NCBI RefSeq assembly: GCF_036173125.1
Contig: NZ_CP108054.1
Location: forward strand, 1,674,001 to 1,738,000
Source of the DNA: Streptomyces sp. NBC_00286
GTDB lineage: Bacteria; Actinomycetota; Actinomycetes; Streptomycetales; Streptomycetaceae
Reading direction: 5' to 3'
Length of the DNA: 64,000 nt
In this document: positions 1 through 64,000 of the stretch, one piece after another
How the letters are laid out: each line of letters starts with the position of its first letter
Numbering within the stretch: position 1 is the first letter of the stretch
The notes under the pieces: model-generated
Seen by the model: only the letters and a program-made list of their open reading frames with translations
Databases searched by the model: none
What the model was told of the DNA's origin: nothing
Made by a program: the position numbers and the translations under genes

Positions 1-3000
1 GCGGTCATCGGACTGTCGCTGCGCTTCCCGGGCGCGGACTCCGTGGAGCGGTTCTGGGCCAACCTGCGCGACGGTGTGGACAGCGTCAGGGTCTTCGTCG
101 GGGAGGAGCTCGCGGCTGCGGGGCTGTCCCCGGAGCAGCAGCGGGCGCCCGAACTGGTGCCTGTCGCCGGAGTCCTCGACGGCGTTGACGAGTTCGACCC
201 GGAGTTCTTCGGGATGAGCCCCAAGGAGACCGGACTTACGCATCCCGCGCACCGGCTGTTCCTGGAGTGCTGCCATCAGGCGCTCGAGGACGGCGGCTAC
301 GCGGCGGCCGAACCGGGCATCAGCATCGGGGTGTTCGCGGGTTCGGGCATGAACCTCTACGACCATCAGCAGCCGTCGGCGACCGGCGCCGCCCACGGAG
401 AGACGGATCCCGCCACCGGCATCCAGACCACCGTCGGGCAGCAGCCGGACTTCCTTGCGTCCCGCGTCGCTTACCGGCTCGGACTCACCGGCCCCGCCAT
501 CGGCATACAGACGGCCTGCTCCACCTCGCTGGTCGCCATGCACCTCGCGGCCCAAGCGCTGCTGAACGGCGACGCAGACCTAGCGCTTGCAGGCGCCGCG
601 GCCGTGCACCTCCCGCAAGAGACCGGCTACCTCAGCCACCCAGGGTCCATCCTGTCGCCCACCGGTCGTCTTCGGGCCTTCGACGCGGAGGCCGACGGCA
701 CCGTCGGTGGCAACGGCGTGGCCGCCGTTCTGCTCAAGAGACTCGACCGGGCGCTGGCCGACGGCGACACCGTGCACGCGGTGATCCTGGGCTCCGCGGT
801 GAACAACGACGGCGCGGGCAAGGTCGGCTTCAGCGCACCCGGTGTCGCGGGGCAGGCCGAGGTCGTACGCCAGGCGCTGCGCAGAGCGGCCGTCCCCGCC
901 GACACGATCTCATACGTGGAAGCACACGGGACCGGCACCCGGCTCGGCGATCCGGTGGAACTGGAAGCACTGAGCAGGGCTCTAGGCGAGGGCACACGGC
1001 GCACCGCATTCTGCACCGTCGGCTCGGTGAAACCGAGCATCGGGCACCTCGACAGCTGCGCCGGAATGGCCGGGCTGATCAAGACGGTCCTCATGCTGCG
1101 CCACCGCACGCTGGTGCCGACGCTGCACCTCACCCGCCCCAACCCCGAACTCCGCCTGGCAGGCGGCCCGTTGGTGCTGGGCACCGAGCTGCGGCCGTGG
1201 CCGACCCCGGATGGTGCGCCGCGCCGCGCCGGGGTCAGCGCACTCGGCGTCGGCGGCACCAACGCCCATGTGATACTCGAGGAGCCTCCCAAGCCGCCCC
1301 CGATCTCGGCGGCCGTACCGGAACTGCCCGTACTGGTCCCGGTGTCGGCCCGGGACGAACAAGCCCTGGGCGAACTGACCGGCCGACTCCGTGACCGGTT
1401 GCGGCAGCGGCCGGAACTCGCGGCCGCGGACGTCGCGGTCACCATGGCGCTCGGCAGGCCGCACCGCACGGCGCGGACCGCGGCCGTCGGCCAGACGGCC
1501 GCGGAGCTCGCCCGCGCGCTGGAGGAGCAGCCCACACCCCCCGGTCCGCAGGAACCGCTCGGACGGCTCGCGTTCGCCTTCTCCGGACAGGGCAGCGCCC
1601 GCCCCGGCATGGCACGCGGCCTCTACGCGGCGTATCCCGCGGCCCGGCACACCCTCGACCGATGCGAGGAGATCTACAACGCCGAGTTCGGCGGCACTCT
1701 CCTCCCGCTCCTGCTGGACGAGGTGGATGGGCCGGACGGGTCCTGGGCCGGTAGCGAGGTCTGGCCCACCGAAACGGCCCAGGCCGCGCTTTTCGCCCAT
1801 CAGTCGGCGCTCGCCGAGGTGTGGTGCGCCGCCGGGGTCCGCCCCGCACTGCTGCTCGGTCACAGCGTCGGCGAGTACGCGGCCCTGTACGCGGCCGGTG
1901 CCTTCGCGCTCGAGGACGGTCTGCGGCTCACCGCGTGGCGCGGACGGCTGATGCACACGGAATGCCCGCCCGGCGGCATGCTCGCCATCCGCGCCGACCA
2001 GGCCGATGCGCGGCGCATCGCGCAGGCTGCAGGGGCCGAACTGGCTGCGGTCAACGGGCCGCGCGCTCAGGTGATCTCCGGCTCGCCGAGGGCCGTCGAG
2101 GAGGCGGCGCGCCTGCTCGACCAGGAAGGGCTGCGGTGGCGGGCGATGCCCGTCGACCGGGCGTTCCACACATCCGCGGTCGAACCGGCGCTGGGTGAGT
2201 TCCGCGCCCACGCCGAGCGGGTGGCGTACGGCCCGCTGCGCGTCCCCTTGGTGACGGCGGCCGACGGCGAGCCGCGCCCCGCGGGCTGGACCGTCGACGC
2301 GGACTACCTTTATCGCCAGGCGCGGCAGCCGGTCCGCTTCGACCTGGCCATGGCCGCCGCGGCGGAGCAGGGCTGCGAGGACTTCCTGGAGATCGGCGCC
2401 GGGGACACCCTGACCGGCCTGGGCCGACACTGCGTGCCCGGGAGCCGCTGGCTGAGCGGACAGGGCCGGGGCACCCGGGAAGCCGACCAGGTGCGGGGTC
2501 TCCTGACAGCGCTGGGCTCGCTGTACTGCAGGGGGGCTGAGCTGGAGTGGCGTGCGCTCAACGGCGGCGGGGGCAGGGTGCCGCTGCCGGGGCATCCCCT
2601 GCGGCGTCGCCGGGTGGCACCCCAGGCCACCCCGCCGGCCCAGGCTCACGGGCAGCAGCTGCAACGACCGGCTGCCCCGGCGGAGTCCGCTGTTTCCGGC
2701 GAACTGGTCGATGTCGTACGGGCGTTGGCGGCACATAAGCTCGGCCACGCGGGGGCGGACGTCGCGCCCGACAGCTCATTCTTCGAGCTGGGCGCGGACT
2801 CGCTCTCCTTGATGAGTATGACGACGGAGATCGAACACCGGTACGGCGTACGCATCCCGGTCCGGGAACTGTTCTCCTCGGCCGACACCCCGCGCAAGCT
2901 AGCCGAACACCTGACACGACTGCGTGGCGCCGCGGTCCCGACACCGGCCGAGACCGATGCCGGGGCGGCCGGGGCCGGGACCAGGACCGTGGAGCAGCGC

Positions 3001-6000
3001 CAGGAGACGGACGCGCAGCAGCCGCGCCAGGAACCGGCACCGGCCACGGCCCAGGGGACGGCGGCGGCACCGGGGGCGACCCCGGACACACCCCCGGAGC
3101 TCCACGAGCTTTTCGGGCAGCAGCTTAAGCTGGCGGAGCAGCTCGTCGACCAGGTGACCGGGGTCATCTCCCGCCAACTCGACGTGCTCGCATCCGCGGA
3201 CCCGCCGCCCGCCGAGAGCCGGGCAGCCCTGTCTCGTACGCCGATACCGGCCCCAACACCGGCCTCGCCGCCGACCCGCACGCCAGCCCCAGCCCCTCGC
3301 CCCGTACCGGCGGTGCCCGAACCCATGTCGGCTGTGCCTACCGCCGGGTGTGACTTCAGCCTGTATTTCTTCGGGGACTATCCGGAGGACGGCGACCGCG
3401 ACAAGTACGCGCTGATCATGGAGGCTTCGGACTTCGCCGACCGGCACGGGTTCCACGCCCTATGGTTTCCGGAGCGCCACTTCAACTCCTTCGGCGCGCT
3501 CTTCCCCAACCCGTCCGTGCTCGCAGCCGCGCTCGCGGCCCGGACCAGCCGCATCCGGCTTCACGCGGGTTCCGTCGTGCTGCCGCTGCATCACCCGGTC
3601 CGGGTCGCCGAGGAGTGGTCAGTCGTCGACAACATCTCCGGCGGCCGGGCGGGCCTGTGCTTCGCGAGCGGCTGGCACGCAACCGACTTCGCGCTCGCCC
3701 CCGAACACTTCGGCCGACACCGCGAGGTGATGTACGAGCAGTTGGCGACCGTACGGCAGCTCTGGTCGGGGCAGACCCTCGCGACGACCGCGGGCGACGG
3801 CGAACCCGTCGAGATACGGTTGCACCCCCGCCCCATACAGCAGCAACTCCCCATGTACGCGGCCGTGGTGGGCAACCCGGACAGCTACCGCCGGGCGGCC
3901 GCCGAGGATCTGGGCGTGGTCACCAACCTGATGACACAGAGCGTCGAGCAGCTGGCGCAGAACATCGCGCTGTACCGGCGCACCCGCGCCGAGCACGGAC
4001 TCGATCCGGCGGCGGGCCGCGTCGTGGTGCTGGTGCACACGTACCTGGAAGACGACGCGGCCCGTGCACGGGCCGAGGCCTACCGGCCGTTCGTGTCGTA
4101 TCTGCGCTCCTCGCTGTCTCTCTTCGACCAGGTCACCAACAGCCTCGGGTTCGAGGTCGACCTGGACAACGCACCTGAGGAGGACGTGGAGTTCCTGCTC
4201 GGGCGCGCCTACGAGCGTTACTGCGACTCGCGCGCCCTGATCGGCGACGAGCACACCGCCGCCGAGACAGTGCGCCGCCTAGTGGATGCAGGAGCGGACG
4301 AGATCGCCTGCTTCGTTGACTTCGGCGTTCCGCAGGAGAAGGTCCTCGCGTCGCTGCCGGTGCTCGACCGGGTCCACCACCGCGAGCGGACGGGGGCCGA
4401 GGAGCAGACGGCGTCCCTCCAGAAGCGGCTGCCGCTGTCGCCTGCGCAGCGCCGCATCTGGTTCCTGGAGCAGTTGCACCCGGGGACGAGCATGTACCAC
4501 GAACCCAAAGCGATCCGTCTGGACGGCCCGCTGAACGTTCCGGCGCTGCAGTGGGCGCTGCAGCGGATCGCGGACCGGCATCCGGCGCTGCGCACAGTGT
4601 TCGGGGACACCGATGGAGTGCCCTACCAGGAGATACGTGACCGGATAGGGCTCGAGTGCCCTGTCGACGACCACACTGGGGCGACGGAGGAGGAGGCGCT
4701 GCGCGCCGCTCTCGGGTCCGAGGGGCGCCGGATTCTCGACCTGGGCACCGGGCCGCTAGTCACGGCCCGGCTGCTGCGCCTGTCGGCGGAGCGCCATTTA
4801 CTCTTCCTGCTGGCCCACCACATCGTCTTCGACTCCTCCTCCACGGCGGTGCTGACGCGCGACCTGGCCGCTTACTACGGCTCTTGGCCGCACGGCGCAC
4901 CGGCACTGCCGACCCTGAGCGAGGCGCCCCCGGCCGACCAGCCGGAGTCCGCCGCGCTGGCCGCCTCCCTCGACTTCTGGCGGCGTGAGCTCGGCGACGC
5001 CCCCGAGCTCTCCCTGCCGACCGACCGGCCCCGCCCGCCGGTCAGGTCCGGAGCCGGAGCGAGCCTCACCCACGCGCTGGACGCCGAACTCGTCGGCCGT
5101 CTACGCACGTTCGCCGCCGGACACCGCGCGACCCTCTTCATGACGTTGACCAGTGCCATCGCAGCGGCGCTCGGCCGGTTCAGCGGGCAGCAGGACGTGG
5201 TCCTCGGCACCGCGGTCGCCGCCCGCCCGGCTGACGCCCAGCACCACGTGGGCCTGTTCCTGGATACCGTGGCTCTGCGCCTGGACCTCGCCGACGACCC
5301 GGACTTCCTGACCCTGCTGCACCGGGTGCGGGAGAGAAGCACCACCGCGTACGAGCACCAGGGCGTGCCCTTCGACGAGCTGGTGGCCGCGCTGAACCCG
5401 CGGCGCGACCCGGGGCGCAACCCGCTCTTCCAGGTGATGGTGGAGTACGAGAACGAGGCCGACGTGGACTTCGACCCGCCCCGGCTGACGGCCACCCTGC
5501 TGGACATGCCGAGCGCACGCGCCCCGTTTGACCTCAGCGTGTATCTGACGCACCACCGGGACGGCGTGCGGTTCATGGTCGAGTACGACACAGCCCTCTT
5601 CGACGAGAGCACCGTGCGCCGTTTCGTGGACTACGTGGAGCAGGTGCTGCGCCGCGCTCTCGACACTCCAGGTGCGCGATTGAGGGAACTGACCGCCGTC
5701 ACCGACGGCGACCGGACGGCCCTGGCGCGGCTGGGACACCGGGATAAGCCGCTGCCGGATGCCGAGAACACCCTGCACGGGCTGTTCGAGCAGCAGGTGC
5801 AGCGGACTCCGGACGCCGTCGCCCTGATGAGCGGTGAAAAGCATGTCAGCTACCGGGAGTTGGACACACGTTCCAACAGGCTCGCCCGGCAGCTGCGCAC
5901 CCGGGGTGCGGCACGCGGGGAGCGCGTGGCGGTGCTGCTCCCGCGCGGCCCGGAACTGATCACTGCCCTGCTAGGGGTGCTCAAGAGCGGGGCCGCGTAT

Positions 6001-8850
6001 CTGCCCCTCGATCCCTCCGCCCCCTCCCCGCGGATCGCCGCGCTCCTTGACGACGGCGCGCCGGTCCTGCTGCTGACCTCCGACGCCGTGCTCGCACGGC
6101 ACCCGGAGCTGGCGGCACAGCTGCCCGTGCAGCTGGTGGATGAGGTGGACGACAACGTTGCGGCAGGTTCTCCGGACGACGGGGCCCGGCCCGGAGACCC
6201 CGCGTACTGCATCTACACCTCGGGCTCGACCGGCCGCCCCAAGGGAGTCGTCGTGCCCCATCGGGGACCGGCCAACCTGGTTCGCGGGCACCTGAAGCGG
6301 CACCCGGCCCTGCGAACCCTGCAGTGGACCTCGCCCGCCTTCGATGTCAGCGTGCAGGAGATCTTCACCACGCTGGCCGCCGGAGCCGCGATCGTGCTGA
6401 TCGACGACGAGGTGCGGCACGACCCCGCGGCCGTCGCGGAGGTGGTGCGCCGCCACGAGGTGCAGCGGATATTCATGCCGTGCACCCCCCTGAAGTACCT
6501 GATCGAAACCGGACCCGAATTCCCGTCCCTGCGGGAGCTGTTCTCGGCGGGCGAGGCGCTCCAGCTCACCGACGCCTTCCGCGAGTTCCTCGCCGCGCAC
6601 CCCAAGTGCGCTCTGTATAACCAGTACGGGCCTACGGAGACCTCCGTCATCGTCACCTCGCACCGCGTCGATCCACGCGGCGAGGAGTGGCCGCCGATCG
6701 GCGCCCCGGTGCCGGGGGCGCAGATCCTGCTCCTGGACGGCACCGGACAGGAGGTGCCGATGGGAGCCGTCGGTGAGATCCACGTGGGCGGCATTCCGGT
6801 CGCGTATGGCTACCACGCACGGCCCGCGGAGACGGCCGCTGCCTTCCTCGACGACGGTTCAGGATCCGTGCTGTACCGGACGGGGGACCTGGGGCGCTGG
6901 CGTACGGACGGCACGCTGCAGTACTGCGGCCGCGCCGACGACCAGGTCAAGATCCGGGGGCACCGGGTCGAACCAGCCGAGGTCCAGAGGGCGTTGACCG
7001 CGCTCCCCGGGGTCCGTGACGCGGCCGTAGTACCCCGCCGCGACCGGCACGGTGAAGCCGAACTCGTCGCCTACGTGGTGCCCGTGACCTCGGCGGACGA
7101 CCTGCGCGGGCAGCGTGCCGCGCTGTCCGCGGAACTCCCCGAGCACCTGGTGCCGAGCCGCTGGGTGTGCCTGGAGCGGCTGCCGGTGAACGTCTCCGGC
7201 AAGCTGGACCGGGACCGGCTGCCCGAGCCCGCGCCCGACGACGCGGCAGGGGAGGCCGACGCGGAGCCAGCCACCAGGCTGGAGAAGTCCCTGCACGAGC
7301 TGTGGTGCGACGAACTCGATGCGCCCAGGGTGCCGGTGACCCGGTCCTTCTTCGAATTCGGCGGCCACTCCCTGAGCGCGATCCGACTGCTGAACCGGAT
7401 GGCGAACGAGCTGGACGTCGAGATGTCCATGGCCGACTTCTTCCGCGATCCAACCATCCGGGGCGTCGCGGCACACCGCGAACGGTCTACGCCGACGGAC
7501 CGGGTGGTGGCCACCGTGCCGATGACCGCCATCCTGCGCAGGCTTTGGCACCGCCACCACGAGCGTGAGAACCCCAGCGTCTACAACATTGCCCACCGGA
7601 TCGACCTGCAGGGAGAACTGGACCCCGGAATCCTTGCCCATGCCCTGGAGGAACTGGTGGCCCGCCATCACGCACTGCGCAGCAGGATGGCACGGCGCGA
7701 CGGGCAATATCTGGTCGAGGTCCTGGCAGAAGTACCCGTAGAGCTGCCGGTCACCGACCTGTCCGCACACGCCGACGACGCCGCATCCGTCAAGCAGTGG
7801 TGCCAGGATCATGCGTCCCGCGCTTTCGCCATGGACAACGCACCGTTGTTCCGCTTCCGGCTAGCACAGCTCAGCCCGGACCGCTGGGTGCTGGTGACGG
7901 TGTTCCACCACGCGGTCTGCGACGGCTGGTCCATGGGCCTCATCTGGCGCGACCTGCAGGAGCTCTACAACGCCCGGCGCGACGGCACGGACGCCCAACT
8001 CGCACCAGTCGCCCAGTTCACGGACTGTGCGCAGGCGGAAGCCCGACTGGGCGGCGAGCGCAGGGCGCAGCTCGAACAGTTCTGGACCACCGAACTCGGC
8101 GGGGCGACCCTGCGCCCGGAACTGCCCTACGACCGGCCTCGGCCCGAGACGCTGTCCGGCCGCGGCGCACTGCACTCCTGGGTCATCGACGGCGACACGC
8201 CCGGTCGAATCAAGGACACCGCGACCCGCCTGGGCACAACCCCGTACACCGTGCTGGCCGCAGCGTTCGCCACGTGGGCGGCCGGACTGTGCGGCGAGCA
8301 CGAGGACGTGGTGCTGGCCGCGTCCAGCTCGAACCGCATGCGTCCCGAACGGTCGGACGTGGTGGGACTGCTGGGCGACGCCATCCTGCTGCGCGCCCGG
8401 CTCGGCGAGGCTGGAACCTTCGCCGACCTCGTGACGCAGTTGGGCTCGACGCTCTTCACCGCGCTCGACCACCAGGAGCTGCCGCTGAGGGATGTGATCG
8501 AGCTGGTCGCGCCCGACATCGGCGACTCACTGTTCCCAACCGTGCTGTTCACCGTGGTCACCACACCACCGCCCACCCTGGACCTGCGGTCGGTTTCGGC
8601 CTCGGTGCACAGCCTCCCCGTGCACGGGGTATCGCGGAACGAGCTCTACGTCGTCCTGGTACCGACAGACGACGCCATCACCGTCACCTTCGAGTACTCC
8701 ACGGACCTGTTCGCCCATACAACAATCGAGGCATGGGGCAGGGCGGCCTTCACCGAACTCCTGGAGGACGCCACAGAGGCCCCTGATCACCCGCTGGAGA
8801 CCCTGATCGTCCCCCTGCTCCGGCTCGCTCGGGACAAGCCTCCGGCCTGA
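1..8850 (+). CDS. Hybrid PKS-NRPS megasynthase, 5'-truncated: KS-AT-ACP-LLM-C-A-PCP-C
   Basis: The frame is open from base 1, so the true start lies outside the window. Domains in order by nucleotide: ketosynthase 1-1290 (active Cys in TACSTSL at 517, EAHGTGT and GHLDSCAG downstream); acyltransferase about 1560-2440 (GHSVGE Ser at 1864, RAFH near 2160, which fits malonyl-CoA loading); ACP with GADSL Ser at 2800; a Pro/Ala/Thr-rich linker 2930-3340; a luciferase-like FMN monooxygenase domain 3345-4385; condensation 4425-5640 (HHIVFDS at 4816); adenylation 5770-7230 (YTSGSTGRPKG); PCP with GGHSL Ser at 7369; and a last condensation domain 7500-8790 (HHAVCDG at 7906). No KR, DH, ER or thioesterase is seen. 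Residues I extracted for the adenylation pocket read D-V-Q-F-F-A-Q-V-I-K, somewhat like proline-type codes, but this is weak. Ending on a condensation domain implies that another protein supplies the next aminoacyl carrier. Confidence 0.95.
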   Translation, partial: AVIGLSLRFPGADSVERFWANLRDGVDSVRVFVGEELAAAGLSPEQQRAPELVPVAGVLDGVDEFDPEFFGMSPKETGLTHPAHRLFLECCHQALEDGGYAAAEPGISIGVFAGSGMNLYDHQQPSATGAAHGETDPATGIQTTVGQQPDFLASRVAYRLGLTGPAIGIQTACSTSLVAMHLAAQALLNGDADLALAGAAAVHLPQETGYLSHPGSILSPTGRLRAFDAEADGTVGGNGVAAVLLKRLDRALADGDTVHAVILGSAVNNDGAGKVGFSAPGVAGQAEVVRQALRRAAVPADTISYVEAHGTGTRLGDPVELEALSRALGEGTRRTAFCTVGSVKPSIGHLDSCAGMAGLIKTVLMLRHRTLVPTLHLTRPNPELRLAGGPLVLGTELRPWPTPDGAPRRAGVSALGVGGTNAHVILEEPPKPPPISAAVPELPVLVPVSARDEQALGELTGRLRDRLRQRPELAAADVAVTMALGRPHRTARTAAVGQTAAELARALEEQPTPPGPQEPLGRLAFAFSGQGSARPGMARGLYAAYPAARHTLDRCEEIYNAEFGGTLLPLLLDEVDGPDGSWAGSEVWPTETAQAALFAHQSALAEVWCAAGVRPALLLGHSVGEYAALYAAGAFALEDGLRLTAWRGRLMHTECPPGGMLAIRADQADARRIAQAAGAELAAVNGPRAQVISGSPRAVEEAARLLDQEGLRWRAMPVDRAFHTSAVEPALGEFRAHAERVAYGPLRVPLVTAADGEPRPAGWTVDADYLYRQARQPVRFDLAMAAAAEQGCEDFLEIGAGDTLTGLGRHCVPGSRWLSGQGRGTREADQVRGLLTALGSLYCRGAELEWRALNGGGGRVPLPGHPLRRRRVAPQATPPAQAHGQQLQRPAAPAESAVSGELVDVVRALAAHKLGHAGADVAPDSSFFELGADSLSLMSMTTEIEHRYGVRIPVRELFSSADTPRKLAEHLTRLRGAAVPTPAETDAGAAGAGTRTVEQRQETDAQQPRQEPAPATAQGTAAAPGATPDTPPELHELFGQQLKLAEQLVDQVTGVISRQLDVLASADPPPAESRAALSRTPIPAPTPASPPTRTPAPAPRPVPAVPEPMSAVPTAGCDFSLYFFGDYPEDGDRDKYALIMEASDFADRHGFHALWFPERHFNSFGALFPNPSVLAAALAARTSRIRLHAGSVVLPLHHPVRVAEEWSVVDNISGGRAGLCFASGWHATDFALAPEHFGRHREVMYEQLATVRQLWSGQTLATTAGDGEPVEIRLHPRPIQQQLPMYAAVVGNPDSYRRAAAEDLGVVTNLMTQSVEQLAQNIALYRRTRAEHGLDPAAGRVVVLVHTYLEDDAARARAEAYRPFVSYLRSSLSLFDQVTNSLGFEVDLDNAPEEDVEFLLGRAYERYCDSRALIGDEHTAAETVRRLVDAGADEIACFVDFGVPQEKVLASLPVLDRVHHRERTGAEEQTASLQKRLPLSPAQRRIWFLEQLHPGTSMYHEPKAIRLDGPLNVPALQWALQRIADRHPALRTVFGDTDGVPYQEIRDRIGLECPVDDHTGATEEEALRAALGSEGRRILDLGTGPLVTARLLRLSAERHLLFLLAHHIVFDSSSTAVLTRDLAAYYGSWPHGAPALPTLSEAPPADQPESAALAASLDFWRRELGDAPELSLPTDRPRPPVRSGAGASLTHALDAELVGRLRTFAAGHRATLFMTLTSAIAAALGRFSGQQDVVLGTAVAARPADAQHHVGLFLDTVALRLDLADDPDFLTLLHRVRERSTTAYEHQGVPFDELVAALNPRRDPGRNPLFQVMVEYENEADVDFDPPRLTATLLDMPSARAPFDLSVYLTHHRDGVRFMVEYDTALFDESTVRRFVDYVEQVLRRALDTPGARLRELTAVTDGDRTALARLGHRDKPLPDAENTLHGLFEQQVQRTPDAVALMSGEKHVSYRELDTRSNRLARQLRTRGAARGERVAVLLPRGPELITALLGVLKSGAAYLPLDPSAPSPRIAALLDDGAPVLLLTSDAVLARHPELAAQLPVQLVDEVDDNVAAGSPDDGARPGDPAYCIYTSGSTGRPKGVVVPHRGPANLVRGHLKRHPALRTLQWTSPAFDVSVQEIFTTLAAGAAIVLIDDEVRHDPAAVAEVVRRHEVQRIFMPCTPLKYLIETGPEFPSLRELFSAGEALQLTDAFREFLAAHPKCALYNQYGPTETSVIVTSHRVDPRGEEWPPIGAPVPGAQILLLDGTGQEVPMGAVGEIHVGGIPVAYGYHARPAETAAAFLDDGSGSVLYRTGDLGRWRTDGTLQYCGRADDQVKIRGHRVEPAEVQRALTALPGVRDAAVVPRRDRHGEAELVAYVVPVTSADDLRGQRAALSAELPEHLVPSRWVCLERLPVNVSGKLDRDRLPEPAPDDAAGEADAEPATRLEKSLHELWCDELDAPRVPVTRSFFEFGGHSLSAIRLLNRMANELDVEMSMADFFRDPTIRGVAAHRERSTPTDRVVATVPMTAILRRLWHRHHERENPSVYNIAHRIDLQGELDPGILAHALEELVARHHALRSRMARRDGQYLVEVLAEVPVELPVTDLSAHADDAASVKQWCQDHASRAFAMDNAPLFRFRLAQLSPDRWVLVTVFHHAVCDGWSMGLIWRDLQELYNARRDGTDAQLAPVAQFTDCAQAEARLGGERRAQLEQFWTTELGGATLRPELPYDRPRPETLSGRGALHSWVIDGDTPGRIKDTATRLGTTPYTVLAAAFATWAAGLCGEHEDVVLAASSSNRMRPERSDVVGLLGDAILLRARLGEAGTFADLVTQLGSTLFTALDHQELPLRDVIELVAPDIGDSLFPTVLFTVVTTPPPTLDLRSVSASVHSLPVHGVSRNELYVVLVPTDDAITVTFEYSTDLFAHTTIEAWGRAAFTELLEDATEAPDHPLETLIVPLLRLARDKPPA

Positions 8851-8943
8851 CCGCTGCGGCACGGCGTGAAGGGCGGCTTGGGCAGGTTGCGTGAGCCCGC
8901 GTGGTGAGGGCTGGAAGCCCGGCGAGCCGTGGCGGGTCCTAGA

Positions 8944-8963
8944 CCGGCCGACGTGGCGGCCGG
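8944..8963. terminator. Hairpin between convergent genes
   Basis: CCGGCCG and CGGCCGG form a perfect 7-bp stem around a 6-nt loop between the megasynthase stop and the convergent TetR gene. A second 6-bp stem (GTGACG/CGTCAC, 9007-9027) overlaps the TetR stop codon. There is no T-run, as is common for high-GC actinomycete terminators. Confidence 0.35.
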
Positions 8964-9023
8964 ACGTCCGCGCCGTGGTCATCTCCCGCGTACGCGGCGG
9001 AGGCGAGTGACGCACGCTGTCCG

Positions 9024-9599
9024 TCACAGGATGCGCCGCACGGCCTCCATGATCGCGCTCCGGCATTCCGCCGGGTCCGACGTCAGGAGAGTCGTCGCCG
9101 GCATGCTCGCGGCATTCGTCGGGCTCCAGGCCGAGGCGATGGCCAGGACGAGGGTGAGAAGCGTGGCCGGGGCGAAGCCCGATGTGCCCACTTGGTCCTT
9201 CCGGACCGCTTCTAACGAGGCGAGCTTGTTATTGCGGGTCGGCTCGGCGACGGCAGGGTCCCGTTCCACGGCAGTGCCGCGTTCCAGTCGGTGCCAGGTC
9301 GCCAGGCGGAGCACCTCGGGGTGCTTCTGGTAGAAGTCGAACAGTCGCCCGGCGTAGTCCGGCAGGTCGTCAGGTGTGAAGGGCACCATGTCGAGGCCTC
9401 GCCCGACGTGTGCGTCGAAGACGGCGTCGAAGAGCCCGTCTTTGTTGCAGAAGTAGACGTATATGAGGTTCTTGTTCGCCGAGGCAGCCTTGGCAATCCG
9501 GTCGACTCGGGCTCCCGCGATCCCGTATGCCGCGAACTCCTCCGTCGCCGCCTGGAGGATGCGCGCCTTCGTGGCTTCGGCTCGGGACATGGGGGTCAT
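9024..9599 (-). CDS. TetR family transcriptional regulator
   Basis: A 191-aa protein with an N-terminal helix-turn-helix of TetR type (residues about 8-55; it contains RAEATKARILQAATEEFAAYG and NKNLIYVYFCNKDGLFDAVF) and a ligand-binding helical C-terminal domain. The start at 9599 (MTPMSR) or the ATG three codons later are both possible. It is convergent with the megasynthase, which suggests pathway-specific control or export control of that product, but the ligand cannot be read from the sequence. Upstream of the start, TTAACAGCGCCTAA (9600-9613) is only a weak inverted repeat. The downstream neighbours are transposase remnants, so the gene may be at the edge of the specialised-metabolite block. 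Confidence 0.9.
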   Translation of the reverse strand: MTPMSRAEATKARILQAATEEFAAYGIAGARVDRIAKAASANKNLIYVYFCNKDGLFDAVFDAHVGRGLDMVPFTPDDLPDYAGRLFDFYQKHPEVLRLATWHRLERGTAVERDPAVAEPTRNNKLASLEAVRKDQVGTSGFAPATLLTLVLAIASAWSPTNAASMPATTLLTSDPAECRSAIMEAVRRIL

Positions 9600-9824
9600 G
9601 TTAACAGCGCCTAATGGGTCTTGCCGTGGCGAAGAGACTCGGTGCCGTTGCCGTCGCCAGATGAGCGCTTTAGCCGCCGGAACCGGTGAGTTCGGTGGTC
9701 AGACCGTGCCCCGATGGTCGGCCGGGAGGCCGGACCGCTGATGGGGTGGCGTGCCTGCCCCTGGTGGTGTGAGCACTGAATCCATGAGGCCGTGCGCCGC
9801 CTCACGTAGGCCGCAGAGAGCGAA

Positions 9825-10094
9825 GTGCCTGAAAGAGCAGCTGAGTTGCCCCTGATCGGTGATGGCTGGGACGAAGGCCGACGCGATGTGGAGACCCGGG
9901 ACGAGGCGGGCCGGAAGGCCACAGCGAAGCTGCCCGAGGGAGTGGAGGGCATCGTGAAGCCGCACCAACTCGTCGCGCGGCACGGCGGGGGGTACCTGGG
10001 TCCGGCCGGGGTGGTAGTGGGGATCGAAACCGACCGCGGTTCGCGGGTGCAGGCCCTGATCGCCTCCGGTTACCAGGGAGGACGAGGTGGGTAG
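9825..10094 (+). pseudogene. IS110-family transposase, N-terminal fragment
   Basis: The reading frame from about 9869 to 10076 encodes WDEGRRDVETRDEAGRK, then LPEGVEG and VVVGIETDRGSRVQALIASG, which matches the N-terminal DEDD-domain region typical of actinobacterial IS110 transposases (the IETDRG segment is the family's IE-T-G motif). The similarity stops abruptly after GYQ, and the rest of the transposase is missing, so this is a decayed fragment. The 9600-9824 stretch upstream shows no recognisable gene. Confidence 0.6.
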
Positions 10095-10096
10095 CC

Positions 10097-10370
10097 GGAG
10101 GCGTACTGCCTCCGGCGATGTCGGACGCGGTCCACTACCTGGTGGACAACAGCATCAAGTGGCGAGCAATGCCATTGGGGCCCCGCCGTGGAATCCTCCC
10201 GGTCCACGCCCTCTTCCGACGCGGGGCGTGACCATGGTCTGGTCATCGAGTTCCACGACTGGCCGCGCGGGAAACTCCGTGAGAAGGCGGGCCGGGGATC
10301 GGAGCCGAGTGTCGGTGTGATCGGCTCCCGGCCGGTGAAGGCGGACGCCGTCGTGGGCCCGGCGGGTGTC
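10097..10370 (+). pseudogene. IS5-family transposase remnant, multiply frameshifted
   Basis: Translated from 10103, the sequence gives VLPPAMSDAVHYLVDNSIKW followed by RAMP. The PPWN/VHALFRR segment (about 10180-10222) is split over two frames, and a third frame gives DHGLVIEFHDWPRGKLREK, then GSEPSVGVIGSRPVKADAVVG (10225-10362). This order is that of an IS5-group DDE transposase. At least two frameshifts are needed, the catalytic Asp expected in the VIDS motif is Gly (VIGSRPVK), and the C-terminal half is absent. The remnant directly abuts the IS110 fragment, so the site has been hit repeatedly. Confidence 0.6.
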
Positions 10371-10371
10371 G

Positions 10372-10845
10372 TCACCTCAGTCCGAGTGCGTCGATCAGTG
10401 CCTCGGAAGCGAGCAGCATGACGGTGCACCACAGGGTGACGCCTGCCATGAGCCAGCCGATCAGCTGCCACCGAGGCAGGCCCAGCGCCGTGCCCAGCAT
10501 GGCCGATCCCCAGGTGCCGAAGAGCGCCGGCCCGATGATGCCGAAGCCGATGACGCCGTACCTGTTCACCACGCGCCGGGCCCGTCGGCCGGTGGGGCCG
10601 TCGAGTCGGTTCCGACGTTTCCCGGGCGGTGCCCCGGCGGTGATGGGTCGCCGCTTCGAGCGCCAGACCTGCCAGCGGGTACGCAGCCATCCGACCGTGA
10701 AGACGGCGGACAGCAGGCACCCGGCCGCGCCGAGAAGCACGGCGAGGAGTGCGATGGGCGGTGCGAGGGAGATCGAGAGGCCGAACGGCACGGCCGGGGT
10801 ACCCAGGGTGAATCCAGCGAGCACTGCCCAGGCGAATTTCAGCAC
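10372..10845 (-). CDS. Small integral membrane protein (possible small multidrug export-like)
   Basis: A 157-aa protein with four likely membrane segments: two N-terminal (about residues 3-22 and 27-52), a basic cytoplasmic loop rich in Arg/Lys (residues 55-95), then two more (about 97-125 and 130-152). The GTG start has GAGGAG six bases upstream. The second half resembles the Gly-rich helices of the putative small multidrug export family (Sm_multidrug_ex), but I cannot confirm this from sequence alone. It is divergent from the PPOX gene across an 80-bp region holding an inverted repeat (10902-10915), so the two are probably co-regulated. Confidence 0.6.
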   Translation of the reverse strand: MLKFAWAVLAGFTLGTPAVPFGLSISLAPPIALLAVLLGAAGCLLSAVFTVGWLRTRWQVWRSKRRPITAGAPPGKRRNRLDGPTGRRARRVVNRYGVIGFGIIGPALFGTWGSAMLGTALGLPRWQLIGWLMAGVTLWCTVMLLASEALIDALGLR

Positions 10846-10901
10846 GTATCGCTCCTCGTCGGGTGGGACGGAAGCCGCGTCGGGTCGCGGCGACAGCGCG
10901 T

Positions 10902-10915
10902 TAACTAACCAGTTA
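10902..10915. promoter_or_regulatory. Inverted repeat TAACT-AACC-AGTTA, candidate operator
   Basis: The perfect 5-bp arms lie in the divergent promoter region between 10845 and 10926. The CTAAC core matches the half-sites seen at 11433-11452 and 13649-13664, although here the spacing of the second half differs. A TetR-like repressor site is the simplest reading. Confidence 0.55.
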
Positions 10916-10925
10916 TGCTAGCGCG

Positions 10926-11342
10926 GTGACCACCTCACCATTCCCCTCAGCACCCTTACCGAGCGGCTCGGTTGAGCGACTGGCGGCATGCAGGTACGTA
11001 CTTCTCACGACGTTCCGCCGGGACGGGCGGGCGGTGCCCACTCCGGTGTGGGTGATGAGGGACGGGGACTGCCTGGCCGTGTGGAGCGTAGCCGACACCG
11101 GCAAGGTCAAACGGATCCGAAACAGCGGCCGGGTGACCGTCGCCCCGTGTGACTGGCGGGGGGCCCCGAAGGGAGAGTCCGTGTCGGGTGTCGCCGAGCT
11201 GCCCGCGGATCAGGACACCCTTCACTACCTCGACCTGATGAAGCGCAAGTACGGTCTCGTCGCGCGGGTCGGCTTGCTCGGAAGTCGACTGAAGGGGCCC
11301 GGGCACCGCACGGTGGGCATCCGGATCCGACTCACGGAGTGA
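10926..11342 (+). CDS. PPOX-class F420/flavin-dependent oxidoreductase
   Basis: A 138-aa split-barrel protein of the pyridoxamine-5'-phosphate-oxidase-like, probably F420-dependent class (TIGR03666 type). Residues about 20-60 (YVLLTTFRRDGRAVPTPVWV) and 68-95 (VWSVADTGKVKRIRNSGRV) are the characteristic strand-loop motifs, followed by VTVAPCDWRG. It has a GTG start. Members use F420H2 or a flavin to reduce small molecules in the cytosol, and the substrate is unknown. It is followed by an exporter that shares the CTAAC-type operator motif, suggesting a detoxification pair. Confidence 0.85.
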   Translation: MTTSPFPSAPLPSGSVERLAACRYVLLTTFRRDGRAVPTPVWVMRDGDCLAVWSVADTGKVKRIRNSGRVTVAPCDWRGAPKGESVSGVAELPADQDTLHYLDLMKRKYGLVARVGLLGSRLKGPGHRTVGIRIRLTE

Positions 11343-11432
11343 CCCTCGCGGCCACTTGCCGCGTCCGGCCCTCATGCCCCGTCCGAACCCTTGTTGACGG
11401 ACCCTCGGATCTCCGGCAGCCTTGCGCCAGAA

Positions 11433-11452
11433 GACTAACCATCTAGTTAGTC
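11433..11452. promoter_or_regulatory. Operator-like palindrome GACTAAC-N6-GTTAGTC before the exporter
   Basis: The perfect 7-bp arms flank a 6-nt spacer, 28 bp upstream of the MFS start. A possible promoter overlaps it: TTGCGC at 11422-11427 and TAGTTA at 11444-11449, spaced 16 bp. A protein bound here would block transcription, as TetR repressors do at drug-exporter promoters. The core CTAAC-N6-GTTAG recurs exactly at 13649-13664. Confidence 0.75.
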
Positions 11453-11480
11453 AACTATTTCCGAACGGAGTGGCCCCGCC

Positions 11481-12983
11481 ATGTCGTTATCCACCGGCGA
11501 ACCCACCAGCATTCCGCACGAGTCAGGACCTTCGTCCCCGCGGTCCTCGCGGCGGTGGTGGGCGCTGGCCGTGATCGCTCTGGCCCAGCTGATGATCATG
11601 CTGGACGCCACCATCGTGAACATCGCGCTGCCGTCCGCACAGGCCGACCTGGGCTTCTCCGACAACGACAGGCAGTGGATCGTCACCGCCTACGCACTCA
11701 CCTTCGGCAGCTTGCTGCTGATCGGGGGGCGTATCGCCGATCTCTTCGGCCGCAAGGAGACCTTCCTCGCGGGTGTCGTCGGTTTCGCCGCCGCCTCGGT
11801 GCTCGGCGGAGCCGCCGGCAACTTCGAACTCCTGGTGCTGGCCAGAGCGCTCCAGGGTGTCTCGGGTGCCCTGTTGGCGCCGGCGGCTCTCTCTCTGCTG
11901 ACGACCATCTTCACCGACGTCAAGGAACGGGGCCGGGCCTTCGCGATCTTCGGTGCCATCGCGGGCGCCGGCGGGGCGCTCGGCAATCTGCTCGGCGGCG
12001 TGCTGACCGAGTACCTCAACTGGCGTTGGACCCTCTACATCAACCTGGCGTTCGCGGCGGCGGCGTTCCTGGGCGGTCTGCTGCTGATCGAGCGTCAGCC
12101 CCGGGCGGCCCAACGCGCCAAGCTCGACGTCCCCGGCGCGGTGCTGGTCACCCTGGGACTCTTCGGCCTGGTGTACGGGTTCTCCAACGCCGAGTCGCAC
12201 GGGTGGGGTTCTCCCGCCAGCTGGGGTCTGCTGGTCGGGGGTCTCGCCCTGCTCGCCCTCTTCACGTACTGGCAGTCGACGACGGACCGGCCGCTGCTAC
12301 CCCTGCGCATCCTCCTCGACAGGGACCGGGGAGCCTCGCAGATCGCCATTCTGGTCGCCACCGGAGGCATGTACGCGGTCGCGTTGTTCCTCGCCTACTA
12401 CATGCAGCAGACGCTCAAGTACACCCCGGTCGAGGCGGGGCTCGCCTTCCTGCCCATCCCGGTCGCCCTGGTCGTTGCCTCCGGCCTGGCCGTGGGGGTC
12501 CTAATGCCCCGGGTGGGGCCGAAGATCGTGATTCCCCTCGGGATGGCGCTGCTGGGCGTGGGCATGGTCTGGTTCACCCGCCTGGAGCTGGACAGCACTT
12601 ACGTCGGAGGCATTCTGCCGCCGCTGGTCGTCCTGGGCCTCGGTCTCGGCATGGTCTATGCGCCGGCGATCGACCTGGCCACCTACCGGGTGCACGAGGA
12701 CGACTCCGGTGTGGCCTCTGCGGCGGTCAACACCACGCAGCAGATCGGTGGTTCGCTGGGGATCGCCATCCTCAACACGCTCGCGGCGAGCGCCGCGGGC
12801 AGCTATCTCAGCAGCCGGCAGGCCACGCCCGAGGTGGTCGCCGAGGCGGCGTTGCACAGCTACTCCACCGCGTACTGGTGGGCAGCCGGCCTCGCAGCCG
12901 TCGGCCTCGTCGTGACCTTCCTGCTGTACCGCCCCGGCGTTCGGGAAAAGTCCCCCGACGCGGCGAAGACCGTCGCCATGTGA
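11481..12983 (+). CDS. MFS drug exporter, DHA2 (EmrB/QacA) family
   Basis: A 500-aa protein with about 14 hydrophobic segments, the usual length and topology for DHA2 exporters. Visible signatures are LMIMLDATIVNIALP in helix 1 (motif D1), GGRIADLFGRKE (motif A, about residues 77-88), RALQGVSGALLAPAAL and GAIAGAGGALGNLLGGVL (antiporter motif C region). It probably uses the proton gradient to export a drug or an endogenous metabolite. It sits behind the palindromic operator at 11433-11452 and ahead of a long hairpin at 13022-13083, so it is likely a single-gene transcript. Position between two biosynthetic blocks fits a self-resistance role for either product; this is inference. Confidence 0.93.
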   Translation: MSLSTGEPTSIPHESGPSSPRSSRRWWALAVIALAQLMIMLDATIVNIALPSAQADLGFSDNDRQWIVTAYALTFGSLLLIGGRIADLFGRKETFLAGVVGFAAASVLGGAAGNFELLVLARALQGVSGALLAPAALSLLTTIFTDVKERGRAFAIFGAIAGAGGALGNLLGGVLTEYLNWRWTLYINLAFAAAAFLGGLLLIERQPRAAQRAKLDVPGAVLVTLGLFGLVYGFSNAESHGWGSPASWGLLVGGLALLALFTYWQSTTDRPLLPLRILLDRDRGASQIAILVATGGMYAVALFLAYYMQQTLKYTPVEAGLAFLPIPVALVVASGLAVGVLMPRVGPKIVIPLGMALLGVGMVWFTRLELDSTYVGGILPPLVVLGLGLGMVYAPAIDLATYRVHEDDSGVASAAVNTTQQIGGSLGIAILNTLAASAAGSYLSSRQATPEVVAEAALHSYSTAYWWAAGLAAVGLVVTFLLYRPGVREKSPDAAKTVAM

Positions 12984-13021
12984 CGACCTGCTCCACGAAA
13001 TCCTCTCCATCCTCGAACAGG

Positions 13022-13083
13022 AAGCAGCCCCCCGGGGGGCCGTCGCACACCCGCGCTGACGGTCACGCCTCGGGGGGCTGCTT
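13022..13083 (+). terminator. Long stem-loop after the MFS gene
   Basis: AAGCAGCCCCCC (13022-13033) pairs perfectly with GGGGGGCTGCTT (13072-13083) across a 38-nt loop. It begins 39 bp after the MFS stop codon. The adjoining C6G6 run could form an alternative hairpin. Confidence 0.6.
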
Positions 13084-13269
13084 GGTCGGGCGACCCTTGA
13101 ACGACTCATGAGGGAAGCTGAGTACGGCGCCCACGGTCCTCCCTGGGCTCCGGGGCGGCACGGCGCGGAGCCTGCTTCGGCCCGACGCCTCGGAATCGCT
13201 CCATCACGGACCGCGTCGCACCGGATGGGTCGTACCCCTCGCTGAGACATCGACGCCGCGGCATGACCG

Positions 13270-13380
13270 TCCAGGCCGTCCGAGCCGCGATCTCCTACGC
13301 GGACCGCACTGGGTCCAGTGGCGCCACCTCCCGGATGACTTCCTGCCCTGGGCCACGGTCCACGGCTTTACGGAACCGGC
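13270..13380 (+). pseudogene. IS5-like transposase N-terminal remnant
   Basis: AVRAAISYADRTG followed, after a one-base frameshift near 13315, by QWRHLPDDFLPWATVHGF reproduces the conserved start of an IS5-family transposase (consensus: RTG-QWR-LP-DFPPW-TV). The rest of the element is not present. It lies between the exporter terminator and the terpene promoter region. Confidence 0.5.
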
Positions 13381-13384
13381 GGAT

Positions 13385-13820
13385 GGCATTCCCGATTCCG
13401 GCCTTCGGTCGAAATTAGCCATGTGATGCAGGTCATATGCCAGAATTTCGGCTTCAATTGGAATGGGAGCCTCGCGTTCCAGGGGCATATTCAGGTTCAA
13501 GGTCGAGGGTTACGTATCGCATTTCACCCCCAGAGGTCACGCTCGACACTAAAGCGGAATAACTTGAATATGGGACATTGCGGCGCGCTCGGGAACTTTT
13601 CCAGCCTTCGATCGCACAGTCGAGAACGCGCCAACCTGTGGTTCACGGCTAACTATCCTGTTAGTTTTTAGCGGCAGTCATCGGGTGACATCGACAACGC
13701 TGTCGGTCGCACGCGGCTCCACCGCCCGAGGCCATCTGGCGCTCCGGGTTGATTCCTGGGTTCGCTCCGGCATCTCTGTGAAATTCCAGCCGTTCAGCCC
13801 TGCCCGAAGGGAGTGTTGGC
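13385..13820 (+). promoter_or_regulatory. Leader and promoter region of the terpene locus
   Basis: About 435 bp without a credible gene. The part 13430-13670 is clearly more AT-rich than its surroundings and ends in the CTAAC/GTTAG repeat at 13649-13664. The terpene cyclase SD (AAGGGAG, 13807-13813) closes the region. I see no defined riboswitch or RNA gene. Confidence 0.4.
13649..13664. promoter_or_regulatory. CTAAC-N6-GTTAG inverted repeat upstream of the terpene genes
   Basis: The 5-bp arms with a 6-nt spacer (TATCCT) match the core and spacing of the exporter operator at 11433-11452. It lies 157 bp before the terpene cyclase start and is the only clear palindrome in the leader. The shared motif suggests that exporter and terpene biosynthesis answer to the same repressor. 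Confidence 0.6.
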
Positions 13821-14897
13821 ATGACAACCGTGCGCCGCTCACTAGGTGTTCCGCCATTCTTTTGCCCATTACCCGACGTTGTGTACGACAAGCCGGATGA
13901 AATAGATGCCGGCGCTGTTGCCTGGATGTTTCGGCAAGGTTTTCGCAAGGAGGGTGACTGGCTGCCGAAAATGAAGGCGGGTTCGTACACCGCACACTGC
14001 ATGCCATATGTCCTCGACCGGTGCGCCGAGATCATCACCTATGTCATGTACTGGGGCGGTGCCTGGGACGACGACCTCGACGTGATCCCAGGGCTGGACC
14101 AGCCCGCACCTCTGACCGTCCACGTCAGCCGCCTCAAGCACATCCTCGCCTCGCCCAAGTCCGTCGTGCCGCCCGGGGATCCGTACCTCTCCTCCTTCCA
14201 GGACTTTTGGAAGCACATCTCCGCCGTGTCGACACCGGGCCAACTTGAGCATCTGCGCCAGGGTTTCTGCAGCTATTTCGACGGTGTGCTGTGGAAATGC
14301 GCGAACCAGAGTCTCGGTGAACTCCCCGAACTGGGGGATTACCTGATCATGCGAGGCAACGATGTGGCCGGCCCCTGGCTGACCGCACTCACTCCGATCG
14401 GCGGCGGATACGAACTGACCGCAGCCGAACGTCTCGATCCCCGAGTGCGCGCGGCGTCCGAAGCCGTGTCCGTCATCGTCGGTCTCGACAACGACCTGAT
14501 CTCAATTCATCGGGAGAATCTGCAAGGCTTGTTCGACCAGAACGCCATCAGCATCGTGGTGCGCGACCAGCAATGCACACCCGAGGAAGCGGTCGCCGAA
14601 GTCCGCGCGCTGCGTGACCGAATCATGTCCGTGTACCTGCGTCTGCGCGACGAGGTCTCCGCGACCGCCCGCCCGGAACTGAGGCGCTACGTCCACGAGA
14701 TCGGCTACTGGATTCGCGGTCACATCATCTGGGCGGACTTCACCACCCGTTACTGCGCGCCCGTCGACCCGGAGACCGGCGAAGAACAGAACTTCGGCGG
14801 CTACGGCCTGGTCTGGGCGGACGAGCCCGCTGACGACGACCCCGCGCCCCTGCCGATTCCACAGATCGCCTGGTGGTGGGACCAGCTGGAGGGCTGA
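13821..14897 (+). CDS. Class I terpene synthase (terpene cyclase)
   Basis: A 358-aa single alpha-domain terpene cyclase, the usual bacterial length. The metal-binding motifs are intact: the Asp-rich motif D83-D84-D85-L86-D87 (DDxxD), the NSE triad N224-D225-x-x-S228-x-x-x-E232, and the C-terminal R310-Y311 diphosphate sensor. The enzyme ionises a prenyl diphosphate and cyclises the cation in the cytosol. A polyprenyl diphosphate synthase three genes down makes GGPP (diterpene) a reasonable substrate, but FPP cannot be excluded. The start has AAGGGAG seven bases upstream. It is followed 63 bp later by a P450 and probably forms an operon with it. Confidence 0.93.
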   Translation: MTTVRRSLGVPPFFCPLPDVVYDKPDEIDAGAVAWMFRQGFRKEGDWLPKMKAGSYTAHCMPYVLDRCAEIITYVMYWGGAWDDDLDVIPGLDQPAPLTVHVSRLKHILASPKSVVPPGDPYLSSFQDFWKHISAVSTPGQLEHLRQGFCSYFDGVLWKCANQSLGELPELGDYLIMRGNDVAGPWLTALTPIGGGYELTAAERLDPRVRAASEAVSVIVGLDNDLISIHRENLQGLFDQNAISIVVRDQQCTPEEAVAEVRALRDRIMSVYLRLRDEVSATARPELRRYVHEIGYWIRGHIIWADFTTRYCAPVDPETGEEQNFGGYGLVWADEPADDDPAPLPIPQIAWWWDQLEG

Positions 14898-14960
14898 CAG
14901 CGGCAACACAGAGCCCGACAGGTCCGCACAACCCTCAACAACCGCATGGAGGTTCGTTCC

Positions 14961-16355
14961 ATGACAGGCCAGGCAACCCGCGGCTATACGAAAGGCACCG
15001 CACCCAGCGCGCTGCCCGTGCTCGGGCACGCACACCGATTACGCAGCGACCCGCTCAGCTTCCTCCGGTCGCTGCCCGAGCAGGGCGACCTCGTGAAGAT
15101 CATGGTGGGGCCGACCCCCATGTACATCGCGTGCCACCCCGATCTCGTCCACGAGATGCTGACCGACAAGGTCAAGGACTTCGTCAAGGGCGGTCCCGTG
15201 ATGGACCGCGTGCGCACGGTGCTCGGAGACGGTCTCGTCACCGTCGACGGCCTCGTCCATCGCAAGCAGCGGCGTCTGATCCAGCCCTCCTTCCACCCCG
15301 CGCGCATCGCCGAGTACGTCGGCATCATGCAGAAGCAGGCAGCAGCGTCGGCTCATGAATGGCCCGCGGGCGAAAACGTCGACCTCCTGCTGCAGATGGG
15401 CAACCTCAGCGCCGACGTGGCGCTGAGCTGCCTGTTCTCCGAGCCCGGCGAGGGCGAGGTGCGCCGGGGCGGCCACCACGGTCTCCCGACAGCACTGAAC
15501 ACCGTGATCGACGGCATGTTCTTCCGCATGCTCAACCCGCTGCCGGCCCTGTCCTCCCTGCCCACCCCCGGCAACCAGCGCTACAAGCGGGCGGAGGCGC
15601 AGCTGCACCAGGTGGTGAACGAGACCATCGATCGCTACCGCCATTCGGGCGACGGCGGCGGTCTGCTGCGCACGATGATGACCGAGGTCGACGCGGACGG
15701 ACACCGCTTCACTGACCAGGAACTGCACGACCAGTCCATCACCTTGCTCCTCGGGGGCGCGGAGACCACCGCCGTCCTGATGTCGTGGATCTTCCACCTG
15801 CTGCACGAGAACCCGCAGGTCACCGCCAAGCTGCACGCGGAACTCGACGAGGTGCTGGCCGGCCGCCCGGTGACGGCCGAGGACCTGAGGAAGCTGCCGT
15901 ACACCCGCAACGTCGTCGCCGAGGGGCTGCGCCTCTACCCGCCGGCCTGGCTGCTCAGCCGTCGCGCCGCCGTCGACACCACGCTCGGCGGGCTGCCCGT
16001 ACCGGCCGGCACTGAGCTGTCGTACAGCCCCTTCCTGCTGAACCGGGACGCCCGCTACTTCGACGCCCCCGACAGCTTCGAGCCGGACCGGTGGCTCACC
16101 ATGTCGACCACCGCGCGCAAGGGCGACGCCTACCTGCCCTTCGGCGCCGGGAACCGCAAGTGCATCGGTGACGTGTTCGCCCTCACCGAGGCCCAAGTCA
16201 TCGTGGCCACCGTGGCCCAGTACTGGAAGCTGGACCGCGCCCCGGGCACCCGCCCCACGCGCGCCCTCGTGCGCATGAGCCTGCGTCCCGACCAGTTCAC
16301 GGTCGTGCCGACCCGACGGCAGCCGGCGCGCGAGCCGCAGGCCGCAGCGAGCTGA
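14961..16355 (+). CDS. Cytochrome P450
   Basis: A 464-aa P450. The I-helix oxygen-activation motif GGAETTA, the ExxR pair in EGLR and the heme-binding loop FGAGNRKCIGD with Cys401 are all present. The start chosen is 14961: the in-frame ATG at 14946 lies inside the Shine-Dalgarno sequence (GGAGG, 14948-14952) that serves 14961. Overall it resembles the longer, eukaryote-like bacterial P450s that oxidise terpenes (CYP170/CYP183 type). It directly follows the cyclase and probably oxidises its hydrocarbon product. No ferredoxin or reductase gene is nearby, so electrons must come from proteins encoded elsewhere. Confidence 0.93.
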   Translation: MTGQATRGYTKGTAPSALPVLGHAHRLRSDPLSFLRSLPEQGDLVKIMVGPTPMYIACHPDLVHEMLTDKVKDFVKGGPVMDRVRTVLGDGLVTVDGLVHRKQRRLIQPSFHPARIAEYVGIMQKQAAASAHEWPAGENVDLLLQMGNLSADVALSCLFSEPGEGEVRRGGHHGLPTALNTVIDGMFFRMLNPLPALSSLPTPGNQRYKRAEAQLHQVVNETIDRYRHSGDGGGLLRTMMTEVDADGHRFTDQELHDQSITLLLGGAETTAVLMSWIFHLLHENPQVTAKLHAELDEVLAGRPVTAEDLRKLPYTRNVVAEGLRLYPPAWLLSRRAAVDTTLGGLPVPAGTELSYSPFLLNRDARYFDAPDSFEPDRWLTMSTTARKGDAYLPFGAGNRKCIGDVFALTEAQVIVATVAQYWKLDRAPGTRPTRALVRMSLRPDQFTVVPTRRQPAREPQAAAS

Positions 16356-16372
16356 ACCCGTTCCGTTCGACC

Positions 16373-16414
16373 GACAGGGGCCCGGCAGGTCCTGCACCCG
16401 CGGCCGCCCCTGTC
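16373..16414 (+). terminator. Stem-loop after the P450
   Basis: GACAGGGGC (16373-16381) pairs with GCCCCTGTC (16406-16414) over a 24-nt loop that has a small inner hairpin, starting 18 bp after the P450 stop. It may separate cyclase-P450 from the GGPP synthase transcript. The remaining 240 bp to the next start show nothing else clear. Confidence 0.5.
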
Positions 16415-16653
16415 CGGCCTGCCCTCCGACATGTGAACGCACGTGTGCGGAGGGCCGGCCATCCGGCGCGGTCCGAACATCCCGTCACCGCTCGCCGCTC
16501 CATCGGTGACTCGCACCCGCGGCGCGGCCCGTCGACTGCCGGGACCCTCCTCCGCCCGGCCGGAAAGTGATGCCTCTCTTCGGCGGTTTCCCTCCCGTGT
16601 CACGCCCTCACTGACGCGGCCCACACGGTCTTGACGAACAGGAGCAACGACAC

Positions 16654-17736
16654 ATGAGCCCCACCACCAGCCTTCGCGAGCTGGGAGCCGACGCCCTGGA
16701 CTCGGTTCATCTGCGCGGCCTGATCGATGAGCGACTGAACGCCTTCCTCGACGGCAAGTGCCTCAAGGACACGGATGTCCACCTGGTCTCGCTCATCGAG
16801 CACCTGCGTGGCTTCCTGACCGCGGGCGGCAAGCGCATACGGCCGCTCCTGTGCATGGTGGGCTGGCACGCGGCGCGCGGATACGGCGAAACGGAGCCCG
16901 TCATCGGCGCGGCGGCCTCGCTCGAACTCTTCCACGCCTTCACCCTCATCCACGACGACGTGATGGACGCCTCCGACACTCGGCGCGGCCGTCCGACCCT
17001 CCACCGCGCGCTGGAGACGGGGGCGAACGGCACGACCGCCGAGCGGTTCGGCACCAACAGCGCGATCCTGCTCGGCGACCTGGTCATGGTGTGGTCGGAC
17101 GAGCTGCTGTACTCCAGCGGTCTCGACCAGCAGCAACTGGTCGCCGTCCGACCGCTGTTGGACGCCATGCGAACCGAGGTGATGATCGGCCAGTACTGGG
17201 ACCTGCTGGCCACCGGACAGCCCACCGCGGACGTCGAACGGTCGCTGGCCGTGATCCGCTACAAGACGGCCAAATACACCGTGGAGCGGCCGCTGCACAT
17301 CGGCGCGGCCCTCGCCGGAGCGGACCAGTCCCTGCTGGACGTCTGCACCGCCTACGCCCTGCCGATCGGAGAAGCCTTCCAACTGCGGGACGACCTCCTC
17401 GGCGTCTTCGGCGACCCGGCCAAGACCGGCAAGTCGACTTTGGACGACCTGCGGGAGGGCAAGGCGACAGCCCTGATGGCACACGCCCTCCACGCCGCCG
17501 ACCCCGAGCAGGCGCGCGTGCTGAAGTCCCTCGTCGGCGACCCGGACTTGGACGAAGCGGACGCCGAGACGGTCCGCGGAATACTGCGGGCCACGGGAGC
17601 CGCCGACAAGGTCGAGCAGATGATCACCGACCGGGTGCAGCGTGGCCGGCGGGTCCTGGACGAGGCCCCGTTCCCGGACGAGGTCAGGAAGACCCTCGAC
17701 ACCTTCGTCGCCACCACAACGTTCAGGACCACCTGA
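16654..17736 (+). CDS. Polyprenyl diphosphate synthase, probably geranylgeranyl diphosphate synthase
   Basis: A 360-aa trans-prenyltransferase. The first Asp-rich motif is D101-D102-V-M-D105 (LIHDDVMDASDTRRGRPT) and the second is QLRDDLLGVFGD, the DDxxG variant common in actinobacterial GGPP synthases. GGKRIRP near residue 58 binds the IPP diphosphate. It condenses IPP with allylic diphosphates in the cytosol to feed the terpene cyclase. Product length is inferred from family resemblance and context, not proven. CAGGAG precedes the start. It has its own 298-bp leader, and the mevalonate kinase follows after 236 bp that hold no recognisable gene. Confidence 0.88.
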   Translation: MSPTTSLRELGADALDSVHLRGLIDERLNAFLDGKCLKDTDVHLVSLIEHLRGFLTAGGKRIRPLLCMVGWHAARGYGETEPVIGAAASLELFHAFTLIHDDVMDASDTRRGRPTLHRALETGANGTTAERFGTNSAILLGDLVMVWSDELLYSSGLDQQQLVAVRPLLDAMRTEVMIGQYWDLLATGQPTADVERSLAVIRYKTAKYTVERPLHIGAALAGADQSLLDVCTAYALPIGEAFQLRDDLLGVFGDPAKTGKSTLDDLREGKATALMAHALHAADPEQARVLKSLVGDPDLDEADAETVRGILRATGAADKVEQMITDRVQRGRRVLDEAPFPDEVRKTLDTFVATTTFRTT

Positions 17737-17972
17737 ACCCGCTGCCGAGGGCGACCGGAGGAGAACCGACCCGGCATCCGCCACGGAATCGGTTCGCGAG
17801 CACGCACCGGCGGTGCGGTTCGACGCTCTGATTCACCCCGTGCGGTGGCGTTGCTCGTGCCCGCGGCCGCGACCACCGGCCGCGGTGCCCATGGGTGACC
17901 GAAGCATGACGCGACACGCGGTCGAACGGGCCTATTTCATTCCTTCCTAGAAACCTGGATGACGCGATCTCA

Positions 17973-19004
17973 ATGGAATTTCGACAAAGGGAGCTGCGCA
18001 CGCCGACTCCACCGGCCCCGGTGGGGGGGACGGCTGAATGTCGCCACGCTCGCTCGGTCGGCACCGGCCGCGCCCACGCCAAGTCCATTTTGCTGGGGGA
18101 GCACGCGGTCGTGTACGGAGCCCCGGCACTCGCCCTGCCCGTTCCGCAGCTGTCGATCACCGCCAGCGCCGGGTTCTCCACCCGTGGCGGAGAGCCGACC
18201 GGTGTGTCCTTCACGATGACCGGATCCGCCTGGAAGCAGGTCGGAACGCAGGCCTCCGAGGGACTGCGCCGGCTGACCACCGATTTCAGGGCGTCCATGG
18301 GCCTCAACGACGGCCGACACCTCGACGTGATCATCGACGGTTCGATCCCGCTCGGCAGGGGGCTCGGCTCCAGCGCGGCCTGCGCCCGTGCCGTCGTCCT
18401 CGCCCTGGGCGACCTCTGCGGCCGCGAGGTCTCGCAGCGGATGACGTTCGACCTGGTGCAAACCTCCGAGAACGTGATGCACGGCAAGGCCAGCGGTGTC
18501 GACGCCGTCACCGTCGGCGCGAGCGCCCCGTTGCTGTTCCAGGCGGGCGAGGCCCGCACGCTGCGTGTCGGTTGGGACGCGCTGTTCATCATCGCGGACA
18601 GCGGCGTCGTCGGCAGCACCAGAGAAGCGGCCGACATGCTACGGGAGAGGTTCCGACTTCACGCCGGAACACAGGAGAGGTTCGTACGCCGGGCGTCGGA
18701 ACTCACCGGCGAGGCCGTGACCACCCTCGCCGCCGGCAAGCCGGAGGAGCTCGGCTCCCTGCTGACGGAGTACCACGGACTGCTCCGTGAGGCCGGGCTG
18801 AGCACCGACCGGATCGAGGCGATGGTGGATGCCGCGCTCGCCGCGGGCAGCCTCGGCGCCAAGATCACCGGCGGCGGACTGGGCGGCTGCGTCCTCGCAC
18901 TGACCCAGCCGGAGCAGGCCGGAGAGGTCACCCGGCGGCTGCACGAAGCCGGAGCCGTGCAGACGTGGATCGTCCCGCTGAGGAGGCTCGTCAGCCATGT
19001 CTGA
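17973..19004 (+). CDS. Mevalonate kinase
   Basis: A 343-aa GHMP kinase that phosphorylates mevalonate to 5-phosphomevalonate. Three GHMP motifs are visible: GRAHAKSILLGEHAVVYG near residue 31, PLGRGLGSSAA near residue 127 and KITGGGLGGC near residue 293. The N-terminus MEFRQREL resembles the known Streptomyces mevalonate kinases, supporting the start at 17973. It is the first gene of an unbroken mevalonate operon whose order (MK, MDD, PMK, IDI-2, HMGR, HMGS) is the one described in Streptomyces sp. CL190. The stop overlaps the next start by 8 bp. Confidence 0.95.
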   Translation: MEFRQRELRTPTPPAPVGGTAECRHARSVGTGRAHAKSILLGEHAVVYGAPALALPVPQLSITASAGFSTRGGEPTGVSFTMTGSAWKQVGTQASEGLRRLTTDFRASMGLNDGRHLDVIIDGSIPLGRGLGSSAACARAVVLALGDLCGREVSQRMTFDLVQTSENVMHGKASGVDAVTVGASAPLLFQAGEARTLRVGWDALFIIADSGVVGSTREAADMLRERFRLHAGTQERFVRRASELTGEAVTTLAAGKPEELGSLLTEYHGLLREAGLSTDRIEAMVDAALAAGSLGAKITGGGLGGCVLALTQPEQAGEVTRRLHEAGAVQTWIVPLRRLVSHV

Positions 19005-20049
19005 GCAGCAGACCACCGTGCTCCACCCGCAGGAACAGCCCGGCGCGCACGGGGCCACCGCCGTCGCGCACCCGAACATCGCGCTGATCAAGTACTGGGG
19101 GAAGCGTGACGAGCGCCTCTTCCTCCCTTGGACCAGCAGCCTGTCGATGACCCTGGACATCTTCCCCACGACCACCCGTGTCCACCTGGATGCCGAGGCC
19201 ACGGACGACGAAGTGACCTTAGACGGCGCACCCGCGACGGGCGAGGAACGGCGGCGCATCGCCGGATTCCTCGACCTGGTGCGCGAGCGGGCCGGGCTCA
19301 CGCACCAGGCCGTCGTCGACACCCGCAACACCGTACCCACCGGGGCGGGCCTGGCGTCCTCCGCCAGCGGGTTCGCCGCGCTCGCCGTCGCCGCCGCCAC
19401 CGCGTACGGACTGGACCTCGACGACACCGGCCTCTCCCGCCTGGCCCGCCGCGGCTCCGGCTCGGCCTCGCGGTCGATCTTCGGCGGCTTCGCCGTATGG
19501 AACGCCGGCACCCACACGGCGCCGCCCGCGGAGGCGGACCTCAGCTCCTACGCCGAGCCGGTACCCGCGGGCGACCTCGACCCCGCACTGGTCATCGCGG
19601 TGGTCAACGCCGGCCCCAAGGAGGTGTCCAGCCGCGCGGCCATGCGCCGCACCGTCGAGACCTCACCCCTGTTCGAGCCCTGGGCCGCGTCGAGCCGGGA
19701 CGACCTGACCGAGATGAGGCAGGCGCTCCTGCGCGGCGACCTCGACGCGGTGGGCGAGATCGCGGAGCGCAACTCGCTCGGCATGCACGCGACCATGCTG
19801 GGCGCGCGCCCCGCGGTGCGCTACCTCGCGCCCGCCTCGCTCACCGTCCTCGACAGTGTGCTGCAGCTGCGGCGCGACGGCATATCGGCCTACGTGACCA
19901 TGGACGCCGGACCGAACGTCAAGGTGCTCTGCCGTCGCACGGACGCCGACCGGGTCGCCGAGGCCGTGCGCGGCGCCGCCGCGGGCGCCACCGTGCACAT
20001 CGCCGGGCCGGGGCGGGGCGCCCGCCTGGTGGACGAGGACGGACGATGA
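18997..20049 (+). CDS. mvaD: Diphosphomevalonate decarboxylase
   Basis: A 350-aa GHMP-fold enzyme that converts 5-diphosphomevalonate to IPP using ATP. Signatures: AHPNIALIKYWGKRDERLFLP near residue 24, which is diagnostic for MDD, and TGAGLASSASGFAAL near residue 112 for the phosphate loop. Starts 8 bp inside the mevalonate kinase gene and overlaps the phosphomevalonate kinase start by ATGA, so translation of the three kinases is coupled. Confidence 0.95.
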   Translation: MSEQQTTVLHPQEQPGAHGATAVAHPNIALIKYWGKRDERLFLPWTSSLSMTLDIFPTTTRVHLDAEATDDEVTLDGAPATGEERRRIAGFLDLVRERAGLTHQAVVDTRNTVPTGAGLASSASGFAALAVAAATAYGLDLDDTGLSRLARRGSGSASRSIFGGFAVWNAGTHTAPPAEADLSSYAEPVPAGDLDPALVIAVVNAGPKEVSSRAAMRRTVETSPLFEPWAASSRDDLTEMRQALLRGDLDAVGEIAERNSLGMHATMLGARPAVRYLAPASLTVLDSVLQLRRDGISAYVTMDAGPNVKVLCRRTDADRVAEAVRGAAAGATVHIAGPGRGARLVDEDGR

Positions 20050-21173
20050 CCTCCGGGCAAACGGTCGTCCGCACCGCACCCGGCAAGCTGTTCGTCGCGG
20101 GTGAGTACGCGGTGGTGGAACCCGGTACCCCGGCCGTCCTGGTGGCCGTGGACCGGGAGATCACCGTCACGGTGACCCGCTCCGACGCGCCCGATGTCGT
20201 GATCTCCTCCGATCTCGTCGCCCGAGCGGTGAACTGGCGATGGCTCGACGGCCGGCTCCACGGTCCCGGCACGAAGAACGGGGAACCCGACGAGAACGGC
20301 GCGCGCGGCGCACTGGCGCACGTGGTGTCGGCGGTCGAGACCGTGGGACGGCTGCTGGCCGAACGCGGCCTGCCCCTGCCCGGGTTGGACATCTCGATCA
20401 GCAGCCGGCTGCATGACAACGGCCGCAAGTACGGCCTGGGATCGAGCGGTGCGGTGACCGTGGCCACCATCGACGCCGTCACGTCCCTGTGCGGCCTCGA
20501 CCTCTCACTCGACGCCCGGTACCGCCTGGCCGTGATCTCCTCGGCCGGGATCGACCCCAAGGGCTCCGGCGGTGACCTTGCCGCCAGTACATGGGGCGGC
20601 TGGATCGCGTACCAGGCACCCGACCGGGACTTCGTGCTCAACCTCACCCGCCGCCACGGCATCGAGGAAGGGCTGCGCACACCCTGGCCGGGTCACTCGG
20701 TCCGAAGGCTTCCGGCCCCACGCGGCCTCACGCTCGAAGTCGGCTGGACCGGCAACCCGGCCTCCACCACCTCGCTCGTGTCCAATCTGCACCGCCGGAC
20801 CTGGCGCGGCACCGCGTCGCACCGCACGTTCGTGGAGACCTCCACCGACTTCGTACGCGCCTCGATCACCGCCCTTGAGGCCGGCGACGGCCAAGGCCTG
20901 CTGCGGCAGATCCGCCGTGCCCGGCAGGATCTGGCCCGCCTCGACGACGAAGTCGGGCTCGGCATCTTCACACCCGAGCTGACAGCACTGTGCGCGGCCG
21001 CCGAAACCGTCGGCGGCGCCGCGAAGCCGTCGGGCGCGGGCGGCGGCGACTGCGGCATCGCCCTGCTCGACGCCGAAGCCACGCACGACATCTCTCACGT
21101 ACGGCAGCGGTGGGCCGCGGCCGGGGTGCTGCCCCTGCCCGTACGGCCCGCTCCGGAAGGAATCGAGAAATGA
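20046..21173 (+). CDS. Phosphomevalonate kinase
   Basis: A 375-aa GHMP kinase that phosphorylates 5-phosphomevalonate. Visible motifs are APGKLFVAGEYAVVEPG (residues 11-27), KYGLGSSGAVTVATIDA (about 127-143) and KPSGAGGGDCGIAL near the C-terminus. The frame is open far upstream through the decarboxylase gene, but the ATG at 20046, in an ATGA overlap with the decarboxylase stop, gives the family's normal N-terminus. Its stop overlaps the isomerase ATG. Confidence 0.94.
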   Translation: MTSGQTVVRTAPGKLFVAGEYAVVEPGTPAVLVAVDREITVTVTRSDAPDVVISSDLVARAVNWRWLDGRLHGPGTKNGEPDENGARGALAHVVSAVETVGRLLAERGLPLPGLDISISSRLHDNGRKYGLGSSGAVTVATIDAVTSLCGLDLSLDARYRLAVISSAGIDPKGSGGDLAASTWGGWIAYQAPDRDFVLNLTRRHGIEEGLRTPWPGHSVRRLPAPRGLTLEVGWTGNPASTTSLVSNLHRRTWRGTASHRTFVETSTDFVRASITALEAGDGQGLLRQIRRARQDLARLDDEVGLGIFTPELTALCAAAETVGGAAKPSGAGGGDCGIALLDAEATHDISHVRQRWAAAGVLPLPVRPAPEGIEK

Positions 21174-22261
21174 GCACTCAGCGCAAGGACGACCACGTCC
21201 GGCTCGCCATGGAGCAACATGACACCCGCAGCGGGATCAACCAGTTCGACGAGGTGTCCTTCGTCCACCACGCCCTGGCCGGCATCGACCGGCCGCAGGT
21301 GTCCCTGGCCACGACCTTCGCCGGAATCTCCTGGCAGGTGCCGCTCTACATCAACGCGATGACCGGCGGTACCACCAAGACCGGCGTCATCAACAGGGGT
21401 CTGGCGATAGCCGCCCGCGAGACCGGGGTGCCCATCGCGTCGGGCTCCGTGCACGCCTACTTGAAGGACCCGACGTGTGCCGACACCTTCCGCGTCCTGC
21501 GCCAGGAGAACCCCCACGGGTTCGTCATGGCCAATGTGAACGCGACGGCATCGGTCGCCGACACACAGCGTGCCCTTGATCTGCTGGAGGCCGACGCCCT
21601 GCAGATCCACGTCAACACGGCGCAGGAAACAGCCATGCCGGAGGGCGACCGGTCCTTCGGGTCCTGGGTCTCGCAGATCGAGAAGATCACGGCGGCTGTC
21701 GACGTGCCCGTGATCGTCAAGGAGGTCGGCAACGGCCTGAGCCGGGAAACCATCCTGACGCTGCGACAACTGGGTGTCCGCGTGGCGGACGTCGGCGGCC
21801 GGGGCGGCACCGACTTCGCCCGCATCGAGAACGGCCGGCGCCCACTCGGCGACTACGCGTTCCTCCACGACTGGGGCCAGTCCACCGCCGCCTGCCTCCT
21901 GGACGCGCAGGGCGCCGGTCTCCCCGTGCTCGCCTCCGGCGGCGTCCGCCATCCCCTCGACGCCGCCCGCGCCCTGGCCTTGGGTGCCTCCGGCGTCGGG
22001 GCCTCCGGAGTGTTCCTGCGCACCCTGCTCGACGGCGGTCCCGAGGCGTTGATCGCGCAGATCACGAACTGGCTGGACCAGCTCGCGGCCCTGCAGACCA
22101 TGCTCGGCGCGCGCGCCCCCGCCGACCTCGCGAGCAACGACCTGATCATCCACGGCACCCTCCGTTCCTTCTGCGCCGACCGGGGCATCGACACGGGGCT
22201 ACTCGCCCGGCGTTCCCGATCGGCCGACGTCCTCCACGATTCGACGGGAAGAACACGATGA
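21170..22261 (+). CDS. fni: Type II isopentenyl-diphosphate isomerase (FMN-dependent)
   Basis: A 363-aa TIM-barrel flavoprotein that interconverts IPP and DMAPP, using FMN and NADPH. Characteristic stretches are INQFDEVSFVHHALAG, PLYINAMTGG, HVNTAQETAMPEGDR and ADVGGRGGTDFARIEN, with the FMN phosphate site GASGVGASGVF. The start ATG at 21170 overlaps the upstream stop, and the end overlaps HMG-CoA reductase by ATGA. The open frame extends further upstream within the kinase gene, but that part is not isomerase-like. Confidence 0.95.
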   Translation: MSTQRKDDHVRLAMEQHDTRSGINQFDEVSFVHHALAGIDRPQVSLATTFAGISWQVPLYINAMTGGTTKTGVINRGLAIAARETGVPIASGSVHAYLKDPTCADTFRVLRQENPHGFVMANVNATASVADTQRALDLLEADALQIHVNTAQETAMPEGDRSFGSWVSQIEKITAAVDVPVIVKEVGNGLSRETILTLRQLGVRVADVGGRGGTDFARIENGRRPLGDYAFLHDWGQSTAACLLDAQGAGLPVLASGGVRHPLDAARALALGASGVGASGVFLRTLLDGGPEALIAQITNWLDQLAALQTMLGARAPADLASNDLIIHGTLRSFCADRGIDTGLLARRSRSADVLHDSTGRTR

Positions 22262-23319
22262 CCGAAACGCACGCCATTGCCAGGGTCCCCATGAAATGGG
22301 TCGGGCCCCTTCGCATCTCCGGGAACGTTGCCAACATCGACACCCACGTCCCCCTCGCCACCTACGAGACGCCGCTGTGGCCCTCCGTGGGCCGTGGCGC
22401 GAAGGTGTCCATGCTCGCGGAGGAGGGCATCGTCGCCACCCTTGTCGATGAGCGCATGACCCGCTCGGTGCTCGTCGAGGCGACCGACGCCCAGACCGCG
22501 TACACGGCCGCCCGCGCCATCGAGGCGCGGATCGAGGAACTGCGCGCCGTGGTCCGCACGTGCAGCCGGTTCGCCGAGCTGCTCACCGTCCGACACGAGA
22601 TCGCGGGCAACCTGCTGTTCATCCGGTTCGAGTTCAGCACCGGCGACGCCTCCGGCCACAACATGGCCACGCTCGCCTCCGACACCCTTCTGACGCACCT
22701 CCTGCAGACCATTCCGGGAATCTCCTACGGATCGATCTCCGGGAACTACTGCACGGACAAGAAGGCAACCGCGATCAACGGCATCCTCGGCCGCGGAAAG
22801 AACGTGGTCACGGAACTGCTCGTCCCGCGCGCCGTGGTGGAAGGCGTCCTGCACACCACTGCCGCCAAGATCGTCCAACTGAACATCCGCAAGAACCTGC
22901 TCGGGACCCTGCTGGCCGGCGGCATCCGCTCGGCCAACGCCCACTACGCCAACATGCTGCTCGGGTTCTACCTGGCCACAGGCCAGGACGCGGCCAACAT
23001 CGTCGAGGGCTCCCAGGGCGTCACCCTGGCAGAGGACCGCGACGGCGACCTCTACTTCTCCTGCAACCTGCCCAACCTGATCGTTGGCACCGTGGGCAAC
23101 GGCAAGGGCCTGGAGTTCGTGGAGACGAACCTGACCCGCCTCGGCTGCCGCGATGACCGCGCCCCCGGCGAGAACGCGCGCCGGCTCGCCGTCATCGCGG
23201 CGGCGACGGTCCTCTGCGGCGAGCTCTCGCTGCTCGCGGCACAGACCAACCCGGGCGAACTCATGCGTGCGCACGTCGAACTGGAGCGCGACAACAAGAC
23301 AGCAAAGGTCGGTGCCTGA
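22258..23319 (+). CDS. Hydroxymethylglutaryl-CoA reductase
   Basis: A 353-aa HMG-CoA reductase, the length typical of streptomycete enzymes without a membrane anchor. It reduces HMG-CoA to mevalonate with NAD(P)H in the cytosol. Substrate and cofactor motifs include SMLAEEGIVATLVDERMTRS, NYCTDKKATAINGILGRGK (the Lys and Asn region), FYLATGQDAANIVEGSQG with the catalytic Asp, and LPNLIVGTVGNGKGLE. The start overlaps the isomerase stop by ATGA and HMG-CoA synthase begins 2 bp after the stop. Confidence 0.95.
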   Translation: MTETHAIARVPMKWVGPLRISGNVANIDTHVPLATYETPLWPSVGRGAKVSMLAEEGIVATLVDERMTRSVLVEATDAQTAYTAARAIEARIEELRAVVRTCSRFAELLTVRHEIAGNLLFIRFEFSTGDASGHNMATLASDTLLTHLLQTIPGISYGSISGNYCTDKKATAINGILGRGKNVVTELLVPRAVVEGVLHTTAAKIVQLNIRKNLLGTLLAGGIRSANAHYANMLLGFYLATGQDAANIVEGSQGVTLAEDRDGDLYFSCNLPNLIVGTVGNGKGLEFVETNLTRLGCRDDRAPGENARRLAVIAAATVLCGELSLLAAQTNPGELMRAHVELERDNKTAKVGA

Positions 23320-23321
23320 GT

Positions 23322-24497
23322 ATGTCCAGCGACTCTTCCTTCGGAATCCACGATCTGTCGTTCGCGACGACCGAGTACGTCCTGTCGCACGCGACACTCG
23401 CCGAGTGCAACGGCACTGACATCGGCAAGTACCACATCGGCATCGGCCAGCGGTCGATGAGCGTCCCCGCCGCGGACGAGGACATCGTGACGCTGGGCGC
23501 CGCCGCTGCCGCCCCGATCATTGCCCGGCACGGTTCCGAACGGATCCGTACGGTGGTCTTCGCGACGGAATCCTCGATCGACCAGGCGAAGGCCGCTGGC
23601 GTGTACGTGCATTCACTGCTCGGCATGCCATCGGCCTGCCGGGTCGTCGAGCTGAAGCAGGCCTGCTACGGAGCCACGGCCGCCCTGCAGTTCGCCATCG
23701 GGCTCGTGCGGCGCGACCCCGACCAACAGGTCCTCGTGATCGCGAGCGACGTCTCCAGGTACGAACTGGACAGCCCCGGCGAGGCGACCCAGGGCGCCGC
23801 CGCGGTGGCGATGCTGGTCAGCGCCGACCCCGCCCTGATCCGCATCGAGAACGCCTCGGGCCTGTTCACCGCCGACGTCATGGACTTCTGGCGACCGAAC
23901 TACCTCACCACCGCCCTGGTCGACGGGCAGGAATCGGTCCAGGCGTACCTGCAAGCGGTCACAGGCAGCTGGAAGGACTACGGCGAGCAGGGCGGCCGCG
24001 CACTCGACGAGTTCGCAGCGTTCTGCTACCACCAACCGTTCACGAAAATGGCCTACAAGGCACATCGTCATCTGCTCAACTACGCGGGCCACGAAACGGA
24101 CGAGACCGCCATCGAGCACGCCATCGGGCAGACCGTGGCCTACAACACCTCCATCGGCAACAGCTACACCGCCTCGGTGTACCTCGCTCTCGCCGCGCTG
24201 CTCGACCAGACGGACGACCTGGCCGACCGGCCCATCGGCTTCCTCAGCTACGGCTCCGGGAGCGTCGCCGAGTTCTTCGCGGGCACAGCCGTCCCCGGCT
24301 ACCGCGAACACCTGCGGACCGAAGCGAACCTGGAGGCGATAGCCCGGCGCAAGCCGGTCGATTACGCCCGCTACCGCGAGCTGCACGAGCGGTCCTTCCC
24401 GGCCGACGGAGGAGACCACCCCACCCCGCAGCAGACCACCGGGCCCTTCCGCCTGGCCGGCATCAGCGGTCACAAGCGCATCTACCAGGCGCGCTAG
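23322..24497 (+). CDS. Hydroxymethylglutaryl-CoA synthase
   Basis: A 391-aa thiolase-fold enzyme joining acetyl-CoA and acetoacetyl-CoA into HMG-CoA. The catalytic Glu lies in FATESSIDQAKAAG, the nucleophilic Cys in VVELKQACYGATAAL and the His in CYHQPFTKMAYKAH. It completes the mevalonate pathway in this operon. A strong hairpin at 24515-24550 separates it from the acetoacetyl-CoA synthase gene. Confidence 0.95.
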   Translation: MSSDSSFGIHDLSFATTEYVLSHATLAECNGTDIGKYHIGIGQRSMSVPAADEDIVTLGAAAAAPIIARHGSERIRTVVFATESSIDQAKAAGVYVHSLLGMPSACRVVELKQACYGATAALQFAIGLVRRDPDQQVLVIASDVSRYELDSPGEATQGAAAVAMLVSADPALIRIENASGLFTADVMDFWRPNYLTTALVDGQESVQAYLQAVTGSWKDYGEQGGRALDEFAAFCYHQPFTKMAYKAHRHLLNYAGHETDETAIEHAIGQTVAYNTSIGNSYTASVYLALAALLDQTDDLADRPIGFLSYGSGSVAEFFAGTAVPGYREHLRTEANLEAIARRKPVDYARYRELHERSFPADGGDHPTPQQTTGPFRLAGISGHKRIYQAR

Positions 24498-24514
24498 AAC
24501 ACCTGCGGTCCCAG

Positions 24515-24550
24515 GCGTGCGGGGCAGCCTCCACGGCTGCCCCCGCACGC
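24515..24550 (+). terminator. Hairpin between HMG-CoA synthase and the NphT7-like gene
   Basis: GCGTGCGGGGCAGCC (24515-24529) pairs with 24535-24550 over a 5-nt loop, with one bulged C. It starts 17 bp after the synthase stop. It could be a partial terminator that lowers or separates expression of the last gene. Confidence 0.55.
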
Positions 24551-24618
24551 GCCCGTTACGGCCGCACGCCAGTTCTTCACACACCGTTCTCCATACCACT
24601 CGAGGGGAGGGCAGCCGC

Positions 24619-25599
24619 ATGACCGACGTGACGATCCTCGGTACGGGTGCCTATGTGCCGGAGCGAATCGTGTCCAATGACGAGGTCGCCGCGGCGGCGG
24701 GGGTCGACGACGCGTGGATCACCGGCAAGACCGGCATCCGGGAACGGCGATGGGCTGCCGACGGCCAGGCCACCTCGGACCTGGCCACCGCCGCGGGGCG
24801 TGCCGCGCTGCGGTCGGCCGGCCTCACCGCCGAGGACCTGTCCGTGATCGTGGTCGCCACATCCACACCCGACCGGCCGCAACCGCCCACCGCCGCCTAC
24901 GTCCAGCAGCGGCTCGGCGCGATCGGCGCGGCCGCGTACGACGTCAACGCGGTCTGCTCCGGCACGGTGTTCGCGCTCTCCGCGGCCGAGGGCGTACTCA
25001 CCCGCACCGGCGGCCACGCACTGGTCATCGGAGCGGACCTGTACTCCCGCATCCTGAACCGGGCCGACCGCAGGACCGTGATCCTGTTCGGGGACGGCGC
25101 CGGAGCGGTGGTCATGGGGCCGTCGGTCGACCACGGACCACGTATCCGGCACCTCGCGCTGCACTCGTTCGGCGAACTGTCGGGTCTCATCGAGGTGCCC
25201 GCCGGCGGCAGCCGCATGCCCGTGGACCAGACAGTCCTCGACGCGGGGCTTCATTACTTCGCGATGGACGGGCGAGGCGTGCGGAACTTCGTCGGTGACC
25301 ACCTGCCGCAACTGGTCAAGGGATTCCTGCACGAATGCGGTGTCGTACCCGACGACGTCGACCACTTTGTACCGCACCAGGCCAACGGCACCATGCTGGA
25401 CACCGTCTTCGCCGACTTGGAACTGCCTCGCGCGACCATGCACCGCACACTGACGTACTACGCCAACACGGGAGCCGCCTCCATCCCCATCACCCTGGAC
25501 GCGGCCGCCCGTGCGGGCGCCTTTACCCCCGGCGACCTGATCCTCATCGCCGGCTTCGGCGGCGGCATGTCGGCGGGATTCGCGCTGGTTGAGTGGTGA
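24619..25599 (+). CDS. nphT7: Acetoacetyl-CoA synthase, NphT7-like (KAS III family)
   Basis: A 326-aa KAS III-fold protein. From memory it matches Streptomyces NphT7 closely along its full length (GTGAYVPERIVSNDEV, WITGKTGIRERRWAADGQ, ATSTPDRPQPPTAAYVQQ, FGGGMSAGFALVEW). NphT7 condenses acetyl-CoA with malonyl-CoA to acetoacetyl-CoA irreversibly. The catalytic residues are Cys113 in NAVCSGTVFA, His in VPHQANGTMLD and Asn in YANTGAAS. The ATG at 24619, with GAGGGGAGG upstream, gives the NphT7-like N-terminus. Here it supplies HMG-CoA synthase and replaces a reversible thiolase. A fatty-acid role is less likely given the sequence and context. Confidence 0.93.
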   Translation: MTDVTILGTGAYVPERIVSNDEVAAAAGVDDAWITGKTGIRERRWAADGQATSDLATAAGRAALRSAGLTAEDLSVIVVATSTPDRPQPPTAAYVQQRLGAIGAAAYDVNAVCSGTVFALSAAEGVLTRTGGHALVIGADLYSRILNRADRRTVILFGDGAGAVVMGPSVDHGPRIRHLALHSFGELSGLIEVPAGGSRMPVDQTVLDAGLHYFAMDGRGVRNFVGDHLPQLVKGFLHECGVVPDDVDHFVPHQANGTMLDTVFADLELPRATMHRTLTYYANTGAASIPITLDAAARAGAFTPGDLILIAGFGGGMSAGFALVEW

Positions 25600-25919
25600 G
25601 AGAACCCAGGCCGGTGGGTTGGTGGGTGGGTGTCTGCGTGAGAGAGGTACCCAAGGGCAGGTGACAGCATCTGCCTGACGAGTGCGACTCGCGGTCGGTC
25701 CCGGTCCGGTCCCGTGGCCAGTCCGACGACGTACCTCGGCACTTTGATCCGCCCCGGCTCCGACGCCCGGGGGCGGAGGACCGACTCTCGGCACGGTCTG
25801 GTCGGACTGCTCGGTGGGTCGGAGTCCGGACTCCGACCCACCGAAGGGACGACTACTCCCGGCCCCCCTCATCGGCTCGGCGTATCCGATCCGCTCAGCC
25901 TTCCTGCGGATGCCACCGC
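25600..25919. other. Non-coding gap closing the terpene/mevalonate locus
   Basis: About 320 bp with no credible gene on either strand. It starts with a GT/GGTGG-rich stretch (25610-25632) and contains the 34-bp palindrome at 25811-25844. Its boundary role, between convergent transcripts, is inferred. Confidence 0.5.
25811..25844. terminator. 34-bp perfect palindrome, bidirectional terminator
   Basis: TCGGTGGGTCGGAGTCC (25811-25827) is followed without spacer by its exact reverse complement (25828-25844). It lies between the mevalonate operon and the convergent XRE gene and would terminate both transcripts. No T-run flanks it. Confidence 0.75.
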
Positions 25920-26198
25920 TCACTGGTCAGCCGTCGGCCCGCTTTCCGTGCGATTGCCAACGTCCGCTACCGGTGTCGTGTCGACCTCGAACAGGTCGTT
26001 CGGTGTGCACTGCAACGCGGTGCACAAAGCCAGGAGCGTCTCCAGCTTCACCTGGGTCGGCTGCTTGGTCATCAACGCCGAGACGGACGCCGACGACAGC
26101 TCCAGCCCCGCCTTCTCGGCCAGAAGGCGGCGCAACTGCGCGCCGGTCCACACCTCGCGGTCAGCCGCCGCCTTCCGCAGCCTCCACCGGATGTCCAC
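25920..26198 (-). CDS. XRE-family helix-turn-helix regulator
   Basis: A 92-aa protein with a Cro/CI-type HTH over residues about 17-72, containing LRRLLAEKAGLELSSASVSALM and KLETLLALCTALQCTPNDLF. I chose the GTG at 26198 (VDIRWRLRKA, with GGGAGG about 10 bases upstream). The longer frame to 26342 would read through the operator region and adds an Arg/Gly-rich segment without family resemblance. It is divergent from the recombinase and probably represses it and itself through the 26345-26365 repeat. XRE plus recombinase is a standard control pair in actinomycete integrative elements. Confidence 0.85.
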   Translation of the reverse strand: MDIRWRLRKAAADREVWTGAQLRRLLAEKAGLELSSASVSALMTKQPTQVKLETLLALCTALQCTPNDLFEVDTTPVADVGNRTESGPTADQ

Positions 26199-26344
26199 CA
26201 GCCCACGCCTCCCGCTCCACAGCACTCCCGTCGCGACGCGACCTATGCGCACGCCGGGCCCAGTCTCTCCCATCCCGGCTACTGCCCGGGGCCGCCCAGC
26301 CCGTGAGGCCGCTACCACACCGAGACTCCAGGTAGTGCCCACTG

Positions 26345-26365
26345 AATTAAGGCGCTACCTTAATT
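26345..26365. promoter_or_regulatory. Perfect inverted repeat AATTAAGG-N5-CCTTAATT, operator/promoter
   Basis: The 8-bp arms surround CGCTA in the divergent region between the XRE gene and the recombinase. AT-rich sequence around it (to about 26390) is unusual here and probably contains the promoters. The likely ligand is the adjacent XRE protein. Confidence 0.7.
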
Positions 26366-26435
26366 TCGTAAGTAGTATTCTCGTGTTGAGTAGCGGGCTC
26401 GGCCGGAAAGCGCTACCAGCCTCTGGGGATAGCTG

Positions 26436-26810
26436 ATGGCTGGGCCCGCTCAGCAACCAAATACGATGTCGTCCCTGCGCCCTCGGGGTGAGAGCACGGC
26501 CTCCTCTGCCGAGGAAGAGCCCGCCCTGGAGGGCGGCAAGGCCCACTCCGGGCTGACACTCGCGGTGCCCGACGCGGCACCGGTGCTCACTCCGCTTGCC
26601 GCTACAGCCCTGCTGCGTCTCCTGCGAAAGGCTCACCGCCGCACAACGGACGCCAGCCGCCCCGAACCAGCAAGGGACAGCCATCCGTCGCCCACGGAGA
26701 GGAAAGCGGCGTGCCCACAGCGTTCGCCTTCGCCGGCCGGGTCTCGACCGAAGACCAGCAAGACCTGGAAGCCTCACGCAACTGGCAGTTCACCCGCGCC
26801 CAAGCACTGA
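26436..26810 (+). CDS. Hypothetical small protein before the recombinase
   Basis: A possible 124-aa product. Only the middle (APVLTPLAATALLRLLRKAHR, about residues 48-68) looks protein-like, as an amphipathic helix. Small ORFs with a similar Leu-rich helix often precede recombinase genes in actinomycete elements. The C-terminal part overlaps the recombinase by 100 bp in another frame and is Pro/Ser/Lys-rich, so the real gene may be shorter or absent. The SD is weak. Confidence 0.3.
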   Translation: MAGPAQQPNTMSSLRPRGESTASSAEEEPALEGGKAHSGLTLAVPDAAPVLTPLAATALLRLLRKAHRRTTDASRPEPARDSHPSPTERKAACPQRSPSPAGSRPKTSKTWKPHATGSSPAPKH

Positions 26811-28411
26811 TCGAGCCGCACGGCGTCATCGTCGCCGAGTACTTCGACGTCGGCCAGTCCCGCTCGATCCCATGGCAGCGTCGGCCCCGAGCCGCGGCGC
26901 TCCTCGAAGCATTGAAGCAACCGCACCGCGGCTTCGACGCGGTGGTCATCGGCGAACCGCAACGGGCCTTCTACGGCAACCAGTACGGACTGATCTTCCC
27001 GCTCTTCGTTCACTACGGAGTGCGGCTCTGGGTGCCTGAGGTCGGCGGCCCGATCGATCCGGAATCCGAAGCCCACGACCTGGTGATGTCGGTCTTCGGC
27101 GGCATGAGCAAGGGGGAACGCAACCGGATCAAGATCCGGGTCCGCGCCGCCATGGCCGCCCAGGCCAAGATCGAAGGACGCTACCTGGGCGGGAGACCGC
27201 CCTACGGTTACCGGCTCGCCGACGTCGGACCCCACCCGAACCCGGCCAAGGCCGCCGACGGCAAGCGCCTGCACCGACTGGAACCGGACCCCGCCACCGC
27301 GCACGTCGTCCAGCGCATCTTCCGCGACTACTGCTCCGGGCGCGGGCTGTTCGCCATTGCCGAGTCCCTGACCCGCGACGGCATCCCGAGCCCGGCCGCG
27401 CACGACCCGGGGCGCAACCGGCACCGCTGCGGCGTCGCCTGGTCCAAGGGGGCCGTCCGCGCGATCCTGTCCAACCCCCGCTACACCGGACGGCAGGTCT
27501 GGAACAAGCAGCACAAGGAAGAGATCCTCCTCGACGTCGACAACGTGGCCCTCGGACACGAGACCCGGCTGCGCTGGAACCGGCCGGATGCCTGGATCTG
27601 GTCCACCGACCAGGCCCACCCGCCGCTGATCGACACCGAGACCTTCGAGCACGCCCAGGACCTGCTGGCAGGCAAGGGCGCTGGCCGTACGACCCGCGAG
27701 CGGCAACGCACCAGCCACCCGTACGTCGTGCGTGGGCTGCTGCACTGCGGGATCTGCGGGCGACGCATGCAGGGCCAGCGCAGCCGCGACGTCCTGTACT
27801 ACCGCTGCCGCTTCCCCAACGAATACGCGCTCGCCAACAAGGTCTCCCACCCGCGCAACGTCTACCTGGCAGAGCGGGACCTGATCCCCTCGCTGGACAC
27901 CTGGCTCGCGCGAGCCTTCGCCCCGCACCGCCTGCACGACGCCATCACCCGCATGCACGCGGCCCAGCCCGACCCCGCCCCCGCGCCGGAGGCCGAGGAC
28001 GCGATGCGCGTGATCGCCGAATGCGACGCGAGGATCGCCCGCTACCGCGAAGCCCTAGAGGCGGGCACCGACCCGAAACTCATCGCCCAGTGGACCGCCG
28101 AGACCCAGGCCCACCGCGCCCAGGCCCTCGCCCGGACCCGCAGGCCCACCGGCGAGCATCACCTCAGCAAGGAGGTCATCCACGCGATGATCACATCACT
28201 CGGCAGCATCCGGGACGTACTCGCCGACGCCGAACCACAGGACAAGGCCGACGTCTACCAGAACCTCGGGCTCAAGCTCACCTACGAACCCGGAAAACAG
28301 CTTGTGCGGGCCGAGGCTCGCCTCGACCCGCACAAGTTGGGGATACGGTCTGTGTCCGAGGGGGGACTTGAACCCCCACGCCCGATAAAGGGCACTAGCA
28401 CCTCAAGCTAG
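26711..28411 (+). CDS. Large serine recombinase (integrase), frame ends in tRNA-Leu
   Basis: A 566-aa serine recombinase. The resolvase domain begins FAFAGRVSTEDQQD with the nucleophile Ser12, and GGMSKGERNRIKIRVRAAM marks the E-helix. The recombinase domain follows (GRYLGGRPPYGYRL), then a zinc-ribbon (CGICGRRMQGQ) and a C-terminal coiled region (about residues 430-500). It would cut and rejoin attachment sites to integrate or excise an element. The last 20 or so codons (SVSEGGLEPPRPIKGTSTSS) are antisense to tRNA-Leu, so the C-terminus is created by the attachment-site junction. Expression is probably held down by the divergent XRE protein. Confidence 0.93.
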   Translation: MPTAFAFAGRVSTEDQQDLEASRNWQFTRAQALIEPHGVIVAEYFDVGQSRSIPWQRRPRAAALLEALKQPHRGFDAVVIGEPQRAFYGNQYGLIFPLFVHYGVRLWVPEVGGPIDPESEAHDLVMSVFGGMSKGERNRIKIRVRAAMAAQAKIEGRYLGGRPPYGYRLADVGPHPNPAKAADGKRLHRLEPDPATAHVVQRIFRDYCSGRGLFAIAESLTRDGIPSPAAHDPGRNRHRCGVAWSKGAVRAILSNPRYTGRQVWNKQHKEEILLDVDNVALGHETRLRWNRPDAWIWSTDQAHPPLIDTETFEHAQDLLAGKGAGRTTRERQRTSHPYVVRGLLHCGICGRRMQGQRSRDVLYYRCRFPNEYALANKVSHPRNVYLAERDLIPSLDTWLARAFAPHRLHDAITRMHAAQPDPAPAPEAEDAMRVIAECDARIARYREALEAGTDPKLIAQWTAETQAHRAQALARTRRPTGEHHLSKEVIHAMITSLGSIRDVLADAEPQDKADVYQNLGLKLTYEPGKQLVRAEARLDPHKLGIRSVSEGGLEPPRPIKGTSTSS

Positions 28412-28437
28412 CGCGTCTGCCATTCCGCCACCCGGAC
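28353..28437 (-). tRNA. tRNA-Leu (anticodon GAG)
   Basis: Read on the minus strand from 28437, acceptor GTCCGGG pairs with CTCGGAC. The anticodon stem CTAGC/GCTAG encloses TTGAGGT (anticodon GAG). A long variable arm (GCCC/GGGC) identifies a class II tRNA, and the T-arm GGGGGTTCAAGTCCCCC is intact. The discriminator is A, and CCA is not encoded. Its 3' half overlaps the end of the recombinase gene on the opposite strand, marking the likely integration site. Confidence 0.95.
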
Positions 28438-28647
28438 GAGGTGTCTGCCGCCTTGCAGGGAGTGTTCCGCGCGGCGACAGGGACAACAATACCAAGCTTT
28501 CGCAGTGGCTTTCACCTGCGTTTCTGGGCTCGGAGAGGTGGCCGGGTGACCGGATGCGCAGCCTGCGCGACACGAGGGGTGCACATCCGGTCACCGCCGG
28601 CACCCGGGGCCGGGCGCCGGGTTCACCTCGTGGTCACCTCGGTCGGG

Positions 28648-30189
28648 TCACGGCATCAGGTGGTAATCGGGGAAGTTCCCCGGCAGCCGCTCCCCCGCCG
28701 GGCCCTGGGTAACGGCGCGCACCAGCAGTTCGCCGCCCACGAACGCGCCGCGCCAGGACGCTCCGAAGCCGCCGAACAGCTCGTCCCGGTCGCCGCGGGA
28801 GCGCGGTTTCCCGTGGCCGACCTTGAACGCCCGGACCTGCGGGGCCAGCCGCTCGTACGTGGCCGGGTCGTCGGTCGAGAGGGTGGCGACCAGGGCACCG
28901 TTCGACGCGTTCATGGCAGCCAGCAGCTCGGCCTCGGTGTCGACCAGGACGATGGTGTCGACCGGGCCGAAGGGCTCCGCGTGGTGCAGCGGTGAGGACG
29001 GCGGCGGGTTCAGCAGCGTGACGGGCTGGACGTACGCCGCCGTGTCCTGGCCGGGCAGGAAGCGCGCGTCTGTGAGCTTGCCGCGGTGCAGCGGGACGGC
29101 ACCGCGGTCGATGGCCTCGGCGACCTGGTCGTGCAGCTCCTTCGCCTTGGCCGCGTTGATCACCGGCCCGAAGTCCAGCTGCGGATACGGGTCGTCGGGC
29201 CGCTCCACCGCGAGTGGGTGGCCGACGCGCAAGGTGCGTACGGCCGGCAGGTACGCGGCGAGGAACTCGTCGAACAGCGAACGCTGGACGACGAAGCGCG
29301 GGTACGCCGTGCAGCGCTGCTTGCCGTAGTCGAAGAGCTTCGGGATGACCGCCGTGAGCGCGTCCCAGTCCGTGTAGTTCCAGATGCCCCAGGTGTTGAG
29401 TCCTTCCTGTTCGAGTACGTGTCGCTTGCCGAGGTCGGCGACGGCCGTGGCCACCGCGGCGCCGGTGTCGCGGCCGCCGACGAAGGAGACGCAGCCGATC
29501 TCGGGCGCGCGCACGAGCGCCTCCGACAGTTCGCCTCCGCTGCCGCTGACGAGGGTGACGGGAATCCCTTCGCGTGCGGCGAGGGCGCAGGCCAGGGTGA
29601 GACACGCGACGCCGCCGTCGGTCGGGGTCTTGGCGATGACCGCGTTCCCTGCCAATGCCTGTACCAGTACTGCGTGAACGAGCACGCTCATCGGGTAGTT
29701 CCAGCTCGCGATGTTGGACACGGGCCCGTCGAGCGGGGTCCGGTTCTCGAGCATGGGCTCGATTCCGTCGACGTACCACCGCACGCCGTCGATGGCCCGG
29801 TCGACGTCCGCCTGCGCGAGCCGCCAGGGCTTGCCGATCTCCCAGACGAGGAGAAGGGCGAGGAGTTCGCGGTGCTCGGTGAGGGCGTCGAGGGTGGCCG
29901 CGACGCGGGCGCGGCGTTCGTCCAGAGGTACGTGGCGCCAGGCGCGGTGCTGGTCGAGACAGGCTCGTACGGCCTGCCGGGCGGTGGCGGCGTCGAGGCG
30001 TGGCGGACCGGCGATCGGGGTGCCGTCGACGGGGCTGGTGGCGGGCAGGGCCCGGCCGTCCGCCTGCCAGGCGGCGTTCCAGAGGTTGAGGACACGATCG
30101 TCCCGGAACGCCTCGGGGGCCAAGGCGAGACAACGCTGCCAGGCGTCGGCCCAGGACGTGCCTGACTTGAGGGTGAGGGTGGATGCCAT
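28648..30189 (-). CDS. Aldehyde dehydrogenase family protein
   Basis: A 513-aa NAD(P)-dependent aldehyde dehydrogenase. Catalytic residues are Glu260 in HVLEQEGLN and Cys293 in KQRCTAYP, and PVSNIASWNYPMSV and IAKTPTDGG form the cofactor site. The glycine-rich turn around residue 238 reads SFVGGRDTG, unlike the usual FTGS. The start at 30189 (MASTLTLKSG) is preferred over an upstream TTG/ATG because of a GGAG nine bases ahead. It lies 100 bp downstream of sucD, and may be co-transcribed with sucCD. The substrate is unknown; a C2 or C4 semialdehyde would suit the neighbourhood. Confidence 0.88.
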   Translation of the reverse strand: MASTLTLKSGTSWADAWQRCLALAPEAFRDDRVLNLWNAAWQADGRALPATSPVDGTPIAGPPRLDAATARQAVRACLDQHRAWRHVPLDERRARVAATLDALTEHRELLALLLVWEIGKPWRLAQADVDRAIDGVRWYVDGIEPMLENRTPLDGPVSNIASWNYPMSVLVHAVLVQALAGNAVIAKTPTDGGVACLTLACALAAREGIPVTLVSGSGGELSEALVRAPEIGCVSFVGGRDTGAAVATAVADLGKRHVLEQEGLNTWGIWNYTDWDALTAVIPKLFDYGKQRCTAYPRFVVQRSLFDEFLAAYLPAVRTLRVGHPLAVERPDDPYPQLDFGPVINAAKAKELHDQVAEAIDRGAVPLHRGKLTDARFLPGQDTAAYVQPVTLLNPPPSSPLHHAEPFGPVDTIVLVDTEAELLAAMNASNGALVATLSTDDPATYERLAPQVRAFKVGHGKPRSRGDRDELFGGFGASWRGAFVGGELLVRAVTQGPAGERLPGNFPDYHLMP

Positions 30190-30289
30190 TCGGTTTGCTC
30201 CGCTCTCGGTGCACAGTCGGGGGCGGGGGACATAACGGTGCGAGGCGTGGCGACTTCGGAAAGTCACCTCTGCTCAACTATGAGTGACG

Positions 30290-31174
30290 TCACGCCTCTG
30301 CGGCCAGTACGTCGAGCACCAGTTGCGCCGTCTCAGTCGGCGTACCACCCACGCGGACCCCGACCGCCTCCAGTGCCGCCTTCTTCGCCTGTGCCGTGCC
30401 GGACGAACCGGACACGATCGCGCCCGCGTGGCCCATCGTCCTGCCTTCGGGCGCGGTGAAACCGGCGATGTAGCCGACGACGGGCTTGGTGACGTGCTCG
30501 CGGATGTACGCGGCGGCTCGTTCCTCGGCGTCGCCGCCGATCTCGCCGATCAGCACGACGAGTTCGGTTTCGGGGTCCGCTTCGAAAGCCGCCAGGCAGT
30601 CGATATGGGTCGTGCCGACCACGGGATCGCCGCCGATGCCCACACAGGTCGAGAAGCCGATGTCGCGGAGTTCGTACATGAGTTGGTAGGTGAGCGTGCC
30701 CGACTTGGACACCAGGCCGATGCGGCCGGACTTGGTGATGTCGGCGGGGATGATGCCCGCGTTGGACTGCCCGGGAGTGATCAGGCCCGGGCAGTTGGGG
30801 CCGATGATCCGCGTGCCCTTTGTCTTCGCGTACGTGGTGAAGGCGACCGAGTCGTGGACGGGGATGCCCTCCGTGATGACCACGGCGAGTGCGATGCCCG
30901 CGTCGGCGGCCTCCACAACTGCCGCTTTGGCGAAGGCGGGTGGGACGAAGACGACGGTGACGTCGGCGCCGGTCGCCTCGATTCCTTCGCGTACGGAGCC
31001 GAAGACGGGCACGGCTCGGTCGTCGAAGTCGACGGTCTGCCCGGCCTTGCGGGGGTTGACTCCGCCGACGACGTCGGTGCCGGCCGCGAGCATGCGCCGG
31101 GTGTGCTTCATGCCCTCGCCGCCGGTCATGCCCTGGACGAGGACCTTGCTCTCCTTGGTGAGGTAGATGGCCAT
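30290..31174 (-). CDS. sucD: Succinyl-CoA synthetase alpha subunit
   Basis: A 294-aa CoA-binding subunit of succinate-CoA ligase. [32 protein letters not shown] and [13 protein letters not shown] are family motifs, and [18 protein letters not shown] contains the phosphohistidine. It starts 11 bp after sucC in the same direction. Its location in an oxalate-catabolic neighbourhood suggests a second, specialised copy that supplies or recycles succinyl-CoA, not the TCA-cycle housekeeping pair. That is inference. Confidence 0.95.
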
Positions 31175-31185
31175 GTCTCGCTCCT

Positions 31186-32316
31186 TCAGCCGGCGTTGGC
31201 GAGTTCGGCGGCGCGGCGCGCGGCGCCGTCCATGGTGGTGGCCTGCTGGACCAGGGGGTGCGCGCGGCCGTCGAGGATCGCGCGACCGCGTACGGCGTTG
31301 TTTCCGTCGAGGCGTACGACCAGCGGCTTGGTCAGCTGGACGGCTTCCAGGGCCTGCACGATGCCGTCGGCGACCGCATCGCAGGCGGTGATGCCGCCGA
31401 AGACGTTGACGAAGACGGACTTGACGGATGGATCGGAGAGGATGACGGAGAGGCCGTCGGCCATGACCTGGGCACTCGCCCCGCCGCCGATGTCGAGGAA
31501 GTTGGCGGGCCGCGCGCCGCTGCCGGCGACCACGTCGAGGGTCGACATGACCAGGCCCGCACCGTTGCCGATGATTCCGACCTCGCCGTCCAGCTTCACG
31601 TAGTTGAGGCCCTTCGCGGCTGCCGCCGCCTCCAGCGGGTCGTCGTGCGCCGACTCCTGTTCTCCCCAACGGGCCTGCCGGAAGCGGGCGTTGTCGTCGA
31701 GGGTGACCTTGCCGTCGAGGGCGAGGATCTGGCCCTGGGTGGTACGTACGAGAGGGTTCACCTCGACGAGTACGGCGTCCTCGCGGATGAGTACGTCCCA
31801 GAGCCTGACCAGGCCGTCGACGGTCTGCGCGGGCAGTCGGGCCGCCTCGGCGATCTGTGCCGCCTTCGCCGAGGTGACGCCCTCGGCCGGGTCGACGGGA
31901 ACGCGCGCCACGGCGTCGGACCTGGTCGCGGCCACTTCCTCGATCTCCATGCCGCCCTCGGCCGAGGCGATCGCGAGGAAACGGCCGGCTGCGCGGTCGA
32001 GTACGTAGCTGACGTAGAACTCAGCTTCGATGTCGACCGGTTGGGCCAGCATCACCGTGCCGACGGTGTGGCCCTTGATATCCATGCCGAGGATCTGGCG
32101 TGCCGTCAGTTCGGCGGCAGCCGGGTCGGCGGCGAGCTTCACCCCGCCCGCCTTGCCACGTCCACCGGTCTTCACCTGCGCCTTGACCACGACGCGCCCG
32201 CCCAGCCTGCGGGCGATCTCGCGGGCCTCCTTGGACGAATCGGTGACCTCGGCCCGCGGCACCAAGATGCCGTATTCCTCGAAGAGTTGCCTTGCCTGGT
32301 GTTCGTACAGGTCCAT
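31186..32316 (-). CDS. sucC: Succinyl-CoA synthetase beta subunit
   Basis: A 376-aa ATP-grasp subunit ([20 protein letters not shown] at the N-terminus, [20 protein letters not shown] for nucleotide binding, [19 protein letters not shown] and [16 protein letters not shown] in the ligase half). The ATG at 32316 is preceded by AGGAG. The upstream open frame to 32412 runs through the operator palindrome and is not coding. sucCD is divergent from oxalyl-CoA decarboxylase, with a perfect inverted repeat at 32386-32409 between them. Confidence 0.95.
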
Positions 32317-32385
32317 TCCGGCTCCTGCCTCAAAAGTGCCGCACGCCCCCTGGACACCACCCACCGGATGCGGGATAACAAGCTT

Positions 32386-32409
32386 CATACAGTATTCGTC
32401 GACTGTATG
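32386..32409. promoter_or_regulatory. Perfect palindrome CATACAGT-N8-ACTGTATG in the sucC/oxc divergent promoter
   Basis: Both arms are exact. The spacer ATTCGTCG together with the right arm reads GTCGACTGTA. The site is placed to control both divergent operons. The 8-8-8 layout and the ACTGTA core recur at 62789-62812 and, in part, at 60048-60071. A FadR-type GntR protein is the leading candidate ligand. Confidence 0.75.
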
Positions 32410-32504
32410 CAATCAATCGCGACGGCATCCACGAGCAGTGCGCGAACCGTGTCTGAAGTGCACGTTCGCGTGCCCGATCCCCTACGAAGGGACAGGACTT
32501 CGCC

Positions 32505-34190
32505 ATGCCCGACGACAACAGCCAGAACCTCATCTCCGGTGGGCACTTGGTCGCCAAGGCGCTCAAAGCCGAGGGTGTGGAGGTCATTTACACCCTGTGC
32601 GGCGGCCACATCATCGATATCTACGACGGCTGCGTCGACGAAGGCATAGAGGTCGTCGACGTACGCCACGAACAGGTCGCCGCCCACGCCGCCGACGGCT
32701 ACGCGCGCATCACCGGCAAGCCCGGCTGCGCGGTCGTCACCGCGGGCCCCGGCACGACCGACGCCGTGACGGGCGTCGCCAACGCCTTCCGCGCGGAGTC
32801 GCCCATGCTGCTGATCGGCGGCCAAGGGGCGCATACGCAGCACAAGATGGGGTCCCTTCAGGACCTGCCGCATGTCGACATGATGACGCCGATCACCAAG
32901 TTCGCGGCGACAGTGCCGGACACCGCACGCGCCGCCGACATGGTGTCGATGGCCTTCCGCGAGTGCTACCACGGCGCTCCCGGGCCCTCCTTCCTGGAGA
33001 TCCCGCGCGATGTGCTCGACGCCAAGGTGCCGGTCGAGAAGGCCCGGGTCCCGGCCGCCGGTCAGTACCGGGCCTCGACGCGCTCGGCCGGCGACCCCGA
33101 GGCGATCGAGAAGCTCGCCGATCTCCTCGTGCACGCCGAGAAACCCGCGATCCTGCTGGGCAGCCAGGTCTGGACGACCCGTGGCACCGAGGCCGCCATC
33201 GAACTCGTACGCAGCCTCAACATCCCCGCCTACATGAACGGCGCCGGACGCGGCACCCTGCCGCCCGGGGACCCGCACCACTTCCAGCTCTCCCGCCGGT
33301 ACGCCTTCTCCAACGCCGACGTCATCGTCATCGTCGGCACGCCCTTCGACTTCCGTATGGGCTACGGAAAGCGGCTGTCGCCGGACGCGACCGTGGTGCA
33401 GATCGACCTCGACTACCGGACCGTCGGCAAGAACCGGGACATCGACCTCGGGATCGTCGGCGACGCGGGCCTCGTCCTGAAGTCGGTGACCGAGGCTGCC
33501 TCCGGACGCCTGAACGGGGGCGCGTCGAAGCGCAAGGAGTGGCTCGACGAGCTGCGCGCGGCCGAGCAGACAGCGATCGAGAAGCGGCTGCCCAGCCTCA
33601 GGTCGGACACCTCGCCCATCCACCCGTACCGCCTGGTCAGCGAGATCAACGACTTCCTCACCGAGGACTCGATCTACATCGGCGACGGCGGCGACATCGT
33701 CACCTTCTCCGGCCAGGTCGTACAGCCCAAGTCACCCGGGCACTGGATGGATCCGGGACCGCTCGGCACGCTCGGCGTCGGCGTCCCCTTCGTGCTCGCG
33801 GCCAAGCAGGCGCGGCCCGACAAGGAAGTGGTGGCTCTCTTCGGAGACGGCGCCTTCTCGCTCACCGGCTGGGACTTCGAGACCCTCGTCCGCTACAACC
33901 TCCCCTTCGTCGGCATCGTCGGCAACAACTCCTCGATGAACCAGATCCGTTACGGCCAGAAGGCCAAGTACGGCGAGGCACGCGAGCGCGTCGGCAACAC
34001 CCTCGGCGACGTCCACTACGACAAGTTCGCCCAGATGCTCGGCGGTTACGGCGAGGAGGTCCGCGACCCTGCCGACATCGGCCCCGCCCTGCGGCGAGCC
34101 CGCGAGTCGGGCAAGCCCTCGCTGATCAATGTCTGGGTCGACCCGGACGCGTACGCCCCCGGAACCATGAACCAGACGATGTACAAGTGA
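32505..34190 (+). CDS. oxc: Thiamine-diphosphate enzyme, probable oxalyl-CoA decarboxylase
   Basis: A 561-aa member of the acetolactate-synthase/oxalyl-CoA-decarboxylase superfamily. The N-terminal PYR domain has the catalytic Glu in [20 protein letters not shown], and the C-terminal PP domain has [17 protein letters not shown] and [11 protein letters not shown] for ThDP/Mg2+. Sequence alone would also allow an acetolactate-synthase-like function, but the 10-bp spacing to a clear formyl-CoA transferase makes decarboxylation of oxalyl-CoA to formyl-CoA the best call. It is the first gene of a four-gene operon read from the palindromic divergent promoter. Confidence 0.85.
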
Positions 34191-34200
34191 GGTGCCCGCC

Positions 34201-35478
34201 ATGACCAGCACCGCGACTCACACCGCGACGAACGAAGCACCGAACACCGCGCCCAAGGCTCTCGAAGGCATCCGTGTCCTCGACATGACGCACGTCCAGT
34301 CGGGCCCCTCCGCAACCCAGTTGCTGGCCTGGCTGGGGGCGGACGTGGTCAAGCTGGAGGCGCCGACCGGTGACATCACGCGCAAGCAGTTGCGTGACCT
34401 CCCGGACGTCGACTCCCTCTACTTCACGATGCTCAACTGCAACAAGCGGAGCATCACCCTCAACACCAAGACCGAGCGCGGCAAGGAGATCCTCACCGAG
34501 CTGATCCGGCGCTCGGACGTCATGGTCGAGAACTTCGGACCGGGCGCGATCGACCGCATGGGCTTCACCTGGGACCGTATCCAGGAGATCAATCCGCGTA
34601 TCGTCTATGCCTCCATCAAGGGGTTCGGGGACGGTCCGTACACCAACTTCAAGGCGTACGAGGTCGTCGCTCAGGCCATGGGCGGGTCGATGTCGACCAC
34701 CGGGTTCGAGGACGGGCCGCCGCTGGCTACGGGGGCCCAGATCGGGGACTCGGGCACGGGCATCCACGCCGTGGCGGGGATTCTCGCGGCGCTGCTTCAG
34801 CGGGAGAACACCGGGCGCGGTCAGCGGGTCAATGTGGCCATGCAGCACGCTGTGCTCAACCTCTGCCGGGTGAAGCTGCGCGATCAGCAGCGCCTGGCAC
34901 ACGGCCCGCTCGCTGAATATCCGAACGACGATTTCGGCGACGAAGTTCCCCGGTCCGGCAACGCGTCCGGCGGCGGCCAGCCCGGCTGGGCCGTCAAGTG
35001 CGCGCCGGGCGGGCCCAACGACTATGTGTACGTCATCGTGCAGCCCGTCGGCTGGAAGCCGATCTGCGAGCTCATCGGGCGGCCGGAGCTGGCGGACGAC
35101 CCCGAGTGGGCGACGCCGGAGGCGCGACTGCCGCAGCTCAACAAGATGTTCCAGCTGATCGAGGAGTGGTCGGCCACGCTCCCCAAGTGGGAGGTCCTGG
35201 AGAAGCTCAACGCCCACAACATCCCGTGCGGGCCGATCCTGTCGACCAAGGAGATCATCGAGGATCCGTCGCTGGTCGCCAACGAGATGGTCGTGAAGGT
35301 GCCGCACCCCGAGCGGGGCGAGTTCGTGACCGTGGGCAGTCCGCTCAAGCTCTCCGACTCCCCCGTGGACGTGACCAGTTCGCCGCTGCTCGGCGAGCAC
35401 AACGAAGAGGTGTACGTCGGCGAGCTCGGTCTCGGCGACGAGGAGCTGCGCCTGCTCAAGTCGAACGGAGTGATCTGA
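34201..35478 (+). CDS. frc: Formyl-CoA:oxalate CoA-transferase (class III CoA-transferase)
   Basis: A 425-aa class III CoA-transferase strongly resembling E. coli Frc: [71 protein letters not shown] (catalytic Asp) and [13 protein letters not shown] with [11 protein letters not shown]. It moves CoA from formyl-CoA to oxalate, giving oxalyl-CoA for the preceding decarboxylase and releasing formate. The ATG at 34201 with GAGG eight bases upstream is preferred over the GTG at 34192. Confidence 0.95.
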
Positions 35479-35481
35479 TTG

Positions 35482-37626
35482 ATGGCCGAAGACCGGGTGC
35501 TGAGGGTGCGTACGCTCCTCGAAGCCGTTCGGGCCGAGGGCCGGACCGCGCTGACCGCGCCCGAGGGCAAAGTGATCGCCGACGCGTACGCGATCGCCGT
35601 CCCCGGCGAGGAGCTGGCGACAAACGTCGACGAGGCGGTCGCGTATGCGGCACGGTTCGGTGGACCTGTCGTGATGAAGATCGTCTCCCCTGACATCCTG
35701 CACAAGACCGACGCGGGTGGCGTGATCGTCGGCGTGGAGGGCGCGACCGACGTCAGGGCCGCCTTCCGCGAAATCATCGACAACGCGCGCGCGTACGCGC
35801 CCGAAGCCCGTATCGAGGGCGTACAGGTGCAGGAACTGCTGCCTCAGGGGCAGGAGGTCATCGTCGGAGCGGTGACCGATCCGACGTTCGGGAAAGTCGT
35901 CGCCTTCGGACTCGGCGGAGTGCTGGTGGAGGTCCTGAAGGACGTCACTTTCCGACTCGCCCCCGTAGACGCCGACGAAGCGCTGTCGATGCTGGACTCG
36001 ATCCGCTCGGCGGAGATCCTGCACGGGGTGCGCGGCGCGCCGGCCGTGGACCGGTGGGCGATCGCCGAGCAGATCCGCCGGGTCTCCGAACTCGTCGCGG
36101 ACTTCCCGGAGATCGCCGAGGTGGACCTCAATCCCGTGATCGCCACCCCGGAGGGCGCGGTCGCGGCGGACATCCGCGTGATCCTTGCGGACTCGGCCCC
36201 CAAGGAGCGCCGCAAGTACACGCGCGAGGAGATCCTCACCTCCATGCGCCGGCTGATGCAGCCCTCCTCGGTCGCCGTGATCGGTGCCTCCAACGAGCAG
36301 GGCAAGATCGGCAATTCGGTGATGCGCAACCTCGTCGACGGCGGCTTCTCCGGAGAGATCCACCCGGTGAACCCCAAGGCCGATGACATCTTGGGCCGCA
36401 AGGCGTACAAGAGTGTCACCGACGTTCCCGGCGAGGTGGATGTGGCGGTCTTCGCGATCCCCGCCAAGTTCGTGGCCTCCGCCCTGGAGGAGGTGGGGCG
36501 CAAGGGGATCCCCAACGCGGTACTGATCCCCTCCGGGTTCGCGGAAACGGGTGAGCATCAGCTCCAGGACGAGATCGTGGCCGTCGGCGAGCGCTACGGC
36601 GTGCGGCTGCTCGGGCCGAACATCTACGGCTACTACTCGACGTGGCAGGACCTGTGCGCCACGTTCTGCACGCCCTACGACGTCAAGGGCGGCGTCGCGC
36701 TCACCTCGCAATCCGGTGGCATAGGGATGGCCATTCTGGGTTTCGCACGCACTACGAAGACGGGTGTTTCGGCGATCGTGGGGCTCGGCAACAAGTCCGA
36801 CCTGGACGAGGACGACCTGCTGACCTGGTTCGGCGAGGACCCCAACACCCAGTGCATCGCCATGCATTTGGAGGACCTCAAGGACGGGCGCGCCTTCGTG
36901 GAGGCGGCGCGGGCGACCGTCCCCAAGAAGCCGGTGGTCGTCCTGAAGGCGGGCCGTACAGCGGCCGGTGCCAAGGCCGCGGGCTCACACACGGGCGCTC
37001 TCGCGGGCGACGACGCCGTGTACGACGACATCCTGAAGCAGGCCGGTGTCATCCGGGCCCCCGGGCTGAACGACATGCTGGAGTACGCGCGCGCGTTGCC
37101 GGTGCTTCCGGCCCCTCGGGGCGACAACGTCGTGATCATCACGGGCGCCGGCGGCAGTGGCGTACTGCTGTCCGACGCGGTGACCGACAACGGCCTCTCC
37201 TTGATGGAGATTCCGCCGGATCTGGACGAGGCCTTCAGGAAGTTCATCCCGCCCTTCGGAGCCGCAGGCAACCCGGTGGACATCACCGGCGGCGAGCCCC
37301 CGTCGACGTACGAGGCGACGATCAGGCTGGGCCTTGAGGACCCGCGGATCCACGCGCTCGTCCTCGGCTACTGGCACACCATCGTGACCCCTCCCATGGT
37401 CTTCGCCGAGCTCACCGCGCGCGTGGTGGCCGAATTCCGGGAGCGCGGCATAGAGAAGCCGGTCGTGGCCTCGCTGGCGGGCGATGTCGAGGTCGAGGAG
37501 GCGTGCCAGCACCTCTTCGATCGGGGCGTCGTGGCGTACCCGTACACGACCGAGAAGCCGGTGGCGGTGCTGGGTGCGAAGTACCGGTGGGCACGGGCTG
37601 CGGGACTCTTGGGGGGCGGTCGATGA
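35482..37626 (+). CDS. Acyl-CoA synthetase (NDP-forming), ATP-grasp plus CoA-binding fusion
   Basis: A 714-aa NDP-forming acyl-CoA synthetase. The ATP-grasp part is N-terminal (residues about 10-235; VVMKIVSPDILHKTDAGGVI and VDLNPVIATPEG), followed by the CoA-binding and ligase domains (SVAVIGASNEQGKIGNSVMR, ALTSQSGGIGMAIL, SHTGALAGDD). This is the reverse domain order of the classic fused synthetase. It starts 4 bp after frc with no separate leader. It may activate oxalate, formate or another small acid to its CoA ester and thereby prime the Frc/Oxc cycle. The substrate is inferred only from context. Confidence 0.88.
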   Translation: MAEDRVLRVRTLLEAVRAEGRTALTAPEGKVIADAYAIAVPGEELATNVDEAVAYAARFGGPVVMKIVSPDILHKTDAGGVIVGVEGATDVRAAFREIIDNARAYAPEARIEGVQVQELLPQGQEVIVGAVTDPTFGKVVAFGLGGVLVEVLKDVTFRLAPVDADEALSMLDSIRSAEILHGVRGAPAVDRWAIAEQIRRVSELVADFPEIAEVDLNPVIATPEGAVAADIRVILADSAPKERRKYTREEILTSMRRLMQPSSVAVIGASNEQGKIGNSVMRNLVDGGFSGEIHPVNPKADDILGRKAYKSVTDVPGEVDVAVFAIPAKFVASALEEVGRKGIPNAVLIPSGFAETGEHQLQDEIVAVGERYGVRLLGPNIYGYYSTWQDLCATFCTPYDVKGGVALTSQSGGIGMAILGFARTTKTGVSAIVGLGNKSDLDEDDLLTWFGEDPNTQCIAMHLEDLKDGRAFVEAARATVPKKPVVVLKAGRTAAGAKAAGSHTGALAGDDAVYDDILKQAGVIRAPGLNDMLEYARALPVLPAPRGDNVVIITGAGGSGVLLSDAVTDNGLSLMEIPPDLDEAFRKFIPPFGAAGNPVDITGGEPPSTYEATIRLGLEDPRIHALVLGYWHTIVTPPMVFAELTARVVAEFRERGIEKPVVASLAGDVEVEEACQHLFDRGVVAYPYTTEKPVAVLGAKYRWARAAGLLGGGR

Positions 37627-37743
37627 GCTGAGCGACGGCCCGAACCACGGGGCCTGCGGTGACCGCTCGCCGCGGGCCCCTGCGCGAAGAGAACGGACAG
37701 GGGGCGCTGGCCAGACTTCTTCCACGCGAAGGGTTCGATCGAC

Positions 37744-39132
37744 ATGGCGACAACTGACATCTCCACATCCGTCCCCTACAGGGAGGTGACGGACGCCAAC
37801 GGCCGGATGTACCGGATCGGTGAATCCGATATCGACATCATGGGCCGCAAACGCAAGTGGATGGTCATCCTGCCCTGGGTGGGCATGATGGGCATCAGCT
37901 CGGCGGAGTACGCGTTCGCCTCGGCCGAGGAGACTCTGCACTCGGCACACAACTGGAGCAACGGGCACATCTTCTGGATGCTCGGTGTGTGGGTGTTCTT
38001 CCAGGCGGCCGTGGCCTTCCCGGCCGGAAAGCTCCGCGAGAGCGGGAAGCTGCCCGCCCGCTGGGCGATGATGCTGGGCGCGATCGGCACGCTCTTGGGG
38101 TATGTGTCACTCGCGTACGCACCGCATGTGATCGTCGCGTACGTGGGCTTCGGCATGTTCAGCGGTATGGGCGCCGGCATGGTGTACGCGACCTGCGTGA
38201 ACATGGTCGGCAAGTGGTATCCGGAGCGCAAGGGCGGCAAGACGGGCTTCGTCAACGGCGGCTTCGCCTATGGCTCGGTGCCCTTCGTGTTCATCTTCAC
38301 CGGCTTCATGGATCTCTCGAACTTCCGCTGGGTCCTCGTCTCCGTCGGCGTGTTCCTCGCGGCGGTCGTCGCAGTGGCCGGTTACTTCTTCCAGGATCCG
38401 CCGAAGAACTGGTGGCCCGCCGAGGTCGACCCGCTGCGGAAACCGGACGACCCGCGCGCGCGGCGCGCACTGGAGAAGAACCCGCCCGCCGTGAAGCAGT
38501 ACACGCCGATCGAGGCATGGCGCACGGGCCGGGTGGCTCTCATGTGGTTCTGCCTGCTGTGCACCTCGGGCGTCAATATCTTCGGTATCGCCTTCCAGGT
38601 GCCGTTCGGCAATGATGTCGGCTTCGCGGGCGGGATCGTGGCAACGGCCATGTCCATGAAGGCGATTGTGAACGGCACCGGGCGCGGCGTCATCGGCTGG
38701 CTGTCCGACCGGTACGGCCGTAAGCAGTGCCTGATCTTCGTCTGCATCGTGCTGGGTCTGTCGCAGTACGGCATCCTCTGGTCCGGCAACATCGGCAACC
38801 TGCCACTGTTCCTGGTGTTCTCCAGCATCTCCGGTTTCGGCGGCGGCGCGATCTTCCCCATGTTCGCGGCGATGACCGCGGACTACTTCGGCGAGAACAA
38901 CAACGCCTCCAACTACGGCCTCGTCTACAGCTCCAAGCTGGTGTCAGGCCTGCTGGGATCCGGCATGGGCGCCGTGGTCGTGAGCGCCTGGGACTACGCG
39001 GGCGCCTTCATCCTCGCCGGTTCCGTCTCGTTGTTCGCCGGCTTCGTGGCCCTGTTCCTGCACCCACCCGGGCGGCCCCGCAAGCGGCGCATCGAACCCA
39101 ACCCACACCCGATCGGCGAGGAGATGGCCTGA
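37744..39132 (+). CDS. MFS transporter, oxalate/formate antiporter (OFA) family
   Basis: A 462-aa, 12-helix MFS protein of the OFA type. Motifs include the conserved early segment SAEYAFASAEETL, GMFSGMGAGMVYATCVNMVGKWYP (family-typical), GWLSDRYGRKQ in the central loop and FGGGAIFPMFAAMTADYFGENN. Together with oxc and frc it probably exchanges oxalate for formate across the membrane. The start lies 117 bp after the synthetase. A 26-bp-stem hairpin terminates the operon just downstream. Confidence 0.9.
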   Translation: MATTDISTSVPYREVTDANGRMYRIGESDIDIMGRKRKWMVILPWVGMMGISSAEYAFASAEETLHSAHNWSNGHIFWMLGVWVFFQAAVAFPAGKLRESGKLPARWAMMLGAIGTLLGYVSLAYAPHVIVAYVGFGMFSGMGAGMVYATCVNMVGKWYPERKGGKTGFVNGGFAYGSVPFVFIFTGFMDLSNFRWVLVSVGVFLAAVVAVAGYFFQDPPKNWWPAEVDPLRKPDDPRARRALEKNPPAVKQYTPIEAWRTGRVALMWFCLLCTSGVNIFGIAFQVPFGNDVGFAGGIVATAMSMKAIVNGTGRGVIGWLSDRYGRKQCLIFVCIVLGLSQYGILWSGNIGNLPLFLVFSSISGFGGGAIFPMFAAMTADYFGENNNASNYGLVYSSKLVSGLLGSGMGAVVVSAWDYAGAFILAGSVSLFAGFVALFLHPPGRPRKRRIEPNPHPIGEEMA

Positions 39133-39147
39133 GATGACGGCGGGGGT

Positions 39148-39207
39148 CCACAGCGTGCGCCCTCCCGTCGGCAGCCTTCTGTGCCGACGGGAGGGCGCAC
39201 GCTGTGG
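39148..39207. terminator. Perfect 26-bp stem with 8-nt loop
   Basis: The arm 39148-39173 is the exact reverse complement of 39182-39207, with loop GCCTTCTG. It lies 15 bp after the OFA gene stop and 7 bp before the end of the convergent isomerase gene, so it can end both transcripts. Confidence 0.9.
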
Positions 39208-39213
39208 GAGCCG

Positions 39214-40266
39214 TCAGCACTTCTCGCGCAGGGAGTGCAGATGCTCGCTCGAGCGGCGGGCGAAGGTGAACGACTCGGCGGGGTTGTCGTGTTCGGCCTG
39301 CCAGTGGTGGGCGAGGCGGTGGCCCTTCAGGCGCGTGACGCCGGAGATGAAGCGCTTGTAGTCGATGTCGCCGTCGCCGACGTCGGTCATTTGGTAGCCG
39401 AAGGGGTTCGACGGGTCGCTGACGCCGTCCTTCACGTGGAAGAGCGGGTAGCGGTTGGGGCGCTTGAGTACGTAGTCGAGGGGCTCGAAGGGCGCCGGTG
39501 TGCCGTCGACCCGCTTGGAGAAACGGAACTGGCCCACGTAGGCCCAGTAGATGTCCATCTCCAGGTAGACGAGCTTCGGGTCGGTCTCGGCGAGCAGCAC
39601 GTCGTAGAGGCGGACGTTCGGCTTGTCGGTGGCGAAGGAGAACTCCTCCGAGTGGTTGTGCTGGTAGAACTTCATGCCGCGCGCCCTCGCCGCCGCACCG
39701 TAGGTGTTGAACTCCTCGGCGGCGCGTTTCCACGCGTCGACGGTCGAGCCGTAGCGGAACGGGTTCGACGCGGTGCCGATGTGCTTGAGACCGAGAGCCT
39801 GGGCGTCGTCGAGGACCTTGTTGAGGTTCTGCGCGAAGGTGTACGCGTTCGGGTCGCTGGAGTAGTAGCCGACGTGGCTGCCGATGGGGTTCAGGCCGTG
39901 GTCGCGGGCCAGCCGCTTGAGCTGGGCAAGTGTGATGGGTCCCGCCGAGCCCTGGGTGTATCCGGCGAACTCGACCTCGTCGTACCCGTACTTCTTCAAC
40001 TCGGCGAAGACGGGAGCGAAGCCGAGCGTGGAGACCTTGTCGCGGAGGCTGTAGAGCTGGATGCCGAGCCGGCCGGGCGGCAGGACGGGGCGGCCCCGGC
40101 CCGCTTCGGCGGCCGCGGCGGGGGTGGCGGCGGTGCCGAGCAGGGCTGCGGCGGTGGCGCCCGCGGCCACGCCGAGCATGCCTCTTCTGCTGAGGCGGTG
40201 GGTGAGTTCGGGATCGTCGTTCTTGCTGGTGACGGCCGTGATGGCGGTGCGGCTGGAGCGGCTCAT
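39214..40266 (-). CDS. Secreted TIM-barrel sugar isomerase/epimerase, Tat signal
   Basis: A 350-aa protein. Residues 26-52 form a twin-arginine signal (LSRRGMLGVAAGATAAALLG, then AAAA), so it is exported folded. The rest is an AP-endonuclease-2/xylose-isomerase-like TIM barrel (LGIQLYSLRDKV, YDEVEFAG, QHNHSEEF, LEMDIYWAYVGQ, LFHVKDG), with His and Glu/Asp positions expected for metal binding. The substrate is unknown. Related secreted barrels occur with DUF1080 and Gfo/Idh proteins in 3-keto-glycoside processing, which fits the genes upstream in the run. Confidence 0.87.
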   Translation of the reverse strand: MSRSSRTAITAVTSKNDDPELTHRLSRRGMLGVAAGATAAALLGTAATPAAAAEAGRGRPVLPPGRLGIQLYSLRDKVSTLGFAPVFAELKKYGYDEVEFAGYTQGSAGPITLAQLKRLARDHGLNPIGSHVGYYSSDPNAYTFAQNLNKVLDDAQALGLKHIGTASNPFRYGSTVDAWKRAAEEFNTYGAAARARGMKFYQHNHSEEFSFATDKPNVRLYDVLLAETDPKLVYLEMDIYWAYVGQFRFSKRVDGTPAPFEPLDYVLKRPNRYPLFHVKDGVSDPSNPFGYQMTDVGDGDIDYKRFISGVTRLKGHRLAHHWQAEHDNPAESFTFARRSSEHLHSLREKC

Positions 40267-40381
40267 GCCTGGAACTCCTCGGTGTCGAAGGGCGTTGTCA
40301 GTGGTGAGTGCTTCACTTGTGACCAGTTGGAAGAGACAGGTCGGGTGGGACCGCGGGCCATGGCGTGCCCGTCGGCGCCGA

Positions 40382-40600
40382 TCAGTCGGGACCGGTCGGA
40401 TGGAGCAGGAGCGACTTCATGTCGGTGGCCGAGGGGCGGCCGTCGACAGTGCGGGGGGTGGAGCAGATGGGGAGCGGACGTTCGTCGTCGCTCGTGGGAA
40501 GGCGGCCGTGGCTGCCGCGAATAGGTGACGGGTCGAGGGGCACGACCGTCACGCGATAGCGCCTGGGCTGGCTCACAGTTCGGTTCACGGACTGGATCAC
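40382..40600 (-). CDS. 72-aa hypothetical protein coupled to eboE
   Basis: The GTG at 40600 overlaps the eboE stop by four bases (GTGA) and has AAGGAG upstream, an arrangement shared with the other genes of this cluster. The product is basic and Pro/Ser-rich (RRYRVTVVPLDPSPIRGSHG, ending KSLLLHPTGPD). It has no domain I recognise, no membrane segment and no signal. It could be a real small protein or the leftover of a longer gene. Confidence 0.5.
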   Translation of the reverse strand: MIQSVNRTVSQPRRYRVTVVPLDPSPIRGSHGRLPTSDDERPLPICSTPRTVDGRPSATDMKSLLLHPTGPD

Positions 40601-41769
40601 GGCAGCTCCTTCAAGCCGAGGTCCGTCAACAGGTCGCGGGCGAGGGTGAGTTCGGCGGCGATTCCGTCCGCGAGCTGGGGGCGGCTGCGTGGGCGCAACT
40701 CGGCCGGGAGGGTCTGCCAGGTGTAGGTCTCGACTTCCAGATGACGGGTGAGCGGGTGCGGGCCGCCCACCAGCCGGGTCAGTACGTCCTTGAGTACGGG
40801 CAGCGTGGAAGAGAGGGGCGCGGCAGGCGCCGCGTGCAACGGGACGTGGAAGTGGGCGCGCCACGGGGACGTGTCGGGCAAAGCGTCGCCCTTGAGAGCT
40901 TCACCGAGGTCGTCGGTGCCGACGAGGCCAGCTGCGGTGGCAGTGACGCGGGTCTGGTGCAGGAAGCGGGGCTCGTCGAAGGCGGAGAGGGCCTCGCGTA
41001 CTTCGGGAAGGTGGGGGTGTTCGGCGTGCAGAGCGGCTGAGAGCTGCGACTTGATGATGGGGACGCGGGCGGTGGCCAGCGCGTCCAGGGCAGTGTGCGG
41101 ATCTTCGAAGGAGGTGGCGAGATGACAGGTGTCGACACAGACCCCGATGCGGTCGTGACCGATCGCGGTGAGCGGGGCGATGGCATCAGCGGTGGTTTCG
41201 ACGATGCAGCCGGGCTCCGGCTCGAGGCCGATGCGGATGGAGCGGCCGGTCAACTCCTCCAGGGCGTCGAGGCGTTCGGCCAAGGTGACGAGGGCCGTGT
41301 GTGCCTGGACGGCACGGGTGTCGTCATAGGCGGTGCGCCAGGCGAGCGGCAGGGTGGAGATGCTGCCTTCGGTGACGTCGTCGGGCAGCAGGCCGGCAAG
41401 GACACGGGCCAGGGCGGTGGTGTGCTCGAGACGCTCGGCGTCGGCCCAGTCCGGCTTGTACACGCGGTACTTGACCTCTTCGGCGCCGAAGCCTTCGTAC
41501 GGGAAGCCGTTGAGGGTGACGACCTCAAGGCCCCGGGCATCGAGCTCGGTGCGCAGCCTGCGCAGGGCGGACGGGTCGCTCACGAGGGCGTGAGCGGCGT
41601 CCTTGGCCAGCCACAGGCCGATGCCGAGGCGGTCGCGGCCGAGGCGCCGGCGTACGGGTTCGCAGTGGTCGCGGAGTTGGGCGAGGACGCCGTCGAACGT
41701 CTCGGCCGGGTGGACGTTGGTGCAATAGGCGAGGTGGACGGTCGAGCCGTCGGGGTGTCGGAAGCGCAT
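40597..41769 (-). CDS. eboE: Metabolite traffic protein EboE
   Basis: A 390-aa TIM-barrel-like protein of the EboE family. HLAYCTNVHPAETFDGVLAQ at the N-terminus, LEVVTLNGFPYEGF, VKYRVYKPDWADAERLEHT and IRIGLEPEPGCIVETT are typical. ebo clusters are linked in several bacteria to moving lipid-like or pigment precursors to the periplasm, and the chemistry is not established. It starts 3 bp after the TatD-like gene. Confidence 0.88.
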   Translation of the reverse strand: MRFRHPDGSTVHLAYCTNVHPAETFDGVLAQLRDHCEPVRRRLGRDRLGIGLWLAKDAAHALVSDPSALRRLRTELDARGLEVVTLNGFPYEGFGAEEVKYRVYKPDWADAERLEHTTALARVLAGLLPDDVTEGSISTLPLAWRTAYDDTRAVQAHTALVTLAERLDALEELTGRSIRIGLEPEPGCIVETTADAIAPLTAIGHDRIGVCVDTCHLATSFEDPHTALDALATARVPIIKSQLSAALHAEHPHLPEVREALSAFDEPRFLHQTRVTATAAGLVGTDDLGEALKGDALPDTSPWRAHFHVPLHAAPAAPLSSTLPVLKDVLTRLVGGPHPLTRHLEVETYTWQTLPAELRPRSRPQLADGIAAELTLARDLLTDLGLKELP

Positions 41770-41772
41770 GGG

Positions 41773-42648
41773 TTACGCCTCCGAGGTGGCCGCGTCGGTG
41801 ACCGGGGTGCCGCGGAGGATGGAGTTGCCCTCATGGGTGGCGTCCGTGGCGGCGACGTCGAGGGTGAGCCGGCCGCTGAGTCCGTAGAAGGCGACGGGGT
41901 TGCGCCACAGCACCTGGTCGATGTCGTCCTCGGTGAAACCTGCCTCGAGCATGGCGTCGCCGACCTTGCGGGTCTTGAGGGGGTCGCTTCTTCCCCAGTC
42001 GGCCGCGGAGTTGACCAGGACCTTCTCGGGCCCGTACTCCCGCAGCACCGCGACCATCCGTTCCTCGTCCATCTTGGTGTCCGGATAGACGGAGAACCCG
42101 AGCCAGCAGCCGCCGTCCTTGGCCTCCTTGACCGTGGTCTCGTTGAGGTGGTCGACGAGCACCCGGTCCGGGGGCAACGCGGACTCCCTGACGACGTCGA
42201 GGGTGCGGCGCAGGCCCGCCAGCTTGTCTCGGTGCGGGGTGTGGACGAGGGCGGGCAGCGCATGGTCGGCGGCAAGCTGGAGCTGGTGCGCCAGTGCGCT
42301 GTCCTCGGCGGGGGTCATCGAGTCGTAGCCGATCTCGCCGACGGCCACGACCTGGTCCTTGACGAGATACCGGGGCAGTTCGTCGAGGACGGGCACACAG
42401 CGGAGATCGTTCGCCTCCTTGGGGTTGAGGGCGAGCGTGCAGTGGTGGGCGATGCCGTACTGGGCGGCGCGGAAGGGCTCCCAGCCCAGAAGTGAGTCGA
42501 AGTAGTCGAGGAAGGAGGCGGGTGAGGTGCGGGGCTGGCCGAGCCAGAAGGAGGGCTCGACAACCGCTCGCACGCCGGCCGTGTACATGGCCTCGTAGTC
42601 GTCGGTGGTCCGTGACGTCATATGAATGTGGGGGTCGAAGATGCGCAT
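41773..42648 (-). CDS. TatD-family metal-dependent hydrolase (ebo cluster)
   Basis: A 291-aa amidohydrolase-fold protein. The metal site starts with FDPHIHMTSR, continues through VAVGEIGYDS and ALPALVHTPHRDK and reaches VLVDHLNETTVKEA and LVNSAADWG. The start at 42648 shares one base with the EboA stop (TGATG). The much longer open frame upstream to 43605 is Arg/Pro-rich shadow sequence of the neighbours. It probably hydrolyses a phosphate ester or related bond in the EboA-EboE pathway. Confidence 0.88.
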   Translation of the reverse strand: MRIFDPHIHMTSRTTDDYEAMYTAGVRAVVEPSFWLGQPRTSPASFLDYFDSLLGWEPFRAAQYGIAHHCTLALNPKEANDLRCVPVLDELPRYLVKDQVVAVGEIGYDSMTPAEDSALAHQLQLAADHALPALVHTPHRDKLAGLRRTLDVVRESALPPDRVLVDHLNETTVKEAKDGGCWLGFSVYPDTKMDEERMVAVLREYGPEKVLVNSAADWGRSDPLKTRKVGDAMLEAGFTEDDIDQVLWRNPVAFYGLSGRLTLDVAATDATHEGNSILRGTPVTDAATSEA

Positions 42649-43394
42649 CAGGACTCCTTGCCGGACGGGGTGCCGGGGTGATCCGACGTTGCCGAAGCGG
42701 TCGGCACATCGCTCCCGGGCTCGGTCAGGGCCAGGACGCGGTACAGGTCCTCGGGCACGGGACGGCCCGCAGCGGAGCGTTCGTCGGCGTAATCGCCGAG
42801 CATGCGGGCCAGTTCGAAGTCGGCGCGGGCTCGGCGGGGCAGGTCGGCCACCGTGTCGATGGGGACGCCGGTGAACAGGCACTTCAGGACCGCGTGCCGC
42901 CAGTTGTGGGCATCCAGATGCCGGGCGGCGTACGGGCCGACGGCCGCGGCCAGGAGCCGGGTGTCGTTGGTGCGCAGGGCGTCCTCGACGATCGGCAGGG
43001 CGTCGGGGCCCGGTACGAGGTCGGGGAGGGCGTGCAGGACGGCGCGGCGTTCGGCGGCGGTGCCCTGGCGGTAGACGCGGGCCAGGGTGTCGGCATCGGC
43101 CTGAGCCGCATGCAGGAGGAGGACGCGGGCGGCGTCGGCGTGTTCGGGTCCGCAACGGCGACCGGCTTCGGCGATGCGCAACTCCCAGGCGGAGATGGGC
43201 CCGTGACTGCCTGGGTGGGCCGCCGCCTCGTCCAGGGCACGGTCCAGCCAGGCGCGGGCAGTGGCGTCCAGCTGGGAGTTCAGGCGGGCGCGCAGGGCGG
43301 CGACGGCTTCCGTCAGCTCCGGCGTGGCGGGAGGAGGAGCGGTGGGAGAAGGAGCGGTGGGAGAAGGAGCGGCGGCGTTGTGGAGGTGGTTCAC
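42648..43394 (-). CDS. eboA: EboA family protein
   Basis: A 248-aa mostly helical protein. A Pro/Ser/Ala-rich N-terminus of about 25 residues is followed by the EboA region (ATARAWLDRALDEAAAHPGS, WELRIAEAGRRCG, ARVLLLHAA, DTRLLAAAVGPYAARHLDAH with NWRHAVLKCLFTGVPI). Its biochemical role is unknown, but it is a marker gene for ebo clusters. The GTG start overlaps the preceding stop by GTGA. Confidence 0.87.
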   Translation of the reverse strand: MNHLHNAAAPSPTAPSPTAPPPATPELTEAVAALRARLNSQLDATARAWLDRALDEAAAHPGSHGPISAWELRIAEAGRRCGPEHADAARVLLLHAAQADADTLARVYRQGTAAERRAVLHALPDLVPGPDALPIVEDALRTNDTRLLAAAVGPYAARHLDAHNWRHAVLKCLFTGVPIDTVADLPRRARADFELARMLGDYADERSAAGRPVPEDLYRVLALTEPGSDVPTASATSDHPGTPSGKES

Positions 43395-44614
43395 GGGATT
43401 CTCCCTTCGGAGGCGGCGGGGCCCTCGCCGGGGATCGGGGTCTCGTCGGGGACGTGGGAGCTGTCCGGGTCTTGGGAGCCATCGGGACCTTGGAATCCCT
43501 CAGGGTCTTGGGACCCACCAAGGTCTTGGGACCCGTCAGCGATGTGGGAGTTGTCCGAGTCCTGGGAGCTGCCGGGCTTCTGAGCCTTGAGAGCAGCGGC
43601 CGCATGGTGCAGGAACTGGAGGGATTGCTTGGCGAGTTGAGGGCCGGCGTGGGAGTGGCGGGGTAGTTCGACGACGATCAGGCCCTGATAGGGGGTGGTG
43701 GCCAGGGCTTCGAGTACGGGCGGGAAGTCGATCTCTCCGTCGCCGAAGGGGAGGTGTTCATGGAGGCCGCGGCGCATGTCCTCGATCTGGACGTGGCGGA
43801 GCCAGGGGGCGGCGGCGCGTACGCACTCCGCGGGTGAGAGGGGTTCGAGGCACTGGCAGTGGCCGATGTCGAGAGTGAGACCGAGGGCGTCGGGGCTGCC
43901 CAAGGTTCGGCGGAGGTGGTGGAAGTCGTCGAGGGTGGCGAGGAGATGACCGGGTTCGGGTTCGATGGCGAGGGGGATGCCGGCGGTGGTGGCGGTGTCG
44001 AGGACGGGGGTGAGTGGTTCGGCGAGGCGCTTCCAGGCGGTTTCCTGGTCCGTGTCTTCAGGTGTGATCCCGCTGAAGCAGTGCACGGCGTGGGCGCCCA
44101 GGTCGGTGGCCACCTGAACCGCCCGGATCAACAGGTCGACACGTCGGGCCCGTTGCTCCGGATCCGGGTCGAGCAGCGACGGACCGTGCTTGCGCCACGG
44201 GTCGAGGACGTACCGTGCGCCGGTCTCGATGGTGACGCTCAGTCCGAGTTCGTCCAGCCTGCGGGCGACTCGACGGGTGCGGGCCGCGAGGTCCGGGGCG
44301 AGCGGGTCCAGGTGCATGTGGTCGAGGGTCAGTCCTACGCCGGTGTAGCCAAGGTCGGCGAGGAGGGCGAGAGCGTCGTTGAGGCGGAGGTCGGTGAGGC
44401 CGTTGGTGCCGTAACCGAAGCGGAGGGGGTGAACGACAGGGCCGGTCGCCGACGAGCCGGTGCTTGCGCTGGACGTGGACTCACCGCCACCTCCGGCCAG
44501 CGTGCCCTCGTCGGGCACGCGGCCACCCTGCCCGGCGATCAGCGGCCCGAGCCGCCGCTGCGCGGGCTCATCCGCCGAAGCGCCGTGTGTCGTCCCGCGC
44601 TCCAGTTCTCTCAT
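43391..44614 (-). CDS. TIM-barrel sugar phosphate isomerase/epimerase (ebo cluster)
   Basis: A 407-aa protein in three parts: a low-complexity N-terminal extension (residues 1-64), a xylose-isomerase-like TIM barrel (about 65-340; YGTNGLTDLRLNDALALLAD, SVTIETGARY, LAIEPEPGHLL, GLTLDIGHCQ, HVQIEDMRRG and VVELPRHSH), and a repetitive tail of GSQDPxG-like units (about 350-400). The metal ligands (Glu, Asp-x-Gly-His, Glu) are kept. Start and stop both overlap neighbours by four bases. The substrate may be the product of the inositol-phosphate-synthase-like enzyme encoded just upstream. Confidence 0.87.
   Translation of the reverse strand: MRELERGTTHGASADEPAQRRLGPLIAGQGGRVPDEGTLAGGGGESTSSASTGSSATGPVVHPLRFGYGTNGLTDLRLNDALALLADLGYTGVGLTLDHMHLDPLAPDLAARTRRVARRLDELGLSVTIETGARYVLDPWRKHGPSLLDPDPEQRARRVDLLIRAVQVATDLGAHAVHCFSGITPEDTDQETAWKRLAEPLTPVLDTATTAGIPLAIEPEPGHLLATLDDFHHLRRTLGSPDALGLTLDIGHCQCLEPLSPAECVRAAAPWLRHVQIEDMRRGLHEHLPFGDGEIDFPPVLEALATTPYQGLIVVELPRHSHAGPQLAKQSLQFLHHAAAALKAQKPGSSQDSDNSHIADGSQDLGGSQDPEGFQGPDGSQDPDSSHVPDETPIPGEGPAASEGRIP
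43440..43585 (-). repeat. In-frame tandem repeats in the TIM-barrel gene tail
   Basis: Imperfect units related to GGGTCTTGGGACC recur about every 21-30 bp and encode the GSQDPxG tail. Unit number is likely variable between strains. Confidence 0.7.
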
Positions 44615-45960
44615 CGCCCCTCCCCCGACAGCCCTCGCGGAACCCGCGGCTCCTGCGGCTCCCGCGCGCCCAGCTCACCGAATTCAGCCGCCGCCACGGA
44701 CGCACCAGGTGGATCCGAAGCGCCCAACGCACCGGAAGCACCCGAGGCACCACAGGCTCCAGAAGCACCCAATGGAGCCGAGGCATGACCGGACGCACCG
44801 GAAGCACCCAACGCACCCAACCGCCCTCCAAACCCCACCAGTTCCGCGTACTGCTCCCCCAACGCCGAAGGCCCGTCACCCACCGGATCCTTGAAATAGA
44901 AGCCCAGCTCGCCCAACGGACCCGACAGACCCACCTCCTGGGCCCGTGCCACCAAGCGCACCAAATCCAGGACCAGGGGCGCTGCGAGGGCGGAGTCGCA
45001 GCCCTGCCACGTCGTCTGGAGGATCATGCGGGTGCCGAGGAAGCCGTCGAAGGCGATGTGGTCCCAGGCGGTCTTCCAGTCGCCGAGGGCCGGTACGTCG
45101 TCGATGTGGACCTCGCCCTCGGGGACCGCGGCGAGGGTGTCGGCCAGGACGCGTTCCTTGCCGGCGTTCTTCGCGGCCGCGGCAGCGGGGTCGGACAGGG
45201 CCGCTCCGTCTCCGCCGCCGAGCAGGTTTGTGCCGGACCAGGCGCGGACCGTCAGCGCGCGCTGCGCGAACATCGGGCCCAGTACCGAGCGCAGCAGGGT
45301 CTGGCCGGTTTTGCCGTCACGGCCGGCGTACGGCAGACCGGACGCGGCGGCGGCTGACGCCAGCGCCGGGTGGTGGAGACCCGTGGAGGGGGTGAAGTTG
45401 ACGTACGGGCAGCCGGCCCGCAGCGCCGCGGCCGCGTAGAGCGAGCTTGGGGGTAGTTCGGTGCTGTCCGGGGCCGGTTCCGTGGAGGCGACGTTCACGA
45501 CCACCGCCCGGGCGAGGCCGTGGCGGCGTACGAAGTCACGCATGTCCGCGGCGAAGGCGGCGACGAGTTCCTCCGTGTCCCGGGTGTCGCCGGGGACTGG
45601 GCCGCCCGGCCTGATCTCCCGGTCCGCGGTGGCGAGTTCGGCGCCCACGGCTGTCGGGAGGCCGTGCAGCAGGACGCCCCCGGCGGCCAGTGCCTCAGCG
45701 CGCTTGGGCAGGGGGCAGTCCATCGTGTCGTGGCCGCCGAAGACGAGGGACGACAACGCCGGCAGTCCGGAGCCGGAGAAGGGGTCGGTCTCGGTGACCA
45801 TGCCCGTCGGAGGATGCAGGCCCGCGGTCATGGCCGCGCAGCCCGCGACAACGGTCGTGGCGACGGAACCGCGCGCTCCGATCAGCCACACGCCCACCCG
45901 TGACTCGGGCACCCGCGACTCGGACATCCGTGACTCGGAAGGGGACGGTTCGACGGACAT
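44611..45960 (-). CDS. Inositol-3-phosphate synthase family protein
   Basis: A 449-aa protein with an N-terminal Rossmann motif VGVWLIGARGSVATTVVAG and the inositol-phosphate-synthase-like signatures SLYAAAALRAGCPYVNFTPS, GRDGKTGQTLLRSVLGPMF and DDVPALGDWKTAWDHIAFDG. The start at 45960 is set by AAGGAGG six bases upstream. The C-terminal 80 residues are Gly/Ala/Ser repeats (LGASGACGASGASGALGAS). It overlaps the TIM-barrel gene by ATGA and so opens the coupled ebo cluster. Family members cyclise glucose-6-phosphate, but this branch may act on a different sugar phosphate. Confidence 0.87.
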   Translation of the reverse strand: MSVEPSPSESRMSESRVPESRVGVWLIGARGSVATTVVAGCAAMTAGLHPPTGMVTETDPFSGSGLPALSSLVFGGHDTMDCPLPKRAEALAAGGVLLHGLPTAVGAELATADREIRPGGPVPGDTRDTEELVAAFAADMRDFVRRHGLARAVVVNVASTEPAPDSTELPPSSLYAAAALRAGCPYVNFTPSTGLHHPALASAAAASGLPYAGRDGKTGQTLLRSVLGPMFAQRALTVRAWSGTNLLGGGDGAALSDPAAAAAKNAGKERVLADTLAAVPEGEVHIDDVPALGDWKTAWDHIAFDGFLGTRMILQTTWQGCDSALAAPLVLDLVRLVARAQEVGLSGPLGELGFYFKDPVGDGPSALGEQYAELVGFGGRLGALGASGASGHASAPLGASGACGASGASGALGASDPPGASVAAAEFGELGAREPQEPRVPRGLSGEGR

Positions 45961-46086
45961 GGTCAGCCTCCTTGTCATACGCGAACCAGACGGGCCGTAC
46001 GCAAACCAAACGGCCGTACAGAACCGGAGATGAGAAGAACAGGAAAGACGGCGGGCGGGGGTCCGGCGTCCCCCGCCCGCCGCCGC

Positions 46087-47496
46087 TCAATCGCCCTGCG
46101 CAGCAGATCGCGCGGGCAGTTCCTTGATCCGGATGTCGCGGAAGGACACCTGGTCTTCGGCACCGTGGTTCTGGATGCCGATATGACCGTCGCGCAGGCT
46201 GCGCACCGGATCGGTGTTGGTGAAATCGTTGATCTTCACGCCGTTGAGATAGACGCGGAGCCGTTCGCCCTCCACACGGATCTCGTACGTGTTCCACTCC
46301 CCCGGCGGGTTCAGCGCACGGTCGCGCTTCTTGATGTCGGCGGACTGGAAGCTGTACACGGCCCCAGTGGTGCGATCGGGGGCGTCGGTCGCGTCGATCT
46401 GGATCTCGTACCCGTTGTTGACGGCAGACCAGGGATCGTCGGAGGCCGGGAAGCCCACGAAGACACCGGAGTTGTCGTCACCGGAGGCACTCGCCATCTT
46501 CCAGTCGAGCTTCAGCGAGTACGAACCGAACCCCGAGGCGCCGTACCAGAGCATGCCCAGGCCACCCACCGACGTCAGCGTGCCGTCGTCACCCAGCGTG
46601 AACGAGCCCGGCCCCGCCTGCTTCCAGGCGGAGAGTGACGCCTCAGTGCCGTCGAAGAGCTGCCGGTAACCGTTCTCCGGACGGCAGTCGGCCTCCGCGG
46701 CCCCGATCGCCCAGCGGAGTCCGCCCAGCAGGTGCTGCCGGACGGCGGGGTCGGCGTACGACTCCTTGGTGTGGCCGACGCCGGTGTAGAAGGCGCGGCC
46801 GCCCTGATAGTTCTGGCACCACGCAATCGGATGATCGCCGTTCATCGTGCCGCCGGTGTACGACGACTCGTCGAGCGAGGCCAGGACATGGGTGCGTTCC
46901 CGGGGGTTGGAGCGGTAGTCGTACCACTCGTCCGTACGCTTCCAGGACTCCGGGAGATGCGCGGTGGCCGGATGCGCATGGTCCTCGACCTCGATCCGTG
47001 CGGCCTGGATCGCCGGGTGCGACTTGAAGTAGGCGCCCACCAGGCCGCCGTAGAAGGACCAGTCGTACTCGGTGTCGGCGGCGGCGTGGATGCCCACGTA
47101 GCCGCCCCCGCGCTGGATGTAGCCCTCGAAGGCCTTCTGCTGGCCCGCGTTGAGCACATCGCCGGTGGTGGACAGGAACACGACGGCGTCGTACTTGGCG
47201 AGGTTGCGGGACGTGAAGGCTGCCCCGTTCTCCGTCGCGTCCACGGCGAATCCGTTCGCGGCGCCGAGGTCCTTCACCGCGGCGATCCCCTCCGGGATGG
47301 AGTCGTGCCGGAACCCGGCGGTCTTGGAGAACACCAGCACCCGGCCGTCCGCACGACCCTTGACGTCAGCCTCCTTCGACTCAGCCTGCTGCCCATCAGG
47401 CCCTTCAGGCCCCTTGGACGCGGCCGGCCCCGACACACACCCGATGAGCAGGGCGGCGCCCAACAGCGCGGTCACCGTTCTGCCTGTTGCTCGCAT
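46087..47496 (-). CDS. Lipoprotein with ThuA-like and DUF1080 (3-keto-disaccharide hydrolase) domains
   Basis: A 469-aa lipoprotein. The lipobox LLIGC has the lipidated Cys at 20. The ThuA-like domain spans about residues 50-265 (VLVFSKTAGFRHDSIPEGIA, GYIQRGGGYVGIHAAADTEY, AWCQNYQGGRAFYTGVGHT). The DUF1080 jelly-roll follows at 272-460 (YRQLFDGTEASLSAWK, DNSGVFVGFP, WNTYEIRVEGERLRVYLNG). DUF1080 members hydrolyse 3-keto-glycosides, and ThuA proteins act with Gfo/Idh dehydrogenases on trehalose-type sugars. It lies 14 bp after the sugar-dehydrogenase gene and is probably co-transcribed with it. Confidence 0.9.
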   Translation of the reverse strand: MRATGRTVTALLGAALLIGCVSGPAASKGPEGPDGQQAESKEADVKGRADGRVLVFSKTAGFRHDSIPEGIAAVKDLGAANGFAVDATENGAAFTSRNLAKYDAVVFLSTTGDVLNAGQQKAFEGYIQRGGGYVGIHAAADTEYDWSFYGGLVGAYFKSHPAIQAARIEVEDHAHPATAHLPESWKRTDEWYDYRSNPRERTHVLASLDESSYTGGTMNGDHPIAWCQNYQGGRAFYTGVGHTKESYADPAVRQHLLGGLRWAIGAAEADCRPENGYRQLFDGTEASLSAWKQAGPGSFTLGDDGTLTSVGGLGMLWYGASGFGSYSLKLDWKMASASGDDNSGVFVGFPASDDPWSAVNNGYEIQIDATDAPDRTTGAVYSFQSADIKKRDRALNPPGEWNTYEIRVEGERLRVYLNGVKINDFTNTDPVRSLRDGHIGIQNHGAEDQVSFRDIRIKELPARSAAQGD

Positions 47497-47510
47497 CGCG
47501 TCGCCCTCCC

Positions 47511-50030
47511 TCAGCCGGTCGTGAACGTGAAGTCGTCGACCTCGTACAGCGCTCCGGTGCCACGCCCCTTGAACACGAGGTAGAGCGTGGTCGTCCCGCG
47601 CGGTGCGCCCTTCAGGGACGTACTGACGTCCTGGTACTTCTCCGAGCCGCCCGTCACCGGAACGGTCGCCGTGCCGAGCAGACGCCCCTTGGGCGAGCCC
47701 GCGCGGATCTCGAGCTTTCCGCCCGCGCCCTCGGAGGCGACGCGTGCCGTGAGCTTCTTGGCGTTGCTCAGGACGTAGGGCTCGAAGGAGATCCAGTCGC
47801 CGTTGTTGATGTCGCCGACGGTCTCACCGCCGTGCGCGGTGGCACGTGTCTGCACCTTGGTTCCCGAGGCCTTCCCGAAGTGCTCGGCCTGGCGGTGCTT
47901 GGGCTGGACGACGCCCTGGTCGTGGCTGGTGAGCGCCTCCTGGCCGCCGCCACCGCCGTCGGTGTACTCCGCGTCGAAGACGCCGAAGATGTTCGCGTCC
48001 TCGTCATGGCCGCCGTCGGCGCTGGTCTGGATGGTGCCGGTGCAGCCGTTCGCCGAGGTCACCGGGTGACCGTGGCTGTCGTGGCCGAGGATGAAGGTGA
48101 CCTTCACCTTGGCACAATCGATGGTCCCGTCCTCCGGATCGGTGACCTTCACCTTGAACGGCACGGCGTCCCCGAAGCTGAACAGCTGCCCGTCACGCGG
48201 CAGTTCCAGGGTCACCTTCGGCGCCGTGTTGCCCACCACGACCTGCACACTGGAGCTGCCGGTGCGGCCGCCGGGGTCCTTGGCCGTCAGCGTCGCTGTG
48301 TATGTCCCGTTCTTCCTGTACTTGTGCGTGGGGTTCGCCGACGTGGACTTGCCGCCGTCGCCGAAGTCCCAGCTGTACGTGAGGGAGTCGCCGTCGGCGT
48401 CACTGGTGCCGGCGGAGGAGAACTTCACCTTCAGCGGTGCCTGTCCTGACGTACGGTCGGCCGCGGCCTGTGCCACGGGTGAGTGTCCGTCGGTGGCGTT
48501 CTCGATCCGGTACAGCGCGGAGTTCTCGTCGCCGCCGAACCAGGCCAGGCCGTAGTCGAGGACGTACAGCGCGCCGTCCGGGCCGAAGGCCATGTCCATC
48601 ACCTGGGTGCCGGTCCACGGTATGTCGTTGATGGCCTGCACGGTGCCGTCGGCGTCCGAGGTGATCCGCTTGATCCAGCGGCGGCCGAACTCCCCGGCGA
48701 AGAAGTCCCCGTCGTATGCCTCGGGGAATTTGACCGGCGAGTCGAGGTTCGGGTCGTAGTGGTAGACCGGGCCGCCCATCGGGGACTCGGAGCCGTCACC
48801 GAATTCCGGGACGGACGCGCCGTCGTACGGGATCCACGCGGGCTGCGCCGGAGGCAGGTCGGTCAGGCCGGTGTTGTTCGGCGAGGTGTTCTTGGGGGCG
48901 GCGCAGTCGAATGCCGCTCCGGAAGCGCCGGTTGCGAAGTCGTAGTCGACGTAGGCGTCGTTGTCGCCGGTGCAGTACGGCCAGCCGAAGTTGCCGGGCT
49001 CGGTGATGCGGGCGAACTCGACCTGGCCTGCGGGACCACGGGCCGGGTCGGCGGCTCCTGCGTCGGGGCCGTACTCACCCACGTACAGAATCCCCGTCTC
49101 CTTGTCGACGCTGAAGCGGAACGGGTTGCGCAGGCCCATCGCGTAGATCTCGGGGCGCGTCTTGTCCGTGCCGGGGGCGAAGAGGTTGCCGTCGGGGATG
49201 GCGTAGGAGCCGTCGGCGTTCACCTTGATGCGGAGGATCTTGCCGCGCAGGTCGTTGGTGTTGCCGGCCGTGCGCTGGGCGTCGAAGGCCGGGTTGCGGT
49301 TCGCGCGCTCGTCGATGGGGGTGAAGCCGTCAGACTGGAACGGGTTGGAGTCGTCGCCGGTCGACAGATACAGGTTCCCCGCCGCGTCGAAGTCGATGTC
49401 GCCGCCGACGTGGCAGCAGATGCCGCGGGTCGCCGGGACGTCGAGGATCTTCGTCTCGCTGGCCTTGTCGAGGGTGCCGTCGGCGTTGAGGACGAAGCGG
49501 GAGAGCCGGTTGACGCCGTCGAAGGGCGCGAAGTCGGCGGCGGTGCCCGTCTCGGGGGCGTCGCCCGCCGGGGTGTTCATCGGCGGGGCGTAGTAAAGGT
49601 AGATGAAGCGGTTGTCGGCGAAGTCGGGGTCGACGCCGATGCCCTGCAGGCCTTCCTCGTCGTGCGCGTACACGTCGAGTTTGCCCGCGAGCTTCGTGGT
49701 GCCCGCGGCGTCGGTGATCCGCAGCTCCCCGTCGCGCGAGGTGTGCAGGACCGAGCGGTCCGGGAGGACGGCGAGCGACATGGGCTCACCGGTCTCGGGT
49801 TCGCCCTTGGCGAGGGTGACCTGCTGGAAGTCCTCGGCCTTGGGCTCGGCCGCGGGCTCAGCAGCCGCCGGGGTGCCACCCGGGTCGGCGACGGCCGCGC
49901 CCGCCGCTGGGGCGGTGAGGCCGAGTGAGGCGCCCGCGAGCAGCAGACCGCTCAGCAACGCGAGGGCCCCACGAAGTCTCGGGCGTCTGGTGTGGCTTCT
50001 GGTGTTCCTGTTTCTGACATGCGGGTGCAC
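47511..50030 (-). CDS. Secreted PQQ-type sugar dehydrogenase-like protein with PKD and carbohydrate-binding domains
   Basis: An 839-aa exported protein. The GTG at 50030 has GGAGG six bases upstream and gives a clean signal peptide (RRPRLRGALALLSGLLLAGA). The six-bladed GSDH/HHIP-like propeller covers about residues 65-490 (DEEGLQGIGVDPDFADNRFI, TRGICCHVGGDIDFDAAGNL, TGDDSNPF, RGKILRIKVNADGSY, MGLRNPFRFSVD). A PKD domain (SSAGTSDADGDSLTYSWDFG) and a C-terminal carbohydrate-binding-module-like region follow. It could oxidise sugars outside the cell, or simply bind them. Earlier in-frame starts to 50093 lack an SD. Confidence 0.9.
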   Translation of the reverse strand: MHPHVRNRNTRSHTRRPRLRGALALLSGLLLAGASLGLTAPAAGAAVADPGGTPAAAEPAAEPKAEDFQQVTLAKGEPETGEPMSLAVLPDRSVLHTSRDGELRITDAAGTTKLAGKLDVYAHDEEGLQGIGVDPDFADNRFIYLYYAPPMNTPAGDAPETGTAADFAPFDGVNRLSRFVLNADGTLDKASETKILDVPATRGICCHVGGDIDFDAAGNLYLSTGDDSNPFQSDGFTPIDERANRNPAFDAQRTAGNTNDLRGKILRIKVNADGSYAIPDGNLFAPGTDKTRPEIYAMGLRNPFRFSVDKETGILYVGEYGPDAGAADPARGPAGQVEFARITEPGNFGWPYCTGDNDAYVDYDFATGASGAAFDCAAPKNTSPNNTGLTDLPPAQPAWIPYDGASVPEFGDGSESPMGGPVYHYDPNLDSPVKFPEAYDGDFFAGEFGRRWIKRITSDADGTVQAINDIPWTGTQVMDMAFGPDGALYVLDYGLAWFGGDENSALYRIENATDGHSPVAQAAADRTSGQAPLKVKFSSAGTSDADGDSLTYSWDFGDGGKSTSANPTHKYRKNGTYTATLTAKDPGGRTGSSSVQVVVGNTAPKVTLELPRDGQLFSFGDAVPFKVKVTDPEDGTIDCAKVKVTFILGHDSHGHPVTSANGCTGTIQTSADGGHDEDANIFGVFDAEYTDGGGGGQEALTSHDQGVVQPKHRQAEHFGKASGTKVQTRATAHGGETVGDINNGDWISFEPYVLSNAKKLTARVASEGAGGKLEIRAGSPKGRLLGTATVPVTGGSEKYQDVSTSLKGAPRGTTTLYLVFKGRGTGALYEVDDFTFTTG

Positions 50031-50114
50031 GAATTGCCTCCACGATGGGGCCGGTCGTACGGGTGTGTGCGGAACGCCGGGGTGCGCCGTCACCCCGGAG
50101 GTGTGCCAGAAAGA

Positions 50115-51119
50115 TCAGTCGTTGCCGCCGAACGCCGCGTCGAAGGACGCCGTCGGCGGCTCGAAGTCGTACGCCTTGAGCCGGGTGAGTGCCTCAGGCG
50201 CTCCCTGGAGGCGGTCCATGCCCGCGTCCTCCCACTCGACCGAGATGGGGCCCTTGTAGTCGATGGAGCGCAGCATCCGGAACACGTCCTCCCACGGGAC
50301 GTCGCCGTGACCTGCGGACACGAAGTCCCAGCCGCGGCGCGGGTCGCCCCAGGGCAGATGCGAGCCGAGTCGGCCGTTGCGGCCGTCGAGGCGCTTGCGC
50401 GCTTCCTTGCAGTCGACGTGGTAGATCCGGTCGCGGAAGTCCCACAGGAAGCCGACCGGGTCGAGGTCCTGCCAGACGAAGTGCGAGGGGTCGAAGTTCA
50501 GCCCGAAGGCCGGGCGGTGGTCAACTGCCTCCAGCGCGCGCTGAGTTGTCCAGTAGTCGTACGCGATCTCGCTCGGGTGGACCTCGTGGGCGAACCGCAC
50601 GCCCTCGTGGTCGAAGACGTCGAGGATCGGGTTCCAGCGCAGCGCGAAGTCCTCGTAGCCACGCTCGATCATCGACTCGGGGGCGGGCGGGAACATCGCG
50701 ACCAGGTGCCAGATCGCGGACCCCGTGAAGCCGATGACGGTGTCGACGCCGAAGGCCGCCGCCGCGCGCGCGGTGTCGGCGATCTCGGACGCCGCCCGCT
50801 GTCGTACGCCTTCCGCCTCGCCGTCGCCCCAGATACGGGCCGGGAGGATCGCCTGGTGGCGTTCGTCGATGATGGCGTCGCAGACCGCCTGGCCGACCAG
50901 ATGGTTGGAGATGGCCCAGCACTTCAGGCCGTACTTGTCGAGCAGTTGGTGCCTGGAATCGAGGTACGAGGAATCGGCGAGTGCCTTGTCGACCTCGAAG
51001 TGGTCGCCCCAGCAGGCGAGTTCGAGCCCGTCGTAGCCGAAGTCGCGGGCGAGCCTGCAGACCTCCTCGAGCGGCAGGTCGGCCCACTGGCCGGTGAAGA
51101 GCGTGAAGTTGCGCGGCAT
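50115..51119 (-). CDS. Sugar phosphate isomerase/epimerase (cytosolic TIM barrel)
   Basis: A 334-aa xylose-isomerase-like TIM barrel without a signal peptide. [61 protein letters not shown] and [14 protein letters not shown] give the Glu/Asp/His metal-site pattern. It lies 13 bp downstream of the Gfo/Idh/MocA gene. Dehydrogenase-isomerase pairs of this kind process inositols, C-glycosides or 3-keto-sugars. The exact substrate cannot be read from sequence. Confidence 0.9.
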
Positions 51120-51132
51120 GGAACGGCCCTCC

Positions 51133-52383
51133 TCAACTCGCGATGGGTGTGTATACGGAGTTCTTCGCGGCGCTCTCTTCGACGGCCGCGAGTACGCGCT
51201 GCACCTGCAGTCCGTCGGCGAAGGACGGCACCGGTGCGCGGCCCTCGGCGATGGCGGTCACCAGGTCGCGGGCCTGGTGGACGAAGGTGTGCTCGTAGCC
51301 GAGGCCGTGACCGGGCGGCCACCAGGCCTCCAGGTAGGGGTGATCGGGCTCGGTGACGAGGATGCGGCGGAAGCCGGCGTGGGTGCCGGGCTCGCGGTGG
51401 TCGTGGTACTCGAGTTCGTTGAGCCGTTCCAGGTCGAAGGCCAACGAGCCGTGTTCACCGTTCAGTTCGATACGCAGGGCGTTCTTGCGGCCGGTGGCGT
51501 ACCGGGTGGCCTCGAAGGAGGCGAGCGCGCCGGAGGCGAACCGGCCGGTGAACAGGGCGGCGTCGTCCACGGTGACCGGGCCGGATCCGTTGGCCGAGAC
51601 GGCGGACAGTCCGCTGGTCGGTCCGCCGGGCAGCGGCCGCTCCCGTACGAAGGTCTCGGTCAGCGCCGACACTCCGACGACCGGCTCGCCCACCATGTAC
51701 TGCGCGAGGTCGACGATGTGCGCGCCCAGGTCGCCGAGCGCGCCCGAGCCCGCCGTCTCCTTGCGCAGCCGCCAGGTCAGTGGGAACTGCGGGTCCACCA
51801 GCCAGTCCTGAAGGTACGTCACCCGTACGTGGCGCAGGGCGCCCAACCGTCCCTCGGCGACCATCTTCCGGGCCAGCGAAGTCGCGGGCACGCGGCGGTA
51901 GTTGAAGCCGACCATCGCCACCTGGCCGCGTGCAGCTGCGGCTTCGGCGGCCTCGGTCATCGCCTCGGCCTCCTCCACCGTGTTGGCGAGGGGCTTCTCG
52001 CACAGCACGTGCTTGCCCGCGGCCAGTGCGGCAAGGGCGATCTCGGCGTGGCTGTCGCCGGGCGTGCAGATGTCGACGAGGTCGACGTCGTCCCGGGTGA
52101 TCAGCGCCCGCCAGTCGGTCTCGGCCGCCGCCCAGCCGAGCCGGTCGGCCGCCGCGCGTACGGCCTGTCCGTCGCGGCCGCAGACGGCGGCGAGGACGGG
52201 GTGGCGGGGCAGGTCGAAGACGCGGCCCACTGTGCGCCAGCCTTGGGAGTGAGCGGCGCCCATGAATGCGTATCCGACCATGCCAACGCCTAGCGGCGGC
52301 TTCTCGGCCACCGGGCTCTGGGCCGTGGGCTTCTCGACCGCTGCCCCGGCCTCTGCCTCGTCGGGCTGCTGCGGCTGTCCCAT
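51133..52383 (-). CDS. Gfo/Idh/MocA family NAD(P)-dependent oxidoreductase
   Basis: A 416-aa dehydrogenase with a Gln/Ala-rich lead of about 30 residues. The Rossmann part is [19 protein letters not shown], followed by [20 protein letters not shown] and the catalytic-loop motif [18 protein letters not shown] (EKP). The C-terminal alpha/beta domain includes [19 protein letters not shown]. It oxidises a sugar or cyclitol hydroxyl using NAD(P). It is followed closely by the TIM-barrel gene and preceded by the sugar importer, which suggests that it acts on the imported sugar. Confidence 0.93.
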
Positions 52384-52516
52384 GCGGGAGTCCTCCTCGT
52401 GTCGTAGCGCGGTGGGGGGTATGAGCGGGCGCTCCGCGGGTGGTGCAGTCGACTATCTGCGGGTCCGTTGTGGCTGGTCGCGCCCGCGCGGCGGAGCCGC
52501 ACAGTGATACAGCCCC

Positions 52517-52578
52517 GCGCCCCTTACGGGGCGCTGGTGGAGCCGCATCTTCACAGCCCGCGCCCCTGAACGGGGCGC
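52517..52578. repeat. Two GCGCCCC/GGGGCGC hairpins
   Basis: GCGCCCC-TTAC-GGGGCGC (52517-52534) and GCGCCCC-TGAAC-GGGGCGC (52560-52578) share arms and the flanking AGCC(C) sequence, and resemble the palindromic intergenic repeats frequent in Streptomyces. They lie between the binding-protein gene and the dehydrogenase gene and could cause partial termination, keeping the importer transcript more abundant. Confidence 0.65.
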
Positions 52579-52600
52579 GCCCTCGAACCCGGTGGACACG

Positions 52601-53638
52601 TCACTTGAACCCCGTGGACATGTACTGATCGACGTTCTCCTTGTCGACGACTGCCGAGTAGAGCGTCAGGGATGCCGGGATCTCGAACTCCGCCAGGCCG
52701 CCCACGCCCTTGCCCTGGCCCAGGGCGCGGGCCAGGTCGATCGCCGATGCGGCCATCGTCGGCGGGTAGAGGACGGTGGCCTTGAGGACGCCGTCGTCTG
52801 CCTTGATCGCCTGGAAGGCGGACAGTGCGCCCGCGCCGCCGACCATCAGGAAGTCGTCGCGGCCGGCCTGGTCGATGGCGCGCAGGGCGCCCACGCCCTG
52901 GTCGTCGTCGTGGTTCCACAGGGCGTCGAACTTCGACTGGGCCTGGAGGAGTTGGGACATCTTGGCCTGGCCCGACTCGACGGTGAAGTCGGCGGCCTGC
53001 CGGGCGACCTTCTTGATGTTCGGGTAGTTCTTCAGGGCCGCGTCGAAGCCCTGCGTACGCTGCTGGGTCAGCTCCAGGTTGTCGAGGCCGGCGAGTTCGA
53101 TGACGCGGGCGTTCTTCTTGTCCTTGAGCTTCTCGCCGATGTAGTGACCGGCGTTCAGGCCCATGCCGTAGTTGTCGCCGCCGATCCAACAGCGGTACGC
53201 CTGCGGGGAGTTGAAGATCCGGTCGAGGTTGACGACGGGAATGCCGGCGCGCATGGCCTGGAGCCCGACCTGGGTGAGCGCCTTGCCGTCGGCGGGCAGG
53301 ATCACCAGGACGTCGACCTTCTTGTTGATCAGGGTCTCGATCTGGCCGATCTGCGCGGCGGTGTCGTTGGAGCCCTCGGTGATCTCCAGCGTGACGTCCT
53401 TGTACTTCTTCGCCCGGCTCTTGGCGTTCTCGTTGATCGCGTTCAGCCAGCCGTGGTCGGCCTGCGGTCCTGCGAAGCCGATGGTGACCTGCTTGCCGGG
53501 CTTGTCGTCGGCGGCGGGCTGGTCGTTGGAGGCCGGCTCGTCGCTGGACTCGTTACTCGTGCAACCGGCGAGCAGGGCGCCGGCCCCGACGGCGGCGGTG
53601 CCGAAGAGCAGTCCTCTGCGGCTGGTGAGCTCTGGCAT
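52601..53638 (-). CDS. Sugar ABC transporter substrate-binding lipoprotein (RbsB-like)
   Basis: A 345-aa periplasmic-binding-type lipoprotein. TSRRGLLFG and LLAGC (Cys26) make a Tat-like lipoprotein signal. The mature part is a two-lobed sugar-binding fold (QVTIGFAGPQADHGWLNAIN, VDVLVILPADGKALTQVG, DALWNHDDDQGVGALRAIDQ). It captures a monosaccharide or cyclitol for the permease and ATPase encoded upstream in the operon. Twin-lobed family 1 binding proteins of this type bind ribose, xylose, inositol or galactose. Confidence 0.93.
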   Translation of the reverse strand: MPELTSRRGLLFGTAAVGAGALLAGCTSNESSDEPASNDQPAADDKPGKQVTIGFAGPQADHGWLNAINENAKSRAKKYKDVTLEITEGSNDTAAQIGQIETLINKKVDVLVILPADGKALTQVGLQAMRAGIPVVNLDRIFNSPQAYRCWIGGDNYGMGLNAGHYIGEKLKDKKNARVIELAGLDNLELTQQRTQGFDAALKNYPNIKKVARQAADFTVESGQAKMSQLLQAQSKFDALWNHDDDQGVGALRAIDQAGRDDFLMVGGAGALSAFQAIKADDGVLKATVLYPPTMAASAIDLARALGQGKGVGGLAEFEIPASLTLYSAVVDKENVDQYMSTGFK

Positions 53639-53669
53639 GGCGGTGGACCCTTCCGTGAAGGACGTGCGA

Positions 53670-53790
53670 AACGGCTCAAGTCGTGATGGCGCTACGGCCT
53701 CAAGACGTGCTGGCGGTACTGGAGTCAGGTCGTGCTGGCGATGCTGGAGTCAGGTCGTGGATGCCGTACGGGCGTTAAGTCGTATGTGCG
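53670..53790. repeat. Degenerate tandem repeat between permease and binding-protein genes
   Basis: About four imperfect copies of a 24-27 bp unit built on CTGGAGTCAGGTCGTGCTGG fill the intergenic space and reach the permease stop region. No reading frame or hairpin stands out. Confidence 0.55.
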
Positions 53791-54794
53791 GTACGGCGCT
53801 GGACGAGCACGGCGGCGACGATGATCGCGCCCTTGGCGATCTGCTGGACGTCGCTCTGCAGGTTGTTCAGGGCGAAGATGTTGGTGATCGTGGTGAAGAT
53901 CAGGACGCCGAGCACCGAGCCGACGATGGTGCCGCGCCCGCCGCTGAGCAGCGTGCCGCCGATGATCGCCGCGGCGATGGCGTCGAGTTCGTAGAGGTTG
54001 CCGTTGGTGTTCTGGCCCGAACCGGACAGCACGACCAGCAGGAAGGCGGCGATACCGCAGCACAGCCCGGAGAGCAGATACAGGTACAGCCGCTGCCGGC
54101 GTACGTCGATACCCGCGAGCCGGGCCGCCTCCGCGTTGCCGCCGACGGCCACCGTGCGCCGCCCGAAGGTGGTGCGGTTGAGCAGCAGCCAGCCGATGAC
54201 GGTGACCACCGCGAAGACCATGACAAGCGGCGGGATGCCCAGGATGTAGGCGTCGCGCCCGCCGAGGTCGAGCACGCTCTGGACGGTCACGACCTGAGTG
54301 CTGCCGTCGGTGATCTGCAGGGCGAGTCCGCGGGCTGAGGCGAGCATGGCGAGTGTCGCGATGAACGGGACCATGGCGCCGTACGCGATCAGCATGCCGT
54401 TCACCAGTCCGCAGCCCACGCCGACGATCACCGAGGTGAAGAGGATGCCGATGAACCCGAACTCCTGGGTGGCCACGGTCGTGGCCCATACGGAGGCGAG
54501 CGCGACGATCGCGCCGACGGACAGGTCGATGCCGCCGGAGACGATGACGAAGGTCATGCCGACGGTGACGACACCGATGACCGAGGCCTGGGTGAGGACG
54601 AGTTGGAGGTTGCGGGTGTCGAGGAACTGGTCGGGCTTGGTGATGCCGCCGATGATGATCAGGGCGGCGAGTACGCCGAGCAGTGAGAGGGTGCGGACGT
54701 CGGCGCGGGCGGTGAGTGCCCGCCAGGGGTTGGGTCCCTCCACCGGCGACACTTTCGGGGTGTCACCGCGGGGCGGTGATGCGTGCTGCGTCAT
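53775..54794 (-). CDS. Sugar ABC transporter permease (RbsC-like)
   Basis: A 339-aa inner-membrane permease with 8-10 hydrophobic segments. [22 protein letters not shown] is the family hallmark, followed by [12 protein letters not shown] upstream at the N-terminus, [13 protein letters not shown] (EAA-like loop) and [20 protein letters not shown]. The ATG at 54794 overlaps the ATPase stop by ATGA. It forms the import channel with the ATPase and binding protein. Confidence 0.94.
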
Positions 54795-56308
54795 GACGCC
54801 GGAGTTCCTTCCATGACGAGGTCGAGTACGCGGTGTTCGTCGAGCTCCCGGGCGGGCGCCGTATGCACGACGTGGCCCTCGCGGAGCACCAGGACGCGGT
54901 CGGCGAGCCCGAGGACTTCGGGGACTTCGCTGGAGACCATGAGCACGGCCAGGCCTTCGTCGGCGAGGCGGCGGATGACGGCGTACAGCTCGGCGCGGGC
55001 GCCGACGTCGACGCCGCGGGTGGGCTCGTCGAGCAGCAGCACCCGGCAGCCGCGCAGCAGCCAGCGGGCCAGTACGGCCTTCTGCTGGTTGCCGCCGGAG
55101 AGGGTGCGCACGGGCACGGAGGGGTTGTCGGGCCGCAGCGACAGCTCGCGCGTGGCCTTGAGGGCCGCTTCCCGCTCGCCGCTCCGGTCCAGCCAACCCC
55201 CGTACGAGAAGCGGGACATGGAGGACACGGACACGTTCCGCGTGACGGACTCCAGCATCAGCAGGGCCTGCGCCTTGCGCTCCTCGGGGGCGAGTCCGAG
55301 TCCGGCGCGGACGGCGTCCCGTACGCTGCCCGGCTTCAAACGCCTTCCCCCGACAAGGACTTGACCTGCCGTCGGCTTGCGCGCGCCGTAGATGGTCTCC
55401 AGGATCTCGGAGCGTCCGGAGCCGACGAGTCCGGCGAGGCCGACGATCTCGCCGGGCCGGAGCGTGAGGTCGAGGGGCGCGAACTCCCCTTCGCGGGCAA
55501 GGCCTTTGACCTCGAGTACCGGATCCGGGAGCGCGTCGTGCACCGGCCGGTCGGGGAAGACGTACTCCACGTTCCGCCCCGTCATCAGCGCCACGACCTC
55601 GCGCGTCGGCGTCGACTTCGCGGGCAGCCCACCGGCCACGGCCCGACCGTCCTTGAGGACCGTGACGCGGTCGCCGATGCGGCGGATCTCCTCCAGGCGG
55701 TGCGAGATGTAGACGACGGCCACGCCGTCGGCGGTGAGATCGCCGACGATACGGAAGAGGTTGTCGACCTCGTCGGGGTCGAGCGCGGCGGACGGCTCGT
55801 CCATGACGATGAGGCGTACGTCGTGGGAGAGCGCCCGCGCCATCGAGACGATCTGCTGGTGGGCGGCGGACAGGTCACCGACGAGACGGGCCGGATCGAT
55901 CTCCGGGTGCCCAAGTCGCTTGAGCAGAGCGGCGGTTGAAGCACGCGCGCCCTTGCGTCGTACGACGAAACCGGCGGCCGTCGGCTCATGGCCCAGGTAG
56001 ACGTTCTCGGCCACCGACAGGCCCTCCACCAGGTCGAGTTCCTGGTAGATGGTGGCGATACCGAGGCGCATGGCGGCGATCGGCGAGCGGAGGGTGACAG
56101 GGTCGCCGCGCCAGGTGATGGTGCCGTCGTCGGGCTGGTGGGCACCGGCCAGCACCTTGATGAGGGTGGACTTCCCGGCGCCGTTCTGGCCGAGCAGACA
56201 GTGCACCTCGCCGGGCTGGACGTCGAGGTCGACGCCGTCGAGCGCGCGGACGCCGGGGAACGACTTGGTGATCCCGGACATGGTGAGCAGCGGTGGTTCG
56301 GATGCCAT
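54791..56308 (-). CDS. Sugar ABC transporter ATP-binding protein (RbsA/MglA-like, duplicated)
   Basis: A 505-aa protein with two ATPase domains. The first has Walker [10 protein letters not shown], signature [15 protein letters not shown] and Walker [12 protein letters not shown]. The second has a degenerate P-loop ([13 protein letters not shown]), signature [15 protein letters not shown] and [15 protein letters not shown], as in ribose/galactose importers. The ATG at 56308 follows AAGGGGA. It is the first gene of the transporter set and lies 233 bp from the ROK regulator. Confidence 0.95.
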
Positions 56309-56541
56309 GACGGTTCCCCTTGGCGGGCGTGCGGGCCGGTTCAGGGCAGGGCGGGGTAGGGCAGGGGCGGTGCTGGGTGCTGAGCTGGGGTGATGCAGGG
56401 TGCTGTGTCGGAGCGGTGCAGGGTGTCGTACGGGTGGCTCTACGTGGCGCTGGTGAGCGCTGCGTGCGGCCCTGATGGAGCGTGAGGTGCGACGTTCGTG
56501 AGCTGACCGTGCGGCTCTGCTGGTGAGCTTGACGTGCTGCG

Positions 56542-57732
56542 TTAAGCGGGTGAGAACAGGTGGTCGCTGATGAGCCGGGCCGCACCGATGACTCCGGCGG
56601 TGGGGCCCAACTCCCCCAGAACGATCGGGAGGTTGCCGGTCGCGAGGGGCAGCGACTGGCGGTAGACCTGGGTACGGATCGCGGCGAGCAGGGTGTGGCC
56701 GAGGCCGGTCACCCCGCCGCCGATCACCACCAGGCCGGGGTTGAAGAAGCTGACGAGTCCGGCGATGACCTGGCCGGTGCGGAAGCCACCCTCGCGGATC
56801 AGATCGAGCGCGGTGGTGTCGCCCGCGACGGCCGCGGCGGCGACGTCGACGGCGCTGAGGCTGCCGTTCGTCTCCAAGCGGCTCGACAGTTCCGGCGACA
56901 GCCCCTGCTGGGCGGCTTCCGTGGCGTCGCGGGCGAGCGCGGCGCCGCTGAAGTGGGCTTCCAGGCAGCCCCGGTTGCCGCAGGCGCACTGCCGGCCGTC
57001 CGGTACCGCGAGGATGTGGCCGATGTCGCCGGCACTGCCCGTCGTACCGCGGTAGACCCCACCGCCGACGACGATGCCACAGCCGATACCGGTGCCGATC
57101 TTGACGCAGAGGAAGTCGCCCACGGAGCGTGCGACGCCCGCGTGCTGCTCCCCCATGGCCATCAGGTTCACGTCGTTGTCGACCATGACGGGGCAGCCGA
57201 GGTCCTGGCTCAGGGCCTCGCGCACCGGGAACCCGTCCCAGCCCGGCATGATCGGCGGGGCGACCGGGACACCCTCGGGGAAACGGACGGGTCCTGGTAC
57301 GCCGATACCGGCGCCGTCGAATCCTTCCGCGAGCCCCGAGGCCTTCAACTTCGCTGCCATGGACAGGACTTGCTCGAAGACCGCGACCGGGCCCTCGCGT
57401 ACGTCCATGGGCTGGTTGATGTGTCCGAGCACCTCCAGCTCGGCGTTGGTGACGGCCACATCGATCGACGTCGCGCCGATGTCCACGCCGAGGAAGCGCA
57501 GAGCGGGCGCGAGCCGGATGTTGTGGGACCGGCGGCCACCGCGCGAGGCGGCGAGTCCGTCGGCCACCACGAGCCCCGTCTCCAGGAGACGCTCGACCTC
57601 CACGGCCAGCTTGGACCGCGAGAGATCGACCCGGTCGCCCAGCTGGGCACGGGAGTTGGGCCCGTCGTCACGCAACAGCTTGAGCAGCCGCGCCTGGTGG
57701 GCGTTCGCGGGTCGCGCCGTCATACGTCTCAC
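56542..57732 (-). CDS. ROK family transcriptional regulator
   Basis: A 396-aa repressor. A winged helix (residues about 10-65; LLKLLRDDGPNSRAQLGDRV and LSRSKLAVEVERLLETGLV) is fused to a ROK sugar-kinase fold (FLGVDIGATSIDVAV, VMVDNDVNLMAMGE, GTGIGCGIVVGGGVYRGTTG). The ROK zinc-site cysteines are seen in CACGNRGCLE. The GTG at 57732 has GGGAGG at good spacing. The ATG at 57723 is an alternative. It likely controls the adjacent sugar importer in response to the imported sugar or its phosphate. Confidence 0.93.
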   Translation of the reverse strand: MRRMTARPANAHQARLLKLLRDDGPNSRAQLGDRVDLSRSKLAVEVERLLETGLVVADGLAASRGGRRSHNIRLAPALRFLGVDIGATSIDVAVTNAELEVLGHINQPMDVREGPVAVFEQVLSMAAKLKASGLAEGFDGAGIGVPGPVRFPEGVPVAPPIMPGWDGFPVREALSQDLGCPVMVDNDVNLMAMGEQHAGVARSVGDFLCVKIGTGIGCGIVVGGGVYRGTTGSAGDIGHILAVPDGRQCACGNRGCLEAHFSGAALARDATEAAQQGLSPELSSRLETNGSLSAVDVAAAAVAGDTTALDLIREGGFRTGQVIAGLVSFFNPGLVVIGGGVTGLGHTLLAAIRTQVYRQSLPLATGNLPIVLGELGPTAGVIGAARLISDHLFSPA

Positions 57733-57922
57733 GAGCCCCTCCCCGCCTCATCGGCACAGCTTCGTCGTGCTTTCGAGGGGAACGTAGCAGCGGTTGCCGG
57801 GGGTGGGAAGAAGTTGAGCGGTAATTAGTGCTCGCTTTTTCCACTCACAGGACAAAGAGTGGCCGACGGTGGCTCCGAGACCACCCTGAGGAGCGCAGGG
57901 CCGCCCACCCGAATCGCTGGCG

Positions 57923-58645
57923 TTATCGGGGCCTGAGCACACAGAACTCATGACCGTCGGGATCGGCCATCACCACCCAGGGGACCTCACCCTGGCCGAT
58001 GTCGACGCGAGTCGCCCCGAGGGAGACGAGACGCTCGACCTCCGCCTGCTGATCACCGCCGACCGGTGGAGCGAGGTCGAAGTGCAGCCGGTACTTCCCC
58101 GTCTTCGGCATCAGCGGCGGACCGCCCCACGTGACCTTCGGACCGCCGTGCGGCGAGCGGATCGCGGTCTCCTGGTCCTGGTCCCAGACCAGCGGCCAGC
58201 CCAGCGCCCGGCTCCAGAAGTACCCGACCTCCTGCGAACCGTCGCAGGCGAGCGCTCCGATGAATCCGCAGTCGGCAAGGAAGTTGTTGCCCGGCTCGAT
58301 GACGCAGAACTCATTGCCCTCTGGGTCGGCGAGCACCACATGCCCCTCCTCCGGGCGCTGACCGATGTCGATGTGCCGGGCCCCGAGCCGGAGCGCCTTC
58401 GCCACGGTCTGCTGCTGGTCGTCAAGGGACGTGCTCGTCAGATCGAAGTGCATCTGGTTCTGGCCGGTCTTCTGCTCCTGGGTCGGAAGGAACCGCATCC
58501 GGAACCCGGTGTCATCGCTCGGCAGGAGCAGGATGCCTTCGGAGAAGTCATCGGACATTTCCCAGCCCAGGAAGTCGGCCCAGAAGCGCGCGAGGCGGAG
58601 CGGGTCGTTCGCGTCGAAGCAGAGCGCGTGCAGGTGAGAAGTCAT
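57923..58645 (-). CDS. VOC-superfamily protein (two glyoxalase-like halves)
   Basis: A 240-aa protein with two tandem glyoxalase/bleomycin-resistance modules. The first is HLHALCFDANDPLRLARFWA through VVLADPEGNEFCVIEPG. The second is FIGALACDGSQEVGYFWSRA through VVMADPDGHEFCVLRPR. Such proteins bind a metal or sequester small toxic molecules. The ATG at 58645 is used; an upstream TTG at 58657 would add four residues. It appears monocistronic. Its function is not set by the context. Confidence 0.88.
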   Translation of the reverse strand: MTSHLHALCFDANDPLRLARFWADFLGWEMSDDFSEGILLLPSDDTGFRMRFLPTQEQKTGQNQMHFDLTSTSLDDQQQTVAKALRLGARHIDIGQRPEEGHVVLADPEGNEFCVIEPGNNFLADCGFIGALACDGSQEVGYFWSRALGWPLVWDQDQETAIRSPHGGPKVTWGGPPLMPKTGKYRLHFDLAPPVGGDQQAEVERLVSLGATRVDIGQGEVPWVVMADPDGHEFCVLRPR

Positions 58646-58842
58646 CCGCACAGCCAAAGCGCCGGGAAACCGCCACGCAACGCGATTTTGGACGGGCGCC
58701 GGGGGCGACGAACCCCGTCGGTGCCACCTCTTGCCGGTGTACTCACGGTCTCCGTTACCTCAGGGGTAATCGACGCTCGCCCAGTGTCCGGCCAGGCTGG
58801 TGACGTACTGCCCGCTGCCGTCCCGCTCGGAGGGATTCCGTC

Positions 58843-59256
58843 TTGCTCGAGAAGCCGTCCCCAGTCCCCGAAGACCCGCTCGCCGCCGTGCCGTTCGCGA
58901 TCCGGCTCGGCATCAGCCTGGAAAAGGCGGAGCCGGACCGCGTCGCGGGCACGCTGTTGTGGGCACCGGAGTTGTGCACGGCCGGCGGTGTCCTGCACGG
59001 CGGGGCGCTGATGACGCTCGCCGACACGACCGGCGCGGTGTGCGCGTTCCTCAACCTGCCGCCGGGCGCTGCCACGTCGACCGTCGAGTCCAAGACCAAC
59101 TTCTTCCGCGCCGTCCGCTCGGGCCACGCCCGCGCCGAGTCCCGGCCATTGCACGTGGGCCGCTCGTTCGTCGTCGTCCAGACGGATCTGTACGACGCTG
59201 ACGGGCGGCCGGCGGGACAGACCACACAGACGCAGGCGGTACTGGGCGGCAGGTGA
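58843..59256 (+). CDS. PaaI-family hotdog-fold thioesterase
   Basis: A 137-aa protein starting with TTG, preceded by GGAGG. The hotdog active-site segment CTAGGVLHGGALMTLADTTGA (HGG motif, with the catalytic Asp in LADT) and VESKTNFFRAVRSG are typical of acyl-CoA thioesterases of the PaaI/DUF4442 type. It hydrolyses small or aryl acyl-CoA esters in the cytosol. It is convergent with the GntR gene, from which it is separated by 38 bp. Confidence 0.9.
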   Translation: MLEKPSPVPEDPLAAVPFAIRLGISLEKAEPDRVAGTLLWAPELCTAGGVLHGGALMTLADTTGAVCAFLNLPPGAATSTVESKTNFFRAVRSGHARAESRPLHVGRSFVVVQTDLYDADGRPAGQTTQTQAVLGGR

Positions 59257-59294
59257 GACGCGAGGTGCCACCGCCCCGTGGGAACGCGCGGGCG

Positions 59295-59972
59295 CTACGC
59301 CCGCTCGCGCGCGTGATACGTCCGACGCGTGTGCTCCGTGTGGGCCCGCATGACCTCCGTAGCGCGCTGCTCGTCGCGGGCCGAGATCGCCGCGATGAGT
59401 TCGCGGTGTTCGATCCAGGACTGGTGACCGCGCTGCCGGGCAACCGGCGTGTAGTACCAGCGAACCCGGCGGTCGACCTGCGCCGCGAGCTCCGCGAGGA
59501 CCGCGTTGCCCGCCAGCTCCATGACCTTCGCGTGGAAGCGGGCGTTCATCGCGACCGCGCCGTCCACGTCGTCGGCGTCCACCGCCCGCTCGCCCTCGGC
59601 GCACAGCTCCTCCAGGGCGCTGATGCCGGCGCTGCCCGCGGCAGCCGCGGCGAGCCGGGCCGCCTCGGCCTCCAGGAGCGTACGGACCGTGAGGAGCTGG
59701 TCCGCCTCCTCCTCCGTCGGCTCGTGCACGAACGCGCCCTGCGCGGGCCGCAGATCGACCCACCCCTCGGTGTTCAGCCGCTGCAACGCCTCGCGTACGG
59801 GCTGCCGGGAGACCCCGAGATGCCCGGCGAGCTCGCTCTCGACCAGGTGCTGGCCTGGCTGCAGGGCACGCGTCGTGATGAGCTCGAGGAGCGCCTCGTA
59901 CACACGGTCCCTGAGCGGTCCCGGACGTTCGAGCTTGGGTACCGCCCCCGGCGGCAGTCCTGTCGACAACAT
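59295..59972 (-). CDS. GntR family regulator, FadR subfamily
   Basis: A 225-aa regulator with an N-terminal winged helix (PLRDRVYEALLELITTRAL and GHLGVSRQPVREALQRL) and an all-helical FCD ligand domain with candidate metal-binding Asp/His residues (MNARFHAKVMEL, WIEHRELIAAI). I chose the ATG at 59972, which has GGAGG upstream. FadR-type proteins sense small carboxylates or acyl-CoAs. The promoter region carries a GTCTACAG/ACTGTA element (60048-60071) related to sites before oxc and before the ketopantoate-reductase-like gene, so it is the best candidate regulator of the oxalate/formate genes. Confidence 0.9.
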   Translation of the reverse strand: MLSTGLPPGAVPKLERPGPLRDRVYEALLELITTRALQPGQHLVESELAGHLGVSRQPVREALQRLNTEGWVDLRPAQGAFVHEPTEEEADQLLTVRTLLEAEAARLAAAAAGSAGISALEELCAEGERAVDADDVDGAVAMNARFHAKVMELAGNAVLAELAAQVDRRVRWYYTPVARQRGHQSWIEHRELIAAISARDEQRATEVMRAHTEHTRRTYHARERA

Positions 59973-60047
59973 CACGGTCCCCCTCCTGAGCAACGGCAGC
60001 GCGCAGCCGGAAAGCCAAGGCCAGCCACCAATGCCAGCCAGTATCAA

Positions 60048-60071
60048 TTGTCTTTCGTCTACAGTCTACGG
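60048..60071. promoter_or_regulatory. Candidate GntR operator in its own promoter
   Basis: On the minus strand the sequence holds two GTAGAC copies 7 bp apart, followed by AAAGAC, and the ACTGTA core. The GTCTACAG octamer on the plus strand is the same as the reverse complement of the left arm at 62789-62796. Autoregulation is inferred. Confidence 0.5.
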
Positions 60072-60129
60072 CGCACAGCGGCCAGGGCCAGGGGGAGTTG
60101 GACTCGTCACACGACGGCGAACCCGCACG

Positions 60130-61068
60130 TCACGGGCAGCGGACGACCTGTCCCGCGTACGACAGATTGCCGCCGAAGCCGAAGAGCAGCACCGGGTCGC
60201 CGGTCGAGATCTCCCCGCGTTCGACGAGCTTCGAGAAGGCGAGCGGGATGCTCGCCGCGGAGGTGTTGCCGGACTCGGCGACGTCGCGGGCGACGACGGC
60301 GTTCACGGCGCCGATCTTCTCGGCGAGCGGCTCGATGATGCGCAGGTTCGCCTGGTGGAGCACGACCGCGGAGAGGTCCTCGGGTTCCAGTCCGGCCCGC
60401 TCGCAGGCCTTGCGCGCGATGGGCGGAAGCTGGGTGGTGGCCCACCGGTAGACGCTCTGCCCCTCCTGCGCGAACCGCGCAGGCGTGCCCTCGATCCGTA
60501 CCGCGTTCCCCATCTCGGGCACGGAACCCCACAGAACCGGCCCGATACCGACCTCCTCCGAGGCCTCGACCACCGCGGCCCCCGCTCCGTCCCCGACGAG
60601 TACGCAGCTCGTACGGTCCGTCCAGTCCGCCACATCGGACATCTTGTCGGCGCCGATGACCAGCACCCGGCTCGCGCCCCCGGCGCGTACGGCGTGATCG
60701 GCGGTGGCCAGTGCGTGCGTGAAGCCCGCGCAGACGACGTTGAGGTCCATCACGGCCGGGGAGGGGATGCCGAGGCGGGCGGCGACCCGGGCGGCCATGT
60801 TCGGCGAGCGGTCGATCGCCGTGGAGGTCGCCACCAGGACCAGATCTATGTCGCCGGGAGCGAGTCCGGCCGCCGCGAGCGCCTTGGCGGCGGCATGCGC
60901 GGCCAGCTCGTCGACCGGTTCGTCGGGCCCGGCGATGTGCCGTGTGCGGATGCCCACCCGGCTCCTGATCCACTCGTCGCTGGTGTCGACCAGACCCGCC
61001 AGGTCCTCGTTGGTGAGCACCTTGGCGGGCTGGTAGTGGCCGACAGCGACGATGCGTGAGCCGATCAT
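60130..61068 (-). CDS. KAS III (FabH-like) 3-oxoacyl synthase
   Basis: A 312-aa protein of the beta-ketoacyl-ACP synthase III fold. The catalytic triad is Cys113 in NVVCAGFTHAL, His in VVLHQANLRII and Asn in SGNTSAASIP. The glycine-rich C-terminal FGFGGNLSYAG and WIRSRVGIRTRHIA near the start are typical. It condenses an acyl-CoA with malonyl-ACP or a related donor. Unlike the NphT7-like protein at 24.6 kb it lacks the mevalonate context, and here it lies between a GntR regulator and an OFA transporter. What it makes is unclear. Confidence 0.88.
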   Translation of the reverse strand: MIGSRIVAVGHYQPAKVLTNEDLAGLVDTSDEWIRSRVGIRTRHIAGPDEPVDELAAHAAAKALAAAGLAPGDIDLVLVATSTAIDRSPNMAARVAARLGIPSPAVMDLNVVCAGFTHALATADHAVRAGGASRVLVIGADKMSDVADWTDRTSCVLVGDGAGAAVVEASEEVGIGPVLWGSVPEMGNAVRIEGTPARFAQEGQSVYRWATTQLPPIARKACERAGLEPEDLSAVVLHQANLRIIEPLAEKIGAVNAVVARDVAESGNTSAASIPLAFSKLVERGEISTGDPVLLFGFGGNLSYAGQVVRCP

Positions 61069-61180
61069 GGGCGGTCCCCCTCATTGCCTGGGTGTATGAC
61101 CCACCAGTCTGATCAGGTACTCACCGGTATGAGGACACGTAAAGCCACAGGAAAGCGGCTTCAGCCTTGTCGCCTTTTGT

Positions 61181-61206
61181 TGAACGCTCGGACACCCGAG
61201 CATTCA
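61181..61206 (-). terminator. Hairpin at the end of the OFA transporter pair
   Basis: TGAACGCTCGG (61181-61191) pairs with CCGAGCATTCA (61196-61206), with one G-T mismatch and a 4-nt loop. It overlaps the stop codon of the small-subunit gene and probably ends that transcript. Confidence 0.55.
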
Positions 61207-61359
61207 CCCCGTGAACAGCTGCGTCGCCTTCCGCACCAGTTCGTACAGGCCATAGGCGAGCGGCACCCCCACCCACACCCAGGAAAAGGCGATCAGCCCA
61301 CGGCGGCCGGGCGGCGTGCTGGCCGGTGCGCTAGGCGGACTGCTGTCGCTCGTGGACAT
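61204..61359 (-). CDS. MFS (OFA) transporter small subunit
   Basis: A 51-aa membrane protein. After a Ser/Pro-rich start (MSTSDSSPPSAPAS), one membrane helix (LIAFSWVWVGVPLAYGLYEL) is followed by a short basic end. The ATG at 61359 lies inside the end of the transporter gene (29-bp overlap) with GAAGGAGG seven bases upstream, so it is translationally coupled. Small one-helix partners of this type are annotated next to OFA transporters in actinobacteria. Confidence 0.8.
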   Translation of the reverse strand: MSTSDSSPPSAPASTPPGRRGLIAFSWVWVGVPLAYGLYELVRKATQLFTG

Positions 61360-62659
61360 CTTCGGCCTCCTTCGGGGCGGGAACGTGGTGGCGGGCATGG
61401 ACGGGGCGTACGAGTTCGTTGGCGACGAAGCCGATGGCCAGCAGCCCGATCATGATGATCAGCGACGTTCCGTACAGGGCCTCACCGGACTTGCCCGCCT
61501 CTTCCTGCCGGTCCGCGATCCAGTTGACGATCAGCGGTCCGAGGACTCCGGCGGTCGACCAGGCGGTGAGCAGCCGGCCGTGGATCGCGCCGACCTGGTA
61601 GGTGCCGAAGAGGTCCTTCAGATAGGCGGGGATGGTCGCGAAGCCGCCTCCGTAGAAGGAGAGGATCACCAGCGCGCAGACGATGAACAGCGGCTTCGAG
61701 GAGTCCCCCACCCACGCGATCAGCGCGTACATCAGCGCGCCCGCACCCAGATACAGGCGGTAGATGTTCTTGCGCCCGACCAGGTCGGACGTCGACGACC
61801 AGACGATACGGCCCGCCATGTTGGCCGCCGAGAGCAGCGCGACGAAACCGGCCGCCGCCGATGCCGAGACCGGTGTCGAGGTGTCCGCGAAGAAGTCCGT
61901 GATCATCGGGGCGGCCTTCTCCAGGATGCCGATGCCCGCGGTCACGTTCATGCAGAGGATGATCCACAGGCACCAGAACTGCGGGGTGCGCACGGCGTTG
62001 CGCGCCGAGACCTGCACGCCCTCGTATGCACTCGGCCCGGAGGCGACCGGCTTCTCGCTGCGCGGCACCCGCACCAGCAGCACGCCGAGCAGCATGAACA
62101 CGGCGTACGACAGCCCGTGTACGAGGAACGCGAGCGCGATCCCCGAGTTGTCGGAGCCGAACGACTCCAGCATCTGCGCGGACCACGGCGAGGCGATCAA
62201 CGCGCCACCACCGAAGCCCATGATGGCGATGCCGGTGGCCATGCCCGGCCTGTCCGGGAACCACTTGATGAGCGTCGAGACGGGCGAGATGTATCCGATG
62301 CCGAGACCGATCCCGCCGACGAAGCCATAGCCGAAGACGATCAGCCAGTACTGCTCGGTGGCGGCCCCGAGCGCGGAGAGCAGGAAGCCCGACGAGAAGC
62401 AGATCAGAGCCACAGTCATCGCCCAGCGCGGCCCGTTCCGCTCGACGAGCGTGCCACCGAACGCGGCGGACAACCCGAGCATGACGATGCCGAGTTGGAA
62501 GGGCAGCGCGCTCTGCGTGCCGCTGAGATCGAGCGCGGACTCCAGAGGCGGTTTGAACACGGACCAGGCGTATGCCTGCCCGATGGAGAGATGAACCGAA
62601 AGTGCGGCCGGCGGAACCAGCCAGCGGCTCCAGCCTGGCGGGGCTATGGGGGGACTCAT
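61331..62659 (-). CDS. MFS transporter, oxalate/formate antiporter (OFA) family, second copy
   Basis: A 442-aa, 12-helix transporter. Family features are HLSIGQAYAWSVFKPPLESA in helix 1, GGIGLGIGYISPVSTLIKWFP, GGALIASPWS and GRIVWSSTSDLVGRKNIYRL in the central loop. The ATG at 62659 is chosen; the longer frame upstream has no SD and runs into the promoter. It is divergent from the ketopantoate-reductase-like gene, and the palindrome at 62789-62812 is between them. With a small subunit and a formate-dehydrogenase-like gene nearby, it probably moves a carboxylate such as oxalate or formate. Confidence 0.9.
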   Translation of the reverse strand: MSPPIAPPGWSRWLVPPAALSVHLSIGQAYAWSVFKPPLESALDLSGTQSALPFQLGIVMLGLSAAFGGTLVERNGPRWAMTVALICFSSGFLLSALGAATEQYWLIVFGYGFVGGIGLGIGYISPVSTLIKWFPDRPGMATGIAIMGFGGGALIASPWSAQMLESFGSDNSGIALAFLVHGLSYAVFMLLGVLLVRVPRSEKPVASGPSAYEGVQVSARNAVRTPQFWCLWIILCMNVTAGIGILEKAAPMITDFFADTSTPVSASAAAGFVALLSAANMAGRIVWSSTSDLVGRKNIYRLYLGAGALMYALIAWVGDSSKPLFIVCALVILSFYGGGFATIPAYLKDLFGTYQVGAIHGRLLTAWSTAGVLGPLIVNWIADRQEEAGKSGEALYGTSLIIMIGLLAIGFVANELVRPVHARHHVPAPKEAEDVHERQQSA

Positions 62660-62788
62660 GATCCCGAACGATAGGAATCCGGCGCCCAGTTGGGAAGTCG
62701 GCCGGCCCGAACTCGTCGACGGTATGCGATGAACGGTATGCCGCACGCGACGAACGGTCGCAGAGCCCTTGCCGCCCCAACCCCCATA

Positions 62789-62812
62789 CTGTAGACAATA
62801 TTCCGTCGACAG
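62789..62812. promoter_or_regulatory. Palindrome CTGTAGAC-N8-GTCGACAG, candidate GntR operator
   Basis: The 8-bp arms match at seven of eight positions with an 8-nt AT-rich spacer (AATATTCC). The ACTGTA core and 8-8-8 layout match the oxc/sucC site at 32386-32409, and GTCTACAG also occurs before the GntR gene. It lies between divergent promoters of the transporter and the reductase-like gene. Confidence 0.65.
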
Positions 62813-62870
62813 ATTTCGGCACCACAGTCACCTCCCTCCGCGGTATCCCTCAACCGAACGGAGACCCCAA

Positions 62871-63842
62871 GTGAAAGTGGCAGTTCTGGGCGCCGGTGCG
62901 ATCGGCGCCTACGTCGGTGCCGCACTGCATCGCGCCGGCGCCGACGTACATCTCATTGCCCGTGGACCGCATCTGGCGGCCATGAGGCAGCACGGAGTTC
63001 AAGTGCTCAGCCCGCGCGGGGACTTCACCGCTCGGGCCCACGTCACCGACGACCCGGCCGAGGTCGGCCCCGCCGACTTCGTCTTCCTGGGGCTGAAGGC
63101 CAACTCGTACGCGGCGTGCGGGCCGCTGATCGAGCCTCTCCTTCACGACACGACGGCGGTGGTCGCCGCGCAGAACGGCATCCCCTGGTGGTACTTCCAC
63201 CGGCACGGCGGCCCGTACGACGGCCATCGCGTGGAGAGCGTGGACCCGGACGGCGCGGTCAGTGCGGTGCTCGCGCCCGAACGGGCCGTCGGGTGCGTGG
63301 TGTATGCCGCAACTGAGCTGGCAGGACCGGGAGTTGTACGCCATCTCGAAGGCACCCGGTTCTCCATCGGCGAACCCGACCGCTCGGTGTCGGCGCGGTG
63401 CACCGCGTTCAGCGAGGCCATGCGAGCGGGCGGGCTCAAGTGCCCGATCGAGCCCGACCTGCGCAACGACATCTGGCTCAAACTGCTCGGCAACATCTCC
63501 TTCAACCCGATCAGCGCCCTCGCCCGCGCGACCATGCGGCAGATGTGCCTGCACGGCGGCACCCGCAGGGTCATCGAGATCATGATGACCGAGACGCTCT
63601 CCGTCGCCCGGGCGCTGGGCTGCGAGGTCGGGGTCTCCATCGAACGGCGGCTGGCCGGCGCCGAGCGCGTCGGCGATCACCGCACCTCGACCCTTCAGGA
63701 CCTGGAGCGCGGCAAACCGCTCGAACTCGACGTACTCCTCGCCGCCGTCGTCGAGTTGGCGGAGATCACCGGGGTCGAGGTGCCGACACTCCGCACCGTC
63801 CACGCCATCTCGGATCTGCTCGCATTGAGGACCGCCGCATGA
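62871..63842 (+). CDS. Ketopantoate reductase family protein (2-dehydropantoate 2-reductase-like)
   Basis: A 323-aa NADPH-dependent reductase. The N-terminal Rossmann motif VAVLGAGAIGAYVGAAL, then FLGLKANSYAA, VVAAQNGIPWWYF and the C-terminal catalytic-Lys region NDIWLKLLGNISFNPISALARA are standard PanE-family features. The GTG at 62871 has GGAG about seven bases upstream. Its stop overlaps the start of the molybdopterin oxidoreductase gene by ATGA, an unusual pairing. It may reduce a 2-keto acid other than ketopantoate, such as glyoxylate- or oxalate-related compounds. That is speculative. Confidence 0.88.
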   Translation: MKVAVLGAGAIGAYVGAALHRAGADVHLIARGPHLAAMRQHGVQVLSPRGDFTARAHVTDDPAEVGPADFVFLGLKANSYAACGPLIEPLLHDTTAVVAAQNGIPWWYFHRHGGPYDGHRVESVDPDGAVSAVLAPERAVGCVVYAATELAGPGVVRHLEGTRFSIGEPDRSVSARCTAFSEAMRAGGLKCPIEPDLRNDIWLKLLGNISFNPISALARATMRQMCLHGGTRRVIEIMMTETLSVARALGCEVGVSIERRLAGAERVGDHRTSTLQDLERGKPLELDVLLAAVVELAEITGVEVPTLRTVHAISDLLALRTAA

Positions 63843-64000
63843 GCCGTATGAGTCGCCTGAGCCACACCAGCCGTACCAGCAAACGCGACCGAACTCCCAA
63901 GACGTACACCCGACTTACTCATCCACTCGTCCGCGACTCACGCGACGAGCCCTTCCGGCAGGCGACCTGGGACGAGGCGCTGGACCGCGCCGCCCGCGGG
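63839..64000 (+). CDS. Molybdopterin oxidoreductase, formate-dehydrogenase-like, N-terminus only
   Basis: Only 54 codons are in the window. After a Ser/Arg-rich start (MSRMSRLSHTSRTSKRDR), TYTRLTHPLVRDSRDEPFRQ and TWDEALDRAARG match the early part of the molybdopterin-domain of formate-dehydrogenase-type enzymes. The ATG overlaps the preceding stop by ATGA. Formate oxidation would be the logical end of oxalate breakdown. The gene continues beyond base 64000, so the cofactor and catalytic residues cannot be seen. Confidence 0.65.
   Translation, partial: MSRMSRLSHTSRTSKRDRTPKTYTRLTHPLVRDSRDEPFRQATWDEALDRAARG

Follow-up and report, generated by a model that had tools for sequence, protein, structure and literature searches.

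Results

The window, a stretch of 64,000 nucleotides from Streptomyces sp. NBC_00286, carries a ten-gene cluster which probably directs the synthesis of an oxidised terpene, most likely of C20 size. The reading that we favour, with reasonable but far from full confidence, is that of a two-part terpenoid cluster, in which a mevalonate/GGPP supply block that has been exchanged between species feeds a payload of a class I cyclase and a cytochrome P450, yielding an oxidised diterpene.

Between positions 13821 and 25599 every named gene has an open frame and all run in the same direction (Table 1). Profile matches bear out the cyclase, P450, polyprenyl synthase, full mevalonate set and NphT7-like enzyme that an earlier note, made from the letters alone, had placed there; its description of these genes as directly joined also holds, with gaps of 298 bp between the P450 and prenyl synthase genes and of 236 bp between the prenyl synthase and MK genes. 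The MFS transporter encoded upstream is a possible exporter, and the scan of the cluster genes showed no pathway regulator. A hybrid PKS-NRPS is encoded upstream of the cluster, at 43-8850, and a resolvase-family protein 1.1 kb downstream.

Table 1 Features of the terpenoid cluster and its surroundings in the window.
Feature	Position	Strand	Basis
MFS transporter upstream of cluster	11481..12983	+	also present with the cluster in LS1784 (91% aa identity)
Class I terpene cyclase, 358 aa	13821..14897	+	Terpene_syn_C_2 and motifs
Cytochrome P450, 469 aa	14946..16355	+	Pfam P450 match and motifs
Supply block, prenyl synthase through NphT7-like gene	16560..25618	+	91-93% DNA identity, sharp ends
Short-chain trans-polyprenyl diphosphate synthase, probably GGPP synthase	16654..17736	+	polyprenyl_synt; FARM DDVMD
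Mevalonate kinase (MK)	17973..19004	+	TIGR00549, 225 bits
Diphosphomevalonate decarboxylase (MDD)	18997..20049	+	TIGR01240, 312 bits
Phosphomevalonate kinase (PMK)	20046..21173	+	GHMP domains; annotated homologue in same position
Type 2 isopentenyl diphosphate isomerase (IDI2)	21170..22261	+	TIGR02151, 382 bits
HMG-CoA reductase (HMGR)	22258..23319	+	PF00368, 272 bits
HMG-CoA synthase (HMGS)	23322..24497	+	TIGR01835, 533 bits
NphT7-like ketosynthase III (predicted acetoacetyl-CoA synthase), 326 aa	24619..25599	+	KASIII models; Cys113-His253-Asn283

The cyclase matched the Pfam family Terpene_syn_C_2 with 115 bits (cut-off 23.7) and contains the Asp-rich motif D83-D84-D85-L86-D87, the NSE motif N224-D225-LI-S228-IHR-E232, R178 and the RY motif R310-Y311. 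Strain LS1784 has a copy of 95% identity, beyond which the best match in the 392 genus genomes searched falls to 36%. None of the product-specific models was passed in the NCBIfam profile scan, the best of them, that for selina-4(15),7(11)-diene synthase (SdS; NF041565), giving 195 bits against a cut-off of 450, a model which two of ten relatives scanned passed with 659 and 667 bits. The best solved relative was 6TJZ, a variant of the GGPP-preferring spiroviolene synthase ancestor SvS-A2, whose 33% identity (114/342) does not make the window enzyme a spiroviolene synthase; against five SvS-A2 variants it scored 173-180 bits, compared with 441-452 for L019, which is closely related to SvS-A2. 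Directly behind the SvS variants among the solved relatives comes 4okm, the sesquiterpene cyclase SdS. When 36 cyclases were placed in a tree, the window enzyme and its LS1784 copy formed a group of their own, separated by about 2 changes per column from the nearest other group, and their joining to one sequence (L004) was flagged as possible long-branch attraction. An AlphaFold2 model built from a three-sequence alignment had a mean pLDDT of 49 and was discarded. Judged by its sequence, the cyclase is new and divergent. Comparison with characterised synthases, as far as data were searchable, turned up no closely related enzyme whose product is known, a result which leaves the earlier suggestion of a possibly new product standing and, since the cluster is also tractable, makes these ten genes promising in the search for a new terpene.

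The P450 matched its Pfam family with 261 bits and contains the ExxR (EGLR), AETT I-helix and FGAGNRKCIG haem motifs, while its best NCBIfam models, albaflavenone monooxygenase and pentalenene oxygenase, both stayed below cut-off. Relatives at E <= 1e-90 occur in 97 of 246 genomes (its own included), and at 37-46% identity they were rejected as too distant to guide a guess at the product. Scanning of the cluster genes revealed neither a ferredoxin nor a reductase to serve the P450, and the 298-bp gap on its 3' side contains no convincing ferredoxin ORF. To call the locus self-sufficient, as the earlier note did, is therefore an overstatement, the more so as dxr of the MEP route is also present in the source genome.

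Of the mevalonate enzymes, MK, MDD, IDI2 and HMGS exceeded the cut-offs of their models (163, 171, 281 and 360 bits, respectively), and HMGR, recognised by its Pfam domain, scored 292 bits against the 442 required by the NCBIfam NADPH model. GHMP kinase domains were found inside a longer ORF (19128-21173, the only form scanned), and the provisional name PMK rests on gene position and on a plasmid block of 85% identity, in which the corresponding gene is so annotated. In the listed ORF (20990-22261) the IDI2 profile aligns only from residue 64 onwards, which makes 21170 the more likely start of this gene. The gene order, MK, MDD, PMK, type 2 IDI, HMGR, HMGS, is that of CL190, to which it had been likened, and equals that of mpz11-16 (see Discussion).

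The NphT7-like protein passed the KASIII model PRK09352 (317 bits, cut-off 249) and fell just below cut-off in the fabH model TIGR00747 (282 versus 292). As the listed ORF aligns with the family only from about residue 35, the start needs correcting, more likely to 24619, giving the length in Table 1. The Cys, His and Asn residues listed there are all present and presumably constitute the catalytic triad of the NphT7-like ketosynthase family. Its identities are 91% and 89% to the proteins of two other species (G152 and G238, respectively) and 88% to that of LS1784; a further 19 cassette regions matched over more than 200 aa, 16 of them at 55-79% and three at about 34%, and five of the 26 cassette regions had no match of that length. 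Two other KASIII proteins found in the source genome are 32-33% identical to it. Triad and cassette orthology, the latter judged by identity rather than from a tree, both agree with a predicted NphT7-type acetoacetyl-CoA synthase.

From the prenyl synthase through the NphT7-like gene, a 9.06-kb block shares 91-93% DNA identity with blocks in G152 and G238, and identity drops to background on both sides. A single housekeeping marker, the dxr region, is 82% identical in G152, 78% in G238 and 75% in LS1784. Because the block is so much more similar than the dxr region in the two former species, it seems to have been exchanged between species as a unit. The G152 block adjoins genes for a squalene-cyclase-like class II enzyme with a DSDD motif, for a class I synthase without significant similarity to the window cyclase, and for a P450; the class II and class I pair in G238 resembles that of G152 (class II 90%, class I 94% identity), and the P450s beside the block are 42% (G152) and 41% (G238) identical to ours. 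No class II DxDD cyclase, the hallmark of viguiepinol- and terpentecin-type clusters, was found among the scanned cluster genes of the window, whereas G152 and G238 have one. To judge from these neighbours, the same supply block serves entirely different terpene-making enzymes elsewhere, and a 9-kb block with clear ends, whose payload differs from species to species, offers a natural case of precursor supply as a plug-in module. LS1784, placed in a different genus by the classification used, keeps the order cyclase, P450, prenyl synthase, mevalonate genes, the first three being 90-95% conserved. A tree of five mevalonate blocks came out almost star-shaped and does not tell which of the payloads is the original one.

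Among 26 genomes with HMGS, 13 encode a PF11468 aromatic prenyltransferase on the contig of HMGS, no more than 50 kb away; the whole source genome has no match to this family (E <= 0.001), so that an aromatic-prenyltransferase payload of this type was rejected, in agreement with the earlier note, which had set the payload apart from known meroterpenoid clusters. In seven of the 26, counting the source genome, HMGS lies no more than about 10 kb from a class I terpene synthase gene. The architecture of the locus is thus not out of the ordinary, and terpene synthases with a prenyl synthase and mevalonate genes, often with P450s, are an established bacterial arrangement.

Discussion

In the proposed pathway, the NphT7-like enzyme would condense acetyl-CoA and malonyl-CoA to acetoacetyl-CoA, from which HMGS and HMGR would make mevalonate; MK, PMK and MDD would convert this to IPP and IDI2 would provide DMAPP. 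The prenyl synthase would join both, most likely to GGPP, whose diphosphate the cyclase may ionise through its Asp-rich and NSE metal motifs before folding the chain into a cyclic diterpene. The P450 would then oxidise the diterpene, using a ferredoxin system presumably encoded elsewhere in the genome.

As to the substrate, the earlier note had left the choice between FPP and GGPP open. The prenyl synthase (polyprenyl_synt, 194 bits) stayed under the cut-offs of both the GGPP and the FPP synthase models of NCBIfam; in the PDB its best match bears the name GGPP synthase (269 bits) and the next the name FPP synthase (199 bits). Its FARM is preceded by F at -5 and T at -4, as in LS1784 and G238 (F and A in G152), but W, likewise aromatic, occupies -5 in a PDB enzyme named FPP synthase, and reading chain length from these positions was rejected as not decisive. 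The cyclase itself gives conflicting hints: where the published switch between FPP and GGPP lies (Ala224 in SvS-A2, Ile in sesquiterpene cyclases), it has Val220, leaning to FPP, while Tyr152 is the residue of a GGPP-specific variant. GGPP is nevertheless the most likely product of the prenyl synthase, because the shared supply block adjoins a class II and class I pair in G152 and G238, and in published mevalonate-linked clusters pairs of the G152 kind act on GGPP. A shared supply block may in this way help to guess the substrate of a cyclase which cannot be assigned from sequence alone.

The most serious competitor, which we regard as unlikely though by no means negligible, has the prenyl synthase deliver FPP, the cyclase make a sesquiterpene and the P450 oxidise it, as in the pha cluster, where a terpene synthase, P450, prenyl synthases and a mevalonate cluster lead to sesquiterpenes. 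Val220, the selinadiene synthase model as best match of the cyclase and the two sub-threshold P450 models would all suit it; the 91-92% identity of the prenyl synthase to those in the class II and class I clusters of two species argues against it, as does the GGPP preference of the best solved cyclase relative. It is very improbable that the block serves some other product, with the cyclase and P450 incidental and the true partner elsewhere, such as the upstream PKS-NRPS: aromatic prenyltransferases do accompany half of the cassettes surveyed, but the source genome has no PF11468 match and the gene order is kept in another genus. That the locus is decaying or silent and yields no product has, in our view, equally little credence, for although no regulator was seen and a resolvase-family gene lies close by, all frames are open, the motifs are present and the first three genes are conserved in LS1784.

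Within the favoured diterpene reading, we tentatively put forward a bolder possibility, for which we would not claim even chances: that the cyclase is the founding member of a subfamily and makes a diterpene whose skeleton has not been described before, and that the block from prenyl synthase to NphT7-like gene is a mobile, payload-neutral GGPP supply unit, acquired whole and re-paired with unrelated cyclases, even across genera.

Among known systems, the terpentecin (Kitasatospora, tpn/Cyc1-Cyc2) and viguiepinol (Streptomyces sp. KO-3988) clusters likewise have diterpene synthases and a GGPP synthase near a mevalonate set; likened by gene content rather than sequence, they differ in using a class II and class I pair where the window has a single class I cyclase, and tpn has two P450s and a ferredoxin where the window has one P450 and no ferredoxin gene was seen. 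The pha cluster of Streptomyces phaeochromogenes OSK-123 (PMC12860625; 2026) resembles the window in its terpene synthase, P450, prenyl synthase, mevalonate and 3-oxoacyl-ACP synthase genes, but it encodes a second prenyl synthase and, in addition, two protoporphyrinogen/coproporphyrinogen-oxidase-like enzymes, and synthase L085 of a pha-like cluster in genome G353 is 23% identical to the window cyclase. SvS and SdS align with the latter over nearly the full length, and it has the Asp-rich, NSE and RY motifs in common with the SvS ancestor. The cembrane cyclases DtcycA and DtcycB (PMC3790952) are, like ours, single class I enzymes, there adjoining GGPP synthase genes; the comparison is by description rather than sequence, and the part of that source available to us mentions no mevalonate block. 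As far as the accessible part of its publication describes it, the prenylated-phenazine cassette mpz11-16 of a Streptomyces cluster (PMC4044012) has the same six mevalonate genes in the same order, with aromatic prenylation as payload and no acetoacetyl-CoA synthase gene, whereas the window block includes a prenyl synthase and an NphT7-like gene.

Gene content of the terpene cluster

The earlier note had described a self-sufficient terpene locus with its own mevalonate pathway and an NphT7-type entry enzyme, and the gene set that it claimed is real, as the cyclase, the P450, the prenyl synthase, six mevalonate genes and a ketosynthase III were all found on one strand. The genome is a single contig of 9.85 Mb, of which the window covers 1,674,001-1,738,000. 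Inspection of the cyclase sequence showed that its metal motifs are kept (D83-D84-D85-L86-D87 and N224-D225-LI-S228-IHR-E232), as are Arg178 and the paired R310-Y311. ExxR and the haem loop are present in the P450. With the ATG at 24619 taken as its start, the ketosynthase carries Cys113, His253 and Asn283. The functional meaning of these motifs is general family knowledge. Judged from its sequence, the cluster is real and intact.

Features of the window
Feature	Position	Strand	Remarks
Hybrid PKS-NRPS	43-8850	+	KS-AT-ACP, luciferase-like monooxygenase domain, condensation and adenylation domains; first domain seemingly cut by window start; probably a separate cluster
TetR regulator	9024-9599	-	
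MFS transporter	11481-12983	+	
Terpene/mevalonate cluster	13821-25599	+ throughout	Profile searches
Class I terpene cyclase	First gene of cluster	+	358 aa
P450	Second in cluster	+	469 aa
Polyprenyl diphosphate synthase	Third in cluster	+	360 aa
Mevalonate kinase, diphosphomevalonate decarboxylase, phosphomevalonate kinase, type 2 IPP isomerase, HMG-CoA reductase, HMG-CoA synthase, ketosynthase III	Rest of cluster, in this order	+	
Resolvase/recombinase-family protein	26711-28411	+	1.1 kb after cluster
TPP enzyme, CoA-transferase III and acyl-CoA ligase consecutively, then MFS gene	32505-39132	+	Oxalate/formyl-CoA type catabolic set, as a guess
EboA-domain protein, inositol-1-phosphate-synthase-like protein, two xylose-isomerase-like proteins, grouped	40597-45978	-	Resembles a metabolite-traffic (ebo-like) set
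Further ketosynthase III	60130-61068	-	About 32-35% identity to the NphT7-like ketosynthase

A supply block shared between species

We regard the modular supply block, which runs from the prenyl synthase through the NphT7-like ketosynthase, as the most interesting part of the locus. Its DNA is about 93% identical to that of comparison genome G152 (window 16560-25618) and 91-92% identical to that of a second genome, G238 (16584-25604), and the similarity begins some 70-94 bp ahead of the prenyl synthase start and is lost 5-19 bp past the stop codon of the ketosynthase, with background identity outside these limits; neither G152 nor G238 shares the intergenic stretch at about 17740-17940. The neighbours of the block in G152 are a DSDD-motif protein resembling squalene cyclases (class II), a class I synthase without significant similarity to the window cyclase, and a P450 at 42%, with an alpha/beta hydrolase further out. 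G238 also has the class II and class I genes, at 90% and 94% identity to those of G152, and its P450 is 41% identical to that of the window. In strain LS1784 (genome G567) the match stops at the same 25618, and its 5' side runs on through the P450 and cyclase and extends to the TetR and MFS genes at about 90%. Because this similar DNA adjoins the terpene cluster in LS1784, the two genes may travel together with it. The alignments place the resolvase-family protein outside the shared block, since the match to LS1784 and G152 stops at 25618, before this gene.

The housekeeping dxr region is 82% identical in G152, 78% in G238 and 75% in LS1784, as against 91-93% for the block. Given this difference, the simplest reading would be that the block was exchanged between species and that the whole cluster was exchanged between the window lineage and LS1784, both on the basis of one housekeeping marker.

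The ketosynthase is 91%, 89% and 88% identical to its counterparts in G152, G238 and LS1784, respectively. When it was compared across 26 regions fetched around HMGS genes, counting matches over 200 aa, 19 regions besides those of G238 and G152 matched, 16 at 55-79% and three (L087, L088 and L090, from two genomes) at about 34%. Such a match was absent from the other five (L072, L074, L077, L081 and L089), in the first of which the contig breaks off within the gene. Two other ketosynthases were found in the own genome at E <= 1e-20, 32-33% identical to the NphT7-like one.

Relatives of the cyclase

The product had been proposed to be possibly new, and no enzyme of characterised product with high identity to the cyclase turned up among the structures, models and genomes searched. 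The closest solved structures are variants of SvS-A2, a reconstructed ancestor of spiroviolene synthase (6TJZ aligns over 342 positions at 33% identity), followed by 4okm, which we take to be selinadiene synthase. None of the NCBIfam product models reached its cut-off on the cyclase, the best being selinadiene synthase (195 of 450), whereas two of 10 relatives scanned passed, scoring 659 and 667.

Relatives at E <= 1e-20 occur in 124 of 392 genus genomes, own included, with five candidates scored per genome, and the best outside the own genome reach 36% identity (G262, G083 and G108). In a family draw of 394 genomes, which overlaps the genus draw and lists only matches at E <= 1e-60, two pass, the own genome and LS1784 at 95%; the latter is placed in another genus by the genome grouping used and in Streptomyces by NCBI taxonomy. 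A search of genome contigs hit just two loci, one in LS1784 and the other an Actinomadura relative at 28%. Closer relatives may exist beyond the genomes searched. The cluster is a good target for genome mining.

C20 or C15 substrate

Since class II and class I pairs act on GGPP in published relatives (PMC3790952 and PMC9814783), GGPP is the most likely product of the prenyl synthase that serves such a pair in G152 and G238. That of the window is 91-92% identical to these copies, and its better PDB match is an enzyme named GGPP synthase. The residues at -5 and -4 of the FARM are F,T in the window and G238 and F,A in G152; W stands at this -5 position in a PDB enzyme named FPP synthase, and the window enzyme falls below the cut-off of the curated models for both GGPP and FPP synthase, which leaves room for a C15 substrate (FPP). 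So does Val220 of the window cyclase, at the FPP/GGPP switch position that is Ala224 in SvS-A2 and Ile in sesquiterpene cyclases, whereas Tyr152 matches the GGPP-specific W156Y variant (PMC8023661). Overall, we would consider a C20 substrate roughly twice as likely as C15.

Occurrence of the arrangement and known clusters

A prenyl synthase with 53-59% identity to that of the window occurs at E <= 1e-110 in five more of the 394 genomes. A cyclase relative (27-31%) adjoins it in three of these 20-kb regions and mevalonate genes are present in none of the five; the pair of prenyl synthase and cyclase of this broad family therefore occurs also without the mevalonate part. The three regions (L120, L121 and L122; prenyl synthase 54-58%) are further unassigned clusters of the same broad family, and L122 adds a P450 at 41%.

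HMGS of the cluster type (E <= 1e-60) was found in 26 of 392 genus genomes, own included. A PF11468 aromatic prenyltransferase lies within 50 kb on the same contig in 13 of the 26 (coordinates compared by eye), and a PF11468 search found none in the own genome. In seven of the 26 (the own genome, G288, G353, G284, G083, G152 and G238) a class I terpene synthase lies no more than about 10 kb from HMGS, with weak matches in the last two (32 bits, cut-off 24), a count that may miss cases hidden by contig ends, such as G050 and G081. Among 16 plasmid records, 15 match the mevalonate part at 78.5-85.3% identity and the remaining one matches the prenyl synthase only. Mevalonate cassettes within terpenoid clusters are therefore well established.

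The published record holds several examples. Cyc1 and SsCPS were discovered through their closeness to mevalonate genes (PMC3790952), and the tpn (PMC9814783) and pha (PMC12860625) clusters are mevalonate-linked. Streptomyces clusters carry mevalonate genes alongside a MEP route (PMC13001223), and the own genome likewise has the MEP-route dxr. A cluster in G353 (region L085) combines two prenyl synthases, a terpene synthase, two amine-oxidase-like flavoproteins, mevalonate genes and KASIII, with no P450 seen among the genes scanned, and resembles the published pha gene content. The window locus is a mevalonate-supplied terpene cluster of known kind, with an unassigned cyclase, and its six mevalonate genes are ordered as in the mpz cluster (PMC4044012).
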